Shown here: in pieces, positions 1 to 64,000 of the stretch
How positions within the stretch are numbered: the stretch's first letter is position 1
Layout: each line of letters opens with the position of its first letter
DNA from: Ruegeria sp. Alg231-54
Lineage (GTDB): Bacteria; Pseudomonadota; Alphaproteobacteria; Rhodobacterales; Rhodobacteraceae
NCBI RefSeq assembly: GCF_900143525.1
Contig: NZ_FREZ01000017.1
Location: 1 to 64,000, forward strand
Direction of reading: 5' to 3'
DNA length: 64,000 nucleotides
Notes under the pieces: generated by a model
Database searches by the model: none
Told to the model about the DNA's origin: nothing
What the model saw: only the letters and a program-made list of their open reading frames with translations
Program-made: the position numbers and the translations under genes

Positions 1-326
1 GCGGCGGTGTGGTCAGCGCAATTGCCGTGACCTATCCCGAACTGACCGCTGGTGTCCCGTTCTACGGGCGCCAGCCAGCGGCCGAGGATGTGGCCAAAAT
101 CCAGGCGCCTTTGCTTATTCAGATGGGAGAGCTTGACGAACGCATTAACGCGGGCTGGCCAGATTTTGAGGCTGCTCTAAAAGCCAACGATAAGATTTAT
201 GAGGCCTATATCTACGAAAACGCCAACCACGGTTTCCATAATGACAGCACGCCACGCTATGACGAGGAGATGGCAAACCTGGCCTGGGACCGCACAATTG
301 AATGGTTTAATACCTATCTGAAGTAA
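1..326 (+). CDS. Dienelactone hydrolase family protein, C-terminal part (5' end outside window)
   Basis: The first bases are already inside an open frame that ends with TAA at 324-326, so only about 108 C-terminal residues are present. The segment matches the end of the alpha/beta hydrolase dienelactone hydrolase fold: AVPFYG-like strand (GVPFYGRQ), an acid residue in GELDERIN, and the catalytic histidine in NANHGFHND. The nucleophilic cysteine would lie upstream of the window; the GG just before residue 1 fits the family's GFCFGG nucleophile elbow. Family members hydrolyse dienelactones or related esters in the cytoplasm. A GTG at position 9 is an internal valine codon, not a start. Substrate cannot be told. 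Confidence 0.85.
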
Positions 327-492
327 CTGCGGTGAGCTGCAAAGACAACCTTGCATTGCTATCGCTTTGCGGACGCCCACAGTTCTCCGAGAATAAACCC
401 CGCGAAGTCCGAGCTTTATGAATTTCGTGATCAGAGAGACCGTTAGGACCCTTGGACTGCAGATCGCGTGGAAGCAATGAAGGCAACATTAT

Positions 493-675
493 TGGTCCTG
501 TCTTCCGGTCCTCAGCCGTTTGGCGCTTTCGCCATTTAGAAACGGTTTTCACGTTGATGCCAAGTTCGCGGCTCAGCTCCGCGTTCGAAGCTTGCGATCG
601 CTGTATTGTTGCTCGGATGGCGTGCGTTGTCGTGGCGCAGCTGTGATGTATCTGTCCTATAAGGCATCCTTCCAT
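493..675 (-). pseudogene. IS481-type transposase, N-terminal remnant
   Basis: Read on the minus strand from ATG at 675, about 60 residues resemble the start of IS481-family transposases: the TTTHAIRATIQRSQ segment, then a helix-turn-helix region (AELSRELGINVKTVSKW) and KTGP. After KTGP the reading frame stays open to about 307 but no longer resembles a transposase, and the DDE catalytic domain is absent. This is therefore a 5' stump left after deletion. Its upstream end matches a solo copy at 57245-57312. Confidence 0.7.
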
Positions 676-723
676 GCCATCGAATGGATCGCACCATCTA
701 ACCTTGGGATCGAACACTTAAGT
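656..723 (-). repeat. IS481-type element end, copy 1 of a dispersed pair
   Basis: About 68 bases here align without gaps to 57245-57312 with roughly 10-11 mismatches counted by eye. In this copy the segment overlaps the first codons of the transposase stump, so it is the transposase-proximal terminus of the element. The second copy has no transposase attached. Confidence 0.65.
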
Positions 724-852
724 GTGTCTTGCCAGATGCAGCTATCGCCTCTTTAGAAGTTGCGACGCAGCCAACTCAGGTGACCCTCGGCTTTGTTCAG
801 GCAGCGAAATGTTTCTGGAACACAGGAACCTTCGCTGCATGCCACGACCTCC

Positions 853-1944
853 CTAACTATGTGTGCGAGCTTTTTCGGGGTCGTAAATTGGGCTGGACAC
901 AATTGTTGCGTTTGTGGCGAATTCATTTCCTGAGACCTTTAGAGTGGACCCGATTTCAAGCCCTGGATGAACATGCGCAAGCGCAAGCGATTTGTTCAGG
1001 CGGCGAGAGTAACAGGGGCTGTTGATAACCCCAATATCTTCGCCGTCCAGGGACAGTCTCTCCCCACCTTCGACCATGTCGGAGTGATCGATGTCCAGAC
1101 AGACATTGTTGACTTTTTCGGCACCTTTTGAGGCCATGACCATCGATTTGCCTCGGAAGTCGCCCTTTGTCCTGCTGACAGTGAAGCCGAGGCCAACCTC
1201 CCACGGGGAGTTTTCATCGGTCATGTCGTAGCCATAAAACAGCAGCCCGGCTTCGATACGCACCTTGTCAAGAGCAGTGAAAGAACAGGGCATGACGCCT
1301 GCATCCGCCAGTTTGTCCCAGATGTCGGTGATCACCGCACCACCCGCAAAAATCTCGTAGCCGCGTTCGCCCGAATACCCGGTACGCGAAATACGGCAGG
1401 GATGACCAAAGAGCACACCAGGCGCATGTTCAAAGTAGCCCAGTTTGGCCAGATCGATGTTGACATGAGCGTTGAGGATACCCAGCGAGGCTGGCCCCTG
1501 CAAGGACAGGTCATGCAAGTCGTCGGTAAATTCGACCTGGACGTCACGTCCTGCCGCCGAAGCTTCCAAGAGCGCCAAGGTGTCACCGGAACCATGTACG
1601 ATCATCCACTCGTTGTCGCCGTTGTTGGACACGATTGCATCATCGGCGATCCCGCCGCTGTCAGTCAAAACGCAGAGATATGCTGCCTTCCCCGGTGCGA
1701 GTTTTGACAGATCCCGTGTGGTTAGGTGGTTAAGCACGGCAAGGGCGTCAGGACCACGCACGAACACCTTCTTCAAAGGAGACATATCAAACATGCCAGC
1801 GCGTTCACGGACTGCATCATGTTCATCATTGGGGTCAGTGTCATAGGTCCAGGCCGTGCCCATGCCATTCCAATCCTCCAGTCCCGACCCAAGCGCGGTG
1901 TGGCGTGAGGCAAGGGCAGACGTGCGGCTGAGTTCCTTGGTCAT
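853..1944 (-). CDS. GcvT-like aminomethyltransferase family protein (folate-binding)
   Basis: About 363 residues with the GcvT/aminomethyltransferase organisation: N-terminal folate-binding region (RERAGMFDMSPLKKVFVRGPDA, split motif), LTDSGGIADDAIV, the SRTGYSGERGYEIF block, ALDKVRIEAGL, and a C-terminal barrel domain. In this superfamily methyl or methylene groups are moved to tetrahydrofolate. The ATG at 1944 is preferred because an AAAGGA ribosome site lies 6 bases upstream; an in-frame ATG at 1965 overlaps the upstream gene. The gene starts 12 bases after the MttB-like gene, so the two form one operon, which suggests that the methyl group removed by the MttB homologue is passed to folate by this protein. 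DMSP demethylase and dimethylglycine enzymes are in the same superfamily, so substrate is not certain. Confidence 0.82.
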   Translation of the reverse strand: MTKELSRTSALASRHTALGSGLEDWNGMGTAWTYDTDPNDEHDAVRERAGMFDMSPLKKVFVRGPDALAVLNHLTTRDLSKLAPGKAAYLCVLTDSGGIADDAIVSNNGDNEWMIVHGSGDTLALLEASAAGRDVQVEFTDDLHDLSLQGPASLGILNAHVNIDLAKLGYFEHAPGVLFGHPCRISRTGYSGERGYEIFAGGAVITDIWDKLADAGVMPCSFTALDKVRIEAGLLFYGYDMTDENSPWEVGLGFTVSRTKGDFRGKSMVMASKGAEKVNNVCLDIDHSDMVEGGERLSLDGEDIGVINSPCYSRRLNKSLALAHVHPGLEIGSTLKVSGNEFATNATIVSSPIYDPEKARTHS

Positions 1945-1955
1945 GTTAGTCCTTT

Positions 1956-3524
1956 CTAGTACCATTCGTCCGGCATTCGCGCTTTGCGATCTGACACGAA
2001 GTCTTCAAGCGCGGCTTGGATTCCGGGTTCCATTTCGGGGCATTGATAGTCGTTCAACATCTGACGCCACCGCCCGGTGGCGCGTTGATCTGCTGTAAGA
2101 GCACCATTTTCGGACCAGGTCTCGAATGGACCGGCGTCAGAAATCTGTGGCTCAAAATTCGCCGTCGCATAGTGCCGCAGCGTGTGACTGGTCGACAGGA
2201 AATTTTCGCCAGGGCCCGTTTCAAAATAGGCATCACGACCAAAGGCCTCGTCATCCGTTTCGAAGCCCTGCAACAGTTTCAGCATCGCGCCACAGTGGTC
2301 GAGATCCATGATGAATTTCTCGTAGGACATCACAAGCCCACCTTCGAGCCAGCCCGCCGCATGCCAAACCTGATGCGCCCCGGACAAAAGCGTGGACCAC
2401 ATTGCACCGGTGCTATCCTGCAACGCTTGCCCGTCGGGCGCATTTGAGGCGGTGATCTGTCCGCCGCCGGAACGCACAGGCACGCCAAGCCTTCGTCCCA
2501 ATTGTGTAATCGCCATCGTGGTAATGTTCGCCTCTGGCGATCCAAAGGTCAGCGCACCTGTGCGCAAGTTCATTGTGGAGTGGAACGAGCCGAACACCAC
2601 TGGACAGCCAGGATGCACCAGTTGCGCAAGCGCGATGCCAACCATCGCTTCCGCCAGAGTTTGCGCCGCCACCGCCGCCGGCGAAAGCGGGCCCATGGCG
2701 CCCGCGAAAATGGCAGGGGAGACACAAACACATTGGCCGGCCTCCGCATAGATCCGCAGAGCCGACGACATGGTATCATCATAAACCAGCGGCGAATTGA
2801 CGTTGATATTGGCCTGCATCACCGCGTGGCGCTCAATGAAGTCGCGCCCAAAGACCAAGCGTGCCATCTCGATACTATCCCGCGCACGCTCGGGTGCTGT
2901 GACAGAGCCCATAAAGGGCTTGGTCGACAGCGTCAGATGCGCCAGCATCATGTCCAGATGTCGTTTGTTCACCGGTACATCTGTCGGCTCGACTACCGTG
3001 CCGCCGGAATGGTGCAAGGCAGGCGCAGTGTAGGCCAGTTTGACGAAATTGCGGAAGTCCTCCAGCGTCGAATAGCGCCGGCCGTTCACCAGATCGCTGA
3101 CAAAGGGAGAGCCGTATCCAGGCATCAGCACAACGTTGTCGCCGCCAAGTGTCACTGTTTTGACCGGGTCTCGGCCATGCAACTGAAATTCACTAGGGGA
3201 TGTAGCGCAAAGCGCACGGACGTGACCCGGTTCAAACCGTACACGTTCGCCATCGATGCGTACACCGGTTTGAGCGAAGTGATCCAGCGCCGTACGATCT
3301 CCCCGGAACTCGACACCAATATTGTTCAAAATCCAATCGGCTTGATCTTCGATCCGGGTCAGTGCCGTGTCGCTCAGAAGATCGTATGCAGGTATCTTGC
3401 GCCCGGTGAACGGCGTGCCCTCAGAGGGCTTATTGTCGCGGGACAAGCGGCGTCGGCGCACGCGTCTGCGGTGCCCTGCCGGTGTTAATGTGTCTGCTAC
3501 AGCGTTCAAAGGCTCCAACGTCAT
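1956..3524 (-). CDS. MttB-like (trimethylamine methyltransferase family) protein without pyrrolysine
   Basis: 522 residues belonging to the MttB superfamily of corrinoid-dependent TIM-barrel methyltransferases; recognisable blocks are VVLMPGYGSPFVSDL, the GGTVVEPTDVP region and SGGGQITASNAPDGQ. The frame is continuous, with no in-frame amber codon, so this is the non-pyrrolysine subgroup, whose characterised members act on glycine betaine and other quaternary amines rather than trimethylamine. No corrinoid protein or reactivase is visible in the window. It is transcribed divergently from a LysR regulator and leads directly into a GcvT-like gene. The exact quaternary amine is unknown. Confidence 0.85.
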   Translation of the reverse strand: MTLEPLNAVADTLTPAGHRRRVRRRRLSRDNKPSEGTPFTGRKIPAYDLLSDTALTRIEDQADWILNNIGVEFRGDRTALDHFAQTGVRIDGERVRFEPGHVRALCATSPSEFQLHGRDPVKTVTLGGDNVVLMPGYGSPFVSDLVNGRRYSTLEDFRNFVKLAYTAPALHHSGGTVVEPTDVPVNKRHLDMMLAHLTLSTKPFMGSVTAPERARDSIEMARLVFGRDFIERHAVMQANINVNSPLVYDDTMSSALRIYAEAGQCVCVSPAIFAGAMGPLSPAAVAAQTLAEAMVGIALAQLVHPGCPVVFGSFHSTMNLRTGALTFGSPEANITTMAITQLGRRLGVPVRSGGGQITASNAPDGQALQDSTGAMWSTLLSGAHQVWHAAGWLEGGLVMSYEKFIMDLDHCGAMLKLLQGFETDDEAFGRDAYFETGPGENFLSTSHTLRHYATANFEPQISDAGPFETWSENGALTADQRATGRWRQMLNDYQCPEMEPGIQAALEDFVSDRKARMPDEWY

Positions 3525-3572
3525 CTCTTCGTTTCACGCAACTAAATATAAACTTTGGGCATAAAAATTTGC

Positions 3573-3599
3573 TTGAAAATCGAAAATTTCTTTTCTCAA
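3573..3599. promoter_or_regulatory. Possible LysR operator in the divergent lysR/mttB-like region
   Basis: The 102-base AT-rich gap between the divergent genes holds an imperfect inverted repeat: TTGAAAA at 3573-3579 facing TTTTCTCAA at 3591-3599. LysR proteins usually bind such sites between themselves and their target. The repeat is imperfect and the region is AT-rich, so chance is possible. Confidence 0.3.
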
Positions 3600-3626
3600 T
3601 GTTCAAAAATTTTATACGCTATACTC

Positions 3627-4499
3627 ATGACTGCCCGCTTTCATCACCACGACTTGCTCAGGCTATTTGCCGAGATCGCCCGCTATTCCAGCTTTTCGAC
3701 GGCGGCGTCGGCGCTCAATATGACAAAGGGTGCGATCAGTTATCAGATCAAAACGCTTGAGACCGATCTGGGGATGGCTTTGTTTCAGCGCACAACGCGC
3801 GGTGTCATACTCACTGGTGAAGGACTGAAATTGCTCGCAATCTGCCAGGCCCGATACGAGGAAATCGAAACCGAAATTCAGGCGCTGAAAGGGATTTCAT
3901 CGCGTTCTTTGACTGTTGGTGTCTCGACCTATTTCGCTGCGCGCTGGCTGTCGCCACGCCTCATGTCATTCATGCAAAACCATCCGGACGTGCAGCTTCG
4001 CATTCAGCCGATGATTGAGTTTTCGCAGGCAGAGATGCAGGAAGTTGACTTGGCAATCAGGTGGGGCAACGGGAATTGGAGTGACGGCACCGTTACACCG
4101 TTCATGCACTTACGGCCCTATCCAGTAGGTAATCGGGCGGCAGCCGACCTGGTGAATGAGTTAGGACTAGAAGCGGCAATATCGCAACTTACGTTGTTGA
4201 GAGATCGTGATGACAGCAGCGCCTGGTCAGATTGGCTGAACGTCGCAAAGCTTCCTCGGCAATCAAGGAGAGATGTGCTGATCGTTCCTGACCCGAATGT
4301 CCGGGTGCAAGCGGTCATCGACGGACAGGGCATCGCATTGATGGATGACTTGGTTGGGGACGATTTGAATGCGGAAAGGCTGTTTAGGTTATCGGAAACC
4401 GTTCTGCCTGAATACGGGTATTTCTTAGTTCAACCGCACAGAGCCGCTCCAATTGGAGCAGTGCGGGCATTCTCAGATTGGGTTCAGAGCCAAACCTAA
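3627..4499 (+). CDS. LysR family transcriptional regulator (GcvA-like)
   Basis: About 290 residues when started at ATG 3627 (MTARFHHHDLL); the open frame extends 24 codons further but that stretch is AT-rich and not regulator-like. N-terminal winged helix-turn-helix (FAEIARYSSFSTAASALNMTKGAISYQIKTLE, in pieces) typical of the GcvA group, followed by a periplasmic-binding-like effector domain (FAARWLSPRL, DLAIRWGNG). It is divergent from the MttB-like/GcvT-like pair, so it probably controls their expression in response to a methylated amine. The 3' end overlaps the remnant glutathione S-transferase frame. Confidence 0.88.
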   Translation: MTARFHHHDLLRLFAEIARYSSFSTAASALNMTKGAISYQIKTLETDLGMALFQRTTRGVILTGEGLKLLAICQARYEEIETEIQALKGISSRSLTVGVSTYFAARWLSPRLMSFMQNHPDVQLRIQPMIEFSQAEMQEVDLAIRWGNGNWSDGTVTPFMHLRPYPVGNRAAADLVNELGLEAAISQLTLLRDRDDSSAWSDWLNVAKLPRQSRRDVLIVPDPNVRVQAVIDGQGIALMDDLVGDDLNAERLFRLSETVLPEYGYFLVQPHRAAPIGAVRAFSDWVQSQT

Positions 4500-4817
4500 A
4501 GGAAATGCCCTTTGTCCCATCATCGGTTCCACGTGATCAACCTGAAACTGTATCCATTGCATAACCTCGGACCGTTTGACCGGGTCCGACGGCAGGTATT
4601 TTCCATAATTCTCGGCAAGATGCCACAGGATCGCACCGGATTCGAAAATCACGCGCCCTTCCGAACGGTCTTCGATGGTTGGGATCTTTCCGTTCGGTTT
4701 TAGCGCCAGATAATCCGGCGCCTTTAGTTCCTGCTTGGAAAAGTCGATGTGTGTCAGGTCGTAGGGGACACCTGCCTCTTCCAGAAAGATGACGTTCAAC
4801 AATTTGTCGGGCGACAC
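4473..4817 (-). pseudogene. Glutathione S-transferase, truncated at both ends
   Basis: The frame shows the thioredoxin-like half of a GST: FLEEAGVPYDLTHID, the cis-proline strand in KPNGKIPTI, and the glutathione-binding ESGAILWHLAE. It lacks the normal first beta strand: the frame is closed by TAA upstream and only a GTG at 4817 is available. At the other end it stops at about residue 114 inside what should be the all-helical domain, so roughly 90 residues are missing. The tail overlaps the 3' end of the convergent lysR gene, which suggests a deletion joined the two. Confidence 0.75.
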
Positions 4818-5061
4818 ATAGTTTTGCCATTCGCTTACCGCTAAGCCATTGATTTAGAGTTATCGTAATACTCTGGGGCACACAAACATTGCCACCTGCG
4901 ACTCAAAGGTTTTCCATCGCATCGACTGCACTCTACAAAAGCAGCCGTTCACCTAAAGTATGAAAAATATCAGGAGAGAGCCCAAAGCAGAAATCCCTTT
5001 TAGGGAGCATTGTCATCTTTCTTGAACTCTAGAATTGTTCCTGAACCAACTTACCCCACCA

Positions 5062-7710
5062 CTACTGCAGTTGCAAAATATCCGGGACGCAGAGTTTTCT
5101 TTTGGCAGGCATTTTGTCTGCACCATCTGATCGTTTCAGTCGCTTCGGGCCGTCTTTGACCTTGATTTTCGGCTTAGCTAGTGGGCCTTTCAAAGTCACT
5201 GGCCAGGGGCTTTTCGAAAGAGGTTCGCCAATCTTGCGGGGCTGTAGATTTAAATCCAAAACCTTGCCGGCCACATCGACGCCGCCAAAGACGACAACTT
5301 GGACATGATCTGTCTCCAATGTGGTTTGTTTCGTCGAAATACTTCCGTTTGAGATACTAATCGGCGCGCGCAAGCATACGATTGGGGCAACCTTTTGTTT
5401 TTCTTTGGTAAACACCCAAGGTAGCACCCCTAGCCCTGCCAGATCTAAGAGCTGTGTCTCGATCGAACCGTCACGCATTGAAACTGTTGCGTTGCCACTC
5501 ATGGTGTCGGCAAAATGCTTGGCTGAATCGGTTCCACCGGTCACCGAAAAATCTGCATAGATCGTACCGCTTGCGCCTTTTTTGAATTTCAGACCATGAA
5601 GAATATCATCCAGCTGCCAGCCGCCTGCCTTGCCGGTCAGCGTGAGCAGACGCGCGTCGTTTGATAGATCCATTTGCACGGTGACGTCGAAATGAGCGCC
5701 TCCGTATTCAAATTTCAAAGGCCCAGCTTTAAGCTCATTTTTGTCGAGCGTCAGTTCGCTCTGCAAACTGCTAATTCCTTTGGCACCTTCTATGTGCCGA
5801 AGGTCAATGTCGACATCCATATCCATACCGGACAAGAGAACTGAACGCCCAATTGGTTTAAGCGTCACATCTGTTAAAGGGCCAGTGTCATCTGCTTCAT
5901 GATTGACGTCTTCCTCGTTGGACTCCGCACCGCCTAGCTTCCGCAACTGTGCAGCGGCCTGAATGATAGTTCGAATTTGATCTATCTTTATTAGGTCACT
6001 CTCAATGGAACCCTTCAGCACAGGGTCACTTGTTGCATCATCAAGATCGGCGACAATTTCCAGGACAGATTCAGCAACCTCAACATTGGCACTCGCGTTC
6101 CAATCGGTGCCTTCGCTAACGAGGTTGATTTCAAGGCGAGCCTGCCCGGTTTCCACACGTTCAAGCGATAGCGCCTCCAAAAGGTCCGCCCCGGATGGGA
6201 CTGCGACATCAATTGCCAAATCCAGGTCCTCGAATTTAAGTACATTCTTGACAGTGCCATGCACCTCAAGGTTCCAGACGTCCGTATCGCTTGTCTTTCC
6301 ATCCAAATTCGTCAGCGAAAGCTGATTGATGTCTCCGTTCAAATGGAAGTCACCAGAAAACCTGCCAAGCTGGTCGTCTGGTCCCGCCAATTCTGGCGAG
6401 ATCAAACTGCTTGCCGGTATATCCATTAGGCCTTCTGCTGATATGCCTTGCAACTGAAGCGCGTCATCGACCGAACCGTTCAAAATGACAAACGGATCGG
6501 CGGGGTTCCCAATTCTCAGGTTGATGCTTCCGACCCTCAAAGCGCCTTCTGGTGTTCTGGAAAGCTCGGAGAACTTAATCGGGGGCGGGCCTTCGCCGGA
6601 CGTGTCCAACGTGAAACCGTTGGTCTTAATGACCATTTGTCGCTGCGGCGCCTGCCCAGGCACGCTGTCGATAACCATGTCGACTGCGATAAGTTTAAGA
6701 TCATATCGCGAGGCGGCTGGGGCTGGTTCAGCATCTTCTGGGTATAACCGAATGCGGGTTGTCAACGATACGTCTTCCGGATTTCCCAATTCCCCAATCT
6801 GCCCTGTCAACGAAAGGCTTTGTCCGCCTTCCAATTCAGCCAATACAGATAGGTCGTCAATTCGTGCTACACCGTCGACTGATTTGAACGTTGCACCAAT
6901 ATTCCCTGTACCTTCCAAAACGCGATTAAGCTTCAGAATATCGAGAAGTTGGCCAAGTTCGGCAATCTCCACGGTCGTTGCCACTTGCAGACCGTTTTCT
7001 TGAGGGACTTCCTCGGCGACAATCGAAATCTGTTCGAAATTCATCGCCAACTGAAACGGGTCTTCTGCGGGGAATGTCGCGTTCAGATCAAAACTCTCTC
7101 CGTTTAACGAACCGGCCCCAACTGCGGTCGCAACATCGGTTTCCGTATCACGCTTTAAGAGCAGTTCAGGAAGCTGCAGATCTAACTCAAGTCCGTTTAA
7201 ATCGTTCTGATAAAGAATGGCGATATCAGTCAGATCAATTTTGCGGTCCGTTAGAATTCCGGCTAACAGCGGCGTCGGGGAATTTGCAGGTTTCCCGGCT
7301 TCGGCTTCCGTTTGGGAAATGGACTGCCAGTTTCCGAAGCCGTCTTTGTCTGTGATTAGGTTCAGATGAACACCTGAGAGCGAAAGACCACTCAGTGACA
7401 GTTTACTGTTCCAAAGGTCGCGCGCGGAAACTTCAAACTCGATCTCATCGATTGCTGCAAGTTTCACATCAGCATTCGGAGAACCGGGTAATTCCAGCCC
7501 TGCCGCTGACACCTGCAATTGCCGGCCAATACCCAGACGCACTTCATCTTCAATTCTAACCTCTTGGCCAAGTTTCTTGGAGATCAGATTTTCGACGAAA
7601 GTAGTCCTGACCGAGGAAAACAACGCAGAAGACAGTAAAAGCCAAGCTGCTAACACAGCGACAAACACGACAGCGCAACAAATCAATATACCTTTTGCAA
7701 CGTATCGCAC
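5062..7710 (-). CDS. AsmA family protein
   Basis: 882 residues with one N-terminal membrane segment (about residues 7-29) followed by a long beta-rich chain with the AsmA pattern: VENLISKKLGQEVRI near the start, LSGLSLSGVHLNL repeats, and a C-terminal AsmA_2-like region with a DGSIETQLLDLAGLGVL block and a basic tail rich in Lys/Pro. AsmA-like proteins are anchored in the inner membrane, span the periplasm and are linked to outer-membrane assembly and lipid transport. It stands alone with over 240 bases on each side. The start ATG at 7710 gives a normal membrane anchor. Confidence 0.85.
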   Translation of the reverse strand: MRYVAKGILICCAVVFVAVLAAWLLLSSALFSSVRTTFVENLISKKLGQEVRIEDEVRLGIGRQLQVSAAGLELPGSPNADVKLAAIDEIEFEVSARDLWNSKLSLSGLSLSGVHLNLITDKDGFGNWQSISQTEAEAGKPANSPTPLLAGILTDRKIDLTDIAILYQNDLNGLELDLQLPELLLKRDTETDVATAVGAGSLNGESFDLNATFPAEDPFQLAMNFEQISIVAEEVPQENGLQVATTVEIAELGQLLDILKLNRVLEGTGNIGATFKSVDGVARIDDLSVLAELEGGQSLSLTGQIGELGNPEDVSLTTRIRLYPEDAEPAPAASRYDLKLIAVDMVIDSVPGQAPQRQMVIKTNGFTLDTSGEGPPPIKFSELSRTPEGALRVGSINLRIGNPADPFVILNGSVDDALQLQGISAEGLMDIPASSLISPELAGPDDQLGRFSGDFHLNGDINQLSLTNLDGKTSDTDVWNLEVHGTVKNVLKFEDLDLAIDVAVPSGADLLEALSLERVETGQARLEINLVSEGTDWNASANVEVAESVLEIVADLDDATSDPVLKGSIESDLIKIDQIRTIIQAAAQLRKLGGAESNEEDVNHEADDTGPLTDVTLKPIGRSVLLSGMDMDVDIDLRHIEGAKGISSLQSELTLDKNELKAGPLKFEYGGAHFDVTVQMDLSNDARLLTLTGKAGGWQLDDILHGLKFKKGASGTIYADFSVTGGTDSAKHFADTMSGNATVSMRDGSIETQLLDLAGLGVLPWVFTKEKQKVAPIVCLRAPISISNGSISTKQTTLETDHVQVVVFGGVDVAGKVLDLNLQPRKIGEPLSKSPWPVTLKGPLAKPKIKVKDGPKRLKRSDGADKMPAKRKLCVPDILQLQ

Positions 7711-8072
7711 GTTCTTCTCCTAAAACTCTGATTCATCCAATGGGCAGCCTAGACCATTTAATCATTAAGTTAATGGAATATATGGTCGGCAACTGTTCTG
7801 AACTCTGAATGATCTTGACCGTATAGCCGGTATTCTCAACGATTTGCTCGAACCGCTAAGAAGCGGGTAAATGACAAACGTTCGGCTAGTTCTCCACGCC
7901 CGGTTTCTAAACAGCTGGCTTGAAGTAAGTTTTACTAGCGAAAACGGATGCGCTGCATGAGCTTTGACCATGGCGGCACGACGTAAGTTTCAACCGACAG
8001 GCAGCCAAGTGCCTCCGGTTTTCCATATTTATCTAATTACTGCTATGTGTGAATTCATCAAACGATGAGGAC
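7711..8072. other. Intergenic region, no gene seen
   Basis: About 360 bases between the start of the AsmA gene and the K+ channel gene, both transcribed away from here. It must hold both promoters. Short open frames exist but have no recognisable content. Confidence 0.5.
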
Positions 8073-8402
8073 ATGATGAATTCACTAACCAGAATAACAC
8101 GTGGGATAGGCGTCGCTTTCAAAGACGGTAGAGTGAAAGGCATTCTTGCCTTCACAGTTGGAATGATTTTATGGGCCTCGGTCTTTTACCACTTTGTCGA
8201 AGGTTGGAGTTGGCTCGACTCAATCTACTTTTCTGTCGTGACGATTTCGACCGTGGGGTTTGGTGACTTCTCACCTGAAACCGCGGCAGGGAAGATCTTC
8301 ACAATGATTTACATCGTCGTGGGCCTCGGTGTCTTCGTGACCGCGGCGACCACAGTGGCGGATACAATCTTGTCCCAGGACGACAAAAAAGCGGACAAGT
8401 AG
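8073..8402 (+). CDS. Two-TM potassium channel family protein
   Basis: About 109 residues with two membrane helices flanking a pore loop: first helix around ILAFTVGMILWASVFYHF, pore with selectivity filter TVGFGD, second helix IYIVVGLGVFVTAATT. This is the minimal Ion_trans_2 K+ channel fold, which works as a tetramer in the inner membrane. The start is ATG 8073 or the adjacent ATG 8076, with a GAGG ribosome site just upstream; a GTG at 8049 is also in frame. No cytoplasmic RCK domain is attached, so gating is unknown. Confidence 0.85.
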   Translation: MMNSLTRITRGIGVAFKDGRVKGILAFTVGMILWASVFYHFVEGWSWLDSIYFSVVTISTVGFGDFSPETAAGKIFTMIYIVVGLGVFVTAATTVADTILSQDDKKADK

Positions 8403-8578
8403 ATTATCCCAATTTGGCCAAATCGAGTTCATGCCCAGGCATTGGTTTGACTGGGCCCCTCAAGCCGTGGCCCGGATTCATTTGTGTCTTCAAGCTGATA
8501 GATGATCACTAAAATTCAAAAAAATATACATATTATGTTTTTTGAGTGTAACATTCGAAAAACACATGGAGGGATGGA

Positions 8579-9658
8579 ATGGAAAAGACTCAGGACGCGA
8601 AGATTGTCGATCTGGCAATACGATTGCTCTTTCTCGGACTGTTCCTCTATAGCGCCCTGGTCATGGTGGCCCCGCTTGCAAGTGTGGTTATCTGGGCAAC
8701 GATCCTCTGTGTGGCGCTTTACCCGGCATTTGATTGGCTTCAGTCCAAGCTGGGAGGGCGGAAAAAACTTGCCACGACGATCTTGGTTTTGTTGGGTCTT
8801 GTTCTGACCCTCGGGCCAGTCGCTACCGCGGTGTCTGGTGCTGCAGAACTTGGGTCTGAATTCGCGGAACAAGCAGACAAAGGTGAGTTGAAAGTCCCAC
8901 CTGCGCCCGAGGGTCTCAAGGAGTTGCCCTTGGTGGGAGACAAAATAGCCGATGTCTGGGGATTGTTTGAGCGCAATCTTGACGGCGCGCTTGCGAAGTA
9001 TGGCACGCAAATCCTTGAGATCACCAAATCGCTGTTCGGAAAGGTGTTGGGCATCGGCATCGGACTTCTTGGCTTAGCTTTGTCCGTGTTGATTATGGGA
9101 GCGTTGTTCAGTCCCGGTCCAAATTTGGTCCAGGGTCTTCAGCGCTTTGCCAATCGTGTCTTCGCACCGCGCGGCGGTGAATTCGTAACACTGGCAGGCG
9201 CAACGATTCGGAATGTGACAAAAGGCGTGATTGGTGTAGCAGCCATTCAGGCGGTCTGCGTTTGGATACTATTGGCTTTGTTTGGGATTTCTTCGGCCGC
9301 CACGCTGGCATTTATCTGCCTGATACTCTCGATTATCCAAATCGGGCCCGGATTGGTTCTTATACCGGTAATTATTTACGCATGGAGTTCCATGTCCGGC
9401 GGAACTGCTTTGATCTTCACCGTTTTGGCCGTTCCAGTCATGATAATGGACAGTTTCCTAAGACCCGTTTTCATCTCAAAAGGCCTTGAGACCCCCATGT
9501 TGGTCATCCTCATCGGTGTTCTCGGAGGTATGATGGCGTACGGTTTGATCGGCGTCTTTATGGGGCCGGTTCTCTTCGCTGTTTTCTATGAGCTGTTCAA
9601 AGTGTGGATTGATACTTCGCCCGAAGCCGAGGGCGTTGCTGAGGGTGCGGCGAAATGA
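8579..9658 (+). CDS. AI-2E family transporter (PerM/TqsA type)
   Basis: 359 residues with the AI-2E transporter layout: two early membrane helices, a soluble insert (about residues 90-145), then several helices ending in the conserved LGGMMAYGLIGVFMGPVLFAV block. Characterised relatives export autoinducer-2 or act as Na+/H+ antiporters, so the family name does not fix the substrate. A GGAGGG ribosome site precedes ATG 8579. The stop overlaps the HlyD gene start (ATGA), giving tight coupling to the next two genes. Confidence 0.85.
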   Translation: MEKTQDAKIVDLAIRLLFLGLFLYSALVMVAPLASVVIWATILCVALYPAFDWLQSKLGGRKKLATTILVLLGLVLTLGPVATAVSGAAELGSEFAEQADKGELKVPPAPEGLKELPLVGDKIADVWGLFERNLDGALAKYGTQILEITKSLFGKVLGIGIGLLGLALSVLIMGALFSPGPNLVQGLQRFANRVFAPRGGEFVTLAGATIRNVTKGVIGVAAIQAVCVWILLALFGISSAATLAFICLILSIIQIGPGLVLIPVIIYAWSSMSGGTALIFTVLAVPVMIMDSFLRPVFISKGLETPMLVILIGVLGGMMAYGLIGVFMGPVLFAVFYELFKVWIDTSPEAEGVAEGAAK

Positions 9659-10719
9659 GGAAGACGATATGGACAACCTTGGCTGTCATTCTGATTTTTC
9701 TTGTCTGGTATTTGGTCGCTGATCGGAAAACGCCATTTACCGGGAACGCCAGAGTAAAAGCCGTGGCGACCCAGATTGTCCCGCAGGTGACAGGCACTGT
9801 GACTGACGTACTGGTCGAAAATGGCCAGATAGTCTCGGCCGGAGATGTCCTTGTCCGGATCGACGCGCGACCCTACGAGATTCAGCGCGACAAGGCGGAA
9901 GCTGACCTTGAAGCAGCCACTCAAGAAGTGGGCGCATCTTCGGCAGAGGTAAGAGCGGCACAGGCCAAACTAGCAAGGGCGCAGAGCGATCTGGATACGA
10001 TGCGCATTCAAACGGAACGCGTATTTGCGCTCGAAAAGAAAGGGTTGATTGCTGTCTCAAAGGCCGATGATGCGCGAGGGCAACTGGCAGAGTCCGAGGC
10101 AAACTATGAGAACGCAATTGCGGATCTTGAAAAAGCAAAACAGAGGCTTGGTGACGACGGGATTGAAAACCCGAAAATCCAGCGGGCATTGGCGGCCCTT
10201 GCGGATGCAGAGCTAAACCTTGAGTGGACTGTACTACGAGCTCCGGCGACAGGTGTCATCTCTAACTTGCTGATAGCCCCCGGAACATATGCGCGGTCCG
10301 GCCAGGATCTGTTGACGTTTCTGGACGCAACTGACGTTTGGATCGAGGCGTTTTTTTCCGAGAACAACCTAGGAAGAGCCTCGATAGGTTCTCCGGTTGA
10401 TGTAGTGTTGGACATGCATCCAGGTCAGATTATTCCGGGTGTCATTGAGAGCTTTAGTGCGGCTGTTTCCCTAAGTGGCGGTGATGTGCCCGGGCAATTG
10501 GCGAGCCCGCCAAGCACTAAAGGTTTTTTGCGCGAGCCTGAGAGATTCCCGGTCAGGATCGTTTTACCTGGCTATGAAGCAGGAAGCACCGAAGATGACC
10601 TTCGCTTCCAGCTGAATGGGCAAGCCGATGTGATCATGTACCTAAGTGACAACTCGTTGCTGAACCTTGTAGGTCGAACCTACATCCGCGTGGTTTCAAT
10701 TCTGTCCTATGCGTACTGA
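9655..10719 (+). CDS. HlyD/EmrA-type membrane fusion protein
   Basis: 354 residues: one N-terminal membrane anchor (residues about 5-23), half-lipoyl segment (VDVLVENGQIVSAGDVLVRID pattern), a long alpha-helical hairpin with coiled-coil character (about residues 80-180), the second lipoyl half (LRAPATGVISNL) and a beta-barrel domain. It is the periplasmic adaptor of an export system. Overlaps the upstream permease by 4 bases and the downstream DUF2955 gene by 11 bases, so all three are probably translated together. No outer-membrane channel gene is next to it. Confidence 0.87.
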   Translation: MRKTIWTTLAVILIFLVWYLVADRKTPFTGNARVKAVATQIVPQVTGTVTDVLVENGQIVSAGDVLVRIDARPYEIQRDKAEADLEAATQEVGASSAEVRAAQAKLARAQSDLDTMRIQTERVFALEKKGLIAVSKADDARGQLAESEANYENAIADLEKAKQRLGDDGIENPKIQRALAALADAELNLEWTVLRAPATGVISNLLIAPGTYARSGQDLLTFLDATDVWIEAFFSENNLGRASIGSPVDVVLDMHPGQIIPGVIESFSAAVSLSGGDVPGQLASPPSTKGFLREPERFPVRIVLPGYEAGSTEDDLRFQLNGQADVIMYLSDNSLLNLVGRTYIRVVSILSYAY

Positions 10720-11719
10720 GGACCAACGCTCTGTCACCCGGCTTGCGCTGGGTGTTACCGGCGTCTTTTCATTGGGCCTGTTTCTTGGGTGGCCCCTCGC
10801 CGTCATTGGGGCGGTGTTCGCCGCCCTTTTCCTACAAGCACCTGCCGCATTGCCTCTGGCAGCATTTGCTAAGCTGTTTGTTTTCTCTATTGGATTGATG
10901 TTCATTTCGTTTCTGTTGTCGTCAATCTTCTCACCATATCCGCTTGTATTTCTTATGCTGGTGGCCATTGGAATAATCCTGTCTTTCATATGGTCCGTTT
11001 CAGGCGCCGGAGTTTTACCGGGTGTCATAGCGCTCATGGGCGCATTGATGATTCCGAACCTGGTTCTGCAATCACAGGACCTGGCTTTGGTGCTCGTGTA
11101 TTGGATACCGTTGAACCTGCTATTTGCAGGCTTCGTATCGACGTTGATGTTCGTGTTGATACCCGCTGAACCTCAAACGGCGGCTCAAAAGAAAGCTGTT
11201 TCGCAGGCGAGTTTCGACCCACATCGCCGAATTGTCAGGATGTCTCTTGTCACAGTGCCGTTTGCTATGGCGTTCTTTATTTCCGGAGCGTCTGCATTGC
11301 TGGTTCTGTTCTTCGTCGCGCTGCTGAGCCAGCAACTCGCGGCAATGCCTGCCGCAGGTAAAACCGTTGCAAAAGCCATGCTGACGGCAAACCTCCTTGG
11401 GGCGGCAGTTTCCATCATATGCTATGAAATAAACGTAATAGCTCCGGTTATTTTGACGCCCATTCTGCTGTGTTTTTTCTTTTGCCTGACTCTCGGAGCA
11501 CTTGGAAAATCTCAAGCCCCACTCGCCGCCGCTGCCGGCTCTGCTATTACAACGGCCCTGATCGTATATGGCGGGTCGGTTGCGCCATTTTCAGACGAGG
11601 CTGACGTCAAGAGCATCACTCGAGTTTTACAAGTTGCCAGCGCCGCATTTTTTGTAATCGTTGCATATGTCGTGGTGGATGAATTCTGGCCGGAAAAAGA
11701 ACGCCAGGCACCTCAATGA
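10709..11719 (+). CDS. DUF2955 domain membrane protein (aromatic-acid exporter-like)
   Basis: 336 residues, almost wholly hydrophobic, with about ten membrane helices in two halves separated by a basic loop around residue 155-175. The N-terminal RLALGVTGVFSLGLFLGWPLAVI and repeated helix pattern fit DUF2955, a family related to fusaric acid/aromatic carboxylate exporters and usually encoded beside a HlyD-type adaptor, as here. It probably forms the inner-membrane part of an efflux pump with the preceding gene. Substrate is unknown. Confidence 0.78.
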   Translation: MRTEDQRSVTRLALGVTGVFSLGLFLGWPLAVIGAVFAALFLQAPAALPLAAFAKLFVFSIGLMFISFLLSSIFSPYPLVFLMLVAIGIILSFIWSVSGAGVLPGVIALMGALMIPNLVLQSQDLALVLVYWIPLNLLFAGFVSTLMFVLIPAEPQTAAQKKAVSQASFDPHRRIVRMSLVTVPFAMAFFISGASALLVLFFVALLSQQLAAMPAAGKTVAKAMLTANLLGAAVSIICYEINVIAPVILTPILLCFFFCLTLGALGKSQAPLAAAAGSAITTALIVYGGSVAPFSDEADVKSITRVLQVASAAFFVIVAYVVVDEFWPEKERQAPQ

Positions 11720-11775
11720 ACTGTTTTGCGAGAAAGGTTGGCGCTGAAACCGGCAGAACTCTCAATTTGACCAAT

Positions 11776-12190
11776 TCAACTTAGTATAATTGCACCGAAA
11801 GGCGTCAGGTTTGTACGCTTATCCGGGCGCGACGGGAGTTCTTCCCACCAGATCTCTTGTCGGACGCCCTTGAAAACTGCGTGTCGTGAATGCCGTTCAA
11901 CAGTGAGCGCTATGTTAGCGTCAATAAGATCCGCATAGGCTACAAACCCCGAGATCCGATTGCCATCCGGATACTCGTCAACCATGTTCTGAATCCATGC
12001 GGTCTCGTCGACAGGGTCGTTCGCATGATTCACTTCAGCCTGAACAACTATGAATGTGGTGTCAGAGCGCGGATACTCGGAAATCGCGTCACCCAACAGA
12101 TAGGTATGGGGCAGTTCGGTAAATGAAGCGTTCTGACGCCAAGGGCAGTCAAAACGCGTGCTGTCCCATAGGTGAAGTTGCGTATTTTCC
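11776..12190 (-). pseudogene. Amidohydrolase (lactonase-like), N-terminal half, decayed
   Basis: On the minus strand the open frame starts around 12190 with no good start codon, reads TQLHLWDSTRFDCPW, and continues with VVQAEVNHANDPVDETAWIQ, SGFVAYADL and VFKGVRQEIWW. This is the N-terminal half of a metal-dependent amidohydrolase of the sugar-lactonase type. The normal metal motif DTHLHLWD reads NTQLHLWD here, so the first metal-binding histidine is lost. The frame ends about 138 residues in, roughly half the family length. It abuts another broken gene at about 12190. Confidence 0.65.
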
Positions 12191-12194
12191 GTCG

Positions 12195-12609
12195 TCAGAT
12201 CTGTTGAAACGCAATTGCCACTGGACTCAGGAAACGCTCAGAGTTCTTGTTAAGGATCACTTTCAGTGCCGCATCGTCCGGTTCCGTCGATTGCGCCACC
12301 GACAGTGTCAAAAAGTTCGTCTTCTGCGCCAATCTGCTACGAATGTCACTATCGCCACAATCAAGGCCCAGTGTTTGCGCCTCACGCACAAGAATTCCTC
12401 GCACACCAACCCGTTTGAAAGCGAATTCAGTTCATCCAAGGTTGGAGGTTGCTGCGAGGTTGTCTGAAATTGTTGGATTCACCGATCAATATCCACGTCA
12501 TCAATAACGATCTGGCTCAGATCAGCTCGGGATGCAGGAATGAAAACCAGCCAAATATTGCCAGCCCAAGAAGAATGAAATGAAACAGCGGCTCTTTGAA
12601 AAATGGCTT
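12195..12609 (-). pseudogene. Periplasmic rotamase-type peptidyl-prolyl isomerase, N-terminal half, frameshifted
   Basis: Minus-strand fragments in different frames join into one protein: KPFFKEPLFHFILLGLAIFG (membrane anchor, ends at TGA 12517-12519), then IVIDDVDID, TLDELNSLSNGLVCEEF, and REAQTLGLDCGDSDIRSRL followed by TEPDDAALKVIL. These are the successive landmarks of membrane-anchored parvulin-like isomerases of the rotamase_2 type. At least one frameshift and one stop interrupt it, and the catalytic domain is missing. It lies directly downstream of the Crp/Fnr gene and near the DUF3604 operon; from memory, such isomerase genes often neighbour DUF3604 and HupE/UreJ genes. Confidence 0.6.
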
Positions 12610-12662
12610 GTGTATTCCGGAATTTGGTAAGTTTGTTGGTTGCTACGAAACTGATCACAAAA

Positions 12663-13352
12663 TCAGAAAAGTGCTCTTGTGCTTGGGCACCATCCTTGCG
12701 GAACGACCACAAGTGAGCCGTATTTTCGCTGAACCAATCCGTCGGCCTCCATCTCTGCCACCAGCTTGGCGAAGGCACTTCGGGACAAGCGACAAATCTC
12801 AGCCAAATGCTGTTGGGTTAGGGGAATGGCGCGGGTCGGCGCAAACGCGTCGGATATCCTGGTCAGGATTGTAAGGCTGCGCAGTTTGGAATCCGCCAGC
12901 ATAAGATCACGGGCAACGCGAATGGCAAGTGCGCCATTTGTGACGGCCAGTGCCCCAAGTGCACGCCATATCGGTTGGTCGTCCTGCTCTAGTTGGATCA
13001 AAGCCTCGTACGGGACCCGAAACAGCTGGCAATCCGTCAGAGCAATCGCGCCAATCTGACGGGGCAAACCGGTGATTGCCGCCGCCTCTCCAAACCAGGC
13101 ACCGGGCCCGAACACATGGCCCAACACGATCCCGGATTGGCCATCGTCCAACTGAATTCCAACAGCGCCTGACACCACGGCAAAAATGGATTGATCGTGA
13201 TCAGAGAGTGCATAAATGCCCGCGCCACTTTCGACACTCACACTCCGACCTGAATTTACCAGGCCGTTAGCCAGACGTGTATCTATCGCACGAAGCCAGG
13301 GAGATGCCGTCATTAAGGCCTGAATCTCGTTTGTTCTGGGTGGTTTCTGCAT
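12663..13352 (-). CDS. Crp/Fnr family transcriptional regulator
   Basis: 229 residues from ATG 13352. N-terminal cyclic-nucleotide-binding-like beta roll (IFAVVSGAVGIQL, VFGPGAWFGEAAAITGLPR), long dimer helix, and C-terminal winged helix with the LTQQHLAEICRLSRSAFAKLV recognition motif. No FNR-type cysteine cluster is seen at the N-terminus, so it is not an obvious oxygen sensor. It is divergent from the beta-barrel/DUF3604 operon with an 86-base gap holding a palindrome, so it is the likely regulator of that operon. Confidence 0.88.
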   Translation of the reverse strand: MQKPPRTNEIQALMTASPWLRAIDTRLANGLVNSGRSVSVESGAGIYALSDHDQSIFAVVSGAVGIQLDDGQSGIVLGHVFGPGAWFGEAAAITGLPRQIGAIALTDCQLFRVPYEALIQLEQDDQPIWRALGALAVTNGALAIRVARDLMLADSKLRSLTILTRISDAFAPTRAIPLTQQHLAEICRLSRSAFAKLVAEMEADGLVQRKYGSLVVVPQGWCPSTRALF

Positions 13353-13377
13353 CAAATATCCAATTTAAGACAATCTC

Positions 13378-13414
13378 CGCACGCGCTTTGGATTATCATA
13401 TCTGAAAGCGTGCG
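13378..13414. promoter_or_regulatory. Candidate operator between crp-type regulator and OM-barrel/DUF3604 operon
   Basis: Inverted repeat CGCACGC at 13378-13384 facing AAAGCGTGCG at 13405-13414; the 7-bp CGCACGC/GCGTGCG arms are perfect. It is centred between the divergent genes and just ahead of the GTG start at 13439. It differs from the standard TGTGA-N6-TCACA Crp site, so either the regulator has another specificity or the repeat is a hairpin. Confidence 0.4.
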
Positions 13415-13438
13415 AACAAGCGCTCTGTATCCGGGAGA

Positions 13439-14422
13439 GTGAATTTGAAGACAAAGGTAGTGCTATTTGCGTTGTCTGCTTCGGTTTTCTTGTCTGCGCA
13501 AAAGGTGCAAGCCGCAGAGGGAGGCATCGAGACCTACCTTCTTGGCAGCCGTGACAGCATGTCGGGCATCCTTCCGCCTCCCGGAACGTACCTAAATAAT
13601 GATTTCGTGTATTTCAGCGGCACTGCTCCCAGCATGGCTTCGGGCGGTGTGGTCGTGACGGACCCTGATGTCGAAGTGTTTACCTATAAATTCAATTTCA
13701 CAAATGTTTTTGACGCGCAGTGGGGCAATACGCGATTGGGTCTCAATTTCAATTTGCCCTACGTTTCGGCAAACGGGCAGTATTCTGGCGACCTCAGCTC
13801 GGGGTTTTCCGGAACCCTCAACGATGACGGCGAACATGCCTTTGGTGATATCGTTCTTTCGCCTCTCTTTAATTGGAGCAAAGGCAAGCTACATACGACA
13901 TTGGCTTTACAGTTCTTTCTGCCCACTGGCCACTATCAGACGACGCAGATCAACGTCGCAAACCGGTCGATTGACGCCCTGAATGCCGGAAAAAACCGAT
14001 TTGCATTTGACCCAACCCTGTCGATGACCTGGTTCGATCCGACCACAGGATGGGAGTATTCAGGATCGTTCGGCGTCACCTTCAGCGCCGAGAACGACGC
14101 CACCGACTATCAGACCGCGCCCGAGGCGCATTTTGAAGGCACGGTCATGCGGCATTTGCCCTACAAACTTGCCCTTGGGGTAACGGGATATGCCTACCAT
14201 CAAATCGGCGATGACAGCGGCAGCGGGGCGGATGGGATCAAGCAATTGCTCGGAGCCGACAGCTTGCAGGCCAGCGTGTATGGTCTCGGCCCTATTGTTA
14301 GTTGGTCAACCCAGATCGGTCAGACGCCAGTTTCTATCAAGGCGAAATATATCAAGGAATTCGAAGCCAAGCGTCGATTTGAAAGCGACAAGGTCTGGAT
14401 GACCATTGGACTGGTGTTCTGA
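13439..14422 (+). CDS. Outer-membrane transporter-like beta-barrel (SphA/phenol MetA degradation family)
   Basis: 327 residues with a signal peptide (cleavage predicted after KVQA, about residue 25) and alternating amphipathic strands ending in a terminal aromatic strand (VWMTIGLVF), as expected for an outer-membrane barrel. The layout, with LNFNLPY, GDIVLSPLFNW, ALQFFLPTGHY and DPTLSMTWFD blocks, matches the Phenol_MetA_deg/SphA family, whose members occur beside aromatic and other hydrophobic-compound catabolic genes. Start is GTG 13439 with a GGGAG site upstream. The stop overlaps the next start (ATGA), first gene of a four-gene operon. Confidence 0.8.
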   Translation: MNLKTKVVLFALSASVFLSAQKVQAAEGGIETYLLGSRDSMSGILPPPGTYLNNDFVYFSGTAPSMASGGVVVTDPDVEVFTYKFNFTNVFDAQWGNTRLGLNFNLPYVSANGQYSGDLSSGFSGTLNDDGEHAFGDIVLSPLFNWSKGKLHTTLALQFFLPTGHYQTTQINVANRSIDALNAGKNRFAFDPTLSMTWFDPTTGWEYSGSFGVTFSAENDATDYQTAPEAHFEGTVMRHLPYKLALGVTGYAYHQIGDDSGSGADGIKQLLGADSLQASVYGLGPIVSWSTQIGQTPVSIKAKYIKEFEAKRRFESDKVWMTIGLVF

Positions 14423-15186
14423 TGAGGTGTGTTCCGTCTATTGTTCTGATGGCGGTCATTCCGGCCTCTGCGATTGCACAGCAGGACAATCAGACATTGG
14501 CCAGCCAAGCCAGCGACCCGACCGCGTCCTTGATGTCGTTTCAACTGCAGAATTTCTATTCACCTTCTTTGCATAATGCGAACGGGGCACTGAACGTTAC
14601 CCAGTTTCGCGCCGCCATTCCGTTTCAGTTGGGGGGGATCAGTAATATTGCCCGCCTGACATTTCCCTCGGTTAAGTATAACTCAAATGGCGACACCGGG
14701 ATCGGCGATGCCACCCTATTCAATCTGGCAGCCTTTGGCCGTTCGTGGGGCCGTTATGGGATCGGTGTCGTGGCCCTGCTGCCAACGGGTGCTGATGGTG
14801 TCAGCGCCGAAAAATGGGGGTTGGGGCCAGCGCTTGGTTTCGTGGCGCGGCCCGGGTGGGGGCTTGCAGGGCTATTCAATCAGAACATTCTGACCGTAGC
14901 CGGCGACAACACGCGACCGGACGTTAACATTTCGACTCTGCAACCCATCGTCAGTTACACGCTTGGTCAGAGCTGGTCGGTCGGCACATCTGACATGGCT
15001 GTTGTTTACGATTGGGACCGATCAGAATTCACCAGCCTGCCGATTGGGCTGAAAGTCTTGAAGTTGACCAAACTCGGCGGTGTCCCGGTTCAGTGGCAGC
15101 TGAGTTATGAGCGTAATTTCTATGATACCGGCACCGGGCCACAAGACACGATCGGCCTGACAGCAAAGCTGTTGGTGCCGAAATGA
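14422..15186 (+). CDS. Second outer-membrane beta-barrel protein
   Basis: 254 residues with a signal peptide ending near ASAIA (residue about 18) and a barrel-like pattern of alternating residues: RAAIPFQLGG, ARLTFPSVKYN, GIGDATLFNLAAFG, GIGVVALLPTG, LQPIVSYTLG, and a C-terminal strand GLTAKLLVPK. It resembles the same broad transporter-like superfamily as the preceding protein but is shorter and diverged. Coupled to the upstream gene by a 4-base overlap and 33 bases before the first DUF3604 gene. Likely an outer-membrane channel; function unknown. Confidence 0.7.
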   Translation: MRCVPSIVLMAVIPASAIAQQDNQTLASQASDPTASLMSFQLQNFYSPSLHNANGALNVTQFRAAIPFQLGGISNIARLTFPSVKYNSNGDTGIGDATLFNLAAFGRSWGRYGIGVVALLPTGADGVSAEKWGLGPALGFVARPGWGLAGLFNQNILTVAGDNTRPDVNISTLQPIVSYTLGQSWSVGTSDMAVVYDWDRSEFTSLPIGLKVLKLTKLGGVPVQWQLSYERNFYDTGTGPQDTIGLTAKLLVPK

Positions 15187-15219
15187 CGATGGGCGGATAT
15201 TTGAACGAAAGGGTTTGAG

Positions 15220-17136
15220 ATGACCATGCATTTGACTCTGGCAACTGCACTTGCGGTGTCACTTACGTTACCCGCGCTGGCGCAGGATACGGCCTCGGCC
15301 GACAACGCGGCTGGTGACCTCAAGGGGCAGCCTTATTCTCCCAATGCCAACCGGGGATTTCCGACCAGGGTCCTGTTCGGTGATACGCATGTCCATTCGG
15401 CATTGTCCGCGGATGCAGGTGGCGGCGGCACGACTTTGATGCCGCGAGACATGTACCGGTTCGCCCGGGGCGAGCAGGTGACGTCGAACACGGGACAACC
15501 CGTCATGCTTGAGCGTCCTTTCGACTTTTACATGCTGACTGAACACACCGATGGCATGGGGGTGATTACCGACATCAAAAAAGGTGCGCCAAACATCATG
15601 GCGGATGCGCAGGGCAAGAAGTTTCACGAGGCGTTCGCGAAGGGCGGTGACGACGCCAAACAGGCCAGCATCGACCTGATCGCGCAATTCAGTCAGGGCA
15701 CGCTGAGCCAAACGTTGCTGTATCAACCCGGGATGCCAGGCTATGACAATACCTGGCGCGATCTGGTACAGGCCGCAGAGGAATTCAACGACCCGCATGT
15801 CTTTACTGCGATGATCGCTTATGAATGGACCTCGTTGACCGAAGGCAACAACCTGCATCGCAATGTCATCTTTCGCGATGGACCTGAGAGGGCGTTGCAA
15901 GTGGTTCCATTCCTGATGGCACCTCCAATGGGCAGCCCGGATCCCCGCGATTTGTGGAAATGGATGCAAAGCTATGAGGACAAGACCGGGGGGGACGTGC
16001 TTGCTATTCCGCACAATCCGAACCTCAGCAACGGCATCATGTTTGCGCTGAATGACACGTTGAACGACAATGCGCCTTTCGATCGAGAGTATCTGCAAAT
16101 CCGGCAGCAATGGGAAAAGCTGGTTGAAATTGGCCAGACTAAAGGAGACAGCGAAACCCATCCGATGCTGTCCCCGACAGATGAGTTTGCCGAATACGAA
16201 CGGTGGGATTGGGCCAATCTGGATGTCTCCGAAGCCAAAACGCCTGAGATGCTCGCCACGGAAATGGTGCGCAATACGCTAAAAAATGGTCTGGCTTTTG
16301 AGCAATCCGATGGGATCAACCCCTTCAAGCTGGGCTTTGTGGGTGGTTCGGATATCCACACCGGGCTGACCACGCAGCTCGACAACAACTTCTTTGGCGC
16401 CTTTACTTGGATGGAGCCGTCAAAAACCCGCGCCACCTCGGTGGCCAAGGGCAATGCGGATTTGGGAATTTCCTATAAGGGTTGGCAATATGCCACTCCG
16501 GGTCCGACGGCCGTCTGGGCCACTGAAAACACCCGGGCAGGTATCTTTGACGCGATGGAACGGCGCGAGGTCTATGCGACGACGGGCCCACGCATCACAG
16601 TGCGGTTCTTTGGCGGAGACTTCGTGGCCGACGACATCAAACACCGCGAGTTGGCCCGGATCGGCTATTCCAAGGGTGTCCCGATGGGGGGCGATCTGGC
16701 GGGTAGCGATGCACCGTCTTTCCTTGTTTACGCCCTGCGTGATCCGATTGGCGCTAACCTGGACCGCATCCAGATTATCAAGGGCTGGGTTGATGCAAAC
16801 GGCGAGACCCATGAAAAAATCCACGACGTGGTTTGGGCCGGTGATCGCACACCCGGTGATGACGGCAAGTTACCAGCCGTCGGAAATACCGTCGATCTGA
16901 GCATCCCAAGCTGGACCAATGATATTGGCCGGGCCGAACTGGGTACCGTGTGGACTGATCCGGAGTTCGACCCCTCGCAGCACGCATTCTACTATGCCCG
17001 TGTTATCGAAATCCCGACGCCACGCTGGACCGCCTATGATGCGGTTCGCTTTGATGTCGACATGCCCGATGAGGTCAAGATGATCACGCAAGAGCGCGCC
17101 TACACCTCGCCGATCTGGAACACACCTGAAGGATGA
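15220..17136 (+). CDS. DUF3604 domain-containing protein, copy 1
   Basis: 638 residues with a signal peptide (cleaved near ALA, residue about 21), so periplasmic. Metal-ligand-like blocks of this PHP-related family are visible: FGDTHVHSAL (residue about 53-62), TEHTDGMG, AYEWTS, AIPHNPNLS and GGSDIHTG. The family is widespread in marine bacteria and has no established reaction that I know of; a metal-dependent hydrolase is the usual guess. The C-terminal third (RIQIIKGWVD, PRWTAYDAVRF) is shared with the next gene. Third gene of the operon behind two outer-membrane barrels; its stop overlaps the next frame. Confidence 0.85.
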   Translation: MTMHLTLATALAVSLTLPALAQDTASADNAAGDLKGQPYSPNANRGFPTRVLFGDTHVHSALSADAGGGGTTLMPRDMYRFARGEQVTSNTGQPVMLERPFDFYMLTEHTDGMGVITDIKKGAPNIMADAQGKKFHEAFAKGGDDAKQASIDLIAQFSQGTLSQTLLYQPGMPGYDNTWRDLVQAAEEFNDPHVFTAMIAYEWTSLTEGNNLHRNVIFRDGPERALQVVPFLMAPPMGSPDPRDLWKWMQSYEDKTGGDVLAIPHNPNLSNGIMFALNDTLNDNAPFDREYLQIRQQWEKLVEIGQTKGDSETHPMLSPTDEFAEYERWDWANLDVSEAKTPEMLATEMVRNTLKNGLAFEQSDGINPFKLGFVGGSDIHTGLTTQLDNNFFGAFTWMEPSKTRATSVAKGNADLGISYKGWQYATPGPTAVWATENTRAGIFDAMERREVYATTGPRITVRFFGGDFVADDIKHRELARIGYSKGVPMGGDLAGSDAPSFLVYALRDPIGANLDRIQIIKGWVDANGETHEKIHDVVWAGDRTPGDDGKLPAVGNTVDLSIPSWTNDIGRAELGTVWTDPEFDPSQHAFYYARVIEIPTPRWTAYDAVRFDVDMPDEVKMITQERAYTSPIWNTPEG

Positions 17137-17141
17137 AGCCG

Positions 17142-18941
17142 ATGAAAACACTTATTATTGCGACATCCACCTTGGCGCTTTCGACTATGGCGTTGGCGGA
17201 ACCCAACCCAATGCGTAACGCATACTTTGGCGAGACCCATATGCATACGGCACTGTCGCTGGATGCATATATAGGTGGTGCACGGCTGATGCCGTCTGAC
17301 AGCCTGCGCTTTGCCAAGGGCGAACCAGTCTTGGTAAATGGGCGTCACAAACAATTGTCGCGCCCGCTCGATTTTGCGGCGGTCAGCGATCACGTGGAAT
17401 ATCTGGGCGAGATGTATTCGACGATATTCCCCGAGGCACCAGGATACGAGCAAGAAGATCTGCAACAACTACGCAGCTTGGAAACGCTGAAAGACAAACA
17501 GGATTGGTTCTACAAGTACGTCATCGCCAACAATCGCGGTGAAAATCCTATCCACCCACCTTTCTATCAGGGGCCTGAGACCACCAAATCCGGTTGGCAG
17601 ATCATCATCGATGCCGCCGAGGAGCACAATGATCCGGGCAGTTTTACCGCCTTGATTGCCTTTGAATGGTCCGCAGCGCCGAACGGTGGCAACATGCATC
17701 GCAACGTGATTTTCCGCGATAGCGTGGTCCCGGACCTTCCGATGTCCAGCTATGATTCCAACAAGGTCGAAGACCTCTGGGACTGGCTGCAAAACGCACA
17801 AGACAATGGATCAACCCTTTTGGCGATCCCGCATAATTCGAACGCGTCAAAGCAGCAGATGTTTCCCGAATTCAACAGTTTTGGCGAAGCACCGGACAAG
17901 GACTGGGCCAGCACCCGGCAGGCTTGGGAGCCGCTGATCGAAATGATGCAGATCAAGGGTAATTCTGAGGTACACGAAGCATTCTGGCAGGCGGATGAGT
18001 TCGCCGGTTTCGAAAACGCAAATTCCATCCAGAAAAACTCAAACCGGTATTTCCACAAGCGCGACTTTGTGCGCGAAGGGTTAAAGCTGGGACTGGCGGC
18101 CCAACAGGAGTTGGGCGTAAATCCCTACAAATACGGGTTCATCGGCGGCACTGACAACCATAACGGTCTGATGTCTGATCTGGCCGAAGATGACTTTATC
18201 GGCGGTCACGGTCCCGAAGATGGTAGTGTTGATCGACGTCGCAAGGGCGGGGTTGGTGGTTGGATCGACGGGATCGACCTTTCGATTGGTTCACTTGCTG
18301 GTGTCTGGGCCGAAGAAAACACCCGAGCCTCGATCTGGGACGCGATGAAACGGCGTGAAACTTTCGCCACTTCCGGGCCTCGGGTCAAAGTGCGGATGTT
18401 CGGTGGCTCGGACCTTGCGGACGATCCGACCGATCCCGTTGCAATGGTGGAAGATGGCTATGAAAACGGAGTGCCGATGGGTGGTGATTTGATAGGAGAC
18501 AAAGCGCCCACTTTCACCGTATATGCGCAAAAAGACCCGGATGGCGCCAATCTGGATCGCATCCAGATCATCAAGGGCTGGGTCGACGCAACGGGCGAGA
18601 TCCACGAAGAGATCATTGACGTGGCCTGGTCCGGCGATCGCGAGATCGCCGCAGATGGCAAACTTCCTTCGGTGGGCAATACTGTCGATCTGACAACTGC
18701 GCTGTATACGAACGAAATTGGTGCCCCAACATTGATGGGCAGTTGGGCTGACGCCGGTTTCGACCCAGAGCAAGGAGCGTTCTATTATGCACGTGCGATC
18801 GAAATTCCGACGCCTAGGTGGTCGACGTATGATGCCGTTCGTTCCGGCCTTCCTTTGTTGGAAGAAGTCCCTGCCACAATTCAGGAACGCGCCTGGGGCT
18901 CGCCGATCTGGTATACGCCCGCCGGACAATCAGAGCCATGA
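17142..18941 (+). CDS. DUF3604 domain-containing protein, copy 2
   Basis: 599 residues from ATG 17142, chosen over ATG 17133 because AAGGA lies about 8 bases upstream. Signal peptide ends near MALA (residue about 19). The same ligand-like blocks occur as in copy 1, with changes: FGETHMHTAL, SDHVEYLG, AFEWSA, AIPHNSNAS and GGTDNHNG (DNH in place of DIH). Large parts, such as NVIFRD, RIQIIKGWVD, GNTVDL and EIPTPRW, are shared with copy 1, so the pair arose by tandem duplication and then diverged. Last gene of the operon; no clear terminator follows. Confidence 0.85.
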   Translation: MKTLIIATSTLALSTMALAEPNPMRNAYFGETHMHTALSLDAYIGGARLMPSDSLRFAKGEPVLVNGRHKQLSRPLDFAAVSDHVEYLGEMYSTIFPEAPGYEQEDLQQLRSLETLKDKQDWFYKYVIANNRGENPIHPPFYQGPETTKSGWQIIIDAAEEHNDPGSFTALIAFEWSAAPNGGNMHRNVIFRDSVVPDLPMSSYDSNKVEDLWDWLQNAQDNGSTLLAIPHNSNASKQQMFPEFNSFGEAPDKDWASTRQAWEPLIEMMQIKGNSEVHEAFWQADEFAGFENANSIQKNSNRYFHKRDFVREGLKLGLAAQQELGVNPYKYGFIGGTDNHNGLMSDLAEDDFIGGHGPEDGSVDRRRKGGVGGWIDGIDLSIGSLAGVWAEENTRASIWDAMKRRETFATSGPRVKVRMFGGSDLADDPTDPVAMVEDGYENGVPMGGDLIGDKAPTFTVYAQKDPDGANLDRIQIIKGWVDATGEIHEEIIDVAWSGDREIAADGKLPSVGNTVDLTTALYTNEIGAPTLMGSWADAGFDPEQGAFYYARAIEIPTPRWSTYDAVRSGLPLLEEVPATIQERAWGSPIWYTPAGQSEP

Positions 18942-19325
18942 GATTAAGTAACAGTCGCGTTTTCAAGTCGTACAACAAGCGGAAAGCAACGCCGGGCCCA
19001 AGTCCTGAAGCAGTGCGGTAGCTGTTACCGGCAATGCATGAAGCTCGCAACTAACGGTTGTTTTTTTCCGCGCTGTGTGAATTTGCCGCCCTTGAGATAT
19101 TATGCTTGCAGACAGATGTCTCCTCTGACTGTCCCGTCGCAGCAACGAGAGCCTCGATTGGTTGTCCGATTTGGGCCGTGCACGCTTGGACAGCAAGAAC
19201 CAACGGGTGAACATGGAGCAGCCGATCTACCGACGGGTGAGAGCTCGATGCGGTAGGGCCTGAAATGCCCTGCTTAAGGTTCACGCAAAAATTAGTCGAA
19301 TTCGCAACTGGCAGCTCGTCGGAAG
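18942..19325. other. Intergenic region between DUF3604 copy 2 and cyclase pseudogene
   Basis: About 380 bases. I see no intact gene and no convincing terminator. A minus-strand frame at 19051-19284 contains a hydrophobic run (LVLAVQACTAQIG) but I cannot assign it. Confidence 0.4.
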
Positions 19326-20588
19326 CTACTCTGAAACAACAGCGAAGACCTCAACCGGTTCCCTGATGCCCTTCATCTCCACCTCTCCCTGGCTTACCGC
19401 CTCTACAACGCCTTCAACGACTGCCTAGGTTCGGGGAGAAATCAGTATCTCATTGTGGGTGGCCATGTCGCAAAGCCGCGCGGCCATGTTGATCAAGGTA
19501 CCTGAGGCAGTGTAATCAAATCGTCCCGCTGAACCGACGATACCGACCGTGGCGTAGCCAAACGAGATGCCAACTCCAAAACCAACCCGATGGCCCAGCT
19601 TTTTCCATTTGCCGCAGAGCTCTAGCATTTTATCTCCCATGGCCAGTGCCAGGCGCACCGCGTCGCCTGCCGGATCATCAACCGGAATCGGATCGTTGAA
19701 GATAACCATAATGCCGTCACCTGCCCGCTGATCGACACCGCCGCCAAACTGGTCGATCAACTCACTCATCTCCTGATGATAGGTTTGGAGGACTTCAATG
19801 GCTTCTTCTGGCTCAGCACTTTCACAAAATGCGGTGAAACCTCGCAAGTCGCAGAGCAGGGTTGCCACGAGCGCGCGATGGGAAGACAACATGCCATCAT
19901 CACCCGAAGTAACCACCGCATCGGCGACGGCGGACGGGAGAAACCGTTTCAGACGGCCCATGCGCTCGATTTCGCCTACCTGAGACTCCACACGCTCATT
20001 CAATTCGGCGTTGAGTGTTTCCAACGCCTTGAACTGGCGAACGTTTTCAATGGCGATGACCGCCTGGGCCGCGAAGGTTTCGAGCAGATCTACTTCGTCC
20101 TGTGTAAAGGCCTTCACCTCCCGGCGGACGAGTGTGATACACCCGATCGCTTGGCCTTCAAGAAGAAGCGGAACACCTAGAATGGTCCGCATGCCTTCCT
20201 CTTCGACCATCGCGACCCGGCCGGGATCGCCCTGAAGGTTAAGATCGGTAGCTGCTAAGTCCTCAATGTTGACGACAGCAGATATCCGCATTGAAACTGC
20301 TGGCACCAGTTTGCTGTCCGCGAGACGGGTTGTCTTTCCCACCGACAGATGGCGCAATCCGTCACCGTGAAGCGTAACCAGCTTCCAATGACTGCGCGTT
20401 TCATTGGGAATGCACAGATTGGCCTGAGGCGCACTCGAAAGGCGTGTTGCTTATTTCAAGATTGTCTCAAAAACAGGCGCGGGATCTGTTCACGCCCTGC
20501 TGATTGCCTGCAGAATTTCGCCCATGGCCGCTTCTCGCTCACGCAAGATCGCGACTTCGGCATTCATGCTTTCTAATTTGTTCGTCAC
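19326..20588 (-). pseudogene. GAF-class III adenylate/guanylate cyclase, inactivated by three in-frame stops
   Basis: Read in one minus-strand frame from GTG 20588 (AGAGG site upstream) to TAG 19326-19328, the product would be about 420 residues: short coiled coil (LREREAAMGEILQAI), GAF domain (LVTLHGDGLRHL, GVPLLLEGQAIGCI, TFAAQAVIAIENVRQF), linker and cyclase domain (LLCDLRGFTAF with the metal Asp, AGDGIMVIFNDP, GVGISFGYATVGIVGS). Three stops break it without any frameshift: TGA after ILQAISRA, TAA after ETILK, TAG after LISPRT; coding similarity continues through each. Homology beyond the last stop (EGVVEAVSQGEVEMKG) shows the C-terminus is present. The central frame 19425-20357 could still be read but lacks both ends. 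Confidence 0.8.
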
Positions 20589-20631
20589 GGCAACCTCTGC
20601 TCGGCATCAGACTGGGTGTCGATCTCAATGA

Positions 20632-20948
20632 TTACCACACTATCTGCCGAGGCTCCTGCATCCAACCTACCATTCGATCGGTTTCTTCATTCTTCGCTAA
20701 CTCGAATTGCCCGGCTATCCCTTGAATGACCGGTTCGTCCCGCAGACTGTGAACAGAAGCAGCTTCGGGTTTTGCGTATTCGGCGAATGGAGAGAATACG
20801 GGCTGCTGCTCCAGCATCCAGTAGCTGCGCCGAGAGTCCGATCTGGGCCATCCTTGCTGTTCGGCGGCCAGCCCGCTCGGCGAGATGCCTCACTTGCTCC
20901 GAGGCCGGCAATGAGTCCTTCGTGCTCAAGTCTTAGTTCCATAAGCAT
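20632..20948 (-). pseudogene. Frameshifted remnant of an unidentified gene
   Basis: Three minus-strand frames relay one another with coding-like composition: LRLEHEGLIAGLGASE, then QVRHLAERAGRRTARMAQIG, then PFAEYAKPEAASVHSLRDE. This looks like one soluble, helical protein broken by at least two frameshifts and located just upstream of the dead cyclase gene. I do not recognise the family. Confidence 0.35.
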
Positions 20949-21423
20949 CGGTTCTGCGATGAATCAATAGTGTTAACCAACACCGAAAATCGGGGCTTAC
21001 ATCGCGAGCGTAAGTCGTGGCCGAGACAAGATAGTGTGTAGCATTGTCCATGTTGGGCGTTATGCTTATTTCCGTGAATAAGTCAGTTAACTTAGCACCC
21101 CAGCGTGCAGGGTTATCATTCTGTCCCAAATAAGGCTCCTCATCGGACATCGTTCCAATCAAGTCCATGTATGTGGAGTGTAGAGCATCAACCTTTCCAA
21201 AATACTTAACTACAGCAATGGCTTGAAAATCGCATCCATCACTATTGCCCGAGTTATAGACACGACTGGACAAAGATATGACTTCTGCACCATCTGGCAA
21301 AGAAGCATTGCCAAGCTCGGCTTTTAGCTGGAAAGCAATTGCTTCATTTCTAAGTACGAAGAACCAAACAGGTGACGTTAATATGATCAGAAAGACTAGG
21401 CCCAGAAAGAAGCGCTTTCGCAT
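20926..21423 (-). CDS. Hypothetical membrane-anchored protein
   Basis: About 165 residues from ATG 21423 (MRKRFFLG); an in-frame start 7 codons upstream exists. One N-terminal membrane helix (FLGLVFLIILTSPVWFFVL) is followed by a soluble, probably periplasmic domain containing two or three cysteines (SDGCDFQA, FRCWLTLL). I do not recognise a family. The 3' end overlaps the remnant at 20632-20948 by about 20 bases. Composition is more AT-rich than the flanking catabolic genes, which may indicate a separate origin. Confidence 0.5.
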   Translation of the reverse strand: MRKRFFLGLVFLIILTSPVWFFVLRNEAIAFQLKAELGNASLPDGAEVISLSSRVYNSGNSDGCDFQAIAVVKYFGKVDALHSTYMDLIGTMSDEEPYLGQNDNPARWGAKLTDLFTEISITPNMDNATHYLVSATTYARDVSPDFRCWLTLLIHRRTDAYGTKT

Positions 21424-21651
21424 GTTTAGTCGGCCTTGAGACAATATCCAACTCGCTTGTTAACACGCGTGGCACCTCCTCGCCAATGACACGTTGGATA
21501 GTAGCTTTGACCGCCGGCAGGCCTTGAAGTCCACAGAACCGGCTAAATGTCCTACTAAAGTCGCCAGATGACCGCATTGAGCCCAAAGCCGCCGAGCGCC
21601 ACAACCGGTCGCTTTCTCACCGAGACCAAAATTTCAAAGGTCCGGTCAGTT

Positions 21652-22005
21652 TCACCACTGCAGCAGGCTCGGTTTTTGGGCCTCGAAGCCTTTTGTTGTT
21701 GGGAAAAGCGAGCGCATCCGAGCAATAATTTCAATGTCGCCATCCAGCATCGTTTGGACAATGTTCAACCAGTTCTCAAAAGCTTCAGAGTCCCAGTGAT
21801 CCTGAACGGCTGCTTCGTCCCGGAACACTTCGTAGAAATAGAACCGATTGGGGTTTGCCATGTCCACCATGATCTGAAACTGAAAAACCTCCGCCTCTTC
21901 GCTGATAACACTTTGCGCTTGGAAGATGCTGGCGCTCAAAAAAGACTGCCGGTGCTCAGGTTTGACATTAACTGCGAAGAACCCGCCGTGCATTCCATCG
22001 TCCAT
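21652..22005 (-). CDS. Antibiotic biosynthesis monooxygenase (ABM/LsrG-like) domain protein
   Basis: 117 residues from ATG 22005, fixed by an AAGGAGG ribosome site 8 bases upstream; the open frame extends further but without such a site. The sequence fits the small dimeric ferredoxin-like ABM fold: GGFFAVNVKPEH strand, CQF-like EVFQFQIMVD, then the FYFYEVFRDEAAVQDHWDSEAF hallmark split across two elements. Members act as cofactor-free monooxygenases or isomerases (LsrG). Located between the hypothetical gene and the IclR regulator, on the same strand as both. Substrate unknown. Confidence 0.78.
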   Translation of the reverse strand: MDDGMHGGFFAVNVKPEHRQSFLSASIFQAQSVISEEAEVFQFQIMVDMANPNRFYFYEVFRDEAAVQDHWDSEAFENWLNIVQTMLDGDIEIIARMRSLFPTTKGFEAQKPSLLQW

Positions 22006-22106
22006 ACTTAGCCTCCTTGACCGCCCGTAAACCCGCCTAATGGCATCAAACATTTCGACGCCGCCTGATGACGTGAACCTTCTCCACTGCTTTAGCCAAC
22101 GCTAAC

Positions 22107-22868
22107 CTAGGCGGACTTAATATTCGCGTCTGCACCATCCCATCCTAATGCAGATGATAACTCATGCGACATTTCGATGAGTGCTTGGCCGATTTTGACC
22201 CGCATTGGAGGGGTAAACACGCGAACGGAAGCTGTGGCGCCAATGGACAACGTCGAACCAACACCTGTTTTGCCCAGTGTTGTTGCAACAGAACTTATAC
22301 CTCTTTCCAGCTCCTCGACACATTCGGCGTATCCTTTGGCCCGAATGGCATCGAGTTCTTTTGCCAGTTCTTTTCGGCTGGTAATGGTGCGCTCGGTGTA
22401 CCGTTTGAGCTGCCCGTTCAGTTCGTCATGAGACAGCAGCTCTGGAGAAACGGCGGCAATTGCCTTGGCGCAAGAGCACGCGTGCATGGGCCGTTTGCCC
22501 ACACCTGGGTGAAGATAAGACACGCCCGTTTCTGGCGTGGCCACGTGAATGATCTCGACCCAGTTGCCGCGCAGTCGGGAAAGAAAGAACGCAGCCCCGT
22601 AGTCTCTCGCGCCCTTGGCCAGGACCGGCGCAATCACTTCCAGAAGCGCAGGATCAGAATGATCACTCCGGGTGATACGCTTCAATCGGGTTCCAATGGC
22701 AAACTCCCCACGCGCAGATGTCTGCAACAGTCCGGACGAAACAAGATCCTGAACCAGTCTATAGGCCGTTGGCTTGGGGAGATCGGATTGCGCACAAATC
22801 TCCGCGACTGTCGCACGCCCTTTTTGACCTACGATTTCCAATATCAGTGCTAAACGTTCTAGATGCAT
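22107..22868 (-). CDS. IclR family transcriptional regulator
   Basis: 253 residues from ATG 22868; an in-frame GTG lies at 22877. N-terminal winged helix (RATVAEICAQSDLPKPTAYRLVQDLVSSGLL in parts) and the IclR effector domain with MHACSCAKAI and the YAECVEELERGISSVATTL signature, which corresponds to the conserved ligand-pocket region. Divergent from the methanethiol oxidase operon, with two direct repeats in the gap, so it likely regulates that operon as well as itself. Confidence 0.88.
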   Translation of the reverse strand: MHLERLALILEIVGQKGRATVAEICAQSDLPKPTAYRLVQDLVSSGLLQTSARGEFAIGTRLKRITRSDHSDPALLEVIAPVLAKGARDYGAAFFLSRLRGNWVEIIHVATPETGVSYLHPGVGKRPMHACSCAKAIAAVSPELLSHDELNGQLKRYTERTITSRKELAKELDAIRAKGYAECVEELERGISSVATTLGKTGVGSTLSIGATASVRVFTPPMRVKIGQALIEMSHELSSALGWDGADANIKSA

Positions 22869-22877
22869 TTTTCTCAC

Positions 22878-22917
22878 TATACGATAATAGCATTTTCGAT
22901 ATACGATACAATTATCG
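22878..22917. promoter_or_regulatory. Candidate IclR operator: paired TATACGATA repeats
   Basis: The 70-base gap between the IclR gene and the methanethiol oxidase gene holds TATACGATA at 22878-22886 and again at 22900-22908, exactly 22 bases apart (two helical turns). The set is framed by an inverted pair, CGATAAT at 22882-22888 and ATTATCG at 22911-22917. This is the arrangement expected for a dimer or tetramer of the IclR protein. Confidence 0.55.
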
Positions 22918-22938
22918 CGATCAAGGGAGGGTTCAACG

Positions 22939-24294
22939 ATGGATGGTGCATGTTGCGGACCGGGCTACGCCAGCCCGCAAGAGGCAATCCAGGCCCCGCG
23001 TGAGAAGCTTCTTTACACGATTGCGATTTATACAGGCACGGGCATTCAGAAGCCCGACTATCTTGGGACAGTGGATGTAGACCCGGAAAGCCCAACTTAT
23101 TCTCAGGTGATCCACCGGCTGGAAATGCCGGGGATCGGGGATGAGCTTCATCACATGGGCTGGAATGCCTGTTCGTCCTGCCACGACGACGGCTCAATGT
23201 CGCGAAAATACCTGATCCTGCCTGGCGTGCGTTCCAACAACCTACATATCGTTGATACGGCCACTGACCCACGCGCACCGCGGCTGCACAAGGTTATCGA
23301 CGGGGCCGAGATTAAGGCCAAGGCCGATCTGTCAGGGCCGCATACAGTGCATTGTCTGGGTTCAGAGATCATCATTTCCTTCCTTGGAGATGCCAAGGGC
23401 GAAGCTCCGGGCGGCTATCTGCATCTCGATAAAGAATTCAACATCGTCGGCCGCTGGGAGAACTCGATGGCCGGCATCAAGTTCGGTTATGATTTCTGGT
23501 ACCAGCCCCGCCACAACGTGATGGTGAGTTCCGAATGGGCCGCGCCCAACACCTTTATGCCGGGCTTCGATTTGGAAGAAGTTGGCCATCTGAAATACGG
23601 ACGCGAGTTGCATTTCTGGGATTTCGAAAAACGCGAACCAGTCGAAAGCTTCTATCTAGGCGAAGACGGGCTGTTGCCGTTGGAGGTCAAGTTCCACCAC
23701 GACCCCGACAGCACGCATGGGTTTTGTGGGGCCGCGCTGTCGACCAACGTCATTCACTGGTGGAAAGACAGCGACGACGCGTGGAAGTGGGAAAAGATCA
23801 TCGACGTCGATAACGAGATGCACCCGGAGTGGCCGATCCCGCTGCCAGGAGTGATGTCGGCGATCCTGATCTCGATGGACGACAAATACCTCTATCTCAA
23901 CAATTGGCTTCATGGCGACATGCGCCAATACGACATCACCGACCCGCATAATCCCAAGCTGACCGGCCAAGTATACATGGGGGGGCTTTTGGGCAAGGCG
24001 CCAGCCGTTAATGGGGTTGAGGTCGCTGGCGGTCCACAGATGTTCCAACTCTCTCTCGACGGACGCAGGCTCTATGTCACCACCTCGCTGTTTTCGACTT
24101 GGGACAACCAGTTCTATCCCGAGATCCGCGAAAAGGGCGGAGTAATGGTCATGATAGATTGCGATCCTGAAAATGGCGGCATGAAGATCAACGAAGACTT
24201 TATCGTGGACTTTGGGAAAGAGCCAAATGGCCCCTCGCGCTGCCACGAGAGCCGGTATCCAGGCGGTGATTGCACAAGCGACATTTGGCTATGA
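22939..24294 (+). CDS. mtoX: Methanethiol oxidase (selenium-binding protein SBP56 family)
   Basis: 451 residues covering the whole SBP56 beta-propeller: YTGTGIQKPDYL, the conserved cysteine pair in GWNACSSCHDD (about residue 75-84), HDIQP-type central blocks represented here by HHDPDSTHGFCGAAL, and a C-terminal SRCHESRYPGGDCTSDIWL region. Bacterial members oxidise methanethiol to formaldehyde, sulfide and hydrogen peroxide, a step in DMSP sulfur turnover. An AGGGAGG site precedes ATG 22939. No signal peptide is seen. The usual SCO1 and MauG-like neighbours reported for mtoX are absent; a ferredoxin and a CoA-binding protein follow instead, with a 4-base overlap to the ferredoxin. Confidence 0.85.
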   Translation: MDGACCGPGYASPQEAIQAPREKLLYTIAIYTGTGIQKPDYLGTVDVDPESPTYSQVIHRLEMPGIGDELHHMGWNACSSCHDDGSMSRKYLILPGVRSNNLHIVDTATDPRAPRLHKVIDGAEIKAKADLSGPHTVHCLGSEIIISFLGDAKGEAPGGYLHLDKEFNIVGRWENSMAGIKFGYDFWYQPRHNVMVSSEWAAPNTFMPGFDLEEVGHLKYGRELHFWDFEKREPVESFYLGEDGLLPLEVKFHHDPDSTHGFCGAALSTNVIHWWKDSDDAWKWEKIIDVDNEMHPEWPIPLPGVMSAILISMDDKYLYLNNWLHGDMRQYDITDPHNPKLTGQVYMGGLLGKAPAVNGVEVAGGPQMFQLSLDGRRLYVTTSLFSTWDNQFYPEIREKGGVMVMIDCDPENGGMKINEDFIVDFGKEPNGPSRCHESRYPGGDCTSDIWL

Positions 24295-24656
24295 CAACGC
24301 ATACTGTGACGATCGCCAACAGGGATGGCGCGACATATGAGGTGGACGCACGACGCCCACTTCTGGACACGTTACGCGAACAGGGTGTTGATCTGCCCTT
24401 CGGCTGCAAATACGGCGGCTGCATTACCTGCGCCGCGAAGCTTAAAACAGGCACAGTGGATCAGCGCCGACAGGTTGCGCTCAACAACAGGCAGATCGCG
24501 AACGGCTACGTGATCCTTTGCGTGGCACGCGCGACGTCCGACATCACCTTGGAGATCGGAGTTGAGAGCCATGACAAACTTTACCGCAATCCGTTCCTCG
24601 ATCCGCTCAAACCCCACGAACTCAAGGCAGACATTGCGACGCCGAAGGAAGGTTAA
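24291..24656 (+). CDS. 2Fe-2S plant-type ferredoxin
   Basis: 121 residues from ATG 24291, which overlaps the upstream stop (ATGA). The cluster-binding motif CKYGGCITCAAKL (first three cysteines) and the fourth cysteine in YVILCVARATSD are intact, so a [2Fe-2S] cluster is expected. The C-terminal tail beyond the core (about 30 residues, ending KEG) is longer than in a simple ferredoxin. Translational coupling to methanethiol oxidase suggests that it carries electrons for that pathway or helps assemble the enzyme; no reductase is encoded nearby. Confidence 0.87.
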   Translation: MTTHTVTIANRDGATYEVDARRPLLDTLREQGVDLPFGCKYGGCITCAAKLKTGTVDQRRQVALNNRQIANGYVILCVARATSDITLEIGVESHDKLYRNPFLDPLKPHELKADIATPKEG

Positions 24657-24659
24657 CCG

Positions 24660-25124
24660 ATGCCCGAAGCAGATATCGACCGTATGTATGATTACGACCC
24701 CAAGTATCTCGCCGATATCCTGAAGTCGGTCAAAACCATAGCAATGGTGGGCGCAAGCGCCGACAGAACAAAATTCAGCTATGGCGTTCTGCGGCAGCTC
24801 AGCGAAATTGGCTACGACATTCTGCCGGTGAACCCTAACCCGAACGTCAAGGAAATCAGGGGCCTGAAGGTCTATCATTCACTGGAAGAAATCGACAAAT
24901 CCGTTGATATGGTGGATGTCTTCCGCCCCAAGGAAGAACTCTTTGGCTTTGCCGAGAAGGCCATCGCGATCGGAGCCAAAGTTCTTTGGGGACAGATCGG
25001 CGTCTACGACGACAAAGCAGCACAGCTCGCCGAGGATGCGGGCCTCAAAGTTGTGATGAACCGATGCCCGAAGATTGAGCTCTTCCGGCCGTTTTGGAAG
25101 CCCCGCCTCGATCTGAAGATATGA
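24660..25124 (+). CDS. CoA-binding domain protein (YccU-like)
   Basis: 154 residues with the Rossmann-like CoA-binding fold: TIAMVGASADRTKFSYGV nucleotide loop (in parts), YDILPVNPN, VDMVDVFRPKEE and the CPKIEL segment near the C-terminus. These small proteins bind coenzyme A, but their role is not established. Only three bases separate it from the ferredoxin gene, so it is the third gene of the mtoX operon. Confidence 0.85.
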   Translation: MPEADIDRMYDYDPKYLADILKSVKTIAMVGASADRTKFSYGVLRQLSEIGYDILPVNPNPNVKEIRGLKVYHSLEEIDKSVDMVDVFRPKEELFGFAEKAIAIGAKVLWGQIGVYDDKAAQLAEDAGLKVVMNRCPKIELFRPFWKPRLDLKI

Positions 25125-25256
25125 CGGATACCAATAGAATACGGTTTATTGAATGGCCAAACAGGGGGCGCCAGGACAATTCTTCTCCGAAGGGTCAAAA
25201 AAGACGTTCTCTACGTCCACATTGGGGTTTTCGTGCTCAACCTCAAAATGGCTGCT

Positions 25257-25416
25257 TTGTCCGGAGGCTGCGTCGAAACTCCGTCTCATAACCTCTCTCT
25301 CGCTTCACTCATTTTCCGCATCTGTGCAAAAGGATTCTCAATAGCGCGAGAGAATGCACAAAGAAGGTATTTTCGACGAGTTGCTCCGGCCTCTGAGAGA
25401 TTTCACACAGCGTCTC
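25257..25416. repeat. 160-bp MITE-like repeat, copy 1
   Basis: This segment aligns over 160 bases without gaps to 54161-54320, with about 18 mismatches counted by eye (near 89% identity). The ends are related as inverted repeats around the core GAGGCTGTGTG-AAACTC, clearest in copy 2. It encodes no protein of any length, though a 14-codon reading beginning ATGCACAAAGAA is conserved in both copies. It lies in the gap between the CoA-binding gene and malic enzyme, where it may affect the latter's promoter. Confidence 0.75.
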
Positions 25417-25675
25417 CTCGATCCAGATCTCGACCAATGCTGATACTGAGCGCTGGCAGCGAATGTCGGAAATGCGGGTGCGACCGCAGCATCCAGATGC
25501 TCAATCGAGTGACCGGTATGGGCCGCGAATTACTTGGGCACGCCATCGCGCGCGAGTGTATTGGCCCATTGCGGAAAAGTTCCAGTCGCAAGCTCGTTGC
25601 ATTTTTTGTCGTATAATGCTGACCTTACCAGACAGATGCGTGCAACCTGTGCGTGCCGATCCGAAAGGGCATCCA

Positions 25676-27328
25676 ATGGCCGATACTGATCCTGCAAATT
25701 TGCACTATGTGACAAACCCGCTGCTGAACAAGGGTACTGCCTTTTCTCTACACGAACGAGAAAAGCTTGGATTGTTGGGTCTTCTTCCGCCACACATCGA
25801 AACGCTCGAAACCCAGGTTGACCGTGTCTATGCCGCCTTTGAACGTGAGGAGACGTCGCTGGACAAGCATGTCTATCTGCGTGGCCTGCAGGATGACAAC
25901 GAAGTTCTGTTTTACGCTCTATTGGTGCGGCATCTAACCGAGATGATGCCGATTATTTACACACCCGTAGTGGGTGACGCCTGCAAGAGGTTCAGTGAGA
26001 TCTACGATCACCCACGCGGATTGATCATTTCCTACCCCGAGCGTGACCGGATCGATGACATACTTGAGAATGCCGTCCTGCCCTCTGTCGAGGCCATAGT
26101 CGCCACCGATGGAGAGCGGATTTTGGGTTTGGGCGATCAAGGCGCGGGCGGCATGGGAATTCCGATCGGAAAGCTCTCGCTTTATACTGCTGCGGGCGGA
26201 ATCAACCCGTCTGTAACGCTCCCGGTGGTACTGGACGTCGGCACCAACAATAAAGAACGGTTGGAAGATCCACTCTATATCGGATGGCGGAATGAACGCG
26301 TCAGCGGGGATGAGTACTTTGACTTTGTTGATCTTTTTGTACAGGCGGTAAAGCGCAAGTGGCCGGATGTGTTGCTGCAATTCGAGGATTTTGCTCAGCA
26401 ACATGCGGCACCCCTGCTTGCGCGGTATCGCGATCAGCTCTGTACATTCAATGATGATATTCAGGGCACGGCGGCGGTAACGGCGGGCACTTTGCTGGCT
26501 GCCTCAAATGTCACCGGCATTCCGCTAAAGGACGCTACCATCGCGTTTCTTGGAGCGGGATCAGCGGGAGTGGGTATCGCTGAGCAACTGGTCCAACTCA
26601 TGGTTCGCCAAGGATTACCCGAGACCGAGGCGCGCGAACGCATCTACATGGTGGACCGGAACGGGTTGTTAACCGATGCGATGACGGACCTTCTGCCGTT
26701 CCAAACGCAAATTGTCCAACCCCTCACCAAAGTGGAGAGTTGGTCCGATGGTAAAATTTCACTGCTGGATGTGGTTAACCAAGCCAAACCCAATATATTG
26801 GTTGGTGTCAGCGGTCAGGCAGGCTTGTTCTCTGAAGAGATCATTCGGGCAATGGCGGCTCACACAGATCATCCTGTCGTATTGCCGCTGTCGAACCCGA
26901 CATCGCGAATTGAGGCCGTGCCTGCGGATATTATCCGCTGGTCCGATGGTCATGCATTGGTTGCCACCGGAAGCCCGTTTGATCCTGTTGTCTACAACGG
27001 CAAGACGCATCATGTCGCGCAGTGCAACAACTCCTACATTTTCCCCGGTATGGGGTTGGGCGTGCTGGCATCAGGCGCGCGCCGCGTCACGGACGGAATG
27101 TTCATGGCCGCCGCCGAGGCGCTCGCCACATTGTCACCTGCGAAATCCGATCGCACAGCCAGCTTGCTGCCCAATGTGGGGGACATTCGCGAGGTCAGCA
27201 AAGCTATCGCACTTGCCGTTGGTCAACAGGCGCAGTTGGATGGGGTTGCGCCTAAATCCACGGGGGATGACTTGAAAGCGGCAATAGATGCGAAGTTCTG
27301 GACCCCGCATTATGAGGAGGTTGCCTAA
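25676..27328 (+). CDS. maeA: NAD-dependent malic enzyme (oxaloacetate-decarboxylating)
   Basis: 550 residues from ATG 25676, selected because an AAAGGG site lies just upstream; the open frame runs about 70 codons further but that part is not malic-enzyme-like. N-terminal malic domain with [14 protein letters not shown], the [17 protein letters not shown] catalytic/metal segment and NAD-binding [15 protein letters not shown]; later [11 protein letters not shown] and PLSNPTSR. The length matches the large, SfcA/MaeA-type enzyme. It converts malate to pyruvate and CO2, feeding gluconeogenic or acetyl-CoA metabolism. Monocistronic, downstream of a MITE-like repeat. Confidence 0.9.
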
Positions 27329-27437
27329 AGCAGATCAGGCTGGAGTGACCGCTAGGTCTCTCATTGCGTATTCAGAACCCACTGAATCCATTCAGGGAAT
27401 GAGGCGCGGCATTTGAGCATGGATCTGATTACGATGG

Positions 27438-28454
27438 TTACGCCGCCTCACGCCTGAGCGGCTTTTGCATCGCAGCACAAAGGGCACCCACCAGCAGGAC
27501 CGCAGAGGCCACGACGAGGCTATCTCCTATTTCACCGGTTAAGTCGCCGATGATACCAGCCCTGATTGGACCCAATGTCTGTGAAATGGCGAAAACAACT
27601 GTGAAAAAGCTTATGGTTGCACCCCAATCCTGCTGATCCACGTTCTGACGGACAAAGCTGGTGGCTGCAGTGGGTGGCATAAAGACCGATAGCCCGAACA
27701 CCAGTGCCGACAAAATCAGTCCATATCCGGATGGAACCAGGATTGGCAGAGCTGATCCAAATGCGACCCCGGTAAGGATCAGCGCCAACGGCGTTCCGGA
27801 TGAAAAGCGGGCCAAGACCCCGCGCCAAACAAAAGGAGACGCCATAATACTGACCCCAAGAACCATCCATGTTGCGGTGGTCAACAGGACGCTTGAGTGC
27901 TGCTCTTTCATCCAGACCGAGATAAAAGTGACGTACACAATGTAGCCCAATCCGAACAGCGCATACCCACCAAGTTGGCCAAGCATTCTGCGCACCGGTG
28001 GGATGGAAGGAAGTGCGGCGTCGTGTTCGGTTTCGTTCAATTTTGTGGAAGCCCAAACCGAAAACGGGCAAATGACCAGGGCTGCCAACCCGACCCCGAT
28101 CCACGCCCAGTCCCAATATTGTGGTCCGAATACGTCCAACATACTCGGAAGGGTTGCGCCGCATAACGCGATACCAAATCCGCCGCCACCGCCAAAGTAT
28201 AAGGCGATGGCCAGCGCATTCTTTCGGGCGCTACTCTGGAACAGCGATGCCGCAAGTACGCCGCCTGACACAAAGGAAAGAGCACCAAACAACCCAACCA
28301 AAGTACGACAAGCAGTTTGAAACACGAGGCTCTCATCAAACCCGGTCGCCAAAAGGCACAATGCGGTCGCAGCTTGCCAACCGAAGCTTGGCTGCCTTGA
28401 CGCATTGAAAACGCGCCTCCCAAAATTCACCACTAACACACTATGGCAGGCCAT
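27438..28454 (-). pseudogene. MFS transporter (YbfB/YjiJ-like), N-terminally truncated
   Basis: The frame carries about ten membrane helices of a major facilitator protein (GGVLAASLFQSSARKNALA, YVTFISVWMKEQ, ALVFGLSVFMPPTAATSFV, FFTVVFAISQTLGP), resembling YbfB/YjiJ-type permeases. It begins in the middle of what should be helix 2: roughly the first 50-60 residues and the first cytoplasmic signature loop are missing. Its beginning overlaps the stop of the HpaI-type aldolase gene, so a deletion joined the transporter to the end of the uronate cluster. A shortened protein may still be made from an internal start. Confidence 0.6.
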
Positions 28455-29208
28455 CGCGCACCTGGGCCAAAGCGTCTTTTGAAGCAGCTGCCATCAAGCG
28501 GGCGTCCGAAGCTATTGTGACAAACTGGAACCCCATTTCAATGCGTTTCAAGGCGTATTGCGGTGTCCCGTTATGGCAACCTGCAAATTTCCCATATTCT
28601 TTTGCCTTGGCGGCTGTCATTTCAATGGCCTCGGCCACAGGAGCTTCGACGTCATCGAATGACGGTCGACAACCCAGTGCTAGGGAAAGATCGGAAGGTC
28701 CAATGTAGACGGCGTCAAGACCCGGAACCGACAGTATTTCTTCAAGGTTGTCGAGACCTTGCAGCGTCTCAATCATTGCGAAGACGACAATCGTGTCATT
28801 GGCATGCTCTGGGTAGTCTGAACCACCGTACAAGAGGCCCCGGATCGGCCCAAAGCTCCTTGTTCCTTTGGGAGGGTAGTGCGTCCAGGCCACAAGGTTC
28901 TCAGCATCTTCGCGGCTATTAATCATTGGACAAATAACACCGTAAGCCCCGGCATCTAGCACTTTCATCAAAATACCGGGCTCGAGCCACGGCACGCGCG
29001 TTACTGGGACGGTATCGGTTGTCGAAATCGCAGTGAACATCTCGACCGCCTTCTGGTAGTCGATTACGCCATGTTGGATATCAACAGTAAGTGTGTCCCA
29101 TCCTTGATGCGCCATGGTTTCGGCTGAGAAACCGCTTGGGATCGACAGCCATCCGTTGACTACAGGCCGCCCAGCGGCCCAATGCTCTCTAATTTTGTTT
29201 GGTCGCAT
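28441..29208 (-). CDS. HpcH/HpaI-type aldolase
   Basis: 255 residues of the class II pyruvate-dependent aldolase family: NGWLSIPSG near the start, VDIQHGVIDY, the metal/substrate region in VFAMIETLQGLDNL, and YIGPSDLSLALG. Members cleave 2-keto-3-deoxy sugar acids to pyruvate plus an aldehyde. It follows the uronate dehydrogenase and lactone-processing genes, so the likely substrate is 5-keto-4-deoxy-glucarate, giving pyruvate and tartronate semialdehyde, which the oxidoreductase at 35635-36507 could reduce. This pairing is inferred from context; the family also includes homoprotocatechuate-pathway aldolases. Confidence 0.85.
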   Translation of the reverse strand: MRPNKIREHWAAGRPVVNGWLSIPSGFSAETMAHQGWDTLTVDIQHGVIDYQKAVEMFTAISTTDTVPVTRVPWLEPGILMKVLDAGAYGVICPMINSREDAENLVAWTHYPPKGTRSFGPIRGLLYGGSDYPEHANDTIVVFAMIETLQGLDNLEEILSVPGLDAVYIGPSDLSLALGCRPSFDDVEAPVAEAIEMTAAKAKEYGKFAGCHNGTPQYALKRIEMGFQFVTIASDARLMAAASKDALAQVRDGLP

Positions 29209-29257
29209 CGGTTTACCTTTTCAGAGTATCCACACATATGGCCTGATCGTATTGGCT

Positions 29258-30058
29258 CTATTCCTCAAGAATGCCCTGACCACAAAATTCCCCGCCCTGA
29301 TAAACTGCGGATACTTCGTCGATCTCAGGTTGTGTGCATTCGGCATCAATACGTGCGCGAAACACCTCGGAGTTGTCTTTTGGCTTCCATCCCAAAAAGC
29401 GTGTCTCACGATTGTCCCACCAGGATGCGTCGTTGTTCGAGGCACCGTAGATAATCGGGCATCCCAAACGCGGAATAGTGAAAACACTCTCGATAAGAGA
29501 TTTCAGATCATCGTAACTCAACCACGTTGCAAGCATGCGATGGTTCTTTGGTTCCGGAAACGATGAACCAATGCGGACAATTGCTGTCTCTATATTGAAT
29601 TTCTCGAAGTAAAGCCGTGCGAGAGCTTCTCCGAAGACTTTTGACACTCCATAAAGACTATCGGGCCTTACCTGTGCATTGGCATCAAGCCGCGTTGTCT
29701 GTTCATGAAAGCCAATCGCGTGATTTGAACTGGCAAAAAGTATCCTCGGCGTTACCGACGATTTTCGGGCCGCTTCATAGAGATTGAATACACCGTCGAT
29801 ATTGGATTGTTTTATAGTTTCCCAGGGTGCTTCGATCGATTGCCCCCCCATGTGAACAATCCCATCGCACCCTTCGACCATGGCCTCAACCGCATCTTTG
29901 TCGCCCAAGTCACAATACACAATTTCTTCATTTTCACCGGCAGGGCCCACATCCTCTCGCGCGCCAAGGCGAATTGTTGTGGCGAGGCCCTGCAAACGAG
30001 ACCGACAAACCGACCCGAGGTTGCCATCAGCACCCGTTATCAAAAGTTTGTTTAGCAC
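29258..30058 (-). CDS. udh: NAD-dependent uronate dehydrogenase-like protein
   Basis: 266 residues, extended short-chain dehydrogenase: GADGNLGSVCRS cofactor loop at the start, HMGGQSIEAPW, ASSNHAIGFH and the catalytic YGVSK (Tyr-x-x-x-Lys). The short length, the ASSNHAIG motif and the C-terminal FLGWKPKDNSE segment match uronate dehydrogenases, which oxidise D-galacturonate or D-glucuronate to the aldaro-1,5-lactones with NAD. Start codon is GTG at 30058. Neighbours encoding a lactone isomerase and a cycloisomerase supply the next two steps, as in Agrobacterium. Confidence 0.83.
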   Translation of the reverse strand: MLNKLLITGADGNLGSVCRSRLQGLATTIRLGAREDVGPAGENEEIVYCDLGDKDAVEAMVEGCDGIVHMGGQSIEAPWETIKQSNIDGVFNLYEAARKSSVTPRILFASSNHAIGFHEQTTRLDANAQVRPDSLYGVSKVFGEALARLYFEKFNIETAIVRIGSSFPEPKNHRMLATWLSYDDLKSLIESVFTIPRLGCPIIYGASNNDASWWDNRETRFLGWKPKDNSEVFRARIDAECTQPEIDEVSAVYQGGEFCGQGILEE

Positions 30059-30089
30059 TTTGTATAACTCACTTTTTAGCAGGCAGCGT

Positions 30090-30959
30090 TTACTTCGCTA
30101 CAGATTGGAAGCCGTAGAGTTTTTCGGCGTTTTCTATGAGAGCGAGGTGACGCGCGCGGTCATCAGGAAACCAGTTTAGAACAGTATCGAGCAATGCGGC
30201 GTCGTTAGGGTAGTCTGTGGTTCTTGTCGCTGTGTTGTGAGGAAAGTTTGTCCCCCATACAATGCGCTCGGGGGCATGGGTTGCCATGACCTTCGAAACC
30301 TCGGCTACGTCTGAATAATCGGGTCCACCTTCAAAGGAGGACTCATAGCAACCGGCAAACTTGAACCAACATCTGCCGCCGTCGACAAGGCGTTTGAGCA
30401 TTGCCACTTCATGGCCATCTGGCGCGACGCCCCTCAAAAATTTGCCATGGTGGTCAAGCACCCATCTGGATCGCAGTTTTGAGAGCCTATCAACATGGTC
30501 CGAAATGTCCGAGCCATCGAACTGAATAGCAATCATCCAGCCCGCAGCAAATGCACGGGCGTCAACCTCTTCGAGCTGACTGAGCCCAACCGCTCCCCCT
30601 GGAAGATCCACGATACGCGTCCCAACGACACCTCCATCCTTGAGGATTTCCAGCTCTGCATCAGAGGTTTCACCGTCAATGGCGGCCACGCCACGTGCCA
30701 CGTCCCTGGTTTCTTTGAGCGCAGCCAGCAAATTCGCATTGTTGGTCTGATGCGCATTTCCTTGTGTGATGACAAACCTGTCAATGCCAAGCCAGCCCAT
30801 TACTTGTCTGTACTCTGATAACCCAGGCTGGCCCTCTGGTAGACCAGGACCTCCTGGCAGTGCTGGAAACCCGGAAAGATAGACGTGAAGGTGTGTATCA
30901 ATGGCGCCTGCAGGCAGCTTGATCTCAGGGTCACGGCCAGAGAAGCTGCGTTCGATCAT
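30090..30959 (-). CDS. Amidohydrolase family protein, D-galactarolactone isomerase-like
   Basis: 289 residues of the amidohydrolase superfamily: metal-ligand-type AIDTHLHVYL at residue about 21, FVITQGNAHQTNN, VLDHHGKFL and WGTNFPHN near the C-terminus. It is close to the LigI/galactarolactone isomerase group rather than classical amidases. In Agrobacterium the equivalent enzyme (Gli) interconverts 1,5- and 1,4-lactones of galactarate. It overlaps the cycloisomerase gene by 4 bases and precedes the uronate dehydrogenase gene, exactly the context expected. LigI-type pyrone dicarboxylate hydrolase is the main alternative. Confidence 0.75.
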   Translation of the reverse strand: MIERSFSGRDPEIKLPAGAIDTHLHVYLSGFPALPGGPGLPEGQPGLSEYRQVMGWLGIDRFVITQGNAHQTNNANLLAALKETRDVARGVAAIDGETSDAELEILKDGGVVGTRIVDLPGGAVGLSQLEEVDARAFAAGWMIAIQFDGSDISDHVDRLSKLRSRWVLDHHGKFLRGVAPDGHEVAMLKRLVDGGRCWFKFAGCYESSFEGGPDYSDVAEVSKVMATHAPERIVWGTNFPHNTATRTTDYPNDAALLDTVLNWFPDDRARHLALIENAEKLYGFQSVAK

Positions 30960-32095
30960 TCGGGTTCTCCCATGGCGAACTCTGCCAATGCATCACGATT
31001 GATCTCAATACCCAGACCCGGTTTGTCCGGAATTGCGACCACACCGTTTTCATGATCGATCGAGTGCTTGATTATCGCCTGCCTGAATGGGTTATGCGTC
31101 CGATCAAACTCAAAAATCGGCTCGATTGGATCACGCCGTGGTGGGTCAGGCAGCAGGGCTGAAACAAACTGAAGGCTAGCGGCGATTTGCACTGCCGTTC
31201 CCCAAACATGCGGAACAACACGTACGCCATGTAGAGCGGCCATATCAACGACCCGGCGCATCTCCGAAAAACCGCCAGTGCCACACAAGTCTGGCTGGGC
31301 GATATCGATACATCCCGTTTCCAGGGGCTCGCGGAACGCGAACCTGCCATGCCAAGTCTCGCCACCAGCAACCGGAATAGGCTGACCAGCGCGTACGCGA
31401 CGGTACGCGTCAAGTTGTTCCGGAAGGACTGGTTCCTCGAACCAATCGATATCGAACTCTGCCGCACGGTTGCCCAGAGTGATCGCTTCTTGGATCGAGT
31501 AACCGTGATTTGCGTCGATCATCAGACGAGTATGCCTTCCGATCGCTTCACGCACCGCCTTGATGACTGCAAGATCTTCTTCCACCCCAAAGCCAATCTT
31601 GATTTTAACTGCGTGGAACCCTGCAGCGACATGGGCTTCGCATTCCTCGGCATTGTCCGAAATACGATCGACCCCGTCGCGCCGAAATGAACCGGTCGCA
31701 TATGCCCTTACTGTGTCTCGAACACGTCCCCCAAGAAGCACCGAAACCGGAACGCCAAAGTGGTGACCCTTGATATCCCACAAAGCGACATCAATTCCTG
31801 AAAGTGCGGTCATTGTGAGACCGCGCTGCCCTTGGTCTCGTAGGAGATTATACAGACCTTGCCAGAGAACTTCCGTATCCAGCGGATTGCGGCCAATCAA
31901 ATAGGGCGCATAGGCCTTTACGATAGCCGCGTTTGGCTGCGCTGGCCCCAAGCATTCTCCCCAACCCGTTGTGCCGTCGTCACAGATAATCTCGACCAAA
32001 ACGTGTTGGCGCCGCGTGAAACGAGTTGCTGCACTCTCGAAGGCGGTCTCAGGCTTGTAGTCAAGAAGATGTGTATAAACCTCGGAAATCTTCAT
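30956..32095 (-). CDS. Enolase-superfamily lactone cycloisomerase (Gci-like)
   Basis: 379 residues with the mandelate racemase/muconate lactonizing layout: N-terminal capping domain, then AVKIKIGFG (the Lys-x-Lys acid/base pair), metal ligands in MIDANHGYS, WFEEPVLPE and VAGGETWHG, and PHVWGTA with a histidine near the C-terminus. In Agrobacterium this type (Gci) opens D-galactarolactone to a keto-deoxy-hexarate. Position between KDPG aldolase and the lactone isomerase supports that role. Overlaps both neighbours by 4 bases, so translation is coupled. Galactonate or other acid-sugar dehydratases are alternatives. Confidence 0.78.
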   Translation of the reverse strand: MKISEVYTHLLDYKPETAFESAATRFTRRQHVLVEIICDDGTTGWGECLGPAQPNAAIVKAYAPYLIGRNPLDTEVLWQGLYNLLRDQGQRGLTMTALSGIDVALWDIKGHHFGVPVSVLLGGRVRDTVRAYATGSFRRDGVDRISDNAEECEAHVAAGFHAVKIKIGFGVEEDLAVIKAVREAIGRHTRLMIDANHGYSIQEAITLGNRAAEFDIDWFEEPVLPEQLDAYRRVRAGQPIPVAGGETWHGRFAFREPLETGCIDIAQPDLCGTGGFSEMRRVVDMAALHGVRVVPHVWGTAVQIAASLQFVSALLPDPPRRDPIEPIFEFDRTHNPFRQAIIKHSIDHENGVVAIPDKPGLGIEINRDALAEFAMGEPE

Positions 32096-32745
32096 TTACA
32101 CACCTCCAAATGGGCCGCGTCCCGAGCCAGAGTTTCGATACCCGCCCAATCGCCCACGGCGATAAGATCTTTGGGCGCCACCCAACTGCCTCCAGCACAA
32201 ACCACGTTCTGCTGCGCCAGAAATGAGCCTGCATTGGCCGAGCTGACCCCACCCGTAGGGCAGAAGGAAACCTGCGGCAAAGGCCCGCCAATGGCCTTGA
32301 GTGCCGATACCCCGCCCGAGGCCTCAGCTGGAAAGAACTTGAGCATGTCATAGCCGCGCGCCAAAAGGCGCATCGCCTCAGACGCAGTCGCGGCCCCGGG
32401 CAGGAGCGGCAATCCTTCGGCTTCACAAGCCGCAAGAAGTTCATCGGTTGCACCCGGAGAGACACCGAAGGTAGCGCCCGCCTCTTTGGCAGTCCGAACA
32501 TCTTCGGGGGTTATCAGTGTGCCCGCCCCCACATGTCCACCCGGGACGTCGCTCATGACCCGAATGACCTCGATAGCGGCAGGGGTGCGCAACGTGACCT
32601 CGAGCGAGGGCAAACCGCCTGCGATAAGCGCTTCGGCCAATGGTCGGGCTGTTGCGACATCATCAACCACCAAAACCGGCACAATTGGCGCGAGTGCGCA
32701 GATTTCTCGGGCCCGTAAACTCGCTGCCTTTGGAGAAATAGTCAT
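32092..32745 (-). CDS. eda: 2-dehydro-3-deoxy-phosphogluconate (KDPG) aldolase
   Basis: 217 residues of the class I KDPG/KHG aldolase family. Catalytic features are present: VLVVDDVATARPLAEAL, the general-base Glu in LEVTLRT, GAGTLITPEDV, and the Schiff-base lysine in MLKFFPAE followed by CPTGGV. It cleaves KDPG to pyruvate and glyceraldehyde 3-phosphate. It is the natural partner of the KDG kinase encoded at 33829-34752. A 4-base overlap couples it to the cycloisomerase gene downstream; a 323-base gap separates it from the gene upstream, so it may have its own promoter. Confidence 0.9.
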   Translation of the reverse strand: MTISPKAASLRAREICALAPIVPVLVVDDVATARPLAEALIAGGLPSLEVTLRTPAAIEVIRVMSDVPGGHVGAGTLITPEDVRTAKEAGATFGVSPGATDELLAACEAEGLPLLPGAATASEAMRLLARGYDMLKFFPAEASGGVSALKAIGGPLPQVSFCPTGGVSSANAGSFLAQQNVVCAGGSWVAPKDLIAVGDWAGIETLARDAAHLEVCK

Positions 32746-33068
32746 CTGGATCGATCATCCTTTTGGTGGGTGCATCGTGTAACCGATCCGACTGTGAAGC
32801 GGAACGAGTTGCACAGCGCGTTTTCTAAGCCAAACGAGACAGCTAAAATCTTGGCGGCGGTCGCCGAGTTGTCAAGTAAGCCGGATTCTATAGCGTTAAA
32901 TGCTCCCAAAGCTGTCAAGCGCGGCGGTTTGAACTTGTCTGTCGATCCGTTTCTGCCCTAGTTCCCTGCTGTTCTTTAAACCCAAGGCGATGGTCCTCTT
33001 AGTAAGTGAGTCCTGAAGGGAAATGAGTTCGTCCCAGTATTGGACAATACATGGCAGCGATTCAGACA
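32746..33068. other. Intergenic gap inside the uronate cluster
   Basis: 323 bases between the stop of the RraA-like gene and the start of eda, all genes here being on the minus strand. I see no gene or clear terminator. It divides the cluster into an upstream block (TRAP, DEH reductase, KDG kinase) and a downstream block (eda, lactone enzymes, udh) and may hold a second promoter. Confidence 0.4.
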
Positions 33069-33812
33069 TCAGTCAGAGAGCCGCGCGCGCCAGACCTCAT
33101 ATCGTTCAAGAACGTCTGGGTCGGTTGCAGGATAGAGTCCGATCACGGGGGTGTTTTTGCGTACCTCTTCCAGAACGAAGCGTTCGAACAGCTCCATTGG
33201 GCCTGCCTCGATCGCAATGTCATCGGCGAGGTGACGTGGGATAATCATGACACCATCGCTGTCACCCAGAACGATGTCACCGGGATAGACCGCCACGCCG
33301 CCACATCCGATTGGCAAACCTATATCGACCGCATGATGTTTCGTCAGGTTGGTTGGGGCAGACGGTTTGGCAGCAAAGACTGGCATCTCAAGTGCTGCGG
33401 CACCATCAACGTCGCGAATGCCACCATCCGTGACAACGCCCGCTGCGCCGCGCATTTCCAGTCGCGTCAAAAGAATCGAACCCGCCGAGGCCGCCGTGGC
33501 GTCCTGCCGACAATCCATGACCAATACCGCGCGTTCAGGACATGTTTCCACGGCCACGCGCTGCGGGTGATCTGGCTCACGAAACGCCTCGATCGGGTCG
33601 GTATCAGGCCGCGTAGGAATGTAACGCAGCGTAAAGGCCGGGCCAACAAGCGACGGCTTGCCATGGCCCAAAGGAGCAACACCTTGAACGTAGGCATTTT
33701 GATAACCGCGTTTGTAAAGCAGCGTGGCCACGGTTGCCGTGCTGACCTTTGACAGGCGATCAAGCGTATCCGGATGCAGTTTGATCGTTTCGGCAGGCTG
33801 AGGGTTCGGCAT
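33069..33812 (-). CDS. RraA/HMG-aldolase family protein
   Basis: 247 residues from ATG 33812; the longer open frame overlaps the kinase stop and is not supported. Family blocks visible: STATVATLLYKRGY, LVGPAFTLRY, AGVVTDGGIRDVDG (substrate and Mg site) and GDIVLGDSDGVMIIP. The superfamily includes 4-hydroxy-4-methyl-2-oxoglutarate and related aldolases as well as regulator-of-RNase proteins. In a sugar-acid cluster an aldolase, decarboxylase or lyase acting on a keto-acid is more likely than RNase control. Starts 16 bases after the kinase gene. Confidence 0.8.
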   Translation of the reverse strand: MPNPQPAETIKLHPDTLDRLSKVSTATVATLLYKRGYQNAYVQGVAPLGHGKPSLVGPAFTLRYIPTRPDTDPIEAFREPDHPQRVAVETCPERAVLVMDCRQDATAASAGSILLTRLEMRGAAGVVTDGGIRDVDGAAALEMPVFAAKPSAPTNLTKHHAVDIGLPIGCGGVAVYPGDIVLGDSDGVMIIPRHLADDIAIEAGPMELFERFVLEEVRKNTPVIGLYPATDPDVLERYEVWRARLSD

Positions 33813-33828
33813 GGGCTGGATCCTTCTG

Positions 33829-34752
33829 CTAAGGCTGTGGGCAACTGTCGAGCAGGCTTTGTTTGATGGGAACAAGTGCACCTTTGCCTTGCACGACATG
33901 CCCTGCCAGTTTGCAGGCCAGCGCTATGCTGTCAGGTAAGGGTGTATCTGTTGCCAGCCCCGCCAGAATGCCAGCGTTGAAACTGTCGCCGGCAGCAGTC
34001 GTATCCACAACCGAAGCCAGAGGCGGAACATGGACAGAGCCCTCTGCGCCGCAGGTACGATAAAGGACCGTTTCTGCGCCATTCTTGACAACAATTGTTT
34101 CTGCACCGGCCTTTGCATAGCGCTGCATAGTTGCCGCAGGGTTCATGTCGCTGAACCAACGTGCTTCGTCCTCGAACGATGGCAAGGCGATATCGCTAAC
34201 GGCGGCCGCCTGCATGATGTTCTCGGTCATCTCAGACTGACTATCCCAAAGATGCGGGCGCAGATTGGGGTCGAAGGCAATCCGTTTTCCGGCACGCCGC
34301 GCTGACCTAGCAACGTCGAGCAAAGCGGCGCGCCCTTCTGGGTTCAAGATTGCCAGAGTTATGCCAGAGAAATAGATGAGATCTGATTGCTTCATGGCGT
34401 GGGCAAGCGCTTGCTTGTCTTGGGCCAACAGGCGTGCGGCCGACTGGCCGCGCCAATAGGTAAAACTACGTTCCCCGTTGTCCAACGTGATAAGATACAG
34501 CCCCACAGAACGGTTTGGCACGATCCTCACATGCTGGGTGTTGACCCCACTTTCGCTCATGACACTCAGCATCCGAGATGAGATGGCGTCATCTCCGACG
34601 GCTGTATAATAGGACAAGGGTGTTTCGGGTTTTAGTTGGGCCAGATACCAAGCTGTATTGAACGTGTCTCCGGCGAACCCCATTTGATACGTGCTTGGCG
34701 CGTCAATTGGGGCCATTTCGGCCATGCATTCACCTATCGCGAGAATTCGCAT
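33829..34752 (-). CDS. kdgK: 2-keto-3-deoxygluconate kinase (PfkB family)
   Basis: 307 residues of the ribokinase/PfkB fold: ILAIGECMAEMAPI at the start, GFAGDTFNTAWYLAQL substrate lid region, and the C-terminal DTTAAGDSFNAGILAGL motif with the catalytic Asp. This pattern, with GDTFNTA, is typical of KDG kinases, which make KDPG from ATP and 2-keto-3-deoxygluconate. Upstream is a DEH-reductase-like gene that would produce KDG, and eda nearby splits KDPG, so three consecutive steps are encoded together. Confidence 0.87.
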   Translation of the reverse strand: MRILAIGECMAEMAPIDAPSTYQMGFAGDTFNTAWYLAQLKPETPLSYYTAVGDDAISSRMLSVMSESGVNTQHVRIVPNRSVGLYLITLDNGERSFTYWRGQSAARLLAQDKQALAHAMKQSDLIYFSGITLAILNPEGRAALLDVARSARRAGKRIAFDPNLRPHLWDSQSEMTENIMQAAAVSDIALPSFEDEARWFSDMNPAATMQRYAKAGAETIVVKNGAETVLYRTCGAEGSVHVPPLASVVDTTAAGDSFNAGILAGLATDTPLPDSIALACKLAGHVVQGKGALVPIKQSLLDSCPQP

Positions 34753-34824
34753 ATTCCGGTTTCCAGTACTTCGAAGTTTGACAAACGGTAGCGTTCGACA
34801 ATTAGGTAACCTGTTCTGCAGTGG

Positions 34825-35568
34825 TCACGAGAACAGCATCCCACCATTGATATCGACATTGGTCCCGGTCAGATAAGCCGCGTCCTTGCTTGCCAGAAAC
34901 GCCACGAGGTTCGCAACGTCCTGAGACTGGCCTTGCCGCTTGAGCGGCGCAGCTGCTTCTAACCCGCGACGGCCTGCGTCGGGAGTGTGGATGTTATGGA
35001 AATCCGTGTCGATCATTCCCGGGCAGATTGCATTGACACGAATGTCAGGGCCCAGTTCCTTTGCGAGACTGCGGGTAAGTGTCATCACAGCACCTTTTGA
35101 TGTTGCGTAAGCCGACGCACCCGGGCCGCCGCCGTCGCGACCCGCCTGACTGGCGATGTTTACAATCGCCCCGGATTTCATATGCAGCAGCGCCGTTTTG
35201 ACCATAAGAAAAGTGCTGGTCAGGTTGAGATCCATGACTGCCTGCCAATGCTCAAGCGACATTTCCGCGATTTTCTTGCGCGCAATTAAGCCCCCGGCAT
35301 TGTTCACCAGAATGTCCAGACTGCCATAAGTTTCGACCGTTTGGGCAACAAGCGCGCCAACGTCTTCGGGTTTGTTCAAGTCGCCCTGAACTGCAAACGC
35401 CTTGCCGCCGTTCGCTACGATCTCAGCTACAGTTGCCTCCGCCCCTGCACTGCTGGCGAAGTAATTAACGGCCACAAATGCGCCTTCGGAGGCGAGCTTG
35501 ACAGCACAAGCGCGCCCGATATCGCGGCCGCCACCAGTGATAATTGCGGATTTACCCTGAAGTTTCAT
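34825..35568 (-). CDS. SDR family oxidoreductase, DEH reductase-like
   Basis: 247 residues, classical short-chain dehydrogenase: TGGGRDIGRA cofactor loop, NNAGGLIARK, catalytic Ser region with GGGPGASAYATSKGA (Tyr-x-x-x-Lys), and PGMIDTDFHN. The NNAGG, GGGPGAS and DT-FH signatures resemble reductases that convert 4-deoxy-L-erythro-5-hexoseulose uronate (DEH, from alginate or other unsaturated uronates) to KDG. Being next to kdgK supports this. A generic 3-ketoacyl-ACP reductase-like or KduD-type dehydrogenase is the alternative. Confidence 0.72.
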   Translation of the reverse strand: MKLQGKSAIITGGGRDIGRACAVKLASEGAFVAVNYFASSAGAEATVAEIVANGGKAFAVQGDLNKPEDVGALVAQTVETYGSLDILVNNAGGLIARKKIAEMSLEHWQAVMDLNLTSTFLMVKTALLHMKSGAIVNIASQAGRDGGGPGASAYATSKGAVMTLTRSLAKELGPDIRVNAICPGMIDTDFHNIHTPDAGRRGLEAAAPLKRQGQSQDVANLVAFLASKDAAYLTGTNVDINGGMLFS

Positions 35569-35634
35569 GATCGTTCTTTCCCGTCCAAATAGTGCTTCGA
35601 AATTTGCTATCTTGGGTTCTTGCTGTGCCCAGCG

Positions 35635-36507
35635 TTAGAGCTTGACGAAATAGTCGAAAATTTCCGGCACGTTGCCATCCCCAATGCCTGCGTCGACCGC
35701 GGCCTGTAAGTTGTGCGCAGTGCCTTCGGCAATCTCGGCCCGCGTGCCCATATCTGCGGTCATCTTCAGAAAGTACCCAAGATCCTTGTTGGCATTGTTG
35801 ATTGAGAATCCGAGATCACTGACGCCATCCACCGCGTAATTCTTGCAAAAACCCATGAATGGCGAATTGGACGGACCAGCTGACATGATATCGAATAGTT
35901 GTTGCTTGTTGATCCCCGCGCGATCAGCCACGGCAAACGCCTGGCTCATTGTGCAAGCAGTGGTCATGCCCATGAAATTGTTGATGAGCTTGGTCACGTG
36001 GCCAGCACCCAGTTCGCCGAGGTGAAACACATTTTCCCCCAGTATATCCAGGACAGGTTTCACCTTTTCAAAGGCGTCGATATCCCCCGCTGCCATGATG
36101 TTCAGTAAACCGTCCTTGGCGTGCGCGGGCGTGCGTCCCAGCGGTGCGTCAACCATACCGGCACCTTTTGCGGCCAAATCAGCGCCAATTTTGCGTGTGG
36201 ACGCCGGGATGGATGTACCAAAGTCAATGACCACAGCACCTTCTTTGATGCCTGCCAGGATGCCGTCATCGCCATAGATCAGGCTTTCGACGACTTCCGA
36301 TGTCGTTACGCAAAGCATCACGATATCGCAGCTCGCAGCAAGCTCTCGTGGTGTCTTTACCTCCACAGCGCCGCGGTTGACTGTGGCGGCCACTGCTTCC
36401 CTGTTGCGACCCATGACAACCAGATCGAAACCGTTGTTTTGCAGGCATTCTGCCATGTTGCCGCCCATGAGACCGAGGCCAATGAAACCGATGACGGGTT
36501 TTGTCAT
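35635..36507 (-). CDS. NAD(P)-dependent 3-hydroxyacid dehydrogenase, tartronate semialdehyde reductase-like
   Basis: 290 residues of the beta-hydroxyacid dehydrogenase family: FIGLGLMGGNMAECL dinucleotide-binding start, substrate-site segment DAPLGRTPAHAKDG (family consensus DAPVSGG), and the catalytic lysine in GHVTKLINNFM. Related enzymes reduce tartronate semialdehyde to glycerate or oxidise 3-hydroxyisobutyrate. The HpaI-type aldolase in the same cluster would release tartronate semialdehyde, so a GarR-like role is the best fit. The changed substrate loop (LGRTP instead of VSGG) leaves room for another substrate. Confidence 0.8.
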   Translation of the reverse strand: MTKPVIGFIGLGLMGGNMAECLQNNGFDLVVMGRNREAVAATVNRGAVEVKTPRELAASCDIVMLCVTTSEVVESLIYGDDGILAGIKEGAVVIDFGTSIPASTRKIGADLAAKGAGMVDAPLGRTPAHAKDGLLNIMAAGDIDAFEKVKPVLDILGENVFHLGELGAGHVTKLINNFMGMTTACTMSQAFAVADRAGINKQQLFDIMSAGPSNSPFMGFCKNYAVDGVSDLGFSINNANKDLGYFLKMTADMGTRAEIAEGTAHNLQAAVDAGIGDGNVPEIFDYFVKL

Positions 36508-36532
36508 ATCTGACTCCTTACACTCTTTCTGA

Positions 36533-36952
36533 TTAGACTTCGCAGAGCGCCGTAACCGCTGCCTGCGCGACTTCGAGGTCCTGGGCTGGTGAGCCCGAGC
36601 TCACTCCGATCCCGCCAACCACCTGCCCGTCAACCGCCACAGGGAGGCCACCTGCAACGGTCACCATGCGCCCTCCCAACGATGAAGATATTCCATGTGC
36701 GGCCATACCCGGCTGATTAGCTTCACCAAGAGCGTCCGTACCTTTTTGGATTCCGGTTGCGGTGAAGCTCTTGTCGATTGCTAGGTTGATGCTGGTGATC
36801 TTGCCGCCGTCCATCCGCTCAAACGCGATGAGGTTGCCGCTTTCGTCTGTGACGGCAATACACATCGGCACGCCGATTTCCTGCGCTTTTGCTCGCGCTC
36901 CTGCGATCAATTTGCCCGCGTCATCGATGTCCAGGCGTTTTATTGTCAGCAT
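36533..36952 (-). CDS. GlcG/HbpS family heme-binding-like protein
   Basis: 139 residues from ATG 36952, preceded by AAGGAG at a proper distance; the frame extends 10 codons further into the dctM stop region. The whole protein matches the GlcG/HbpS fold: ARAKAQEIGVPMCIAVTDESGNLIAFERMDG in pieces, then GGLPVAVDGQVVGGIGVSSG. The family is common in glycolate, propanediol and sugar-acid loci; its biochemical role there is unclear. Encoded between the TRAP large subunit and the dehydrogenase. Confidence 0.85.
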   Translation of the reverse strand: MLTIKRLDIDDAGKLIAGARAKAQEIGVPMCIAVTDESGNLIAFERMDGGKITSINLAIDKSFTATGIQKGTDALGEANQPGMAAHGISSSLGGRMVTVAGGLPVAVDGQVVGGIGVSSGSPAQDLEVAQAAVTALCEV

Positions 36953-36971
36953 CGCCAAATTCTCCTTTGAT

Positions 36972-38258
36972 TTACGGGCCAATGATCAGGTTCGGCAGCG
37001 TCAATGAAATTGCCGGTACGAAAGTGATCAGCATGAGCGCTGCAAAAATTGCGAGGTAGAAAGGCCAAATCGTTTTGACCGCCTTCTCCATCGGTAGTTT
37101 TCCGACAGCACACCCCACAAAGAGACAGGTTCCGACAGGTGGTGTGCAAAGACCAAGACCTAGGTTCACCAAAAGGATCATACCGAACTGCAGCGGGTCG
37201 ATACCCAGCATGTTCATCACCGGCAAGAAGATCGGCGTGCAGATAAGGATGAGCGCGGCCATGTCCATGATCATCCCCAAGAGCAACAGCACGGCGTTGA
37301 TCATCAACAAGATTAGGATCGGGTTTTCTGTGATACCCAATAGGAATTCGACCGTTTTCGTCGGCACCCGGTTGAACGTCAGCATATAGGCAAAGGCACC
37401 GGCACAGGCGATCAGGATCATCACCATAGAAGTTGTGCGCACCGAAGAGATAACGGCGGTTTTGAAGTTTTCCCAGGAAAGGCTACGATAGACAACAAGT
37501 GTCACGACAAAGGCATACATTGCCCCGAACGCGCCGGATTCAGTCACCGTAAAGACGCCTGACAAGACCCCTCCGACAATGATCACGGCCGTCAATAAAC
37601 CCGGAATCGAACCCACAAAGGCGATGGCCAGTGCGGTCCAACCCGGAAACTGTTCGGCCTGATAGCCGCGCTTGACCGCCACGACATAGGCGGCAATCGC
37701 AAGGCAGCAACACATAAGGACACCGGGCACAACACCGGCCAGGAACAGCTTTGAGATTGAAACTGCACCGCCTGTTGCAAGGGCAAAAATGATCATGTTG
37801 TGGCTGGGCGGAATAATGATCCCGGCAATTGATGACGTCACTGTAACGTTCACCGCGTAGTCGGCATCATAACCTTTGTCTTTCATCACCGGGATCAGGA
37901 TCGACCCAAGCGCCGAGATATCAGCAATTGCAGATCCGGAAATGCCACCAAACAACATGGACGAGAAGACATTGACGATGCCAAGCCCACCGCGCACAGC
38001 GCCTACGGCGGCCTGCGCAAACCGAACCAACCGGATCGCGATACCACCGTGAAACATAAGCTCGCCCGCAAAGATGAAGAACGGGATCGCCATTAGGGAA
38101 AAAACGTTAATCCCCGACACGATACGCTGGAATCCAACAAACAGCGGCAATCCTTCAAACCAAAAGGAAGCCAATGCAGCGATACCAAGGGCGTATGCCA
38201 CTGGCGCGCCTATGATGACACATAGGGCAAAAACTCCCAACAGAATCATGAGTCCCAT
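36972..38258 (-). CDS. dctM: TRAP transporter large permease (DctM)
   Basis: About 428 residues from ATG 38258, which begins just after the dctQ stop; the longer frame overlaps dctQ and is not credible. Twelve or so membrane helices with DctM blocks: FFIFAGELMFHGGIA, FGGISGSAIADISALGSILIPVM, ITSSIAGIIIPPSHNMI-type segment, and LLVNLGLGLCTPPVGTCLFVG. It forms the ion-coupled membrane part of a TRAP uptake system with DctQ and DctP. In this operon the cargo is probably a uronate or related sugar acid. Confidence 0.9.
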   Translation of the reverse strand: MGLMILLGVFALCVIIGAPVAYALGIAALASFWFEGLPLFVGFQRIVSGINVFSLMAIPFFIFAGELMFHGGIAIRLVRFAQAAVGAVRGGLGIVNVFSSMLFGGISGSAIADISALGSILIPVMKDKGYDADYAVNVTVTSSIAGIIIPPSHNMIIFALATGGAVSISKLFLAGVVPGVLMCCCLAIAAYVVAVKRGYQAEQFPGWTALAIAFVGSIPGLLTAVIIVGGVLSGVFTVTESGAFGAMYAFVVTLVVYRSLSWENFKTAVISSVRTTSMVMILIACAGAFAYMLTFNRVPTKTVEFLLGITENPILILLMINAVLLLLGMIMDMAALILICTPIFLPVMNMLGIDPLQFGMILLVNLGLGLCTPPVGTCLFVGCAVGKLPMEKAVKTIWPFYLAIFAALMLITFVPAISLTLPNLIIGP

Positions 38259-38260
38259 GA

Positions 38261-38794
38261 CTATCCCTGATCTATGTTGTCTTGGCGTTCGTCTCGGCCC
38301 AGAAACAGGCGGATCAGATGGCCAGTGGAAAAAAGAAACACCAACGCGCCGCTGATCGTCAGTGGCAAGGAGCGCAAGCCCTCTGACCATTGGATGAGCG
38401 GGATCAGGGTGTTCCATTTGAATTTGGTCAACTCGATTCCGTACCAAAACATCATGCCACCGAAACCTGCCATCAGGACATCAGAGACCACGACGAAAAC
38501 CGTACGCACAAAGGGCGGAACTATATTGCGGAACACGACAACAGAGAGGTGCGTGTGATTGTGCACGCCCGCAGCCGCACCGAGAAACGCGATGACCATG
38601 ACCAACAGCAGTGAAACCTGCTCGACCCAAGTGGGCGTGTTGTTCAGAACGTAGCGGCCAAATACCAGCCAGGCAAAGATCGCCGTCATTACAACAATGG
38701 CAACGCCAGACAGCAACATGCAACCTCGTGCGAGCAGATCAAGAATCCTGTCCATGTTGCGCATGGCGGCAGGTGGGGTATCGGGCTCTTGCAT
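38261..38794 (-). CDS. dctQ: TRAP transporter small permease (DctQ)
   Basis: 177 residues with four membrane helices. Family hallmarks: VIVVMTAIFAWLVFGRYVLNNTPTWVEQVS in parts, FLGAAAGVHNHTHLSV, and a fourth helix near SLPLTISGALVFLF. It follows the binding-protein gene after a terminator-like hairpin and leads directly into dctM. Confidence 0.88.
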   Translation of the reverse strand: MQEPDTPPAAMRNMDRILDLLARGCMLLSGVAIVVMTAIFAWLVFGRYVLNNTPTWVEQVSLLLVMVIAFLGAAAGVHNHTHLSVVVFRNIVPPFVRTVFVVVSDVLMAGFGGMMFWYGIELTKFKWNTLIPLIQWSEGLRSLPLTISGALVFLFSTGHLIRLFLGRDERQDNIDQG

Positions 38795-38815
38795 TGGATT
38801 TCCTCTGAGACAAAA

Positions 38816-38845
38816 CGCCCGGCATCCAATTGGTGGAGCCGGGCG
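38816..38845 (-). terminator. Hairpin with T-run between dctP and dctQ
   Basis: Stem arms CGCCCGGC (38816-38823) and GCCGGGCG (38838-38845) are perfect over 8 bases with a 14-base loop, and on the minus strand the stem is followed by TTTTG. It would partially end transcription after dctP, so that more binding protein than permease is made. Confidence 0.75.
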
Positions 38846-38870
38846 CTCAAAGTTGGACTGTTACGACAAC

Positions 38871-39845
38871 TTATTCAGTGGCTTGCGCCATTTCTACCAA
38901 CGCTTTCATGTCAGGATTTGCAGCCAAGTAGTCTGCATAAACCGAATCCATTGCGGACTGGAATGGGCCTTTGTCAGCGATTTCATTGACTGTGATACCA
39001 GCCGCTTCGACATCTTTACGCGCTTGCTCAGAGCCGATTGCCCAAAGCTCACGCTGGACCAATGCGGCTTCTTCTGCTGCACCGCGCACAGCGGCCTGCA
39101 GTTCAGGAGACAGCGCATTGAATTTGGCCGTGTTCACGCAGATGCACTCGGGAATAATCAGGTGCTCGGATAAAGAATAATTTGTGGTCACTTCAAAGTG
39201 GCCGACATTTTTGAATGACGGGAAGTTGTTTTCCGCACCATCAACGACGCCGGTTTTCAGAGCTTGCTGAACTTCGGAGAAAGCCATTGGAGACGGGTTC
39301 CCGCCCATAGCTGAAATCATCGATGTATAAAGATCGTTGTTCATCACACGGATTTTCAGACCTTCGACATCTGCGGGAGTATTGATCGGCTTTTGGCTGT
39401 AGAATGAACGCGCACCGGCATCAAACCATGCCAGTGGCAGAACACCTGCTTCACCCATCGCAGCTGAAACAACTTCACCGGCGTCGCCATCCAGCACACG
39501 GAACATGTGCGGCACATCTTTGAAGATGAAAGGAAGCGATACAAGATTAGCTTCTTTCACCATTGGGCCAATGGGACCGAGGTTGAAGTTACCGACCTCG
39601 ATTGCGCCGATACGAACCTGTTCAAGGGCATCCGGTTGGGAACCAAGAACACCACCGTGGAATACATCGACGGTAACCTCGCCGTCTGTAGCAGCGTCAA
39701 CCAGTTCAGCAAACTTGTCCATCGCAGCCGTGTTGGGATGGCCGTCGTTGTGGATGTTCCAGGCCCGCCAGTTTTCGGCTGAAGCTGACGTTGCGATGAA
39801 TGCCACAGCGGTCGCAGTTGCAAAGAACGATTTCGTGAAAGTCAT
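38871..39845 (-). CDS. dctP: TRAP transporter substrate-binding protein (DctP)
   Basis: 324 residues from ATG 39845 with a signal peptide cleaved near ASA (residue about 21); the longer frame is not secreted-like. DctP blocks: MDKFAELVDAATDGEVTVDVFHGG, GPIGPMVKEANLVSLPF, GLKIRVMNNDLYTSMISAMGGNPSPMAFSEVQQALKTGVVDGAENN (in pieces), the last with the ligand-binding Arg. First gene of the uronate operon on the minus strand, divergent from the GntR regulator. Confidence 0.9.
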   Translation of the reverse strand: MTFTKSFFATATAVAFIATSASAENWRAWNIHNDGHPNTAAMDKFAELVDAATDGEVTVDVFHGGVLGSQPDALEQVRIGAIEVGNFNLGPIGPMVKEANLVSLPFIFKDVPHMFRVLDGDAGEVVSAAMGEAGVLPLAWFDAGARSFYSQKPINTPADVEGLKIRVMNNDLYTSMISAMGGNPSPMAFSEVQQALKTGVVDGAENNFPSFKNVGHFEVTTNYSLSEHLIIPECICVNTAKFNALSPELQAAVRGAAEEAALVQRELWAIGSEQARKDVEAAGITVNEIADKGPFQSAMDSVYADYLAANPDMKALVEMAQATE

Positions 39846-40167
39846 GGGTTCTCCTCCCCGATTAATTTTGGACAGGATTTGGCTTTCATGGAATTTCAGA
39901 GACCGTAAGCCACGTAGCTTTCGATTTCCCCCAAGAACCAGAATCGCTGCTGCCCCTAAAGGGACACTAGTATCCAAGTTATGTCAACTGTAGGCTTTTA
40001 GTATGTCAGATTGCTTGACAGTCGAAAGCGCAGGGCATTTGATAGGTGACAGGCCTACATTGGTTCACTCAAGCAAAATAAAGTAGAATAATTATTTTAT
40101 TTCAATGCTCTAACAGTGGACCATTAAATTGAAACGTGACTAAGATAGAGGGCGCGAGCAACATACC

Positions 40168-40836
40168 GTGGAAAATATTGTCAGACGAACCACAACCGAT
40201 GCGGTCTATGAAGCGCTACACGACGAGATCGTTTCGCTTGAAATTCTTCCCGGTACAAAACTATCCGAAACTGAGGTAGCCAGCCGATTCGGCGTATCAC
40301 GCCAACCTGTTCGCAACGCATTCACAAGGCTCGGCAACGAAGATCTGCTCTTAATACGACCACAAAAGGCGACCGTAGTTCGAGGATTTTCTATGGAGCG
40401 TGTGGCTCTCGCTCGATTGGTTCGAATGGCGGTGGAGCTGGAGATCATCCATCGAGCAATGGAAGTCTGGGACGCAACACGTGAAGCAAAGCTTGCAGAA
40501 AACCTCGCCTTACAAGAGCAGGCGATCAATGACGGTGATCTATCTGCGTTTCACGCGCTGGACTATGATTTTCACAAACTGATCTACGTGCTCAGCGGCA
40601 ATCCTATGGCATTTGACGTGATGCTGGAATCAAAGCAAAAGGTTGACCGGCTTTGTATGCTCAGCCTTGAAAAGGGCAGTGCCGCAGACGCCATCCTCGC
40701 CGATCACCGAGAGATTGCACAGGCCATGGCGGCAGGAGACAATGACCAAGCGCAAGCCGCTGTCAGAAAACACCTGTCCCGCCTCGACGAAACCATCGAC
40801 TTCATCCACAAGACGCACCCAGGCTACTTTGAGTAA
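40168..40836 (+). CDS. GntR family regulator (FadR/FCD type)
   Basis: 222 residues. N-terminal winged helix with LEILPGTKLSETEVASRFGVSRQPVRNAFTRL (in parts), C-terminal FCD domain with DYDFHKLIY and the metal-binding histidines in ILADHREIAQAM and AAVRKHLSRLDE. This group senses small carboxylates, often sugar acids. Start is GTG 40168. It is divergent from dctP across a 320-base AT-rich gap that includes two TATGTCA repeats (39980 and 40002), so it is the probable repressor of the uronate cluster. Confidence 0.88.
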   Translation: MENIVRRTTTDAVYEALHDEIVSLEILPGTKLSETEVASRFGVSRQPVRNAFTRLGNEDLLLIRPQKATVVRGFSMERVALARLVRMAVELEIIHRAMEVWDATREAKLAENLALQEQAINDGDLSAFHALDYDFHKLIYVLSGNPMAFDVMLESKQKVDRLCMLSLEKGSAADAILADHREIAQAMAAGDNDQAQAAVRKHLSRLDETIDFIHKTHPGYFE

Positions 40837-40860
40837 CCGAGGCCATGCGATCTGGTGGTC

Positions 40861-41379
40861 TCAGGCTGTTCCTCGTTCCGGACGGTCATTATCGATATTG
40901 AATTTCATGCCGTCCAAAAGCTCTTCCAAATCGGGGCGTGCCGCCGGGCCGTTTGAGATATCGACCAGCATCAGCGTCCCGTTCGGACGGATACCAAACG
41001 CACCAGGTTCGGCGAATAGACCCGTCGTTTCTGCATCAGACAGAGGTGATGACACATATAGACCAAGCGAGCGCATTTGCGCTTCGGTCATTCCATAACA
41101 AAGATCAAAATCCCAACCAAATTCTGCTTTGTCTGCCGCGGCTTTTTCTTTGGTGTCGGCAGAGACAACAATAACGTCCATAACGTCAGCCCATGCCGGC
41201 AGAGCCGCATTCAACTTGTTCAAGAAGCGCTTGCAGCGCGGACAATGCTTGCCTCGATAGACAAACAGCATGGTCCAGCGGTCTTTTTGTTGACCGATCG
41301 CAACCTTGTCCGCAGACCCCAGCTTTGAGAAACACATTTGCTCGATTTGCGCGCCGACATTTGGTTTGGCTGAGGTCAT
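40861..41379 (-). CDS. Peroxiredoxin-like (AhpC/TSA redoxin) protein
   Basis: 172 residues from ATG 41379, preceded by AAAGGA. Thioredoxin-like fold with LFVYRGKHCPRCKRFLNKL, carrying a CPRC redox motif, VVSADTKEKAAADKAEFGWDF and a later FGIRPNGTLMLVDISNGP strand. This fits the alkyl hydroperoxide reductase/thiol antioxidant superfamily, which reduces peroxides with cysteine chemistry. Convergent with the GntR gene, ending 24 bases from it. Not part of either flanking pathway as far as I can see. Confidence 0.82.
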   Translation of the reverse strand: MTSAKPNVGAQIEQMCFSKLGSADKVAIGQQKDRWTMLFVYRGKHCPRCKRFLNKLNAALPAWADVMDVIVVSADTKEKAAADKAEFGWDFDLCYGMTEAQMRSLGLYVSSPLSDAETTGLFAEPGAFGIRPNGTLMLVDISNGPAARPDLEELLDGMKFNIDNDRPERGTA

Positions 41380-41806
41380 AAGTTGTTCCTTTGCTCCGTA
41401 AATCAAGGCTTGGCGCAGATACCGTTAGCTTTTTTCATGTCACGTCAAGGCAACGATTGAAACCCAGATCGCGGTATCATTCGGTGCTTGAAAGGCACGC
41501 CCGGTCTAAGATCGCCGTTGGTTAACGAGGAATCTCCGATACCTACCCGCCGTATGAATCCGATGTCTCCGCCCCAAGCTGAATCGTCACCGAGATTGCG
41601 GTCTGACTTCTGTTTCAGCAGGAACATCGCGCAGCAACCAACGGTGAGCACATATCGAGATAAGAGGTACCGAACGACAGTGTTTCGAAAACAGGCAATC
41701 TTTAAATGGAACGTTTTTTGGAGGATCAAACCATGTCCCGAGCTTTAATGCAGGACATGATTTGGGCTTGATTCACCTATACCGAAGCCAACTACACAGA
41801 ACAGTG
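41380..41806. other. Intergenic region, no gene seen
   Basis: About 430 bases between the peroxiredoxin gene start and the urtE stop. A minus-strand frame at 41445-41729 exists but has no recognisable content and no good ribosome site. Confidence 0.4.
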
Positions 41807-42502
41807 CTAAACTGTTACGGCCTGCAACACTTGATCACGCGTCAGGGCATCTCGTGTGCCTTTGACCAGGACTTCTCCACGTCGCAACACGACAAACCTG
41901 TCAGCAAGATCAAAGGCGAAGTCGAAATACTGCTCGACTAAGACAATTGCCATTCCGCTCGTCTTTCTGAGGTGCCGGATCACTTCGCCAATCTGTTGGA
42001 TTATGTTCGGCTGAATACCTTCGGTTGGCTCATCCAGCAGCAGCAGGCGCGGTCTTGTGATTAGTGCACGCGCGATGGCTAACTGTTGCTGCTGCCCGCC
42101 TGAAAGGTCGCCCCCGCGCCGGTTTTGCATTTTTTTGAGGACCGGGAACATATCAAAAATATCATCTGGAACGAAATGTTCGCTGGCAGGCAGACAGGAG
42201 AAGCCTGTTTCCAGATTTTCTCGAACCGTGAGCAATGGGAATATTTCGCGACCTTGAGGGACATATGCCACACCTTTCCAGGCCATCTGATGAGCAGGCA
42301 AGATACCCATCTGCTTTCCGTCAAGCTCCAGTTCGCCACCGGAACGGGGATGCGCTCCTGAGATTGCCTTCATCAGACTGGTTTTTCCGACACCGTTGGT
42401 CCCCATGACGCACGTTACTTCACCCTGTAAAGCTTCCATGGAAATCCCATTGAGGATTTGCGAGTGCCCATAGTGCAAAGTCAGATCGGTCAGCTTCAAC
42501 AT
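41807..42502 (-). CDS. urtE: Urea ABC transporter ATP-binding protein UrtE
   Basis: 231 residues, LivF-type ATPase: Walker A MGTNGVGKTSL, LSGGQQQQLAIARAL signature and Walker B LLLLDEPTEGIQPNII. The EGIQPN following Walker B is typical of UrtE. It pairs with UrtD to power the UrtB/UrtC channel. Last gene of urtABCDE, 3 bases after urtD. Confidence 0.92.
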   Translation of the reverse strand: MLKLTDLTLHYGHSQILNGISMEALQGEVTCVMGTNGVGKTSLMKAISGAHPRSGGELELDGKQMGILPAHQMAWKGVAYVPQGREIFPLLTVRENLETGFSCLPASEHFVPDDIFDMFPVLKKMQNRRGGDLSGGQQQQLAIARALITRPRLLLLDEPTEGIQPNIIQQIGEVIRHLRKTSGMAIVLVEQYFDFAFDLADRFVVLRRGEVLVKGTRDALTRDQVLQAVTV

Positions 42503-42505
42503 TTT

Positions 42506-43246
42506 CTAGCGCCCCAGATAGACATCGATGACGTCCTGATTTGATGTCACGTGATCAAGACTGCCCTCGGCTAATACGGATCCTTCATGCAAAACCGTTA
42601 CTTTGCAGTTCAGGCGCCTGACAAATTCCATGTCATGTTCAACGACCACAACCGCGCGGGTCCTTGCAGCTTGAACCAGCAAGTCTGTGGTATGTTCGCG
42701 CTCTTGCGGGGTCATGCCTGCGGCGGGTTCGTCAACCAATAGCAGACGTGGGTCCTGCGCAAGTAGCATGCCAATTTCCAACCATTGCTTCTGCCCGTGG
42801 CTCAGTTCACCTGACTTCCGGCTCAGTTCCAGATAAAGCCCAATTTCGGTGGCTAGGTCCTCGACCTTCTGCAAATCACTTTTGGACGGACGGTAAAGCA
42901 GCACACCAACCCAGCCACGATTTTTCTTTAGCGCCATTAGTAGATTATCGCGCACGGACTGATCCTCGAAAACCGTGGGCTTCTGAAACTTCCGCCCGAT
43001 TCCCGCCTGCGCGATTTTTGCCTCGGTCATATCCAACAAAGATACGGACTTTTCACCCCATATGACCCGCCCCTCATCTGGTCGGGTCTTGCCGGTGATG
43101 ATGTCCATAAACGTAGTCTTGCCGGCCCCATTCGGGCCAATCACGGAACGTAGCTCCGCGTCACCAATCTGGAAGGACAAGTTGTTGATAGCGCGGAACC
43201 CGTCGAAGGTAACCGATACGCCACTTACTTCTAACAAGGTGCTCAT
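42506..43246 (-). CDS. urtD: Urea ABC transporter ATP-binding protein UrtD
   Basis: 246 residues, LivG-type ATPase: Walker A IGPNGAGKTTFMDIITGKTRP, ELSHGQKQWLEIGM signature and Walker B LLLVDEPAAGMTPQE. The signature SHGQKQWLEIG, with His for Ser/Gly, is a recognised UrtD feature. Overlaps the urtC stop region by 4 bases. Confidence 0.92.
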   Translation of the reverse strand: MSTLLEVSGVSVTFDGFRAINNLSFQIGDAELRSVIGPNGAGKTTFMDIITGKTRPDEGRVIWGEKSVSLLDMTEAKIAQAGIGRKFQKPTVFEDQSVRDNLLMALKKNRGWVGVLLYRPSKSDLQKVEDLATEIGLYLELSRKSGELSHGQKQWLEIGMLLAQDPRLLLVDEPAAGMTPQEREHTTDLLVQAARTRAVVVVEHDMEFVRRLNCKVTVLHEGSVLAEGSLDHVTSNQDVIDVYLGR

Positions 43247-44472
43247 AGGCTGGCCTCTTTCTCACGCAAAGCGCCTTCATCGGGTCCCAGATTGGCACCA
43301 TGCCGATCGGGATGACGCTGGTTGGAATACAAGTCGAACAACCCTCCGATACCTTGCGGAGCAAACAGCGTAACCAGCACAAACGACACCCCCAGCAGCA
43401 CTTGCCACCAGTCGACCCATTTGATCGTGTAAAAGCCAAGCGGGATATCCGGGGCTTGCCCGCCCGTGAACCAAGTGCTCAGCAGGCTGACAAAAGCTGC
43501 ACCAATCACCGCGCCGTACAAGCGGCCCCGCCCGCCGATGGCGACCCAGACGGCTAGATAGATTGAGGCGATGGGAGCCATCTCCTCGGGGTTGATAATG
43601 CCAGCCTGCGGGTAATAGAGCGCGCCCGCGATTGCGGCGATGCAAGCCGTCAGGGTGAAGACAGCCAACTTGTAGGCTTCGACCGAATAGCCGAGGAACC
43701 GAACTCGCGCCTCGTTGTCTCGAATGCCGCGCAGGACTGAGCCGAACTTGCCCGACACGATCCATGCCGCCAGCATGTAACCCAGTCCCAACGCCAAAGC
43801 CGAAGCCCATAGGAACCAGAGCGAAACAACGTCTTGAGAGACAGTGACACCGGGCAGGTTCTGCAAGCCGGACAGGCCATTGTTGCCGCGCAAACCGCTG
43901 TCGTTCTGAAACAGATACAAAGCCAGAGCCAGCGTCATTGCTTGCGTCAGGATCGACAGATAGACGCCAGTCACTCGACTGCGGAAGGCCAGCCAACCAA
44001 AGATCAGTGCCAGCAGGCCAGGCACCACAACGACCAGTATCAACTGCAGCGTCAAGCTGTGCGAAAACGACCAGATCAGCGGGAATTCGGATGATCCGAC
44101 TACGCCGAAAATCTGAGTGCCGATGGCGTCCACAACTTCGGCAGGCGTTGGCGGGATGTCGGCTTGTGACAATGACTCGACCACGATCAGCCGAGTGCGT
44201 TCGTACATCAGCCACATGCCGATCATATAGCCACCGAGCCCGAAGAAAGCGAAATGGCCTAGTGATAGAATGCCGGTGAAACCCCAAACCAGATCCATCG
44301 CGACAGCGATCAAACACAGGCACAGGGTCTTGCCCAGCGTTTTGACGAAACTGGTTGAGATCACACCGATCCCGAACCCTTCGGACAGGACAGTTACACC
44401 CAGCGTAAACAGCGACAGGATGGTCAGGAAGACCAGCACAGATGGGTTCTTAGCAACAAAACTACGTTCCAT
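43243..44472 (-). CDS. urtC: Urea ABC transporter permease UrtC
   Basis: 409 residues with about ten membrane helices and LivM-type blocks: VAMDLVWGFTGILSLGHFAFFGLGGYMIGMWL in pieces, SRVTGVYLSILTQAMTLAL, NNGLSGLQNLPG. A large loop between early helices (about residues 100-135) is typical of UrtC compared with LivM. Follows urtB after 3 bases. Confidence 0.92.
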   Translation of the reverse strand: MERSFVAKNPSVLVFLTILSLFTLGVTVLSEGFGIGVISTSFVKTLGKTLCLCLIAVAMDLVWGFTGILSLGHFAFFGLGGYMIGMWLMYERTRLIVVESLSQADIPPTPAEVVDAIGTQIFGVVGSSEFPLIWSFSHSLTLQLILVVVVPGLLALIFGWLAFRSRVTGVYLSILTQAMTLALALYLFQNDSGLRGNNGLSGLQNLPGVTVSQDVVSLWFLWASALALGLGYMLAAWIVSGKFGSVLRGIRDNEARVRFLGYSVEAYKLAVFTLTACIAAIAGALYYPQAGIINPEEMAPIASIYLAVWVAIGGRGRLYGAVIGAAFVSLLSTWFTGGQAPDIPLGFYTIKWVDWWQVLLGVSFVLVTLFAPQGIGGLFDLYSNQRHPDRHGANLGPDEGALREKEASL

Positions 44473-44475
44473 AAC

Positions 44476-46428
44476 TCAATCCCCCGCCGCGCGACCTTTG
44501 AGGGCAATAATGCCTCGTGGTCGAAATTGGATGAAAATGATAATGAAGATGATCATGTAGGTTTGCGCCGCGAGGGTATTCGACGGGTTCATCCACTCGA
44601 TCCCTTTTTGCAGGAACCCGATCATCCCCGCGCCTGCCAGCGCGCCCCAGATGTTGCCAACACCACCGACAACCACGGTCATGAAACTTTGCACGATGTA
44701 GTCGTTGCCCAGATCCGATGTGACTTTGGCGAATAGGCCAATGGCCACACCCGCGATCCCAGCAATGCCGGAGCCGAGACCGAAGGTCAGCATATTCACC
44801 CGCCCCGGGTTGATACCCATTGATCCGGCCATGCGCGGGTTCTGCGTGACCGCACGCATCTCAAGCCCCAGCCTTGTCCGTTTCATGATGTAAAGGAACA
44901 TCCCCAGAAAAATCAGCGCCAGCACGAAGATCGCAATGCGGATATAGCTGATCGAAACCACATCGTTCATCACCCAGGCACCGTCCAGCCAACCCGGAGC
45001 AGTCAGAGGGCGGGCCTGTGTACCAAAGATGTTCTTTGCCAGTTGCTGCAAGGCAATCGAGATACCAAAGGTCGCCAGCAGTGTTTCCAACGGGCGGGCA
45101 TAAAGCCAACGGATCACCAGGCGCTCCATGGCGACGCCCATGGCAAACGTGACGGCGAAGGCCATTGGGATGGCAACGATGATCGATACCGTATGGTCGG
45201 GGACGTACTGCTGAACGACATAGCCCGTATAGGCGCCCATCATGATGAATTCGCCATGGGCCATGTTGATTACACCCATCACTCCGAAAGTGATGGCCAA
45301 ACCAATTGCGGCTAGGAAATAAATCGAGGCCAGAGAGACCGCGTCCAACGTCAGGTCGAGCGTTTGGTTTAGGCCAACTTTCCGTTCGATCTTCTTTAGC
45401 GCTTTTTCGGCAGCGGCGGTTACTTCGACGGACGGCTCGGCATAAGTCTCAAAGAACACATGCGCACCCAGCGCCATGTCGATATCGGCCTCAGTTACCA
45501 ACGCAGGCACGATTCCGGCTTCGGCCAGAGTGCTGTAGGCTTGAGCGCGCGCAGTAGTCTTGTTCAGTTGTGCGACCGGGACACCCCCTACGCGACCACC
45601 GTCAATGTTCGCAGCCAAAGCCAGGCGGATGTCATCAGGCAACACATGGGGCGCAGCCAAGTCACTCGCGACCAACAGGTGGTATGCGTCATCCCGCGAC
45701 AAGGCCTCTGAACCAGGTTCCAAAATGATGGCGACGTTAACATCCGATGGCAGGTCCGCAGCGGTCTTCCGTGAGGTAGCCACTAGCGGGTTTAGCGCCG
45801 CGCGGACGTCGACACCCAGATCGTTCGACATTTCTTCAATTGCAGCCACGCGGGCCGCAACGTCTTCGTCATATCCAATAGTTAGCAGCCGTTCGAGCCG
45901 TTGCTTCTGGGCCTTCAAATCCACATCTGGCTCGTCCTCGATCGAGGCACGAAGAGGTTCGAGCAGCGCGCCTTCGGGATCACGTTGAATGGATTTTAGT
46001 GCGGCTAGGCGCTTCTTTCGATCCGGGTCGGTCAACTGAAACTGCACCAGAGCTGTCCCGATCATAGCGCGGACACCGCTGTTGGGTTTCAATTGCTTCA
46101 AGTCTGATTTCTCAAAGGTACCGACCACTTTGCCTGTGTCGAAATCGGTCAGTTCGTACGACCGTCCTTCGGCCATTTTTCCGGCAAAGAACAGACCGTC
46201 AGACTTGCGCATCCACATGTCTTTGGCGACCCATGTCTCAAGCATCACCTGCGCTTGCGGCAGCCCACTGGCGGCAAGCGCATCAATCGCCGGTTTGATC
46301 GTCTTGCGCGAACTTTTGACAATGATCTCCTGATGATCCTGCAAGATCGGCTGCAGGCCACCGTCTTGCGCGTTGGCGTTCAGGCAGGCGAAGAGAATTG
46401 CCAGGCCCGCAAGGAAAAGTCTTAACAT
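44476..46428 (-). CDS. urtB: Urea ABC transporter permease UrtB
   Basis: 650 residues: signal-like start (LAGLAILFACLNANA), a soluble N-terminal domain of about 330 residues, helical and HEAT-like (ALKSIQRDPEGALLEPLR), then the LivH-type permease (FLAAIGLAITFGVMGVINMAHGEFIMMGAYTGYV in pieces). Such an N-terminal extension is usual for UrtB and absent from amino-acid LivH proteins. Separated from urtA by a strong hairpin. Confidence 0.92.
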   Translation of the reverse strand: MLRLFLAGLAILFACLNANAQDGGLQPILQDHQEIIVKSSRKTIKPAIDALAASGLPQAQVMLETWVAKDMWMRKSDGLFFAGKMAEGRSYELTDFDTGKVVGTFEKSDLKQLKPNSGVRAMIGTALVQFQLTDPDRKKRLAALKSIQRDPEGALLEPLRASIEDEPDVDLKAQKQRLERLLTIGYDEDVAARVAAIEEMSNDLGVDVRAALNPLVATSRKTAADLPSDVNVAIILEPGSEALSRDDAYHLLVASDLAAPHVLPDDIRLALAANIDGGRVGGVPVAQLNKTTARAQAYSTLAEAGIVPALVTEADIDMALGAHVFFETYAEPSVEVTAAAEKALKKIERKVGLNQTLDLTLDAVSLASIYFLAAIGLAITFGVMGVINMAHGEFIMMGAYTGYVVQQYVPDHTVSIIVAIPMAFAVTFAMGVAMERLVIRWLYARPLETLLATFGISIALQQLAKNIFGTQARPLTAPGWLDGAWVMNDVVSISYIRIAIFVLALIFLGMFLYIMKRTRLGLEMRAVTQNPRMAGSMGINPGRVNMLTFGLGSGIAGIAGVAIGLFAKVTSDLGNDYIVQSFMTVVVGGVGNIWGALAGAGMIGFLQKGIEWMNPSNTLAAQTYMIIFIIIFIQFRPRGIIALKGRAAGD

Positions 46429-46452
46429 GTGGTGAAACCCGCGTGTCTTTGG

Positions 46453-46480
46453 GCAAGGCGGGCGATCACACCCGCCTTGC
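46453..46480 (-). promoter_or_regulatory. Perfect hairpin between urtA and urtB
   Basis: Arms GCAAGGCGGG (46453-46462) and CCCGCCTTGC (46471-46480) form a perfect 10-bp stem with an 8-base loop. There is no T-run after it, so it is more likely an mRNA stabiliser or processing point that keeps urtA message above the rest than a full terminator. Confidence 0.7.
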
Positions 46481-46487
46481 GTACGAT

Positions 46488-47768
46488 TTAGTAATTCGAC
46501 AAAGTCTGAACGCAGCTCTCGGTCTCAGTGTTGTACATACCGCAGCCGAGATCTTTCCAATCCGATTTCAGCACTGCGGATTCAGGCAGGAAGTCGGTCC
46601 ATGCATCACCCGGCACAACGTCTGTTTCGCTGATGATGTCGAACTGGCCGTCTTCCTGAATCTCACCAATCAGAACCGGCTTAGCCAGATGGTGGTTCGG
46701 CAACATCACAGCAGTACCTCCGGTCAGGTTCGGGAATTCCTGCCCGTACATGGCGGCGCGCACAGCGTCTACTTCGGTCGAGCCGGCTTCGGTCGCGGCA
46801 TTCACCCACATGTTGAAGCCGATAAAATGCGCCTCCATAGGATCGTTGGTCACCCGTTCGTCACCCATGGTCGCTTTCCAAGTTTCGACAAATTCGGCAT
46901 TCACATCAGTATCCGCCGACTGGAAATAGTTCCAAGCCGCCAAATGGCCGACGAGGTTCGCGGTATCCAGACCGGACAGTTCTTCCTCACCAACCGAAAA
47001 GGCCACGACAGGAATGTCATCTGCCGAAACGCCAGCTGCGGCCAGTTCTTTATAGAAACCAATGTTGGCGTCTCCGTTGATGGTCGAGATCACACCAACC
47101 TTTTTACCATCTTCGCCTAGTGCAACGACGTCAGATACGATCTTGGACCAGTCAGAATGGCCAAAGGGGGTGTAGTTGACGAAGATATCCGCGTCCGCGA
47201 TACCCTTTTGCTTAAGGTAGCTTTCCAAAATATTGTTGGTGGTCCTGGGATAGACATAGTCCGTGCCGAGCAGAGCGAACTTCTCAACCCCCAGTTCCTC
47301 CAGGAAATAATCGGTCGCTGGGATCGCCTGCTGGTTCGGGGCCGCACCGGTGTAAAAGACATTTTTAGAGCTTTCTTCGCCCTCATACTGAACCGGATAG
47401 AACAGCAAACCATTCAGCTCTTCGATCACAGGCAGTACTGATTTGCGGCTGACCGAAGTCCAGTTGCCAAAGATCACATCCACCTCGTGGACGGTCAGCA
47501 GCTCACGCGCTTTTTCCGCGAACAGCGGCCAATCCGATGCGGGATCCACAACAACGGCCTCAAGCTGCTTGCCCAAAAGACCACCTTTAGCGTTTTGCTG
47601 GTCGATCAGCATCAGCATGGTGTCTTTCAGAGTAGTCTCCGAGATTGCCATCGTACCCGACAGCGAATGCAGCACGCCTACCTTGATCGTGTCTTCGGCA
47701 GATAAGGCAGCGGTGGCTATGGCAGCAAAGACAACCGATCCGGCGAGCGTGGATTTGAGCGATTTCAT
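46488..47768 (-). CDS. urtA: Urea ABC transporter substrate-binding protein UrtA
   Basis: 426 residues from ATG 47768, fixed by a GGAGG site; the much longer open frame upstream is not coding-like. Signal peptide ends near ALS (residue about 23), then the periplasmic type I binding fold: KVGVLHSLSGTMAISE, FGNWTSVSRKSVLPV, YPVQYEGEESSKN, GTDYVYPRTTN and DPMEAHFIGFNMW. These match UrtA rather than LivJ amino-acid binders. First gene of the operon, divergent from the urease genes. Confidence 0.93.
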   Translation of the reverse strand: MKSLKSTLAGSVVFAAIATAALSAEDTIKVGVLHSLSGTMAISETTLKDTMLMLIDQQNAKGGLLGKQLEAVVVDPASDWPLFAEKARELLTVHEVDVIFGNWTSVSRKSVLPVIEELNGLLFYPVQYEGEESSKNVFYTGAAPNQQAIPATDYFLEELGVEKFALLGTDYVYPRTTNNILESYLKQKGIADADIFVNYTPFGHSDWSKIVSDVVALGEDGKKVGVISTINGDANIGFYKELAAAGVSADDIPVVAFSVGEEELSGLDTANLVGHLAAWNYFQSADTDVNAEFVETWKATMGDERVTNDPMEAHFIGFNMWVNAATEAGSTEVDAVRAAMYGQEFPNLTGGTAVMLPNHHLAKPVLIGEIQEDGQFDIISETDVVPGDAWTDFLPESAVLKSDWKDLGCGMYNTETESCVQTLSNY

Positions 47769-48163
47769 GTAATCCTCCTGGCGGGGCCGGGAGAGAGGGC
47801 TTGCGCAAAGGCACACTCTTCTTCTACCTGATCCCCGCAACTGTTGTTGCGTTCCGTGTGGCGGTTGTGTTCGAGGTCCAATTCGCGCAGCCGTCACACA
47901 CCCCCGGGTCATCTCCGCGGTGGCACCCATACGGTTTCTGCATTGCAGCAAGGTTGGCAACTTACCTTTAGCCCAATTTGGAAAATCGGCGAGAAGCGCA
48001 TATTTTTTCATCTAAGTCGGAGGGTGCTGTCTAAAATTTAGACACACGATGTGGAAATAGGCAGATTCCGACACTGCAGATTAGTGTTCCGACACTTCAA
48101 CAGAGAAACAGGAGGCACCAAACGACGCGCTAAAGGTGCCCTATTACACAAGTTGCAGCCATA
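47769..48163. promoter_or_regulatory. Divergent urtA/ureD control region
   Basis: 395 bases that must hold both the urt and ure promoters. Visible features: GGCACC (48114-48119) facing GGTGCC (48135-48140), and a strong AGGAGG ribosome-like site at 48110-48115 that is not followed by a usable start (ACG, then TAA in frame at 48131). I searched for a clear sigma-54 or NtrC site and did not find a convincing one. Confidence 0.5.
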
Positions 48164-48979
48164 TTGCCCACGCACAGCGCGGTACCGCCACGTGCTGCAG
48201 GCACTGTCAGCTTAAGCACCAAGCAATTGGGCAACAGAACTGTGCTGGACAGATTTCGCCAGTCCGGGTCCTTTAAATGCCTGTTCCCCAGAACGATCAC
48301 ACCTGATCTTGATGCGGTTCTTCTGAACACGGCCGGAGGCGTGACCGGAGGCGATTCATTCCGGTTTTCTTGCAAGGCAGCAAAATGCACGGCGCTGACC
48401 TTGACGACACAAGCCTGCGAGCGCGCCTACAAAGCCCAGCCCAAAGAATGGGGCCAGATTACAAACCATTTGACGGTTGAGGATGGCGCCCGGCTGAACT
48501 GGCTGCCGCAGGAAACCATCCTGTACAACTGCAGTGCTTTGGACCGACGCCTCAGGATCGACGTGGGGCTTGATGCTGAAATGCTGATGGTCGAGCCGCT
48601 TGTCTTTGGGCGCGTTGCCATGGGCGAGACGCTGACCGGCATCCGCTTGCGCGATCGGATCGAGATTCGGCGCGAAGACACGCCAGTGTTTCTCGATGCT
48701 ATTAGGTTCTCTGGTGATTGGCATACGCATTTGTCCAAGCCGCATATTGCGAACGGCGCAGGGGCGATGGCGCTAATCGTCTTAGCGTCGAGTTCCGCCG
48801 AAGGTCATCTGAAACCTGTCCGGGAAATACTACCGGACATCGCCGGGGCAACCCTGATCCGGAAAGACCTATTGGTCATTCGCATTCTGGCCAGCAACAG
48901 CTTTGCTCTGCGCCGAACGCTGATACCAGTTCTGCGCCGATTGAACAAAGACACACTGCCCCGATGCTGGATGCTCTGA
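48164..48979 (+). CDS. ureD: Urease accessory protein UreD
   Basis: About 271 residues using TTG 48164. The body is clearly Ure[50 protein letters not shown] and [10 protein letters not shown]. UreD is the scaffold that, with UreF and UreG, delivers nickel to apo-urease. The start is awkward: no ATG or GTG is available, TTG lacks a ribosome site, and the nearest strong site (48110-48115) leads to ACG and an in-frame TAA. The N-terminus may therefore be damaged or use a rare start. Stop lies 1 base before ureA. Confidence 0.9.
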
Positions 48980-48980
48980 C

Positions 48981-49283
48981 ATGAACCTGACCCCTCGTGA
49001 AAAAGACAAATTGCTGGTTGCAATGGCAGCCGAGGTCGCTCGAAAACGGCTGTCCCGTGGCGTCAAGCTGAACCACCCCGAGGCTATCGCCTTGATCACC
49101 GACGCCGTGGTCGAAGGCGCGCGCGATGGCCGTTCGGTCGCCGACATGATGCAAGCCGGGGCTGAAGTGATATCCCGTGACCAATGCATGGAAGGCGTGC
49201 CCGAGATGATCCACGAGGTACAGGTCGAAGCCACTTTCCCGGATGGCACAAAACTTGTGACTGTCCACAACCCCATTCGCTAA
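48981..49283 (+). CDS. ureA: Urease gamma subunit UreA
   Basis: 100 residues, full length for Ure[39 protein letters not shown] in pieces, [12 protein letters not shown], and [18 protein letters not shown] at the end. It is the smallest of the three structural subunits of cytoplasmic urease (urea to ammonia and carbamate). Confidence 0.95.
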
Positions 49284-49301
49284 TTTCCAAAGGAGTTCTC
49301 C

Positions 49302-49463
49302 ATGAACCGTATGCTGTTTCCCGCTCTCATTCTGGCTGGTCCGGCCATGGCCCATTCGGATACCCAAGTTCACGCCCATGGCAGTGATTACGCCGCGCTC
49401 GCAGCTGGGTTGGCTTTGATTGCGGTCATCGCCATTACCGTGATTTTGAAGCTGCCGAAATGA
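49302..49463 (+). CDS. Small 53-residue membrane peptide between ureA and ureB
   Basis: ATG 49302 follows an AAAGGAG site at the right distance, and the TGA at 49461-49463 overlaps the ureB start (ATGA). The product has a signal-like first segment ([16 protein letters not shown]), a histidine-rich hinge ([12 protein letters not shown]) and a second hydrophobic helix ([19 protein letters not shown]) before a KLPK end. It may span the membrane once after cleavage, with His residues placed outside. It interrupts the usual ureA-ureB junction; similar small genes occur there in related bacteria as far as I recall. A metal-related role is a guess. Confidence 0.75.
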
Positions 49464-49792
49464 TCCCGGGTGAGATCATTCCGGCCGAAGGCTCACTGAC
49501 GCTGAACGCAGGACGCAGCAGCCGTCTTGTTATTGTCGCCAATACCGGCGACCGACCAATACAGGTCGGCAGCCACTACCATTTTTCCGAAGCAAACCCG
49601 GCTCTGGATTTTGATCGGTATGCAGCTTTGGGTATGCGGCTGGACATCCCGGCGGGCACTGCGGTGCGATTTGAGCCAGGGCAAACTCGCGAAGTTATAC
49701 TGGTGCCATTTGAGGGTCGCCGGCACATCTACGGTTTCAATATGCACATCATGGGGGCTTTGAAAGATGCCGGGCAAGATCAGTCGGAGTGA
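49460..49792 (+). CDS. ureB: Urease beta subunit UreB
   Basis: 110 residues with the UreB pattern: [45 protein letters not shown] in parts, [22 protein letters not shown] and YGFNMHIMG. It starts on the stop of the small membrane peptide and its 3' end overlaps ureC by 26 bases, so the two are co-translated. Confidence 0.94.
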
Positions 49793-51527
49793 CTATGCCT
49801 CCATGTTCGGCCCTACGGTCGGCGACAAAGTACGATTGGCAGATACCGAGCTGATCATCGAGGTTGAGAAAGATTTTATCGTGGAGCGTGCAACGACTGC
49901 GCGTTTCAGCGAAACCGGCCATCGCGAAGATGTCTATGGTGAAGAGGTCAAGTTCGGTGGTGGCAAAGTCATTCGAGATGGGATGGGGCAGTCTCAGGCC
50001 ACGCGTGCCGAAGGCGCCGTGGACACGGTGATCACCAATGCTCTGATCGTGGATCACTCGGGTATCTACAAGGCGGATGTGGGCCTGAAAGACGGGCGCA
50101 TCGCGAAGATCGGCAAAGCCGGAAATCCAGATACGCAGCCCGGCGTAGACATCATCATTGGCCCCGGCACAGAGGCCATCGCGGGCGAGGGTCGCATCCT
50201 GACGGCTGGCGGATTCGACAGCCACATTCACTTCATCTGCCCTCAACAGATAGAGGACGCGCTGCATTCTGGCCTGACGACCATGCTTGGTGGTGGCACC
50301 GGCCCGGCACATGGCACTCTGGCGACCACATGCACCCCGGGCCCATGGCATATCGGACGCATGTTGCAGGCGGCGGACGCTTTTCCCATGAATCTTGCTT
50401 TTGCGGGCAAGGGAAATGCTTCGCTTCCCGCTGCACTGGAGGAACAGGTCAGAGCTGGGGCTTGTGCCCTGAAACTGCATGAGGACTGGGGCACGACTCC
50501 TGCGGCCATCGATTGCTGCCTTTCGGTCGCTGATGCGATGGACGTTCAGGTGATGATCCACACCGACACGCTCAACGAATCCGGGTTTGTTGAAAATACA
50601 ATTGCCGCGATAAAAGGGCGTACTATCCACGCTTTCCATACCGAAGGCGCGGGCGGCGGCCACGCCCCCGACATCATCAGAATCTGCGGTGAGAACCATG
50701 TCCTACCCTCCTCTACCAACCCGACGCGGCCCTTTACGGTGAACACAGTCGAGGAACATCTCGACATGCTGATGGTCTGCCATCACCTTGACAAATCCAT
50801 CCCCGAGGACGTGGCCTTTGCTGAAAGCCGCATCCGGCGTGAAACCATCGCGGCTGAAGATATCCTGCACGACATGGGCGCCTTCAGCATCATCGCTTCT
50901 GACAGTCAGGCGATGGGGCGCGTTGGCGAAGTTCTAATTCGCGCCTGGCAAACGGCTGACAAGATGAAGAAACAGCGAGGCCGCCTGCCGGAGGAATCCG
51001 GTGACAACGACAACCTGCGCGTTCGCCGTTACATCGCCAAGTACACGATTAACCCTGCCGTTGCTCATGGCCTCAGCCACGAGATTGGCAGTATCGAGGA
51101 AGGAAAACGCGCCGACCTGGTCCTATGGGACCCAGCCTTTTTTGGAGTGAAGCCTGAGATGGTTTTGCTGGGCGGCACCATCGTTTGTGCACAGATGGGT
51201 GATCCGAATGCTTCGATTCCCACCCCGCAGCCGGTTTATAGTCGGCCAATGTTCGGTGCCTATGGTCGATCCGTTGAAAACTCGGCCATCACCTTTGTGT
51301 CGCAAGCCGCGCTGGCGGACGGGATCGGTGATACACTTGGATTGGCAAAGCAGACCGTCGCTGTCCAAAACACGCGAGAGATTGGCAAACAGGATCTTCT
51401 GCTCAACAACGCGACACCTCATGTCGAAGTTGATCCAGAAACCTACGAAGTCCGGGCAGATGGCGAATTGCTGACCTGCCAACCCGCCGAAGTGCTGCCA
51501 ATGGCACAGCGATACTTTATGTTCTGA
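49767..51527 (+). CDS. ureC: Urease alpha (catalytic) subunit UreC
   Basis: 586 residues, slightly longer than the common 567-570. Nickel-site features are intact: metal histidines in [14 protein letters not shown], the carbamylated lysine in [13 protein letters not shown], further ligands in HTDTLNE and [12 protein letters not shown], the flap [22 protein letters not shown] (in pieces) and the Asp in SDSQAMGR. It hydrolyses urea with a bis-nickel centre. Start [24 protein letters not shown] is the standard N-terminus, so the 26-base overlap with ureB is real. Confidence 0.96.
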
Positions 51528-51648
51528 CTAAAAATTATGCTGCATTGCACCGCGCGCAACCCAGAAATGACCAAACACCCACTTCAAAGTGAGGCCGATA
51601 TGACAGATATTAATGCCCAAGGGAGGACCAACGTTTACGAGGGTCCAA

Positions 51649-51873
51649 ATGGCACACTCAGCAACACAATCTCACGCACGCTTTTCGCTGCCCGGTCTGG
51701 TCGCGTCCATCGCAGCATCAGTCTACAGGGCTCTGATCTGTGTGGCCGAAGCTCAATCGCGCGTACGGCAAGTCGAATTCCTGCAATCGCTCAGCGACGA
51801 AGAGCTGACAAAACGCGGCCTATCACGCGAACGGATCGTGCACCGGGTGTTTGCGGATTCAATCTGGCTCTGA
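51649..51873 (+). CDS. Small DUF1127-like protein inside the urease operon
   Basis: 74 residues from ATG 51649, preceded by GAGGG; in-frame start further up at 51613 has no better site. The C-terminal half (VEFLQSLSDEELTKRGLSRERIVHRVF) follows the DUF1127 helix-turn pattern of 'L..LSD..L...GL.R..I', found in small alphaproteobacterial proteins, some of which influence RNA turnover and nutrient uptake. It sits between ureC and ureE, where standard operons have nothing or a small orphan. Role in urease maturation is unproven. Confidence 0.7.
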   Translation: MAHSATQSHARFSLPGLVASIAASVYRALICVAEAQSRVRQVEFLQSLSDEELTKRGLSRERIVHRVFADSIWL

Positions 51874-51901
51874 CCATTTCTGCTCCAGAGGAGGCGACGG
51901 T

Positions 51902-52354
51902 ATGACCGCACTGCTCTGCACCGCACGCCGTTACTCGGATCACATGCACAGCGACTCTGCAGATTGCCTGTCGCTGACTTATGACGATCGTTTTTTGCGT
52001 CGCAAGGTTCTGACCTGTGAAAGTGGCGAACAAATCCTCGTCGATCTGTCGCAAACGACCTCGTTGAACCACGGTGGCACGTTGGTTCTGGACGACGGTC
52101 GCGAAGTGGAAATACAGGCTGCACCTGAAGCACTGCTAGAGGTTTCCGCTCCGGACCTGACGCGCGTGGCGTGGCACATCGGCAATCGCCACACGCCGTG
52201 CCAGATCGAAAAGGATCGTCTGCTGATCCAGGTCGATCATGTGATCCGAGACATGCTTTTGAAAATCGGAGCCACAGTGCGCGAGGTGCACGAACCGTTC
52301 ACCCCCGAAGGCGGAGCCTATGGCCACGGCAGGACACATGGCCACGCCCACTGA
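51902..52354 (+). CDS. ureE: Urease accessory protein UreE
   Basis: 150 residues from ATG 51902, which follows a GAGGAGG site; 17 further in-frame codons upstream are not UreE-like. Features: CESGEQILVDLSQTTSLNHGG, VAWHIGNRHTPCQI (conserved nickel-region HxGNRH), LKIGATVREVHEPFTPEGGAY, and a His-rich tail [10 protein letters not shown] that binds nickel. UreE is the nickel chaperone of the maturation complex. Its 3' end overlaps ureF. Confidence 0.93.
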   Translation: MTALLCTARRYSDHMHSDSADCLSLTYDDRFLRRKVLTCESGEQILVDLSQTTSLNHGGTLVLDDGREVEIQAAPEALLEVSAPDLTRVAWHIGNRHTPCQIEKDRLLIQVDHVIRDMLLKIGATVREVHEPFTPEGGAYGHGRTHGHAH

Positions 52355-52991
52355 CGCCGATATCCTGACGCTGACCCAGTGGTTGTCTCCGGCATACCCT
52401 GTGGGGGGCTTTGCTTATTCTCATGGGTTGGAAGCTGCAATTGATGAAGGAGCGGTCGCCAGTTCCCAAGACGCCGAAGCCTGGATTTCAGATGCGCTGG
52501 AACACGGATCTGGATGGAATGATGCTCTGTTCGTAGTGTCCGCATACAACGCGCAGGACATAGATGAACTTGTCAGCATCGATGCCAAGGCACGGGCTAT
52601 CTGCGCGTCATCCGAAAGGAAAATGGAAACCGAACTGCTGGGACAGGCGTTCGGGACTGTCACAGGAGATGTCTGGGATTTAGACATCCAACAGCTTTCC
52701 TACCCAGTTTCAGTAGGCCACGCCGCGCGTCTGCAGAACCTCCCCCTACTGCTGACGACGAAGATGTATCTACAAGCATTCGCAAGCAACTTGGTCGCTT
52801 GCGCAACGCGCCTTGTACCTTTGGGGCAAACCGACGCTCAGAAACTGATCCGTAATTTGACACCGCTATGTGCTCATATCGCCGATAAGACGCAAATGGC
52901 AGGCTTGGAAGAATTGAGTTCGACTGCGTTCCTGACGGACATCGCGTCGATGAGACACGAAATACAGTATTCAAGGATATTCCGAACATGA
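52338..52991 (+). CDS. ureF: Urease accessory protein UreF
   Basis: 217 residues from ATG 52338; an in-frame ATG at 52320 would add six residues. Recognisable UreF core: [29 protein letters not shown] in pieces, [25 protein letters not shown]. UreF bridges UreD and UreG in the nickel-insertion complex. Overlaps ureE on the 5' side and ureG by 4 bases on the 3' side. Confidence 0.92.
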
Positions 52992-53617
52992 GCAGTATGA
53001 ACGGCCCTCTTCGCGTTGGCATCGGTGGTCCGGTTGGAGCCGGAAAGACCACTTTGACCGCTGCCTTGTCTGAAGCCCTGCGCGATGCTTGTTCAGTGGG
53101 CGTCATCACCAATGACATTTATACGCAGGAGGATGCCGAAGCGCTGGTGCGCATGCAGGTCCTTCCCCAAGATCGGATTATCGGCGTCGAAACGGGCGGT
53201 TGCCCACATACAGCAATCCGCGAGGATGCATCGATAAACCTTGCAGCTGTCGCCGAAATGCAGGAACGCCATCCCGATCTTGATATCGTTCTGATCGAAA
53301 GCGGCGGCGACAATCTGTCGGCTACTTTCAGCCCGGAACTCGCAGACCTTACAATCTATGTGATCGACGTCGCCGCTGGAGAGGAAATCCCGCGAAAAGG
53401 CGGGCCGGCAATAACAAAATCCGACATCCTGGTCATAAACAAAACCGATCTGGCGCCGCATGTTGGCGCTTCACTGGAGGTCATGGAAAGAGATGCAGCC
53501 AGGATGCGCAAAGGACAGCCTTTTTTGTTCTCGTCCCTTCGTCACAAAAAAGGGGTCGGTGCAATTGTTGACCTCTTGGTGAAACAGGGGGGATTAATGG
53601 TTTCAGAAGGGACTTAG
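52988..53617 (+). CDS. ureG: Urease accessory GTPase UreG
   Basis: 209 residues with P-loop [15 protein letters not shown], the metal-binding [15 protein letters not shown] (Cys-Pro-His), [17 protein letters not shown] and the guanine-specificity motif INKTDLA. UreG hydrolyses GTP to drive nickel transfer to urease. Last gene of the operon; I see no clear terminator after its stop at 53617. Confidence 0.95.
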
Positions 53618-54160
53618 CTCTCAGTACGAAGATGCCAACTTGTCGGCACCGATCCTCGGCTGCGTCTGCGGGCCGCACTACTATTGTCGAATAGCATTGC
53701 CTCACTCCTTTTATCCAGCACTCCAACCGATTTCATTGATCCTGACTTCCTTTTGGGAAAATCAGGGCTGATTTGCGGATCAGACGCTGAAGTCGCCTGT
53801 TCCTGCTGATCTGCCACGTGGCGAACGCCGATGGGGCAAAAGGCGTGATTTAAAATGAGTAATGTCATATTCGGCACAGGAGGCCTGACATTGCACTTTT
53901 TTGCGAAGACTAGGCGTGGGTGCAAAAATGTTGTCGGTGGTTGCCTGAGATTGGCCGAAGCAAAACAAATCGAATTGCACTTGGTCAAGATATGTTGGCT
54001 AGCAGACATCTGCGACAGGGTTGCTTTCTTATGAGCTACAGAAACTATCTTAAATGCCTGCTCTTGGGATTTCACGCTGCAACGCGGCGGTGCATTCTCT
54101 GCGTTAGAAATTTTAGTCAGGGACTTACGATAACCAATGCCGCATTTACATCGCACGACT
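53618..54160. other. Gene-poor stretch after the urease operon
   Basis: About 540 bases. A 203-codon minus-strand frame (53614-54225) crosses it and runs into the MITE-like repeat; its composition is not protein-like and it has no family resemblance, so I do not call it. No RNA gene or terminator was found. Confidence 0.4.
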
Positions 54161-54320
54161 TTGTCCGGAGGCTGTGTGGAAACTCCGCCCCATAACCTCT
54201 CTCTCGTTTCACTCATTTTCAGCATCTGTGCAAATGGATTCTCGATAACGTGAGAGAATGCACAAAGAGGACATTATCGACGAGTTGCGCTGGCCTCTGA
54301 GAGTTTTCACACAGCCTCTC
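54161..54320. repeat. 160-bp MITE-like repeat, copy 2
   Basis: Second copy of the repeat at 25257-25416. Its ends form inverted repeats: GAGGCTGTGTGGAAACTC from 54168, and GAGTTTTCACACAGCCTC ending at 54318, which are complementary with one mismatch. That is the structure of a miniature transposable element. Target-site duplication is not obvious. The conserved 14-codon reading (ATGCACAAAGAGG...) suggests it derives from the start of an IS transposase. Confidence 0.75.
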
Positions 54321-54700
54321 TGCAAAACTGGAATCGCAAAGGTCGCAATTGAAGGTCCGCATCGGGCAACGGTACCTTTGTCCCGCATAGTTGCTATCCA
54401 TGGCTCTAAAACACTGCATCCTTGATCCAAATTCCGCATCCTGTGCATAGCTGAATTGCTAGCTCCATGCACCGCAAAGGCAGGGAAGGTCTGCTTGGTG
54501 GCCAACCTAACCACAAAGTGCTGACTCTTTTGAGTCGACACACAAACCTAACGCGTTTCCTGATGCGTAATTTGTGCGTAATGCGAGCGTAAATTTTTGC
54601 GTAATCGATGAGAAAAATTGCAAAAAACAACTCTTAAGAAGTAAGCTCGAGTCCCCCAAATTTTTTCTTTTATTGTTTAAAATCAGATTATTAAATATTT
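54321..54700. other. Gene-poor stretch before tRNA-Leu
   Basis: About 380 bases, AT-rich towards the tRNA. I find no gene. The T-rich run at 54660-54680 lies just 3' of the minus-strand tRNA and could serve as its terminator, but no stem precedes it. Confidence 0.35.
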
Positions 54701-54786
54701 TGGTGCGGGCGGTGGGACTCGAACCCACACGGGCATACGCCCTTCAGATTTTAAGTCTGATATGTCTACCATTCCATCACGCCCGC
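54701..54786 (-). tRNA. tRNA-Leu (anticodon UAA)
   Basis: Minus-strand cloverleaf: acceptor GCGGGCG (5' end at 54786) pairs with CGCCCGC, followed by discriminator A and an encoded CCA (54701-54703). Anticodon stem-loop TCAGA-CTTAAAA-TCTGA gives UAA. A long variable arm (GGGCGTATGCCC) marks it as class II, as expected for leucine. T-arm with GTTCGAGTCC is intact. Confidence 0.95.
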
Positions 54787-55351
54787 TCAGCGTGCCGGGC
54801 CTCTGTTGGGCCGTAGGAACTCAGTAAGGCCATCAGATCATGAATTCAATGCGTTTTGCCCGGGAAACTTCGACTTCAAATCGTCGGGATTTCGATGTTT
54901 CTCAGGAACAAGCAAAAAGAATTTGCAAGTTCCATTACAGTGGGGGTTTTGCTAACAACTTTCACGTTCCACTATCTGGTTTGAGCCTACCCCACTCACT
55001 TCGAACAGATATATAGTGAGGACTGGGTCGAATTCATGCAAAAGATTATCGAGCGCTCCACCCTTTACGTCTTTGGCACCACAATCGGCCGAAGCTGACC
55101 ACTAAAGGTCGAACCTGTCATCTTTACAGGCGAACTGCTCCCGCAAGAACTCAAAGTTCGACACGTATGCTTTGATACCCCGCGTCCGTCGGCGCCCTTG
55201 GTTGTTTGATAAAGTTGGCTGAAACAGAGACGTTTAAAACGCTTAAGTCAGTCAGCGATGCTGTTGTTCATCCGTTTGTCGATGAGAGCGGTTGGCGCAA
55301 TTTGAAGCTCATAGGTTACGGAGGACTCGTAGAGTTCGACTGCGTTGTAGA
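54787..55351. other. AT-rich gap, no gene seen
   Basis: About 565 bases upstream of the tRNA and downstream of the methyltransferase gene. Frames are short and interrupted. It may contain decayed coding material, but I cannot identify any family. Confidence 0.35.
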
Positions 55352-56206
55352 CTAGGCATTGAGTTGTGACGGCCATAGCGCATCGAGTCGTGCTCTAGTG
55401 GCCTCAATACTCCAGTTCGTAGTCGGTGAATTCGTACGCTCCAATTGAACGTAGAACTCAAGATCGTGGTCCTGCGTAGTTAGGAAGTAGCGCAAGTCAA
55501 AACACAAGCCAGTTTCACTTACAATAAGGCCCATCAAACGCATAAAGTGCCAAGGAGTGAACACCCAGCAATGGACATCAACATATTGTCCCCTTTCAAA
55601 AGCCCTAAGGCCTTCATCGATGAATTCTGGAGGGTGGCAATACTCTAGATTATCTATGCTTGTATAGTCATCCCAGAGACGCCATGTATCTGCAGACACG
55701 ACATTTGCAAAGTGGTCAGCAATCAAACGCTTGCTTGGCCGCCTGCGCCGTTCCTTATATGCTTCCCTTACTTCTTGAGGATTAGAAACGGCTCTATGTA
55801 CGTCGAACGTAAAGCGCTTATCTGGAACTATCAGTAACAGCACCCCCCCAACTGACAGGCAATCATGCATTTCATGAAGCCAACCACAGAGGTCAGGAAC
55901 ATGTTCTATCACATGTGAAGCCACAACGAAGTCCAGAGGTTGGCGATCTCCAAGCATTCGGCTTAAAGGCTGATCACTCCAAACTAAGTCGATGTGTTCC
56001 AAGTCTTTGGTGTCTTCCTCTTTGTGGTATTTTTTGCGCAGTTCATCTGTAGAACAATGATCGACATAGATTACATCGCTGTCAGATCGCCTAACGATTG
56101 GACGATTGAGTGGTCCGATCTCTGCTCCACGCTTACCGAGTGGACTCCAGTCCGAGAATAATCGTCCGCGCTTCCGCTCTAGAACCGCCAAATACTCCGG
56201 TGTCAT
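55352..56206 (-). CDS. Class I SAM-dependent methyltransferase
   Basis: 284 residues. A Rossmann methyltransferase of the type 11 kind: GAEIGPLNRP (motif I region), VIYVDHCSTDELRKKY, and DFVVASHVIEHVPDLCGWLHEMHDCLSVGGVLLLIVPDKR (in pieces), which is the classic motif II/III stretch. Such stand-alone enzymes often modify sugars or polyketides in surface-polymer loci. It is clearly more AT-rich than the urease and sulfatase genes around it and lies alone between a tRNA and an integrase stump, so it is probably horizontally acquired cargo. Confidence 0.8.
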   Translation of the reverse strand: MTPEYLAVLERKRGRLFSDWSPLGKRGAEIGPLNRPIVRRSDSDVIYVDHCSTDELRKKYHKEEDTKDLEHIDLVWSDQPLSRMLGDRQPLDFVVASHVIEHVPDLCGWLHEMHDCLSVGGVLLLIVPDKRFTFDVHRAVSNPQEVREAYKERRRRPSKRLIADHFANVVSADTWRLWDDYTSIDNLEYCHPPEFIDEGLRAFERGQYVDVHCWVFTPWHFMRLMGLIVSETGLCFDLRYFLTTQDHDLEFYVQLERTNSPTTNWSIEATRARLDALWPSQLNA

Positions 56207-56454
56207 AGTATCACTCCTAAGGCCGCTTCACTAACAAGAGGATCTTTATGTGTTGCTAACTTTTGCAAATAACTGCTCTTCTAACTCAATACTCCAGAAA
56301 TGGCCGAAAAAACGCGTCGAGAACTGTATGTAACCAAAACGCCTAGCGCTGAAAGATCATGTTAGCTGAAATTTTCCAATTAGCTTACCACTCGTCGACG
56401 ATATCGCCCAACTAAACCACTGGATCAAGTGTTTTTACTTCGGGTGCCGCTTGA

Positions 56455-56970
56455 TCAACTCCAGCGGCCCCAGTTTGGGTTTTGCGCCACAAGGAGCTCA
56501 ACTGGGCCTTTGACCGCCTTGATGTCAGGCGCTGTGATGTTCGCTATCTGCACAGACCCCAGCAGAGGAATGGCATCTTTTTCGATCCTGTGTCTTGCGC
56601 GTGCGAAGGTCTTTTCAGCCCAGCGTTCGCGCTCACGATCCAGCCATGCGCGGGCTACACCGGCAAAGGTGGTGTCCGACAGTGCAGACCGTTCCTTTAC
56701 CTCTTCGCGCATCGCTGCGAATTGCGGGTCAATGTCGGCCAGCAGCAGGCCCCTCTGTTCCACAACACGCTGACGGACATCTTTAAGGCCTGTCGCGGGG
56801 TAGGTTCCCAAAGTCATTTCTTTGGCTGCCTTGTCGAGCCGGAAGCACCCTAGCCACATCTTGCTGCCACCGGGGTTAACAATAATGGCAAGCCCACCTC
56901 CATCGGCAAGCCGGTACTTCTTGTCACGTGGTTTCGCGGCCTTGATCTTTGAGTCCGTAAGCTTGGTCAT
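56455..56970 (-). pseudogene. P4-type tyrosine integrase, N-terminal stump
   Basis: Starts at ATG 56970 with the DUF4102 arm-binding domain (KLTDSKIKAAKPRDKKYRLADGGGL in pieces, GSKMWLGCFRL, TLGTYPATGLKDVRQRV) and runs into the core-binding domain (FAGVARAWLDRERERWAEKTF, LLGSVQIANITAPDIKAV). After that point the sequence no longer matches and the frame ends; the catalytic Arg-His-Arg-Tyr domain is absent. It is a dead integrase marking a former island in this stretch. Confidence 0.8.
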
Positions 56971-56988
56971 TCCTGCATACTTTCTCAC

Positions 56989-57244
56989 TGGCGAACCCCA
57001 AACTCACCCCCATAGGAGGTCGTGCTAGCGGAGCCCAAGTTTCCTTGGGGCTGAGAAAGACTGGCACATGAAGCGGGCAGCAAACAAAGGCGCCTGACTT
57101 CGATCTAGGAAGGTTTTGATGGACCTAGGCTCCACCAAAACCTAACAGAACAACTAGATAGCAAGCATTTGAGTGGCGTGACACAAAATGAAGCTGCATG
57201 CGTATCTTTCGCTGTCCAGACACGGCATCTACTACTTCCGTTGG
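56989..57244. other. Gap between integrase stump and IS end, nothing assigned
   Basis: Non-coding by eye; short frames only. Together with the flanking stump and solo IS end it reads as scar tissue from lost mobile elements. Confidence 0.4.
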
Positions 57245-57312
57245 CCTCTAAGGCATCCTTCCATTCAATCGAACGGATGGCACCATCAAACCTTTGGATC
57301 AAACATCTAAGT
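57245..57312 (-). repeat. IS481-type element end, solo copy
   Basis: Matches 656-723 over 68 bases (about 84% by eye). The minus-strand reading resembles the same leader peptide (FDGAIRSIEWKDALEA against FDGMEG context) but no transposase follows. It is a solo terminus left beside the integrase stump. Confidence 0.6.
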
Positions 57313-57420
57313 CCAAATGACAAGTTTGGGTGCAAAAACGGACCTTCGTGAGCAGGTGCTTTCTCGCAAATTTTTGTATAGATCGGGTGGCAACGATTGA
57401 TGCCTCCCGAGTATTAACTT

Positions 57421-58995
57421 CTACTGCGACATCCCGCCTTCGGTCGATATTTGTTCTTCGACATGGCCCTGGTTAGTTATGACCGATCCCCGTGGAGGAT
57501 ATTCCTTGAATGTAGACAGGTGGTTTTGGACGATTTTGGCAGCAGGACCAAATGCCCACATCTTGTTGCCCATCCACCGTGTATACATCCCCGATTCCTC
57601 GGCCGCTTTTTCGTAGGGATCGCGGCGTAGGTTAAACAGCAGGGGTGCGTTCAGTTCTTCTTTGGGTCCCGCCCAACCTTCGGTTTGTATCGTGAAGTGC
57701 GCTTTCCAGTCACCATGCCTCACCGCTTGCAGGTCCGGGCCTTCGTAGTAGATGATCTCATCACGGTTGCTGTCGCTGTCACCAGTCAAAAACGACAGTT
57801 GGTTGAACCCATCCAGATGCGCCTGATAGCCCTCGTAGCCTTGGAGCAATGATCCAGGCAGATCGTCCGGGCCGCCAGCGGCGGCAACAAGGGTGGGCAT
57901 CCAGTCTAGACCGGCAAAAATACCGTTGCTCACGGTTCCGGCTGGGACTTTTCCGGGCCAGCGAATGATGGCAGGGACGCGGAAGCCGCCTTCCCAGGTT
58001 GTGCCTTTTTCGCCATGGAACGGTGTTGTTCCCCCGTCGGGCCAAGTCATGGTTTCAGGGCCATTATCCGAGGTGAATACGACAATTGTGTTTTCTGAGA
58101 CGCCGAGTTCGTCCAACCGAGCCATGACTTTGCCCACGTTGTCGTCAAGCTCCTTCATGACCACATCCTGCAAACCGCGTCCGTCACCCAACATGGCTTC
58201 GTAATCGGGGCTCAGATGTGTCCAGACATGCGCACGCGCCGGGGCCATCCAAACAAAGAAAGGCGTTTCACTGTCAACCGCGCGGTTGATGAAGTCCAGC
58301 GTGTGCGCCGTTACTTCATCGTCGAGCGTCCTCTGCCGCTGGGGCGGAGCGGGACCATCGTCGATAATGCGTTGTTTTCCGACCAAACCCCAGCGCGGAT
58401 CAACAGTTTCATCTACGGTATCAGTTGCGTAGGCATGGATGATGTTCCGAGGGCCAAAAGTGTCGTTGAATTTCTGATCTTTCGGCCAGTCCGGATCGGA
58501 TGTGTATTCCATCGCGTTCAGGTGATAGAGCCAGCCCCAGTATTCGTCAAAACCCTTCACTGTCGGAAGGAACTTGTTCATATCGCCCAGATGGTTCTTG
58601 CCAAACTGACCGGTCGTGTAGCCCAGCGATTTCAGCATGTTGGCTAGAGTAGGATCATTTTCACTCAGACCTTTTTCCGGGTCTCCGGGCAGGCCAACCG
58701 TGTGCATCCCCGTTCGAACCGGAAATTGTCCGGTGATAAGGGCAGACCGTCCGGCGGTACAGCTTGGCTGCGCATAGTAATCCGTCAGGCGCATGCCATC
58801 CGCAGCAAGCTGGTCAAGGTTGGGGGTTTTGATGCTTTTCACACCCTGATGGTAGCTGCCCAAACTGGCCCAGCCGACGTCGTCGGCCATGATGACAAGG
58901 ATATTGGGTTGGTCGGTTTCGGCCAAAACTGGCGTTGCACAGACCGAAGCTGTGGCCAGCGTGGCGGAAACCGCAACAGATCGAAGAATGAACAT
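57421..58995 (-). CDS. Arylsulfatase (S1 family), secreted
   Basis: 524 residues from ATG 58995, with AGAGG just upstream; the longer frame is not needed. Signal peptide ends near PVLA (residue about 26). Sulfatase fold: NILVIMADDVGWASLG with metal Asp residues, the maturation site CTAGR (Cys converted to formylglycine, C-x-A-x-R) followed by SALITGQFPVRTGMH, GKNHLGD, and VVFTSDNGPE. It hydrolyses sulfate esters in the periplasm. An activating enzyme is not visible in the window. Divergent from a LysR gene with an inverted repeat in the gap. Confidence 0.9.
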   Translation of the reverse strand: MFILRSVAVSATLATASVCATPVLAETDQPNILVIMADDVGWASLGSYHQGVKSIKTPNLDQLAADGMRLTDYYAQPSCTAGRSALITGQFPVRTGMHTVGLPGDPEKGLSENDPTLANMLKSLGYTTGQFGKNHLGDMNKFLPTVKGFDEYWGWLYHLNAMEYTSDPDWPKDQKFNDTFGPRNIIHAYATDTVDETVDPRWGLVGKQRIIDDGPAPPQRQRTLDDEVTAHTLDFINRAVDSETPFFVWMAPARAHVWTHLSPDYEAMLGDGRGLQDVVMKELDDNVGKVMARLDELGVSENTIVVFTSDNGPETMTWPDGGTTPFHGEKGTTWEGGFRVPAIIRWPGKVPAGTVSNGIFAGLDWMPTLVAAAGGPDDLPGSLLQGYEGYQAHLDGFNQLSFLTGDSDSNRDEIIYYEGPDLQAVRHGDWKAHFTIQTEGWAGPKEELNAPLLFNLRRDPYEKAAEESGMYTRWMGNKMWAFGPAAKIVQNHLSTFKEYPPRGSVITNQGHVEEQISTEGGMSQ

Positions 58996-59098
58996 TTTTA
59001 CCTCTGTGGACGTAGAAGACGATATCGGTGGTGGGAATATCGAAGGGTCCATCAGGCATAGCGATTGAGACTTTCGCGTCGCAACACAGCTTTACCAG

Positions 59099-59117
59099 GA
59101 TTTCATATTGTGAAATC
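59099..59117. promoter_or_regulatory. Candidate LysR operator for arylsulfatase
   Basis: Perfect inverted repeat GATTTCA-TATTG-TGAAATC lies between the divergent sulfatase and lysR genes, 36 bases ahead of the lysR start. Dyads with a short spacer and a T-N11-A core are the usual LysR-type site. Confidence 0.6.
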
Positions 59118-59152
59118 TAAAAAACAAAACCTGAAATGAAATTGACCACATA

Positions 59153-60055
59153 ATGAACGAAAACGCATTGACCGCCTTTCTTGTATTGGCTGAAACCGGC
59201 AGCTTCCAAAATGCAGCCCGTACGATGGGTGTGTCCAACGCATCATTGTCCCGCTATGTCGGGCAGGCCGAAGACCATACGGGACTTGTTTTGTTTCATC
59301 GAAGCCGAAACAGCAGCACACTGACACGCGCGGGGCAGGAGTTCTTGCCAATCGCCCAGGCGCTGCGCGAAGACCTGAATCGATATGCAACACGCGTGGC
59401 CGGTTTGCGCGGAACCGGGCCCGGCACTTTACTGATCGGTTGCGGGCCTCTGACCACAAGGACCCTGATCCTGCCCGCCTTGCGATCAGTGCGGCAAGTG
59501 ATGCCTGACCTGCGCTTCCGAATTCTGGTGAGCGCCTACGCACGCCCGCTCGACTTATTGCAAGCGGGAAAATTCGACGTATTCCTCGGCGATCTGACCT
59601 ACACACCTGAAGCCGAAGATGTCGAGATCATCGTAATGGAAAAACAACAGATCCAGTTTGTTGCTCATCGCGATCATGAGGTGCACCAGCGCGGCCCGCA
59701 AATTATTGCTGGTATATTCGATTATCCCTTTGCATCGCCGCATCTTCACAAACACTGGAAAGTGACCTTGATAAAGTCACTTGGTGGCGATGCCGAGGCT
59801 GTCGAGAAAGTTAAGGCCCAGCCGCATATCGAATGTGACGACTACAACCTCCTGACTGGATTGTTGGCAGAGCCTGACTTCATTGTGGGAGGGATGCCGG
59901 ACACGTTCGCAGAACTGATCCGTGCAAAGACAATCAAACCCGTGTCAATGAAACAAAGCCTTGCGTGGAACATTTGCGCGGCGCGTAAGTCGCAGAACAC
60001 GTCGGATGCTCTTGAATTGTGCTGGAGCGAGTTTGCTAAATATCGCGCCCGGTGA
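59153..60055 (+). CDS. LysR family transcriptional regulator
   Basis: 300 residues: N-terminal winged helix (FLVLAETGSFQNAARTMGVSNASLSRYVGQAE in pieces), linker helix, then effector domain (LLIGCGPLTTRTLILPALR, FDVFLGDL, FASPHLHKHW). Divergent from the arylsulfatase gene, whose expression it probably controls in response to a sulfate ester or its product. The operator-like dyad at 59099-59117 supports this. Confidence 0.88.
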   Translation: MNENALTAFLVLAETGSFQNAARTMGVSNASLSRYVGQAEDHTGLVLFHRSRNSSTLTRAGQEFLPIAQALREDLNRYATRVAGLRGTGPGTLLIGCGPLTTRTLILPALRSVRQVMPDLRFRILVSAYARPLDLLQAGKFDVFLGDLTYTPEAEDVEIIVMEKQQIQFVAHRDHEVHQRGPQIIAGIFDYPFASPHLHKHWKVTLIKSLGGDAEAVEKVKAQPHIECDDYNLLTGLLAEPDFIVGGMPDTFAELIRAKTIKPVSMKQSLAWNICAARKSQNTSDALELCWSEFAKYRAR

Positions 60056-60089
60056 CGTGAGGCATCTAATGGTGTCCGATTGAGACGTT

Positions 60090-60314
60090 TTGTGGCTCAA
60101 TCACGTAGAAGCTGACAAAACGACCTTGCTTCGGGCGGCCAGGATGCTCGACTCCTATACTGAAACGGTTGATAACCTTATCAAAATTGGCAAGCTCCAA
60201 GAAAATCCAGCTTACGCTCGCCGTTGGGCACAAAAATACCGCACTGTGGAAAATGACAATTTAGCGACGCTAGTTAGCGTTCAGCACTCAATTCAGTTGA
60301 CCGAATTCTTGTAG
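60090..60314 (+). CDS. Small hypothetical protein
   Basis: 74 codons from 60090, or 57 from ATG 60144 (MLDSYTETV). Predicted to be a small helical, charged protein (NLIKIGKLQENPAYARRWAQKYR). No family recognised and no strong ribosome site. Support for reality comes from the terminator hairpin starting at its stop codon (60314). Otherwise it could be the untranslated tail of the lysR transcript. Confidence 0.35.
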   Translation: MWLNHVEADKTTLLRAARMLDSYTETVDNLIKIGKLQENPAYARRWAQKYRTVENDNLATLVSVQHSIQLTEFL

Positions 60315-60340
60315 GGCTGGACTGTTTCCAGCCCCTTTCT
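60314..60340 (+). terminator. Rho-independent terminator
   Basis: GGGCTGGA (60314-60321) pairs perfectly with TCCAGCCC (60327-60334) over a 5-base loop, followed by CTTTCT. It ends the plus-strand transcript of the LysR gene or the small gene just upstream. Confidence 0.7.
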
Positions 60341-60614
60341 CTGCGCCTTGAATGGAAGAACTATGCCGAATTTGTGGAAATACCCATCGTGCATTTTGGA
60401 TAGCCGGGCACAAATACCTCAATAAATCCGCGTGTGGAATGGAATATCTATGCTGAGTCCATCATCACTAAACTGGCGGTCGGGTGTTCAAACAACGCTT
60501 CTCGGTTTGCTTTGTCGTCTGACTCGCCGGTTTCATCGTCTGGCCGCGCAGATCGCTTCGACAGGCCTGCGGTAAGCTTCGATAGGTTCATCAGCATGCG
60601 CTCGGCAGGCTGGT

Positions 60615-62054
60615 TTATACCACCGAAAACGCATCATCCTCATCCCTGGTGACGTTAAACACCACATCCTCGAAGTCATAGTCGCCCCCACCCGTCAAGT
60701 CCTCGAAACCGATAGTCATTGACTGGCCACCCGACACGACACCCGAAAGCGCGTGTTTTTGATCGTCACTATTCAAAGCCGCCTTTTCGGCGTGAATCGT
60801 GGTCACGCCGGCAGAGTTTCCGTTCACCGTCAAAACAAAATCAAATTCATCGTCCACGTCTGCCATGCCACCATTACCGGCAACAAAACCCAGATCGTCG
60901 CTGTCTGAAAGGGAATTAGCCCAATCTGCACCATCCTGAACGATGAAGAACCCAAGGCGGCTTCCGTCGGTCAGGTTACTTAAGTTCACTGTGCCATTCG
61001 CATCATTGGTGTTTTCAAAAACCAGTCGCACATTTGCAATTTCGCCATTGGTCAGAATGTCGTAAACACCAAGGACATTATTAAAGTCCGCGGTTCCAAG
61101 GTCGACCATTTGTATCCGAAAATCCGTCGTGCCGTCGCCCTCGAGAAAGGACTTGTTCACAATGCCGTTGACGATGCTGGCGTCGACTCTGGCTCCGGGC
61201 GCAAGGTCAGGTAGAAATTTCGCGTAGCTGACCACGGTGTTTCCATCCTTGGCGATGGCAAAAAAGTCGCCGCCTGTCTGCCCACCGTCCAGAGAAATAG
61301 TCAGGTCAGTCGTGCCGTCACCATCAAGATCGAATTCCACGTTCGAGCCATCGGTGAAACGGACGTTGGACCGGTTTAGCTCAACCCCTTCGATGACCAG
61401 GGATTTTCCCACACCAAACCCGCTGATAACACTTTGATCCAGTTCTTCCGGCGTCACTTTGAGGGTATCCGCTTCGCCGAACGACAGATTCTCTTGCGAG
61501 GATGTCGAAACCGGATCTGCCGGTTCGCCCGGATCGGGAACGACCGTTACCGGATCTACTGGCGTATCGGAACCACCGGCATCCGAACCGGCGCCGGTAT
61601 CCAACTGGACACTCGCCGTGGTGCGGGCAAAATTCTGAGTCACAATGACGGCAGGAACGCCGCCGAATGATCCAATTTCTATTCCGATGCCGATATATGC
61701 CAGGTTCGGGTTCAGGATGTTGGCGCGGTGATCGGGGCTGTTCATAAGTGCATTGTGCAAATCGATGACATCGTCCGAAAATCCCGGCTCTCCGCGTTGG
61801 CTTTGCCAGGCAATGTTCTCGGCAGTGGACCAGGACCCGGACAACACAAATCCCGCGTCGCGCATGCGCTGGGTGGCCGAGTTGCCACCCTCACCCGTAT
61901 GCGAGAAATCACCGGTTTCCAGCATCCACTGGCTGTGCTCTTCGGCCGAAGCGTTCAAGCGGAGTTCCAGCTCAACGGAGTCAAGGCCGCGCGATGCACG
62001 TTCTGCATTGATCAAATTAAGCATTTCACGCTCAAGCGTGCTGGCCTGCGACAT
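60615..62054 (-). CDS. CAP-domain protein with C-terminal DUF4114 domain
   Basis: 479 residues. Residues about 5-150 form a CAP/SCP domain (LNLINAERASRGLDSVELELRLNASAEEHSQWM in pieces, FSHTGEGGNS, ENIAWQS, NSPDHRANILNPNLAYIGIGIE). A Pro/Asp/Thr-rich linker follows, then a beta-rich, Asp-rich region (VEFDLDGDGTTDLTISLDGG, calcium-loop-like) and a DUF4114 domain near the end (FEDLTGGGDYDFEDVVFNV). No signal peptide is visible, so export by a type I system is likely, as for other acidic Ca-binding surface proteins. Function unknown; adhesion or interaction with other cells is plausible. Confidence 0.8.
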   Translation of the reverse strand: MSQASTLEREMLNLINAERASRGLDSVELELRLNASAEEHSQWMLETGDFSHTGEGGNSATQRMRDAGFVLSGSWSTAENIAWQSQRGEPGFSDDVIDLHNALMNSPDHRANILNPNLAYIGIGIEIGSFGGVPAVIVTQNFARTTASVQLDTGAGSDAGGSDTPVDPVTVVPDPGEPADPVSTSSQENLSFGEADTLKVTPEELDQSVISGFGVGKSLVIEGVELNRSNVRFTDGSNVEFDLDGDGTTDLTISLDGGQTGGDFFAIAKDGNTVVSYAKFLPDLAPGARVDASIVNGIVNKSFLEGDGTTDFRIQMVDLGTADFNNVLGVYDILTNGEIANVRLVFENTNDANGTVNLSNLTDGSRLGFFIVQDGADWANSLSDSDDLGFVAGNGGMADVDDEFDFVLTVNGNSAGVTTIHAEKAALNSDDQKHALSGVVSGGQSMTIGFEDLTGGGDYDFEDVVFNVTRDEDDAFSVV

Positions 62055-62307
62055 CGTCCATCCCCTGATTCAGCGCAATCGTCGAAGCAAACTCGTTCAG
62101 ATTTCCACAAACTGCAGTCGAAAAAGCGCGCGCAAGCTTTAAACGGCAGAGTTTCGCTCGACGGGCTAGTGCGAACGGCGATATTTTGCGAAACACGCAT
62201 CCGTTGGATGTAATAGGTTCCCACGTTTACATTGATAGCCGCCCACCAAAGGCGGCTTTGACCAGGCGATCCATGCGGCGGTGGCGCCGGGAATGGGATA
62301 AAAAAGC

Positions 62308-62366
62308 TGGCGATCCCGGAAGGACTCGAACCCTCAACCTGCTGATTAGAAGTCAGCTGCTCAATT
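62308..62366 (-). other. 3' fragment of tRNA-Arg(UCU), likely attachment-site scar
   Basis: On the minus strand the anticodon arm (GCTGA-CTTCTAA-TCAGC, anticodon UCU), T-arm (GAGGGTTCGAGTCCTTC) and the 3' acceptor strand CGGGATC-G-CCA are present. The 5' acceptor strand (should be GATCCCG) and most of the D-arm are missing, replaced by unrelated sequence. Such 3' tRNA halves arise when an integrating element carries a copy of the tRNA 3' end, so this is a candidate att site. Confidence 0.75.
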
Positions 62367-63065
62367 TACCCCCTAAAGGAAGTCACCATTTCCCACCATT
62401 ACTCTGATTTTTCCTAGTCTGATCCAGAATTTTTCCGACTATTTTTTTGAATCCGCCTCCTTTACCAAATCACCAACTTCAGAGCTTCTTTTCGAAGTCA
62501 TAGAACTGAAGACGCAACATTAGATTAAAGGCCTGCTGAGCGGAGCCCCGCGTAGCTCAAGCGAAGCAGGCCGGGTCCAACCTGCGTGACAAAGAGAGTC
62601 TGCTCCCATTTTGCCCAATGCGCCCAAACCTAGCTCCTTCTCTGAAAACTTAGGTCTGCACTCGCAATCTCGTCTTTGTATACCACTCAAAGGAAACAGC
62701 ATCGCGAAACAATGGGGAAATCGGCGAAAGGTCTTCAAACGAATCGTCGGCTTCTTCGAACCAACTTCTTTTTTGGCAGGTAGTCGCGGACACAAGGATA
62801 GTCCTTCTATCTATTCTTGGAAAATCGAAATTCGACAATAATTCCTTAAATTTATCCCTTATTATTTTTGAAAAACAACGTGTTGACAGAAATTCACACC
62901 TATGTTCGGCTAGTTGGAGAAGTCCTATCGAACAGAAAGTCAAACTGGCAGGGTAAGTGAGTTGAAGAACATCGATCAGATTTCAGGCAGGCACCACGCG
63001 GTGCTGACTCACAAAACAGAGAACAAATCTCACCCAATCACGCCCGTTCTTTGGCTTTTTGATGA
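62367..63065. other. AT-rich region next to the tRNA fragment
   Basis: About 700 bases, lower in GC than most of the window and without a credible gene. Short frames exist on both strands but show no family resemblance. It separates the att-like scar from the AAA ATPase gene and fits the edge of a mobile island. Confidence 0.4.
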
Positions 63066-63140
63066 GACGAAACCGCCATCGACAAGCTGGAATCAGACGA
63101 TCCGATACCGACATCTTTCGCGGCATATGCAATCAACCAG

Positions 63141-64000
63141 ATGCCCAGCATGGATGTCTGGCACCAGGTCGCTCAATTACTTGTCAAAAACTACCAGAGG
63201 AAGTTGGCAGAGGATGGTGAGTCTGAAGAAGATCCCGATAAGCTCGACGCGCGTTACCTCATCGACCAAAGTGACTTTGACTACCTGCCGCGCAATCTCA
63301 AAAACGAAATGCCAAAACGCATCCGGGAATTGGTTGAATGGAGTGGCCAGTTCGCGCGCCTCAAAGTTCCGGGTCACCTTGAGAAAGTTCGGTTGCTGGC
63401 GACAAATTTCCCACACTGCAAGGGTGTCGTCGACGGTATTGTTCACGACATCGAATTGAATTGGGGAATGGGATCCGATGTCACCCGGTTCCGACCGACG
63501 CTTTTGGTTGGTTCTCCTGGCATCGGCAAAACCAAGTTTTCAAGGGAGCTCTGCAAGGCACTTGGCCTTTACGCCCAGTCTGCCAATGTGGGCGGTATCT
63601 CGGAAAACCATCTGTTCGGCTTGTCTGCGGGATGGCACTGCGCTCATCCGGGCATTGTAACCCAGGCTGTGGCTTCGGCGCGCGTTCTAAACCCTGCCAT
63701 TATCCTGGACGAGATCGACAAGACCCATTCAGGCAGAAACGGGGATATCCAGGGCGAGCTTCTGGGTCTGTTGGAGCCCGAGGAAGCCAGGCATTACCGG
63801 GAAAAATACCTGACCACCGAAGTCGATGCATCAAATGTGAACTGGATCTTCACCGCAAACGTGCTGGACAAGATCTCGGTGCCGCTACGGAGCCGTTGCA
63901 GGGTCTATGAGATTCCGCAACCGACGCAGGAGCAGGTGCCGGCCATCATCAACAGTCTCGTCGGTGGATATGCGGCGGACCACGGTCTCAGGCGGGAGTT
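63141..64000 (+). CDS. Lon-like AAA ATPase, 5' part (runs off window)
   Basis: At least 286 residues, open to the window's end. Helical N-terminal segment (about residues 1-110), then a AAA core: Walker A LLVGSPGIGKTKFSREL, Walker B AIILDEIDKTHSGRNGD, and sensor region WIFTANVLDKISVPLRSRC. Order and spacing, including a GDIQGELLGLLEPE helix, resemble the Lon protease ATPase. The protease part, if any, lies beyond 64000. Start is uncertain: ATG 63141 has no clear ribosome site, and the frame stays open back to 63066 with coding-like residues but no ATG/GTG/TTG. Located just inside the att-like scar, so it may be island cargo. Confidence 0.75.
   Translation, partial: MPSMDVWHQVAQLLVKNYQRKLAEDGESEEDPDKLDARYLIDQSDFDYLPRNLKNEMPKRIRELVEWSGQFARLKVPGHLEKVRLLATNFPHCKGVVDGIVHDIELNWGMGSDVTRFRPTLLVGSPGIGKTKFSRELCKALGLYAQSANVGGISENHLFGLSAGWHCAHPGIVTQAVASARVLNPAIILDEIDKTHSGRNGDIQGELLGLLEPEEARHYREKYLTTEVDASNVNWIFTANVLDKISVPLRSRCRVYEIPQPTQEQVPAIINSLVGGYAADHGLRRE

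Follow-up and report, generated by a model that had tools for sequence, protein, structure and literature searches.

A barrel and DUF3604 operon in Ruegeria and the foldase/HupE pair that accompanies DUF3604 genes

The operon, the b1 barrel and its probable partner b2

In the window (the whole stretch of 64,000 nucleotides analysed here), four genes on the + strand form an operon at positions 13439-18941, in the order b1, b2, DUF3604-A and DUF3604-B. An earlier note on this DNA had described four coupled genes with 4-base overlaps or short gaps; the coupling holds throughout, with a 33-base gap between b2 and DUF3604-A and a 4-base overlap between DUF3604-A and DUF3604-B, but b1 and b2 overlap by 1 base. 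Sec-type signal peptides, read by eye, begin all four proteins. The divergent Crp/Fnr gene of the same note is borne out at 12663-13355 on the - strand (cNMP_binding, E 3e-15; its start is probably the ATG at 13352); it scores 34.6 bits against the best NCBIfam Crp model, far below the cut-off of 266. Among the best 80 of 95 related loci described below, at least 11 have a Crp-type gene within 5 kb of DUF3604-B.

The intergenic region between the regulator gene and b1 (13356-13438, 83 bases) does hold the perfect 7-bp dyad reported previously (CGCACGC-23-GCGTGCG), but not as a conserved operator, and its presence is probably due to chance. Of 5000 simulated regions of this length, 14.7% contain a perfect inverted repeat of 7 bp (loop of at most 40). 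In locus L009 of Ruegeria sp. A3M17 the left arm is altered, although the DUF3604-B protein there is 97% identical, and the dyad was not seen in seven other Crp-bearing loci with a readable intergenic region (that of L046 is unreadable). Given its chance level and missing conservation, we reject the dyad as an operator.

The first gene, b1 (13439-14422, + strand), encodes an outer-membrane barrel of the COG4313/SphA type with a C-terminal Phe. It matches the Phenol_MetA_deg family (PF13557; E 1.7e-43, 149.8 bits against a cut-off of 22), and the profile of the b1 family finds PDB entry 4rl8, a COG4313 channel, at E 1.7e-4; the identification of an SphA-type barrel thus stands. Passages of PMC4493636 describe the COG4313 channel as a 12-stranded barrel implicated in the uptake of hydrophobic molecules. 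The second gene, b2 (14422-15186, + strand), encodes an exported protein that has neither a Pfam match nor a direct PDB match in our profile and sequence searches; by profile-profile comparison (probability 88%, E 2.9e-6) it appears to be a distant homologue of b1, and is probably a second barrel. The b2 gene is mostly deleted in L009, where a short remnant is left, and in a sample of 61 genomes of the family it is present in 8 of 9 DUF3604 genomes and in 2 of the 52 others.

Two clades of predicted PHP-fold proteins

Both DUF3604-A (15220-17136, + strand) and DUF3604-B (17133-18941, + strand) encode exported proteins that match the whole PF12228 domain well above its curated cut-off of 20.4 bits (744.9 bits, E 7.7e-224, and 704.7 bits, E 1.2e-211, respectively). 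In structure models of the two (pLDDT 92 and 95), the fold is that of PHP proteins, with a beta-sandwich at the C-terminus. A set of nine putative metal ligands (in DUF3604-A H57, H59, D65, H109, E202, H213, H265, D378 and H380; in DUF3604-B H36, H38, D44, H87, E178, H189, H234, D341 and H343; residue numbers derived by hand from aligned positions) is invariant in two alignments of 62 rows (44 A and 18 B) and 72 rows (62 B and 10 A), which comprise the window proteins and chosen subsets of 54 clade-A and 81 clade-B + strand members. The PHP motifs H-x-H, (D)H, H and D-x-H are found with their His and Asp invariant in the 62 and 72 aligned rows; in motif II, Glu replaces Asp in 21 of 64 clade-A members. 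Models and alignments accordingly predict a PHP fold for both proteins, with the set of putative metal ligands complete and invariant, which agrees with the earlier view of DUF3604 as PHP-like. Among the best 50 Foldseek matches listed for the DUF3604-B model there are beta-sandwich and unrelated folds only, and the PHP match of this model surfaced in the VIA second pass only; searched by sequence, the PDB yielded no relevant or significant match to DUF3604.

Membership in the CehA/McbA metallohydrolase family (NF038032, the carbaryl and carbofuran hydrolases) was considered and rejected. By eye, the two groups have a common motif order, down to the hinge of G-P and, at the C-terminal end, (S/T)-(N/S)-P-I. 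The NF038032 model (cut-off 80 bits) finds no DUF3604 protein at E up to 10 and nothing in the genome that carries the operon, and a profile-profile comparison, with five rows only on the CehA side, is weak (probability 16-17%, E 0.0015-0.0016, over 47-50 columns).

A midpoint-rooted tree of DUF3604 frames no shorter than 560 residues (146 sequences, with L008 dropped as a duplicate) splits into 64 members of clade A and 82 of its sister clade B. The two proteins of the operon fall in these separate deep clades, which co-occur in several phyla. The earlier note had read DNH in place of DIH in DUF3604-B as a changed ligand that divides the roles of the two copies. That reading fails: in both alignments this last metal motif keeps its D and H without exception, while its middle residue varies freely (S, T, I, V, A, L, H or M in clade A; N, S, T, I or G in clade B). 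Other positions do mark the clades, in loops beside putative ligands. Of the 82 B sequences, 79 have an H-N behind the last metal motif, 79 have the longer pattern (P/S)-H-N-(S/A/P)-N-(A/G/E), and all 82 have an E-(Y/F/W)-x-(G/S) turn behind motif II; of the 64 A sequences, 8 have the H-N and none has the longer pattern or the turn. The genome that carries the operon has nine DUF3604 matches (one with an internal stop), seven of which belong to clade A and have no B partner.

Neighbours of DUF3604 and the foldase/HupE pair

A scan of a genome collection with DUF3604-B peptides gave 95 loci, and genes near DUF3604-B were counted from HMM maps of the best 80; these counts are lower bounds, as many contigs end early. 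Among the best 80 of 95 loci, a clade-A gene is no more than 5 kb away from DUF3604-B in at least 55 and directly beside it on the same strand in at least 27, and a barrel of one of three groups is within that distance in at least 46 (b1 in 35, b2 in 14, b9 in 9). A gene for a foldase is as close in at least 34 of these best 80 of 95, a HupE-like gene in at least 35, and a sulfatase gene within 5 kb in at least 15. For a distance control we took those loci, 43 in number, in which 9.5 kb or more of sequence is available to either side, and compared genes within 4.5 kb with those in the shell from 5 to 9.5 kb: clade A was found 29 times within and 0 times in the shell, b1 19 and 0, HupE 23 and 1, foldase 22 and 8, sulfatase 12 and 4, b2 6 and 2, and Crp 8 and 4. 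By these counts the links of the sulfatase, b2 and Crp genes are weaker than those of clade A, b1 and HupE.

Conservation of the barrel-barrel-DUF3604-DUF3604-Crp order was in question from the outset, and is found in part. The order b1-b2-A-B occurs again in a Verrucomicrobia MAG (L061), and with a sulfatase gene inserted between A and B in L018; three loci (L026, L027 and L030) have b1-B-b2-A; and the closest relative among the best 80 of 95 loci, L009, has Crp-b1-A-B with the b2 remnant. The full order Crp-b1-b2-A-B was found in none of these best 80 of 95. Two rhizobial DUF3604-foldase-HupE stretches are without any b1- or b2-type gene, and the barrels are therefore optional.

Within the genus, 34 of 41 genomes have a DUF3604 match (0 to 9 each, fragments counted), and of five stretches besides those of the operon's own genome, two hold a B-type copy (in G100 and, at a contig edge, in G090). 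No recurring set of pathway genes was seen by eye among the listed neighbour clusters, only some of which are annotated, and neither these clusters nor four annotated plasmid stretches gave a hint of the substrate. Such a variable gene, set among neighbour clusters in which no pathway recurs (most being unannotated), could serve detoxification, the DUF3604 proteins of the operon destroying a harmful hydrophobic ester with no uptake for growth; COG4313 barrels, however, would let the poison in, and we give this explanation little credence.

The foldase found near DUF3604 in many loci is of the PpiC type (Rotamase_2), with a hydrophobic N-terminal stretch seen by eye and with cell-binding factor 2, HP_0175, SurA and PrsA as its PDB relatives. 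The second neighbour of many loci is a HupE/UreJ_2 protein with an extra exported N-terminal domain, for which a sequence search against the PDB returned nothing relevant. Its H-x5-D-H motif is invariant in 27 rows (H153, D159 and H160). In the genome that carries the operon, the best foldase/HupE pair lies on contig C27 beside another DUF3604 gene, not on the contig of the operon; the HupE partner gene there matches PF13795 at 166.1 bits, and a second, weaker pair lies elsewhere on C27. This pair lies outside the operon and was overlooked in the earlier note. Annotated plasmids of Rhizobium, Ensifer and Roseibium carry DUF3604-foldase-HupE, and one Rhodobacteraceae plasmid carries a DUF3604 tandem.

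The pair follows DUF3604 across genomes. In a sample of 199 Pseudomonadota genomes, DUF3604 is present in 14, and the foldase in 13 of these 14 versus 0 of the 185 others (Fisher p 1.7e-19, uncorrected for relatedness, with profiles made from DUF3604 neighbours and a pair that in this phylum sample mostly adjoins DUF3604); full-length HupE is found in the same 13 genomes, other HupE matches starting at model position 104 or later. In the family sample of 61 genomes, DUF3604 matches occur in 12, of which three are weak and partial (G009, G014 and G040) and nine full-length; foldase and full-length HupE are present in 9 of these 9 versus 1 of the 52 others. Three of the nine (G005, G031 and G057) have the pair on contigs where DUF3604 has no match, so that linkage alone does not explain the co-occurrence. 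Finally, 40 genomes with DUF3604-B from several phyla, mostly isolates, were picked by hand from those of the best 80 of 95 loci: all 40 have the foldase (weakest E 6.6e-38), and 35 have HupE at E 1e-60.

The five genomes without such a HupE match (those of L059, L073, L078, L079 and L081) belong to Flavobacteriaceae. All five have the foldase together with hup17, an ABC ATPase, a MacB/FtsX-type permease and a ZnuA-type protein. In four hup17 proteins the match to the HupE model begins at position 5-9 and extends to positions 152, 173, 320 and 320; these matches, two of the four reaching position 320, mark hup17 proteins as diverged relatives of HupE. Passages of PMC8561739 and PMC9820375 implicate MacB-like ABC sets with zinc-binding partners in zinc import.

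These distributions bear on the model of the earlier note, by which both DUF3604 enzymes attack one imported substrate in sequence. On that view no special helpers would be needed, and the foldase and HupE would be passengers of a shared ecology. Genes of clades A and B do occur together in several phyla, and the sulfatase between A and B in L018 suggests a multi-step cascade. Shared ecology, however, would hardly produce a foldase in 13 of 14 versus 0 of 185 genomes, nor the replacement of the metal part beside a retained foldase, and seven of the nine DUF3604 matches in the operon's own genome are of clade A without a B partner; we hold the model to be distinctly unlikely.

A possible maturation system for exported hydrolases

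The presence of a foldase and a metal-handling protein in nearly every DUF3604 genome examined points to an undescribed system of enzyme maturation. Such a service is the best reading of the pair because it is kept whenever DUF3604 is present, is sometimes unlinked, and has a replaceable metal part. Accessory maturation systems exist for cytoplasmic urease and hydrogenase; we know of none for an exported PHP-fold hydrolase. From the above we draw the following scheme, in which the enzymatic side (hydrolysis, target bond and metal), the maturation step and the passage through the barrels are inferred. The operon would constitute a cell-envelope hydrolysis module, in which b1, and probably b2, would pass a hydrophobic or amphiphilic ester across the outer membrane. 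DUF3604-A and DUF3604-B would be Sec-exported PHP-fold metallohydrolases that cleave ester bonds of the phosphate or carboxyl type, perhaps not the same bond in each; a precedent is Sb-PDE, a zinc-containing PHP phosphodiesterase that is likewise exported (PMC5460133). Exported unfolded, they would fold and take up metal outside the cytoplasm, and for both steps would depend on the pair encoded on C27, a PpiC-type foldase and a HupE/UreJ-type permease; one to three such pairs may serve every DUF3604 enzyme in a cell. We lean slightly towards this account of exported metallohydrolases for hydrophobic esters, which a dedicated pair would fold and metallate in trans. The more general proposal, that DUF3604 enzymes are clients of a dedicated extracytoplasmic folding-and-metallation machine (the foldase with a HupE-type protein or, in some Flavobacteria, with a diverged HupE and a ZnuA/MacB-type ABC set), is tentative, and here doubt has a slight edge. 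The metal of DUF3604 may be one unusual for the PHP fold, for example nickel.

Three genomes count against maturation: G220 has no foldase (its DUF3604 match, within an open frame, is weak and partial), in G250 the pair is accompanied by a short DUF3604 remnant only, and G008, an 82% complete genome, has the pair without DUF3604. Nor are PHP enzymes helper-dependent in general, since Sb-PDE is active when produced in E. coli with no added helpers (PMC5460133). The weak point is the direction of transport: passages of PMC4771312 and PMC12537917 present HupE/UreJ proteins as nickel transporters (uptake permeases), and nickel uptake is the wrong way for metallating an exported enzyme. Import is the right direction for metal scavenging, in which the barrels would admit hydrophobic complexes of metal and ligand, DUF3604 would hydrolyse the ligand in the periplasm, and HupE or the ZnuA/MacB ABC set would import the freed metal, the tie to HupE thus reflecting uptake and not maturation; the flavobacterial ABC set also resembles the Zrg-type zinc importers found in passages of PMC9820375. 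Scavenging, however, leaves the foldase unexplained and has no role for the sulfatase found within 5 kb in at least 15 of the best 80 of 95 loci. It is also at odds with the unlinked pairs in three of nine family genomes, and with G038, in which up to nine full-length DUF3604 genes stand against two pairs. We consider scavenging unlikely, and return to maturation as the preferred reading.

Within the open-access literature searched, outside which most subscription journals lie, DUF3604 is scarcely mentioned (one paper names it, in a transposon table for Chlamydia) and PF12228 was not found; a description of the DUF3604/foldase/HupE pairing was likewise not found there, and may exist in subscription journals. 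Its placement in the PHP fold and the near-constant foldase/HupE pair make this little-studied family testable. If the helper role is true, it would reveal by what means bacteria give an exported hydrolase its fold and its metal, and it could account for poor results with such enzymes expressed alone. There may also be a bearing on how hydrophobic esters of phosphate, sulfate or carboxyl type are turned over in sea and soil.

Each part of the proposed system has known counterparts. Partner HupE proteins are like the 'anglerases' of PMC12537917, passages of which describe HupE-type proteins, some with a metal-binding N-terminal domain, in having a HupE_UreJ_2 domain behind an exported N-terminal domain; the anglerase trait of a His at the presumed first mature position is seen by eye in 18 of 27 partner rows, with Asp in 6 and Asn in 3. 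The available main text of that paper contains neither 'peptidyl' nor 'isomerase', and its DUF passages name other families. The flavobacterial set resembles Zrg-type zinc ABC systems (V. cholerae ZrgABCDE, P. aeruginosa PA4063-4066), so far as the partial sources describe them, in combining a MacB-like ABC set with an exported zinc-binding protein; unlike in those systems, its binding protein is of the ZnuA family and is joined to the foldase and hup17. The b1 protein is similar in export and length to the COG4313 channels Pput2725, SphA and TcpY, and its profile finds 4rl8, but those channels partner a phenol or sphingosine pathway, whereas the operon partner of b1 is DUF3604. Among PHP enzymes, the comparison is with 3e38 (BVU_3505), 2anu (TM0559), 3e0f/3o0f (BAD_1165) and Sb-PDE of Sphingobium TCM1, an exported zinc-containing PHP phosphodiesterase (PMC5460133): DUF3604 proteins are of about 600 residues with long insertions, and are set apart from all of these by their C-terminal beta-sandwich and their tie to the foldase/HupE pair.

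Sulfatases and damaged copies among DUF3604 loci

Sulfatases with a CTPTR motif lie within or adjoining DUF3604 operons at four loci (L014, L018, L023 and L033), the one at L033 being split over two frames, and they hint that the substrates of the DUF3604 proteins, which are exported putative metallohydrolases, are sulfated. The window itself carries a sulfatase (57421-59052, minus strand), with the active-site motif CTAGR, that matches a profile made from DUF3604-adjoining sulfatases.

Damaged DUF3604 genes were also seen. One copy in the same Ruegeria genome, on contig C34 (L007 / L089:6302-8236), has an internal stop, and a sulfatase and an intact DUF3604 copy are found nearby; additional DUF3604 matches in the genus are partial or damaged.

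Arrangements of HupE and its relative hup17

A flavobacterial cluster at five loci (L059, L073, L079, L081 and L116) has the order foldase-hup17-ABC-MacB/FtsX-ZnuA, in which the foldase is of PpiC type and hup17 is a diverged relative of the HupE permease; neither of the two hup17 proteins tested had a Pfam match. On another contig of the Ruegeria genome, C30 (L091:542-4893), a hup17-type gene adjoins a HupE-type gene, with a metallo-beta-lactamase-fold gene adjacent and a DUF3604 copy near.

Other genes of the window

A reading frame for GAF and class III nucleotide cyclase domains (19425-20357, minus strand) and the Crp-type gene stand on opposite sides of the DUF3604 operon; the cyclase is apparently 5'-truncated, judging from stops upstream in the same frame.

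The MttB-family methyltransferase gene and the GcvT-type gene that it overlaps (853-3524, minus strand) are a demethylation pair. The SBP56 protein (22939-24294, plus strand), adjacent to an IclR-type regulator, scored 151 bits against the methanethiol oxidase model, far under the cut-off of 650. A catabolic cluster of sugar-acid type (27438-39977, minus strand) encodes a KDPG-type aldolase, an enolase-superfamily enzyme, an amidohydrolase, an RraA-like protein, an HpcH-type aldolase and dehydrogenases, together with a TRAP transporter.

Genes for a branched-chain/urea-type ABC transporter lead to those for the urease alpha subunit and UreF (41807-52991), and coupled genes on the plus strand (8579-11719) for an AI-2E-family permease, an HlyD-type adaptor and a DUF2955 membrane protein form an operon resembling an efflux system.
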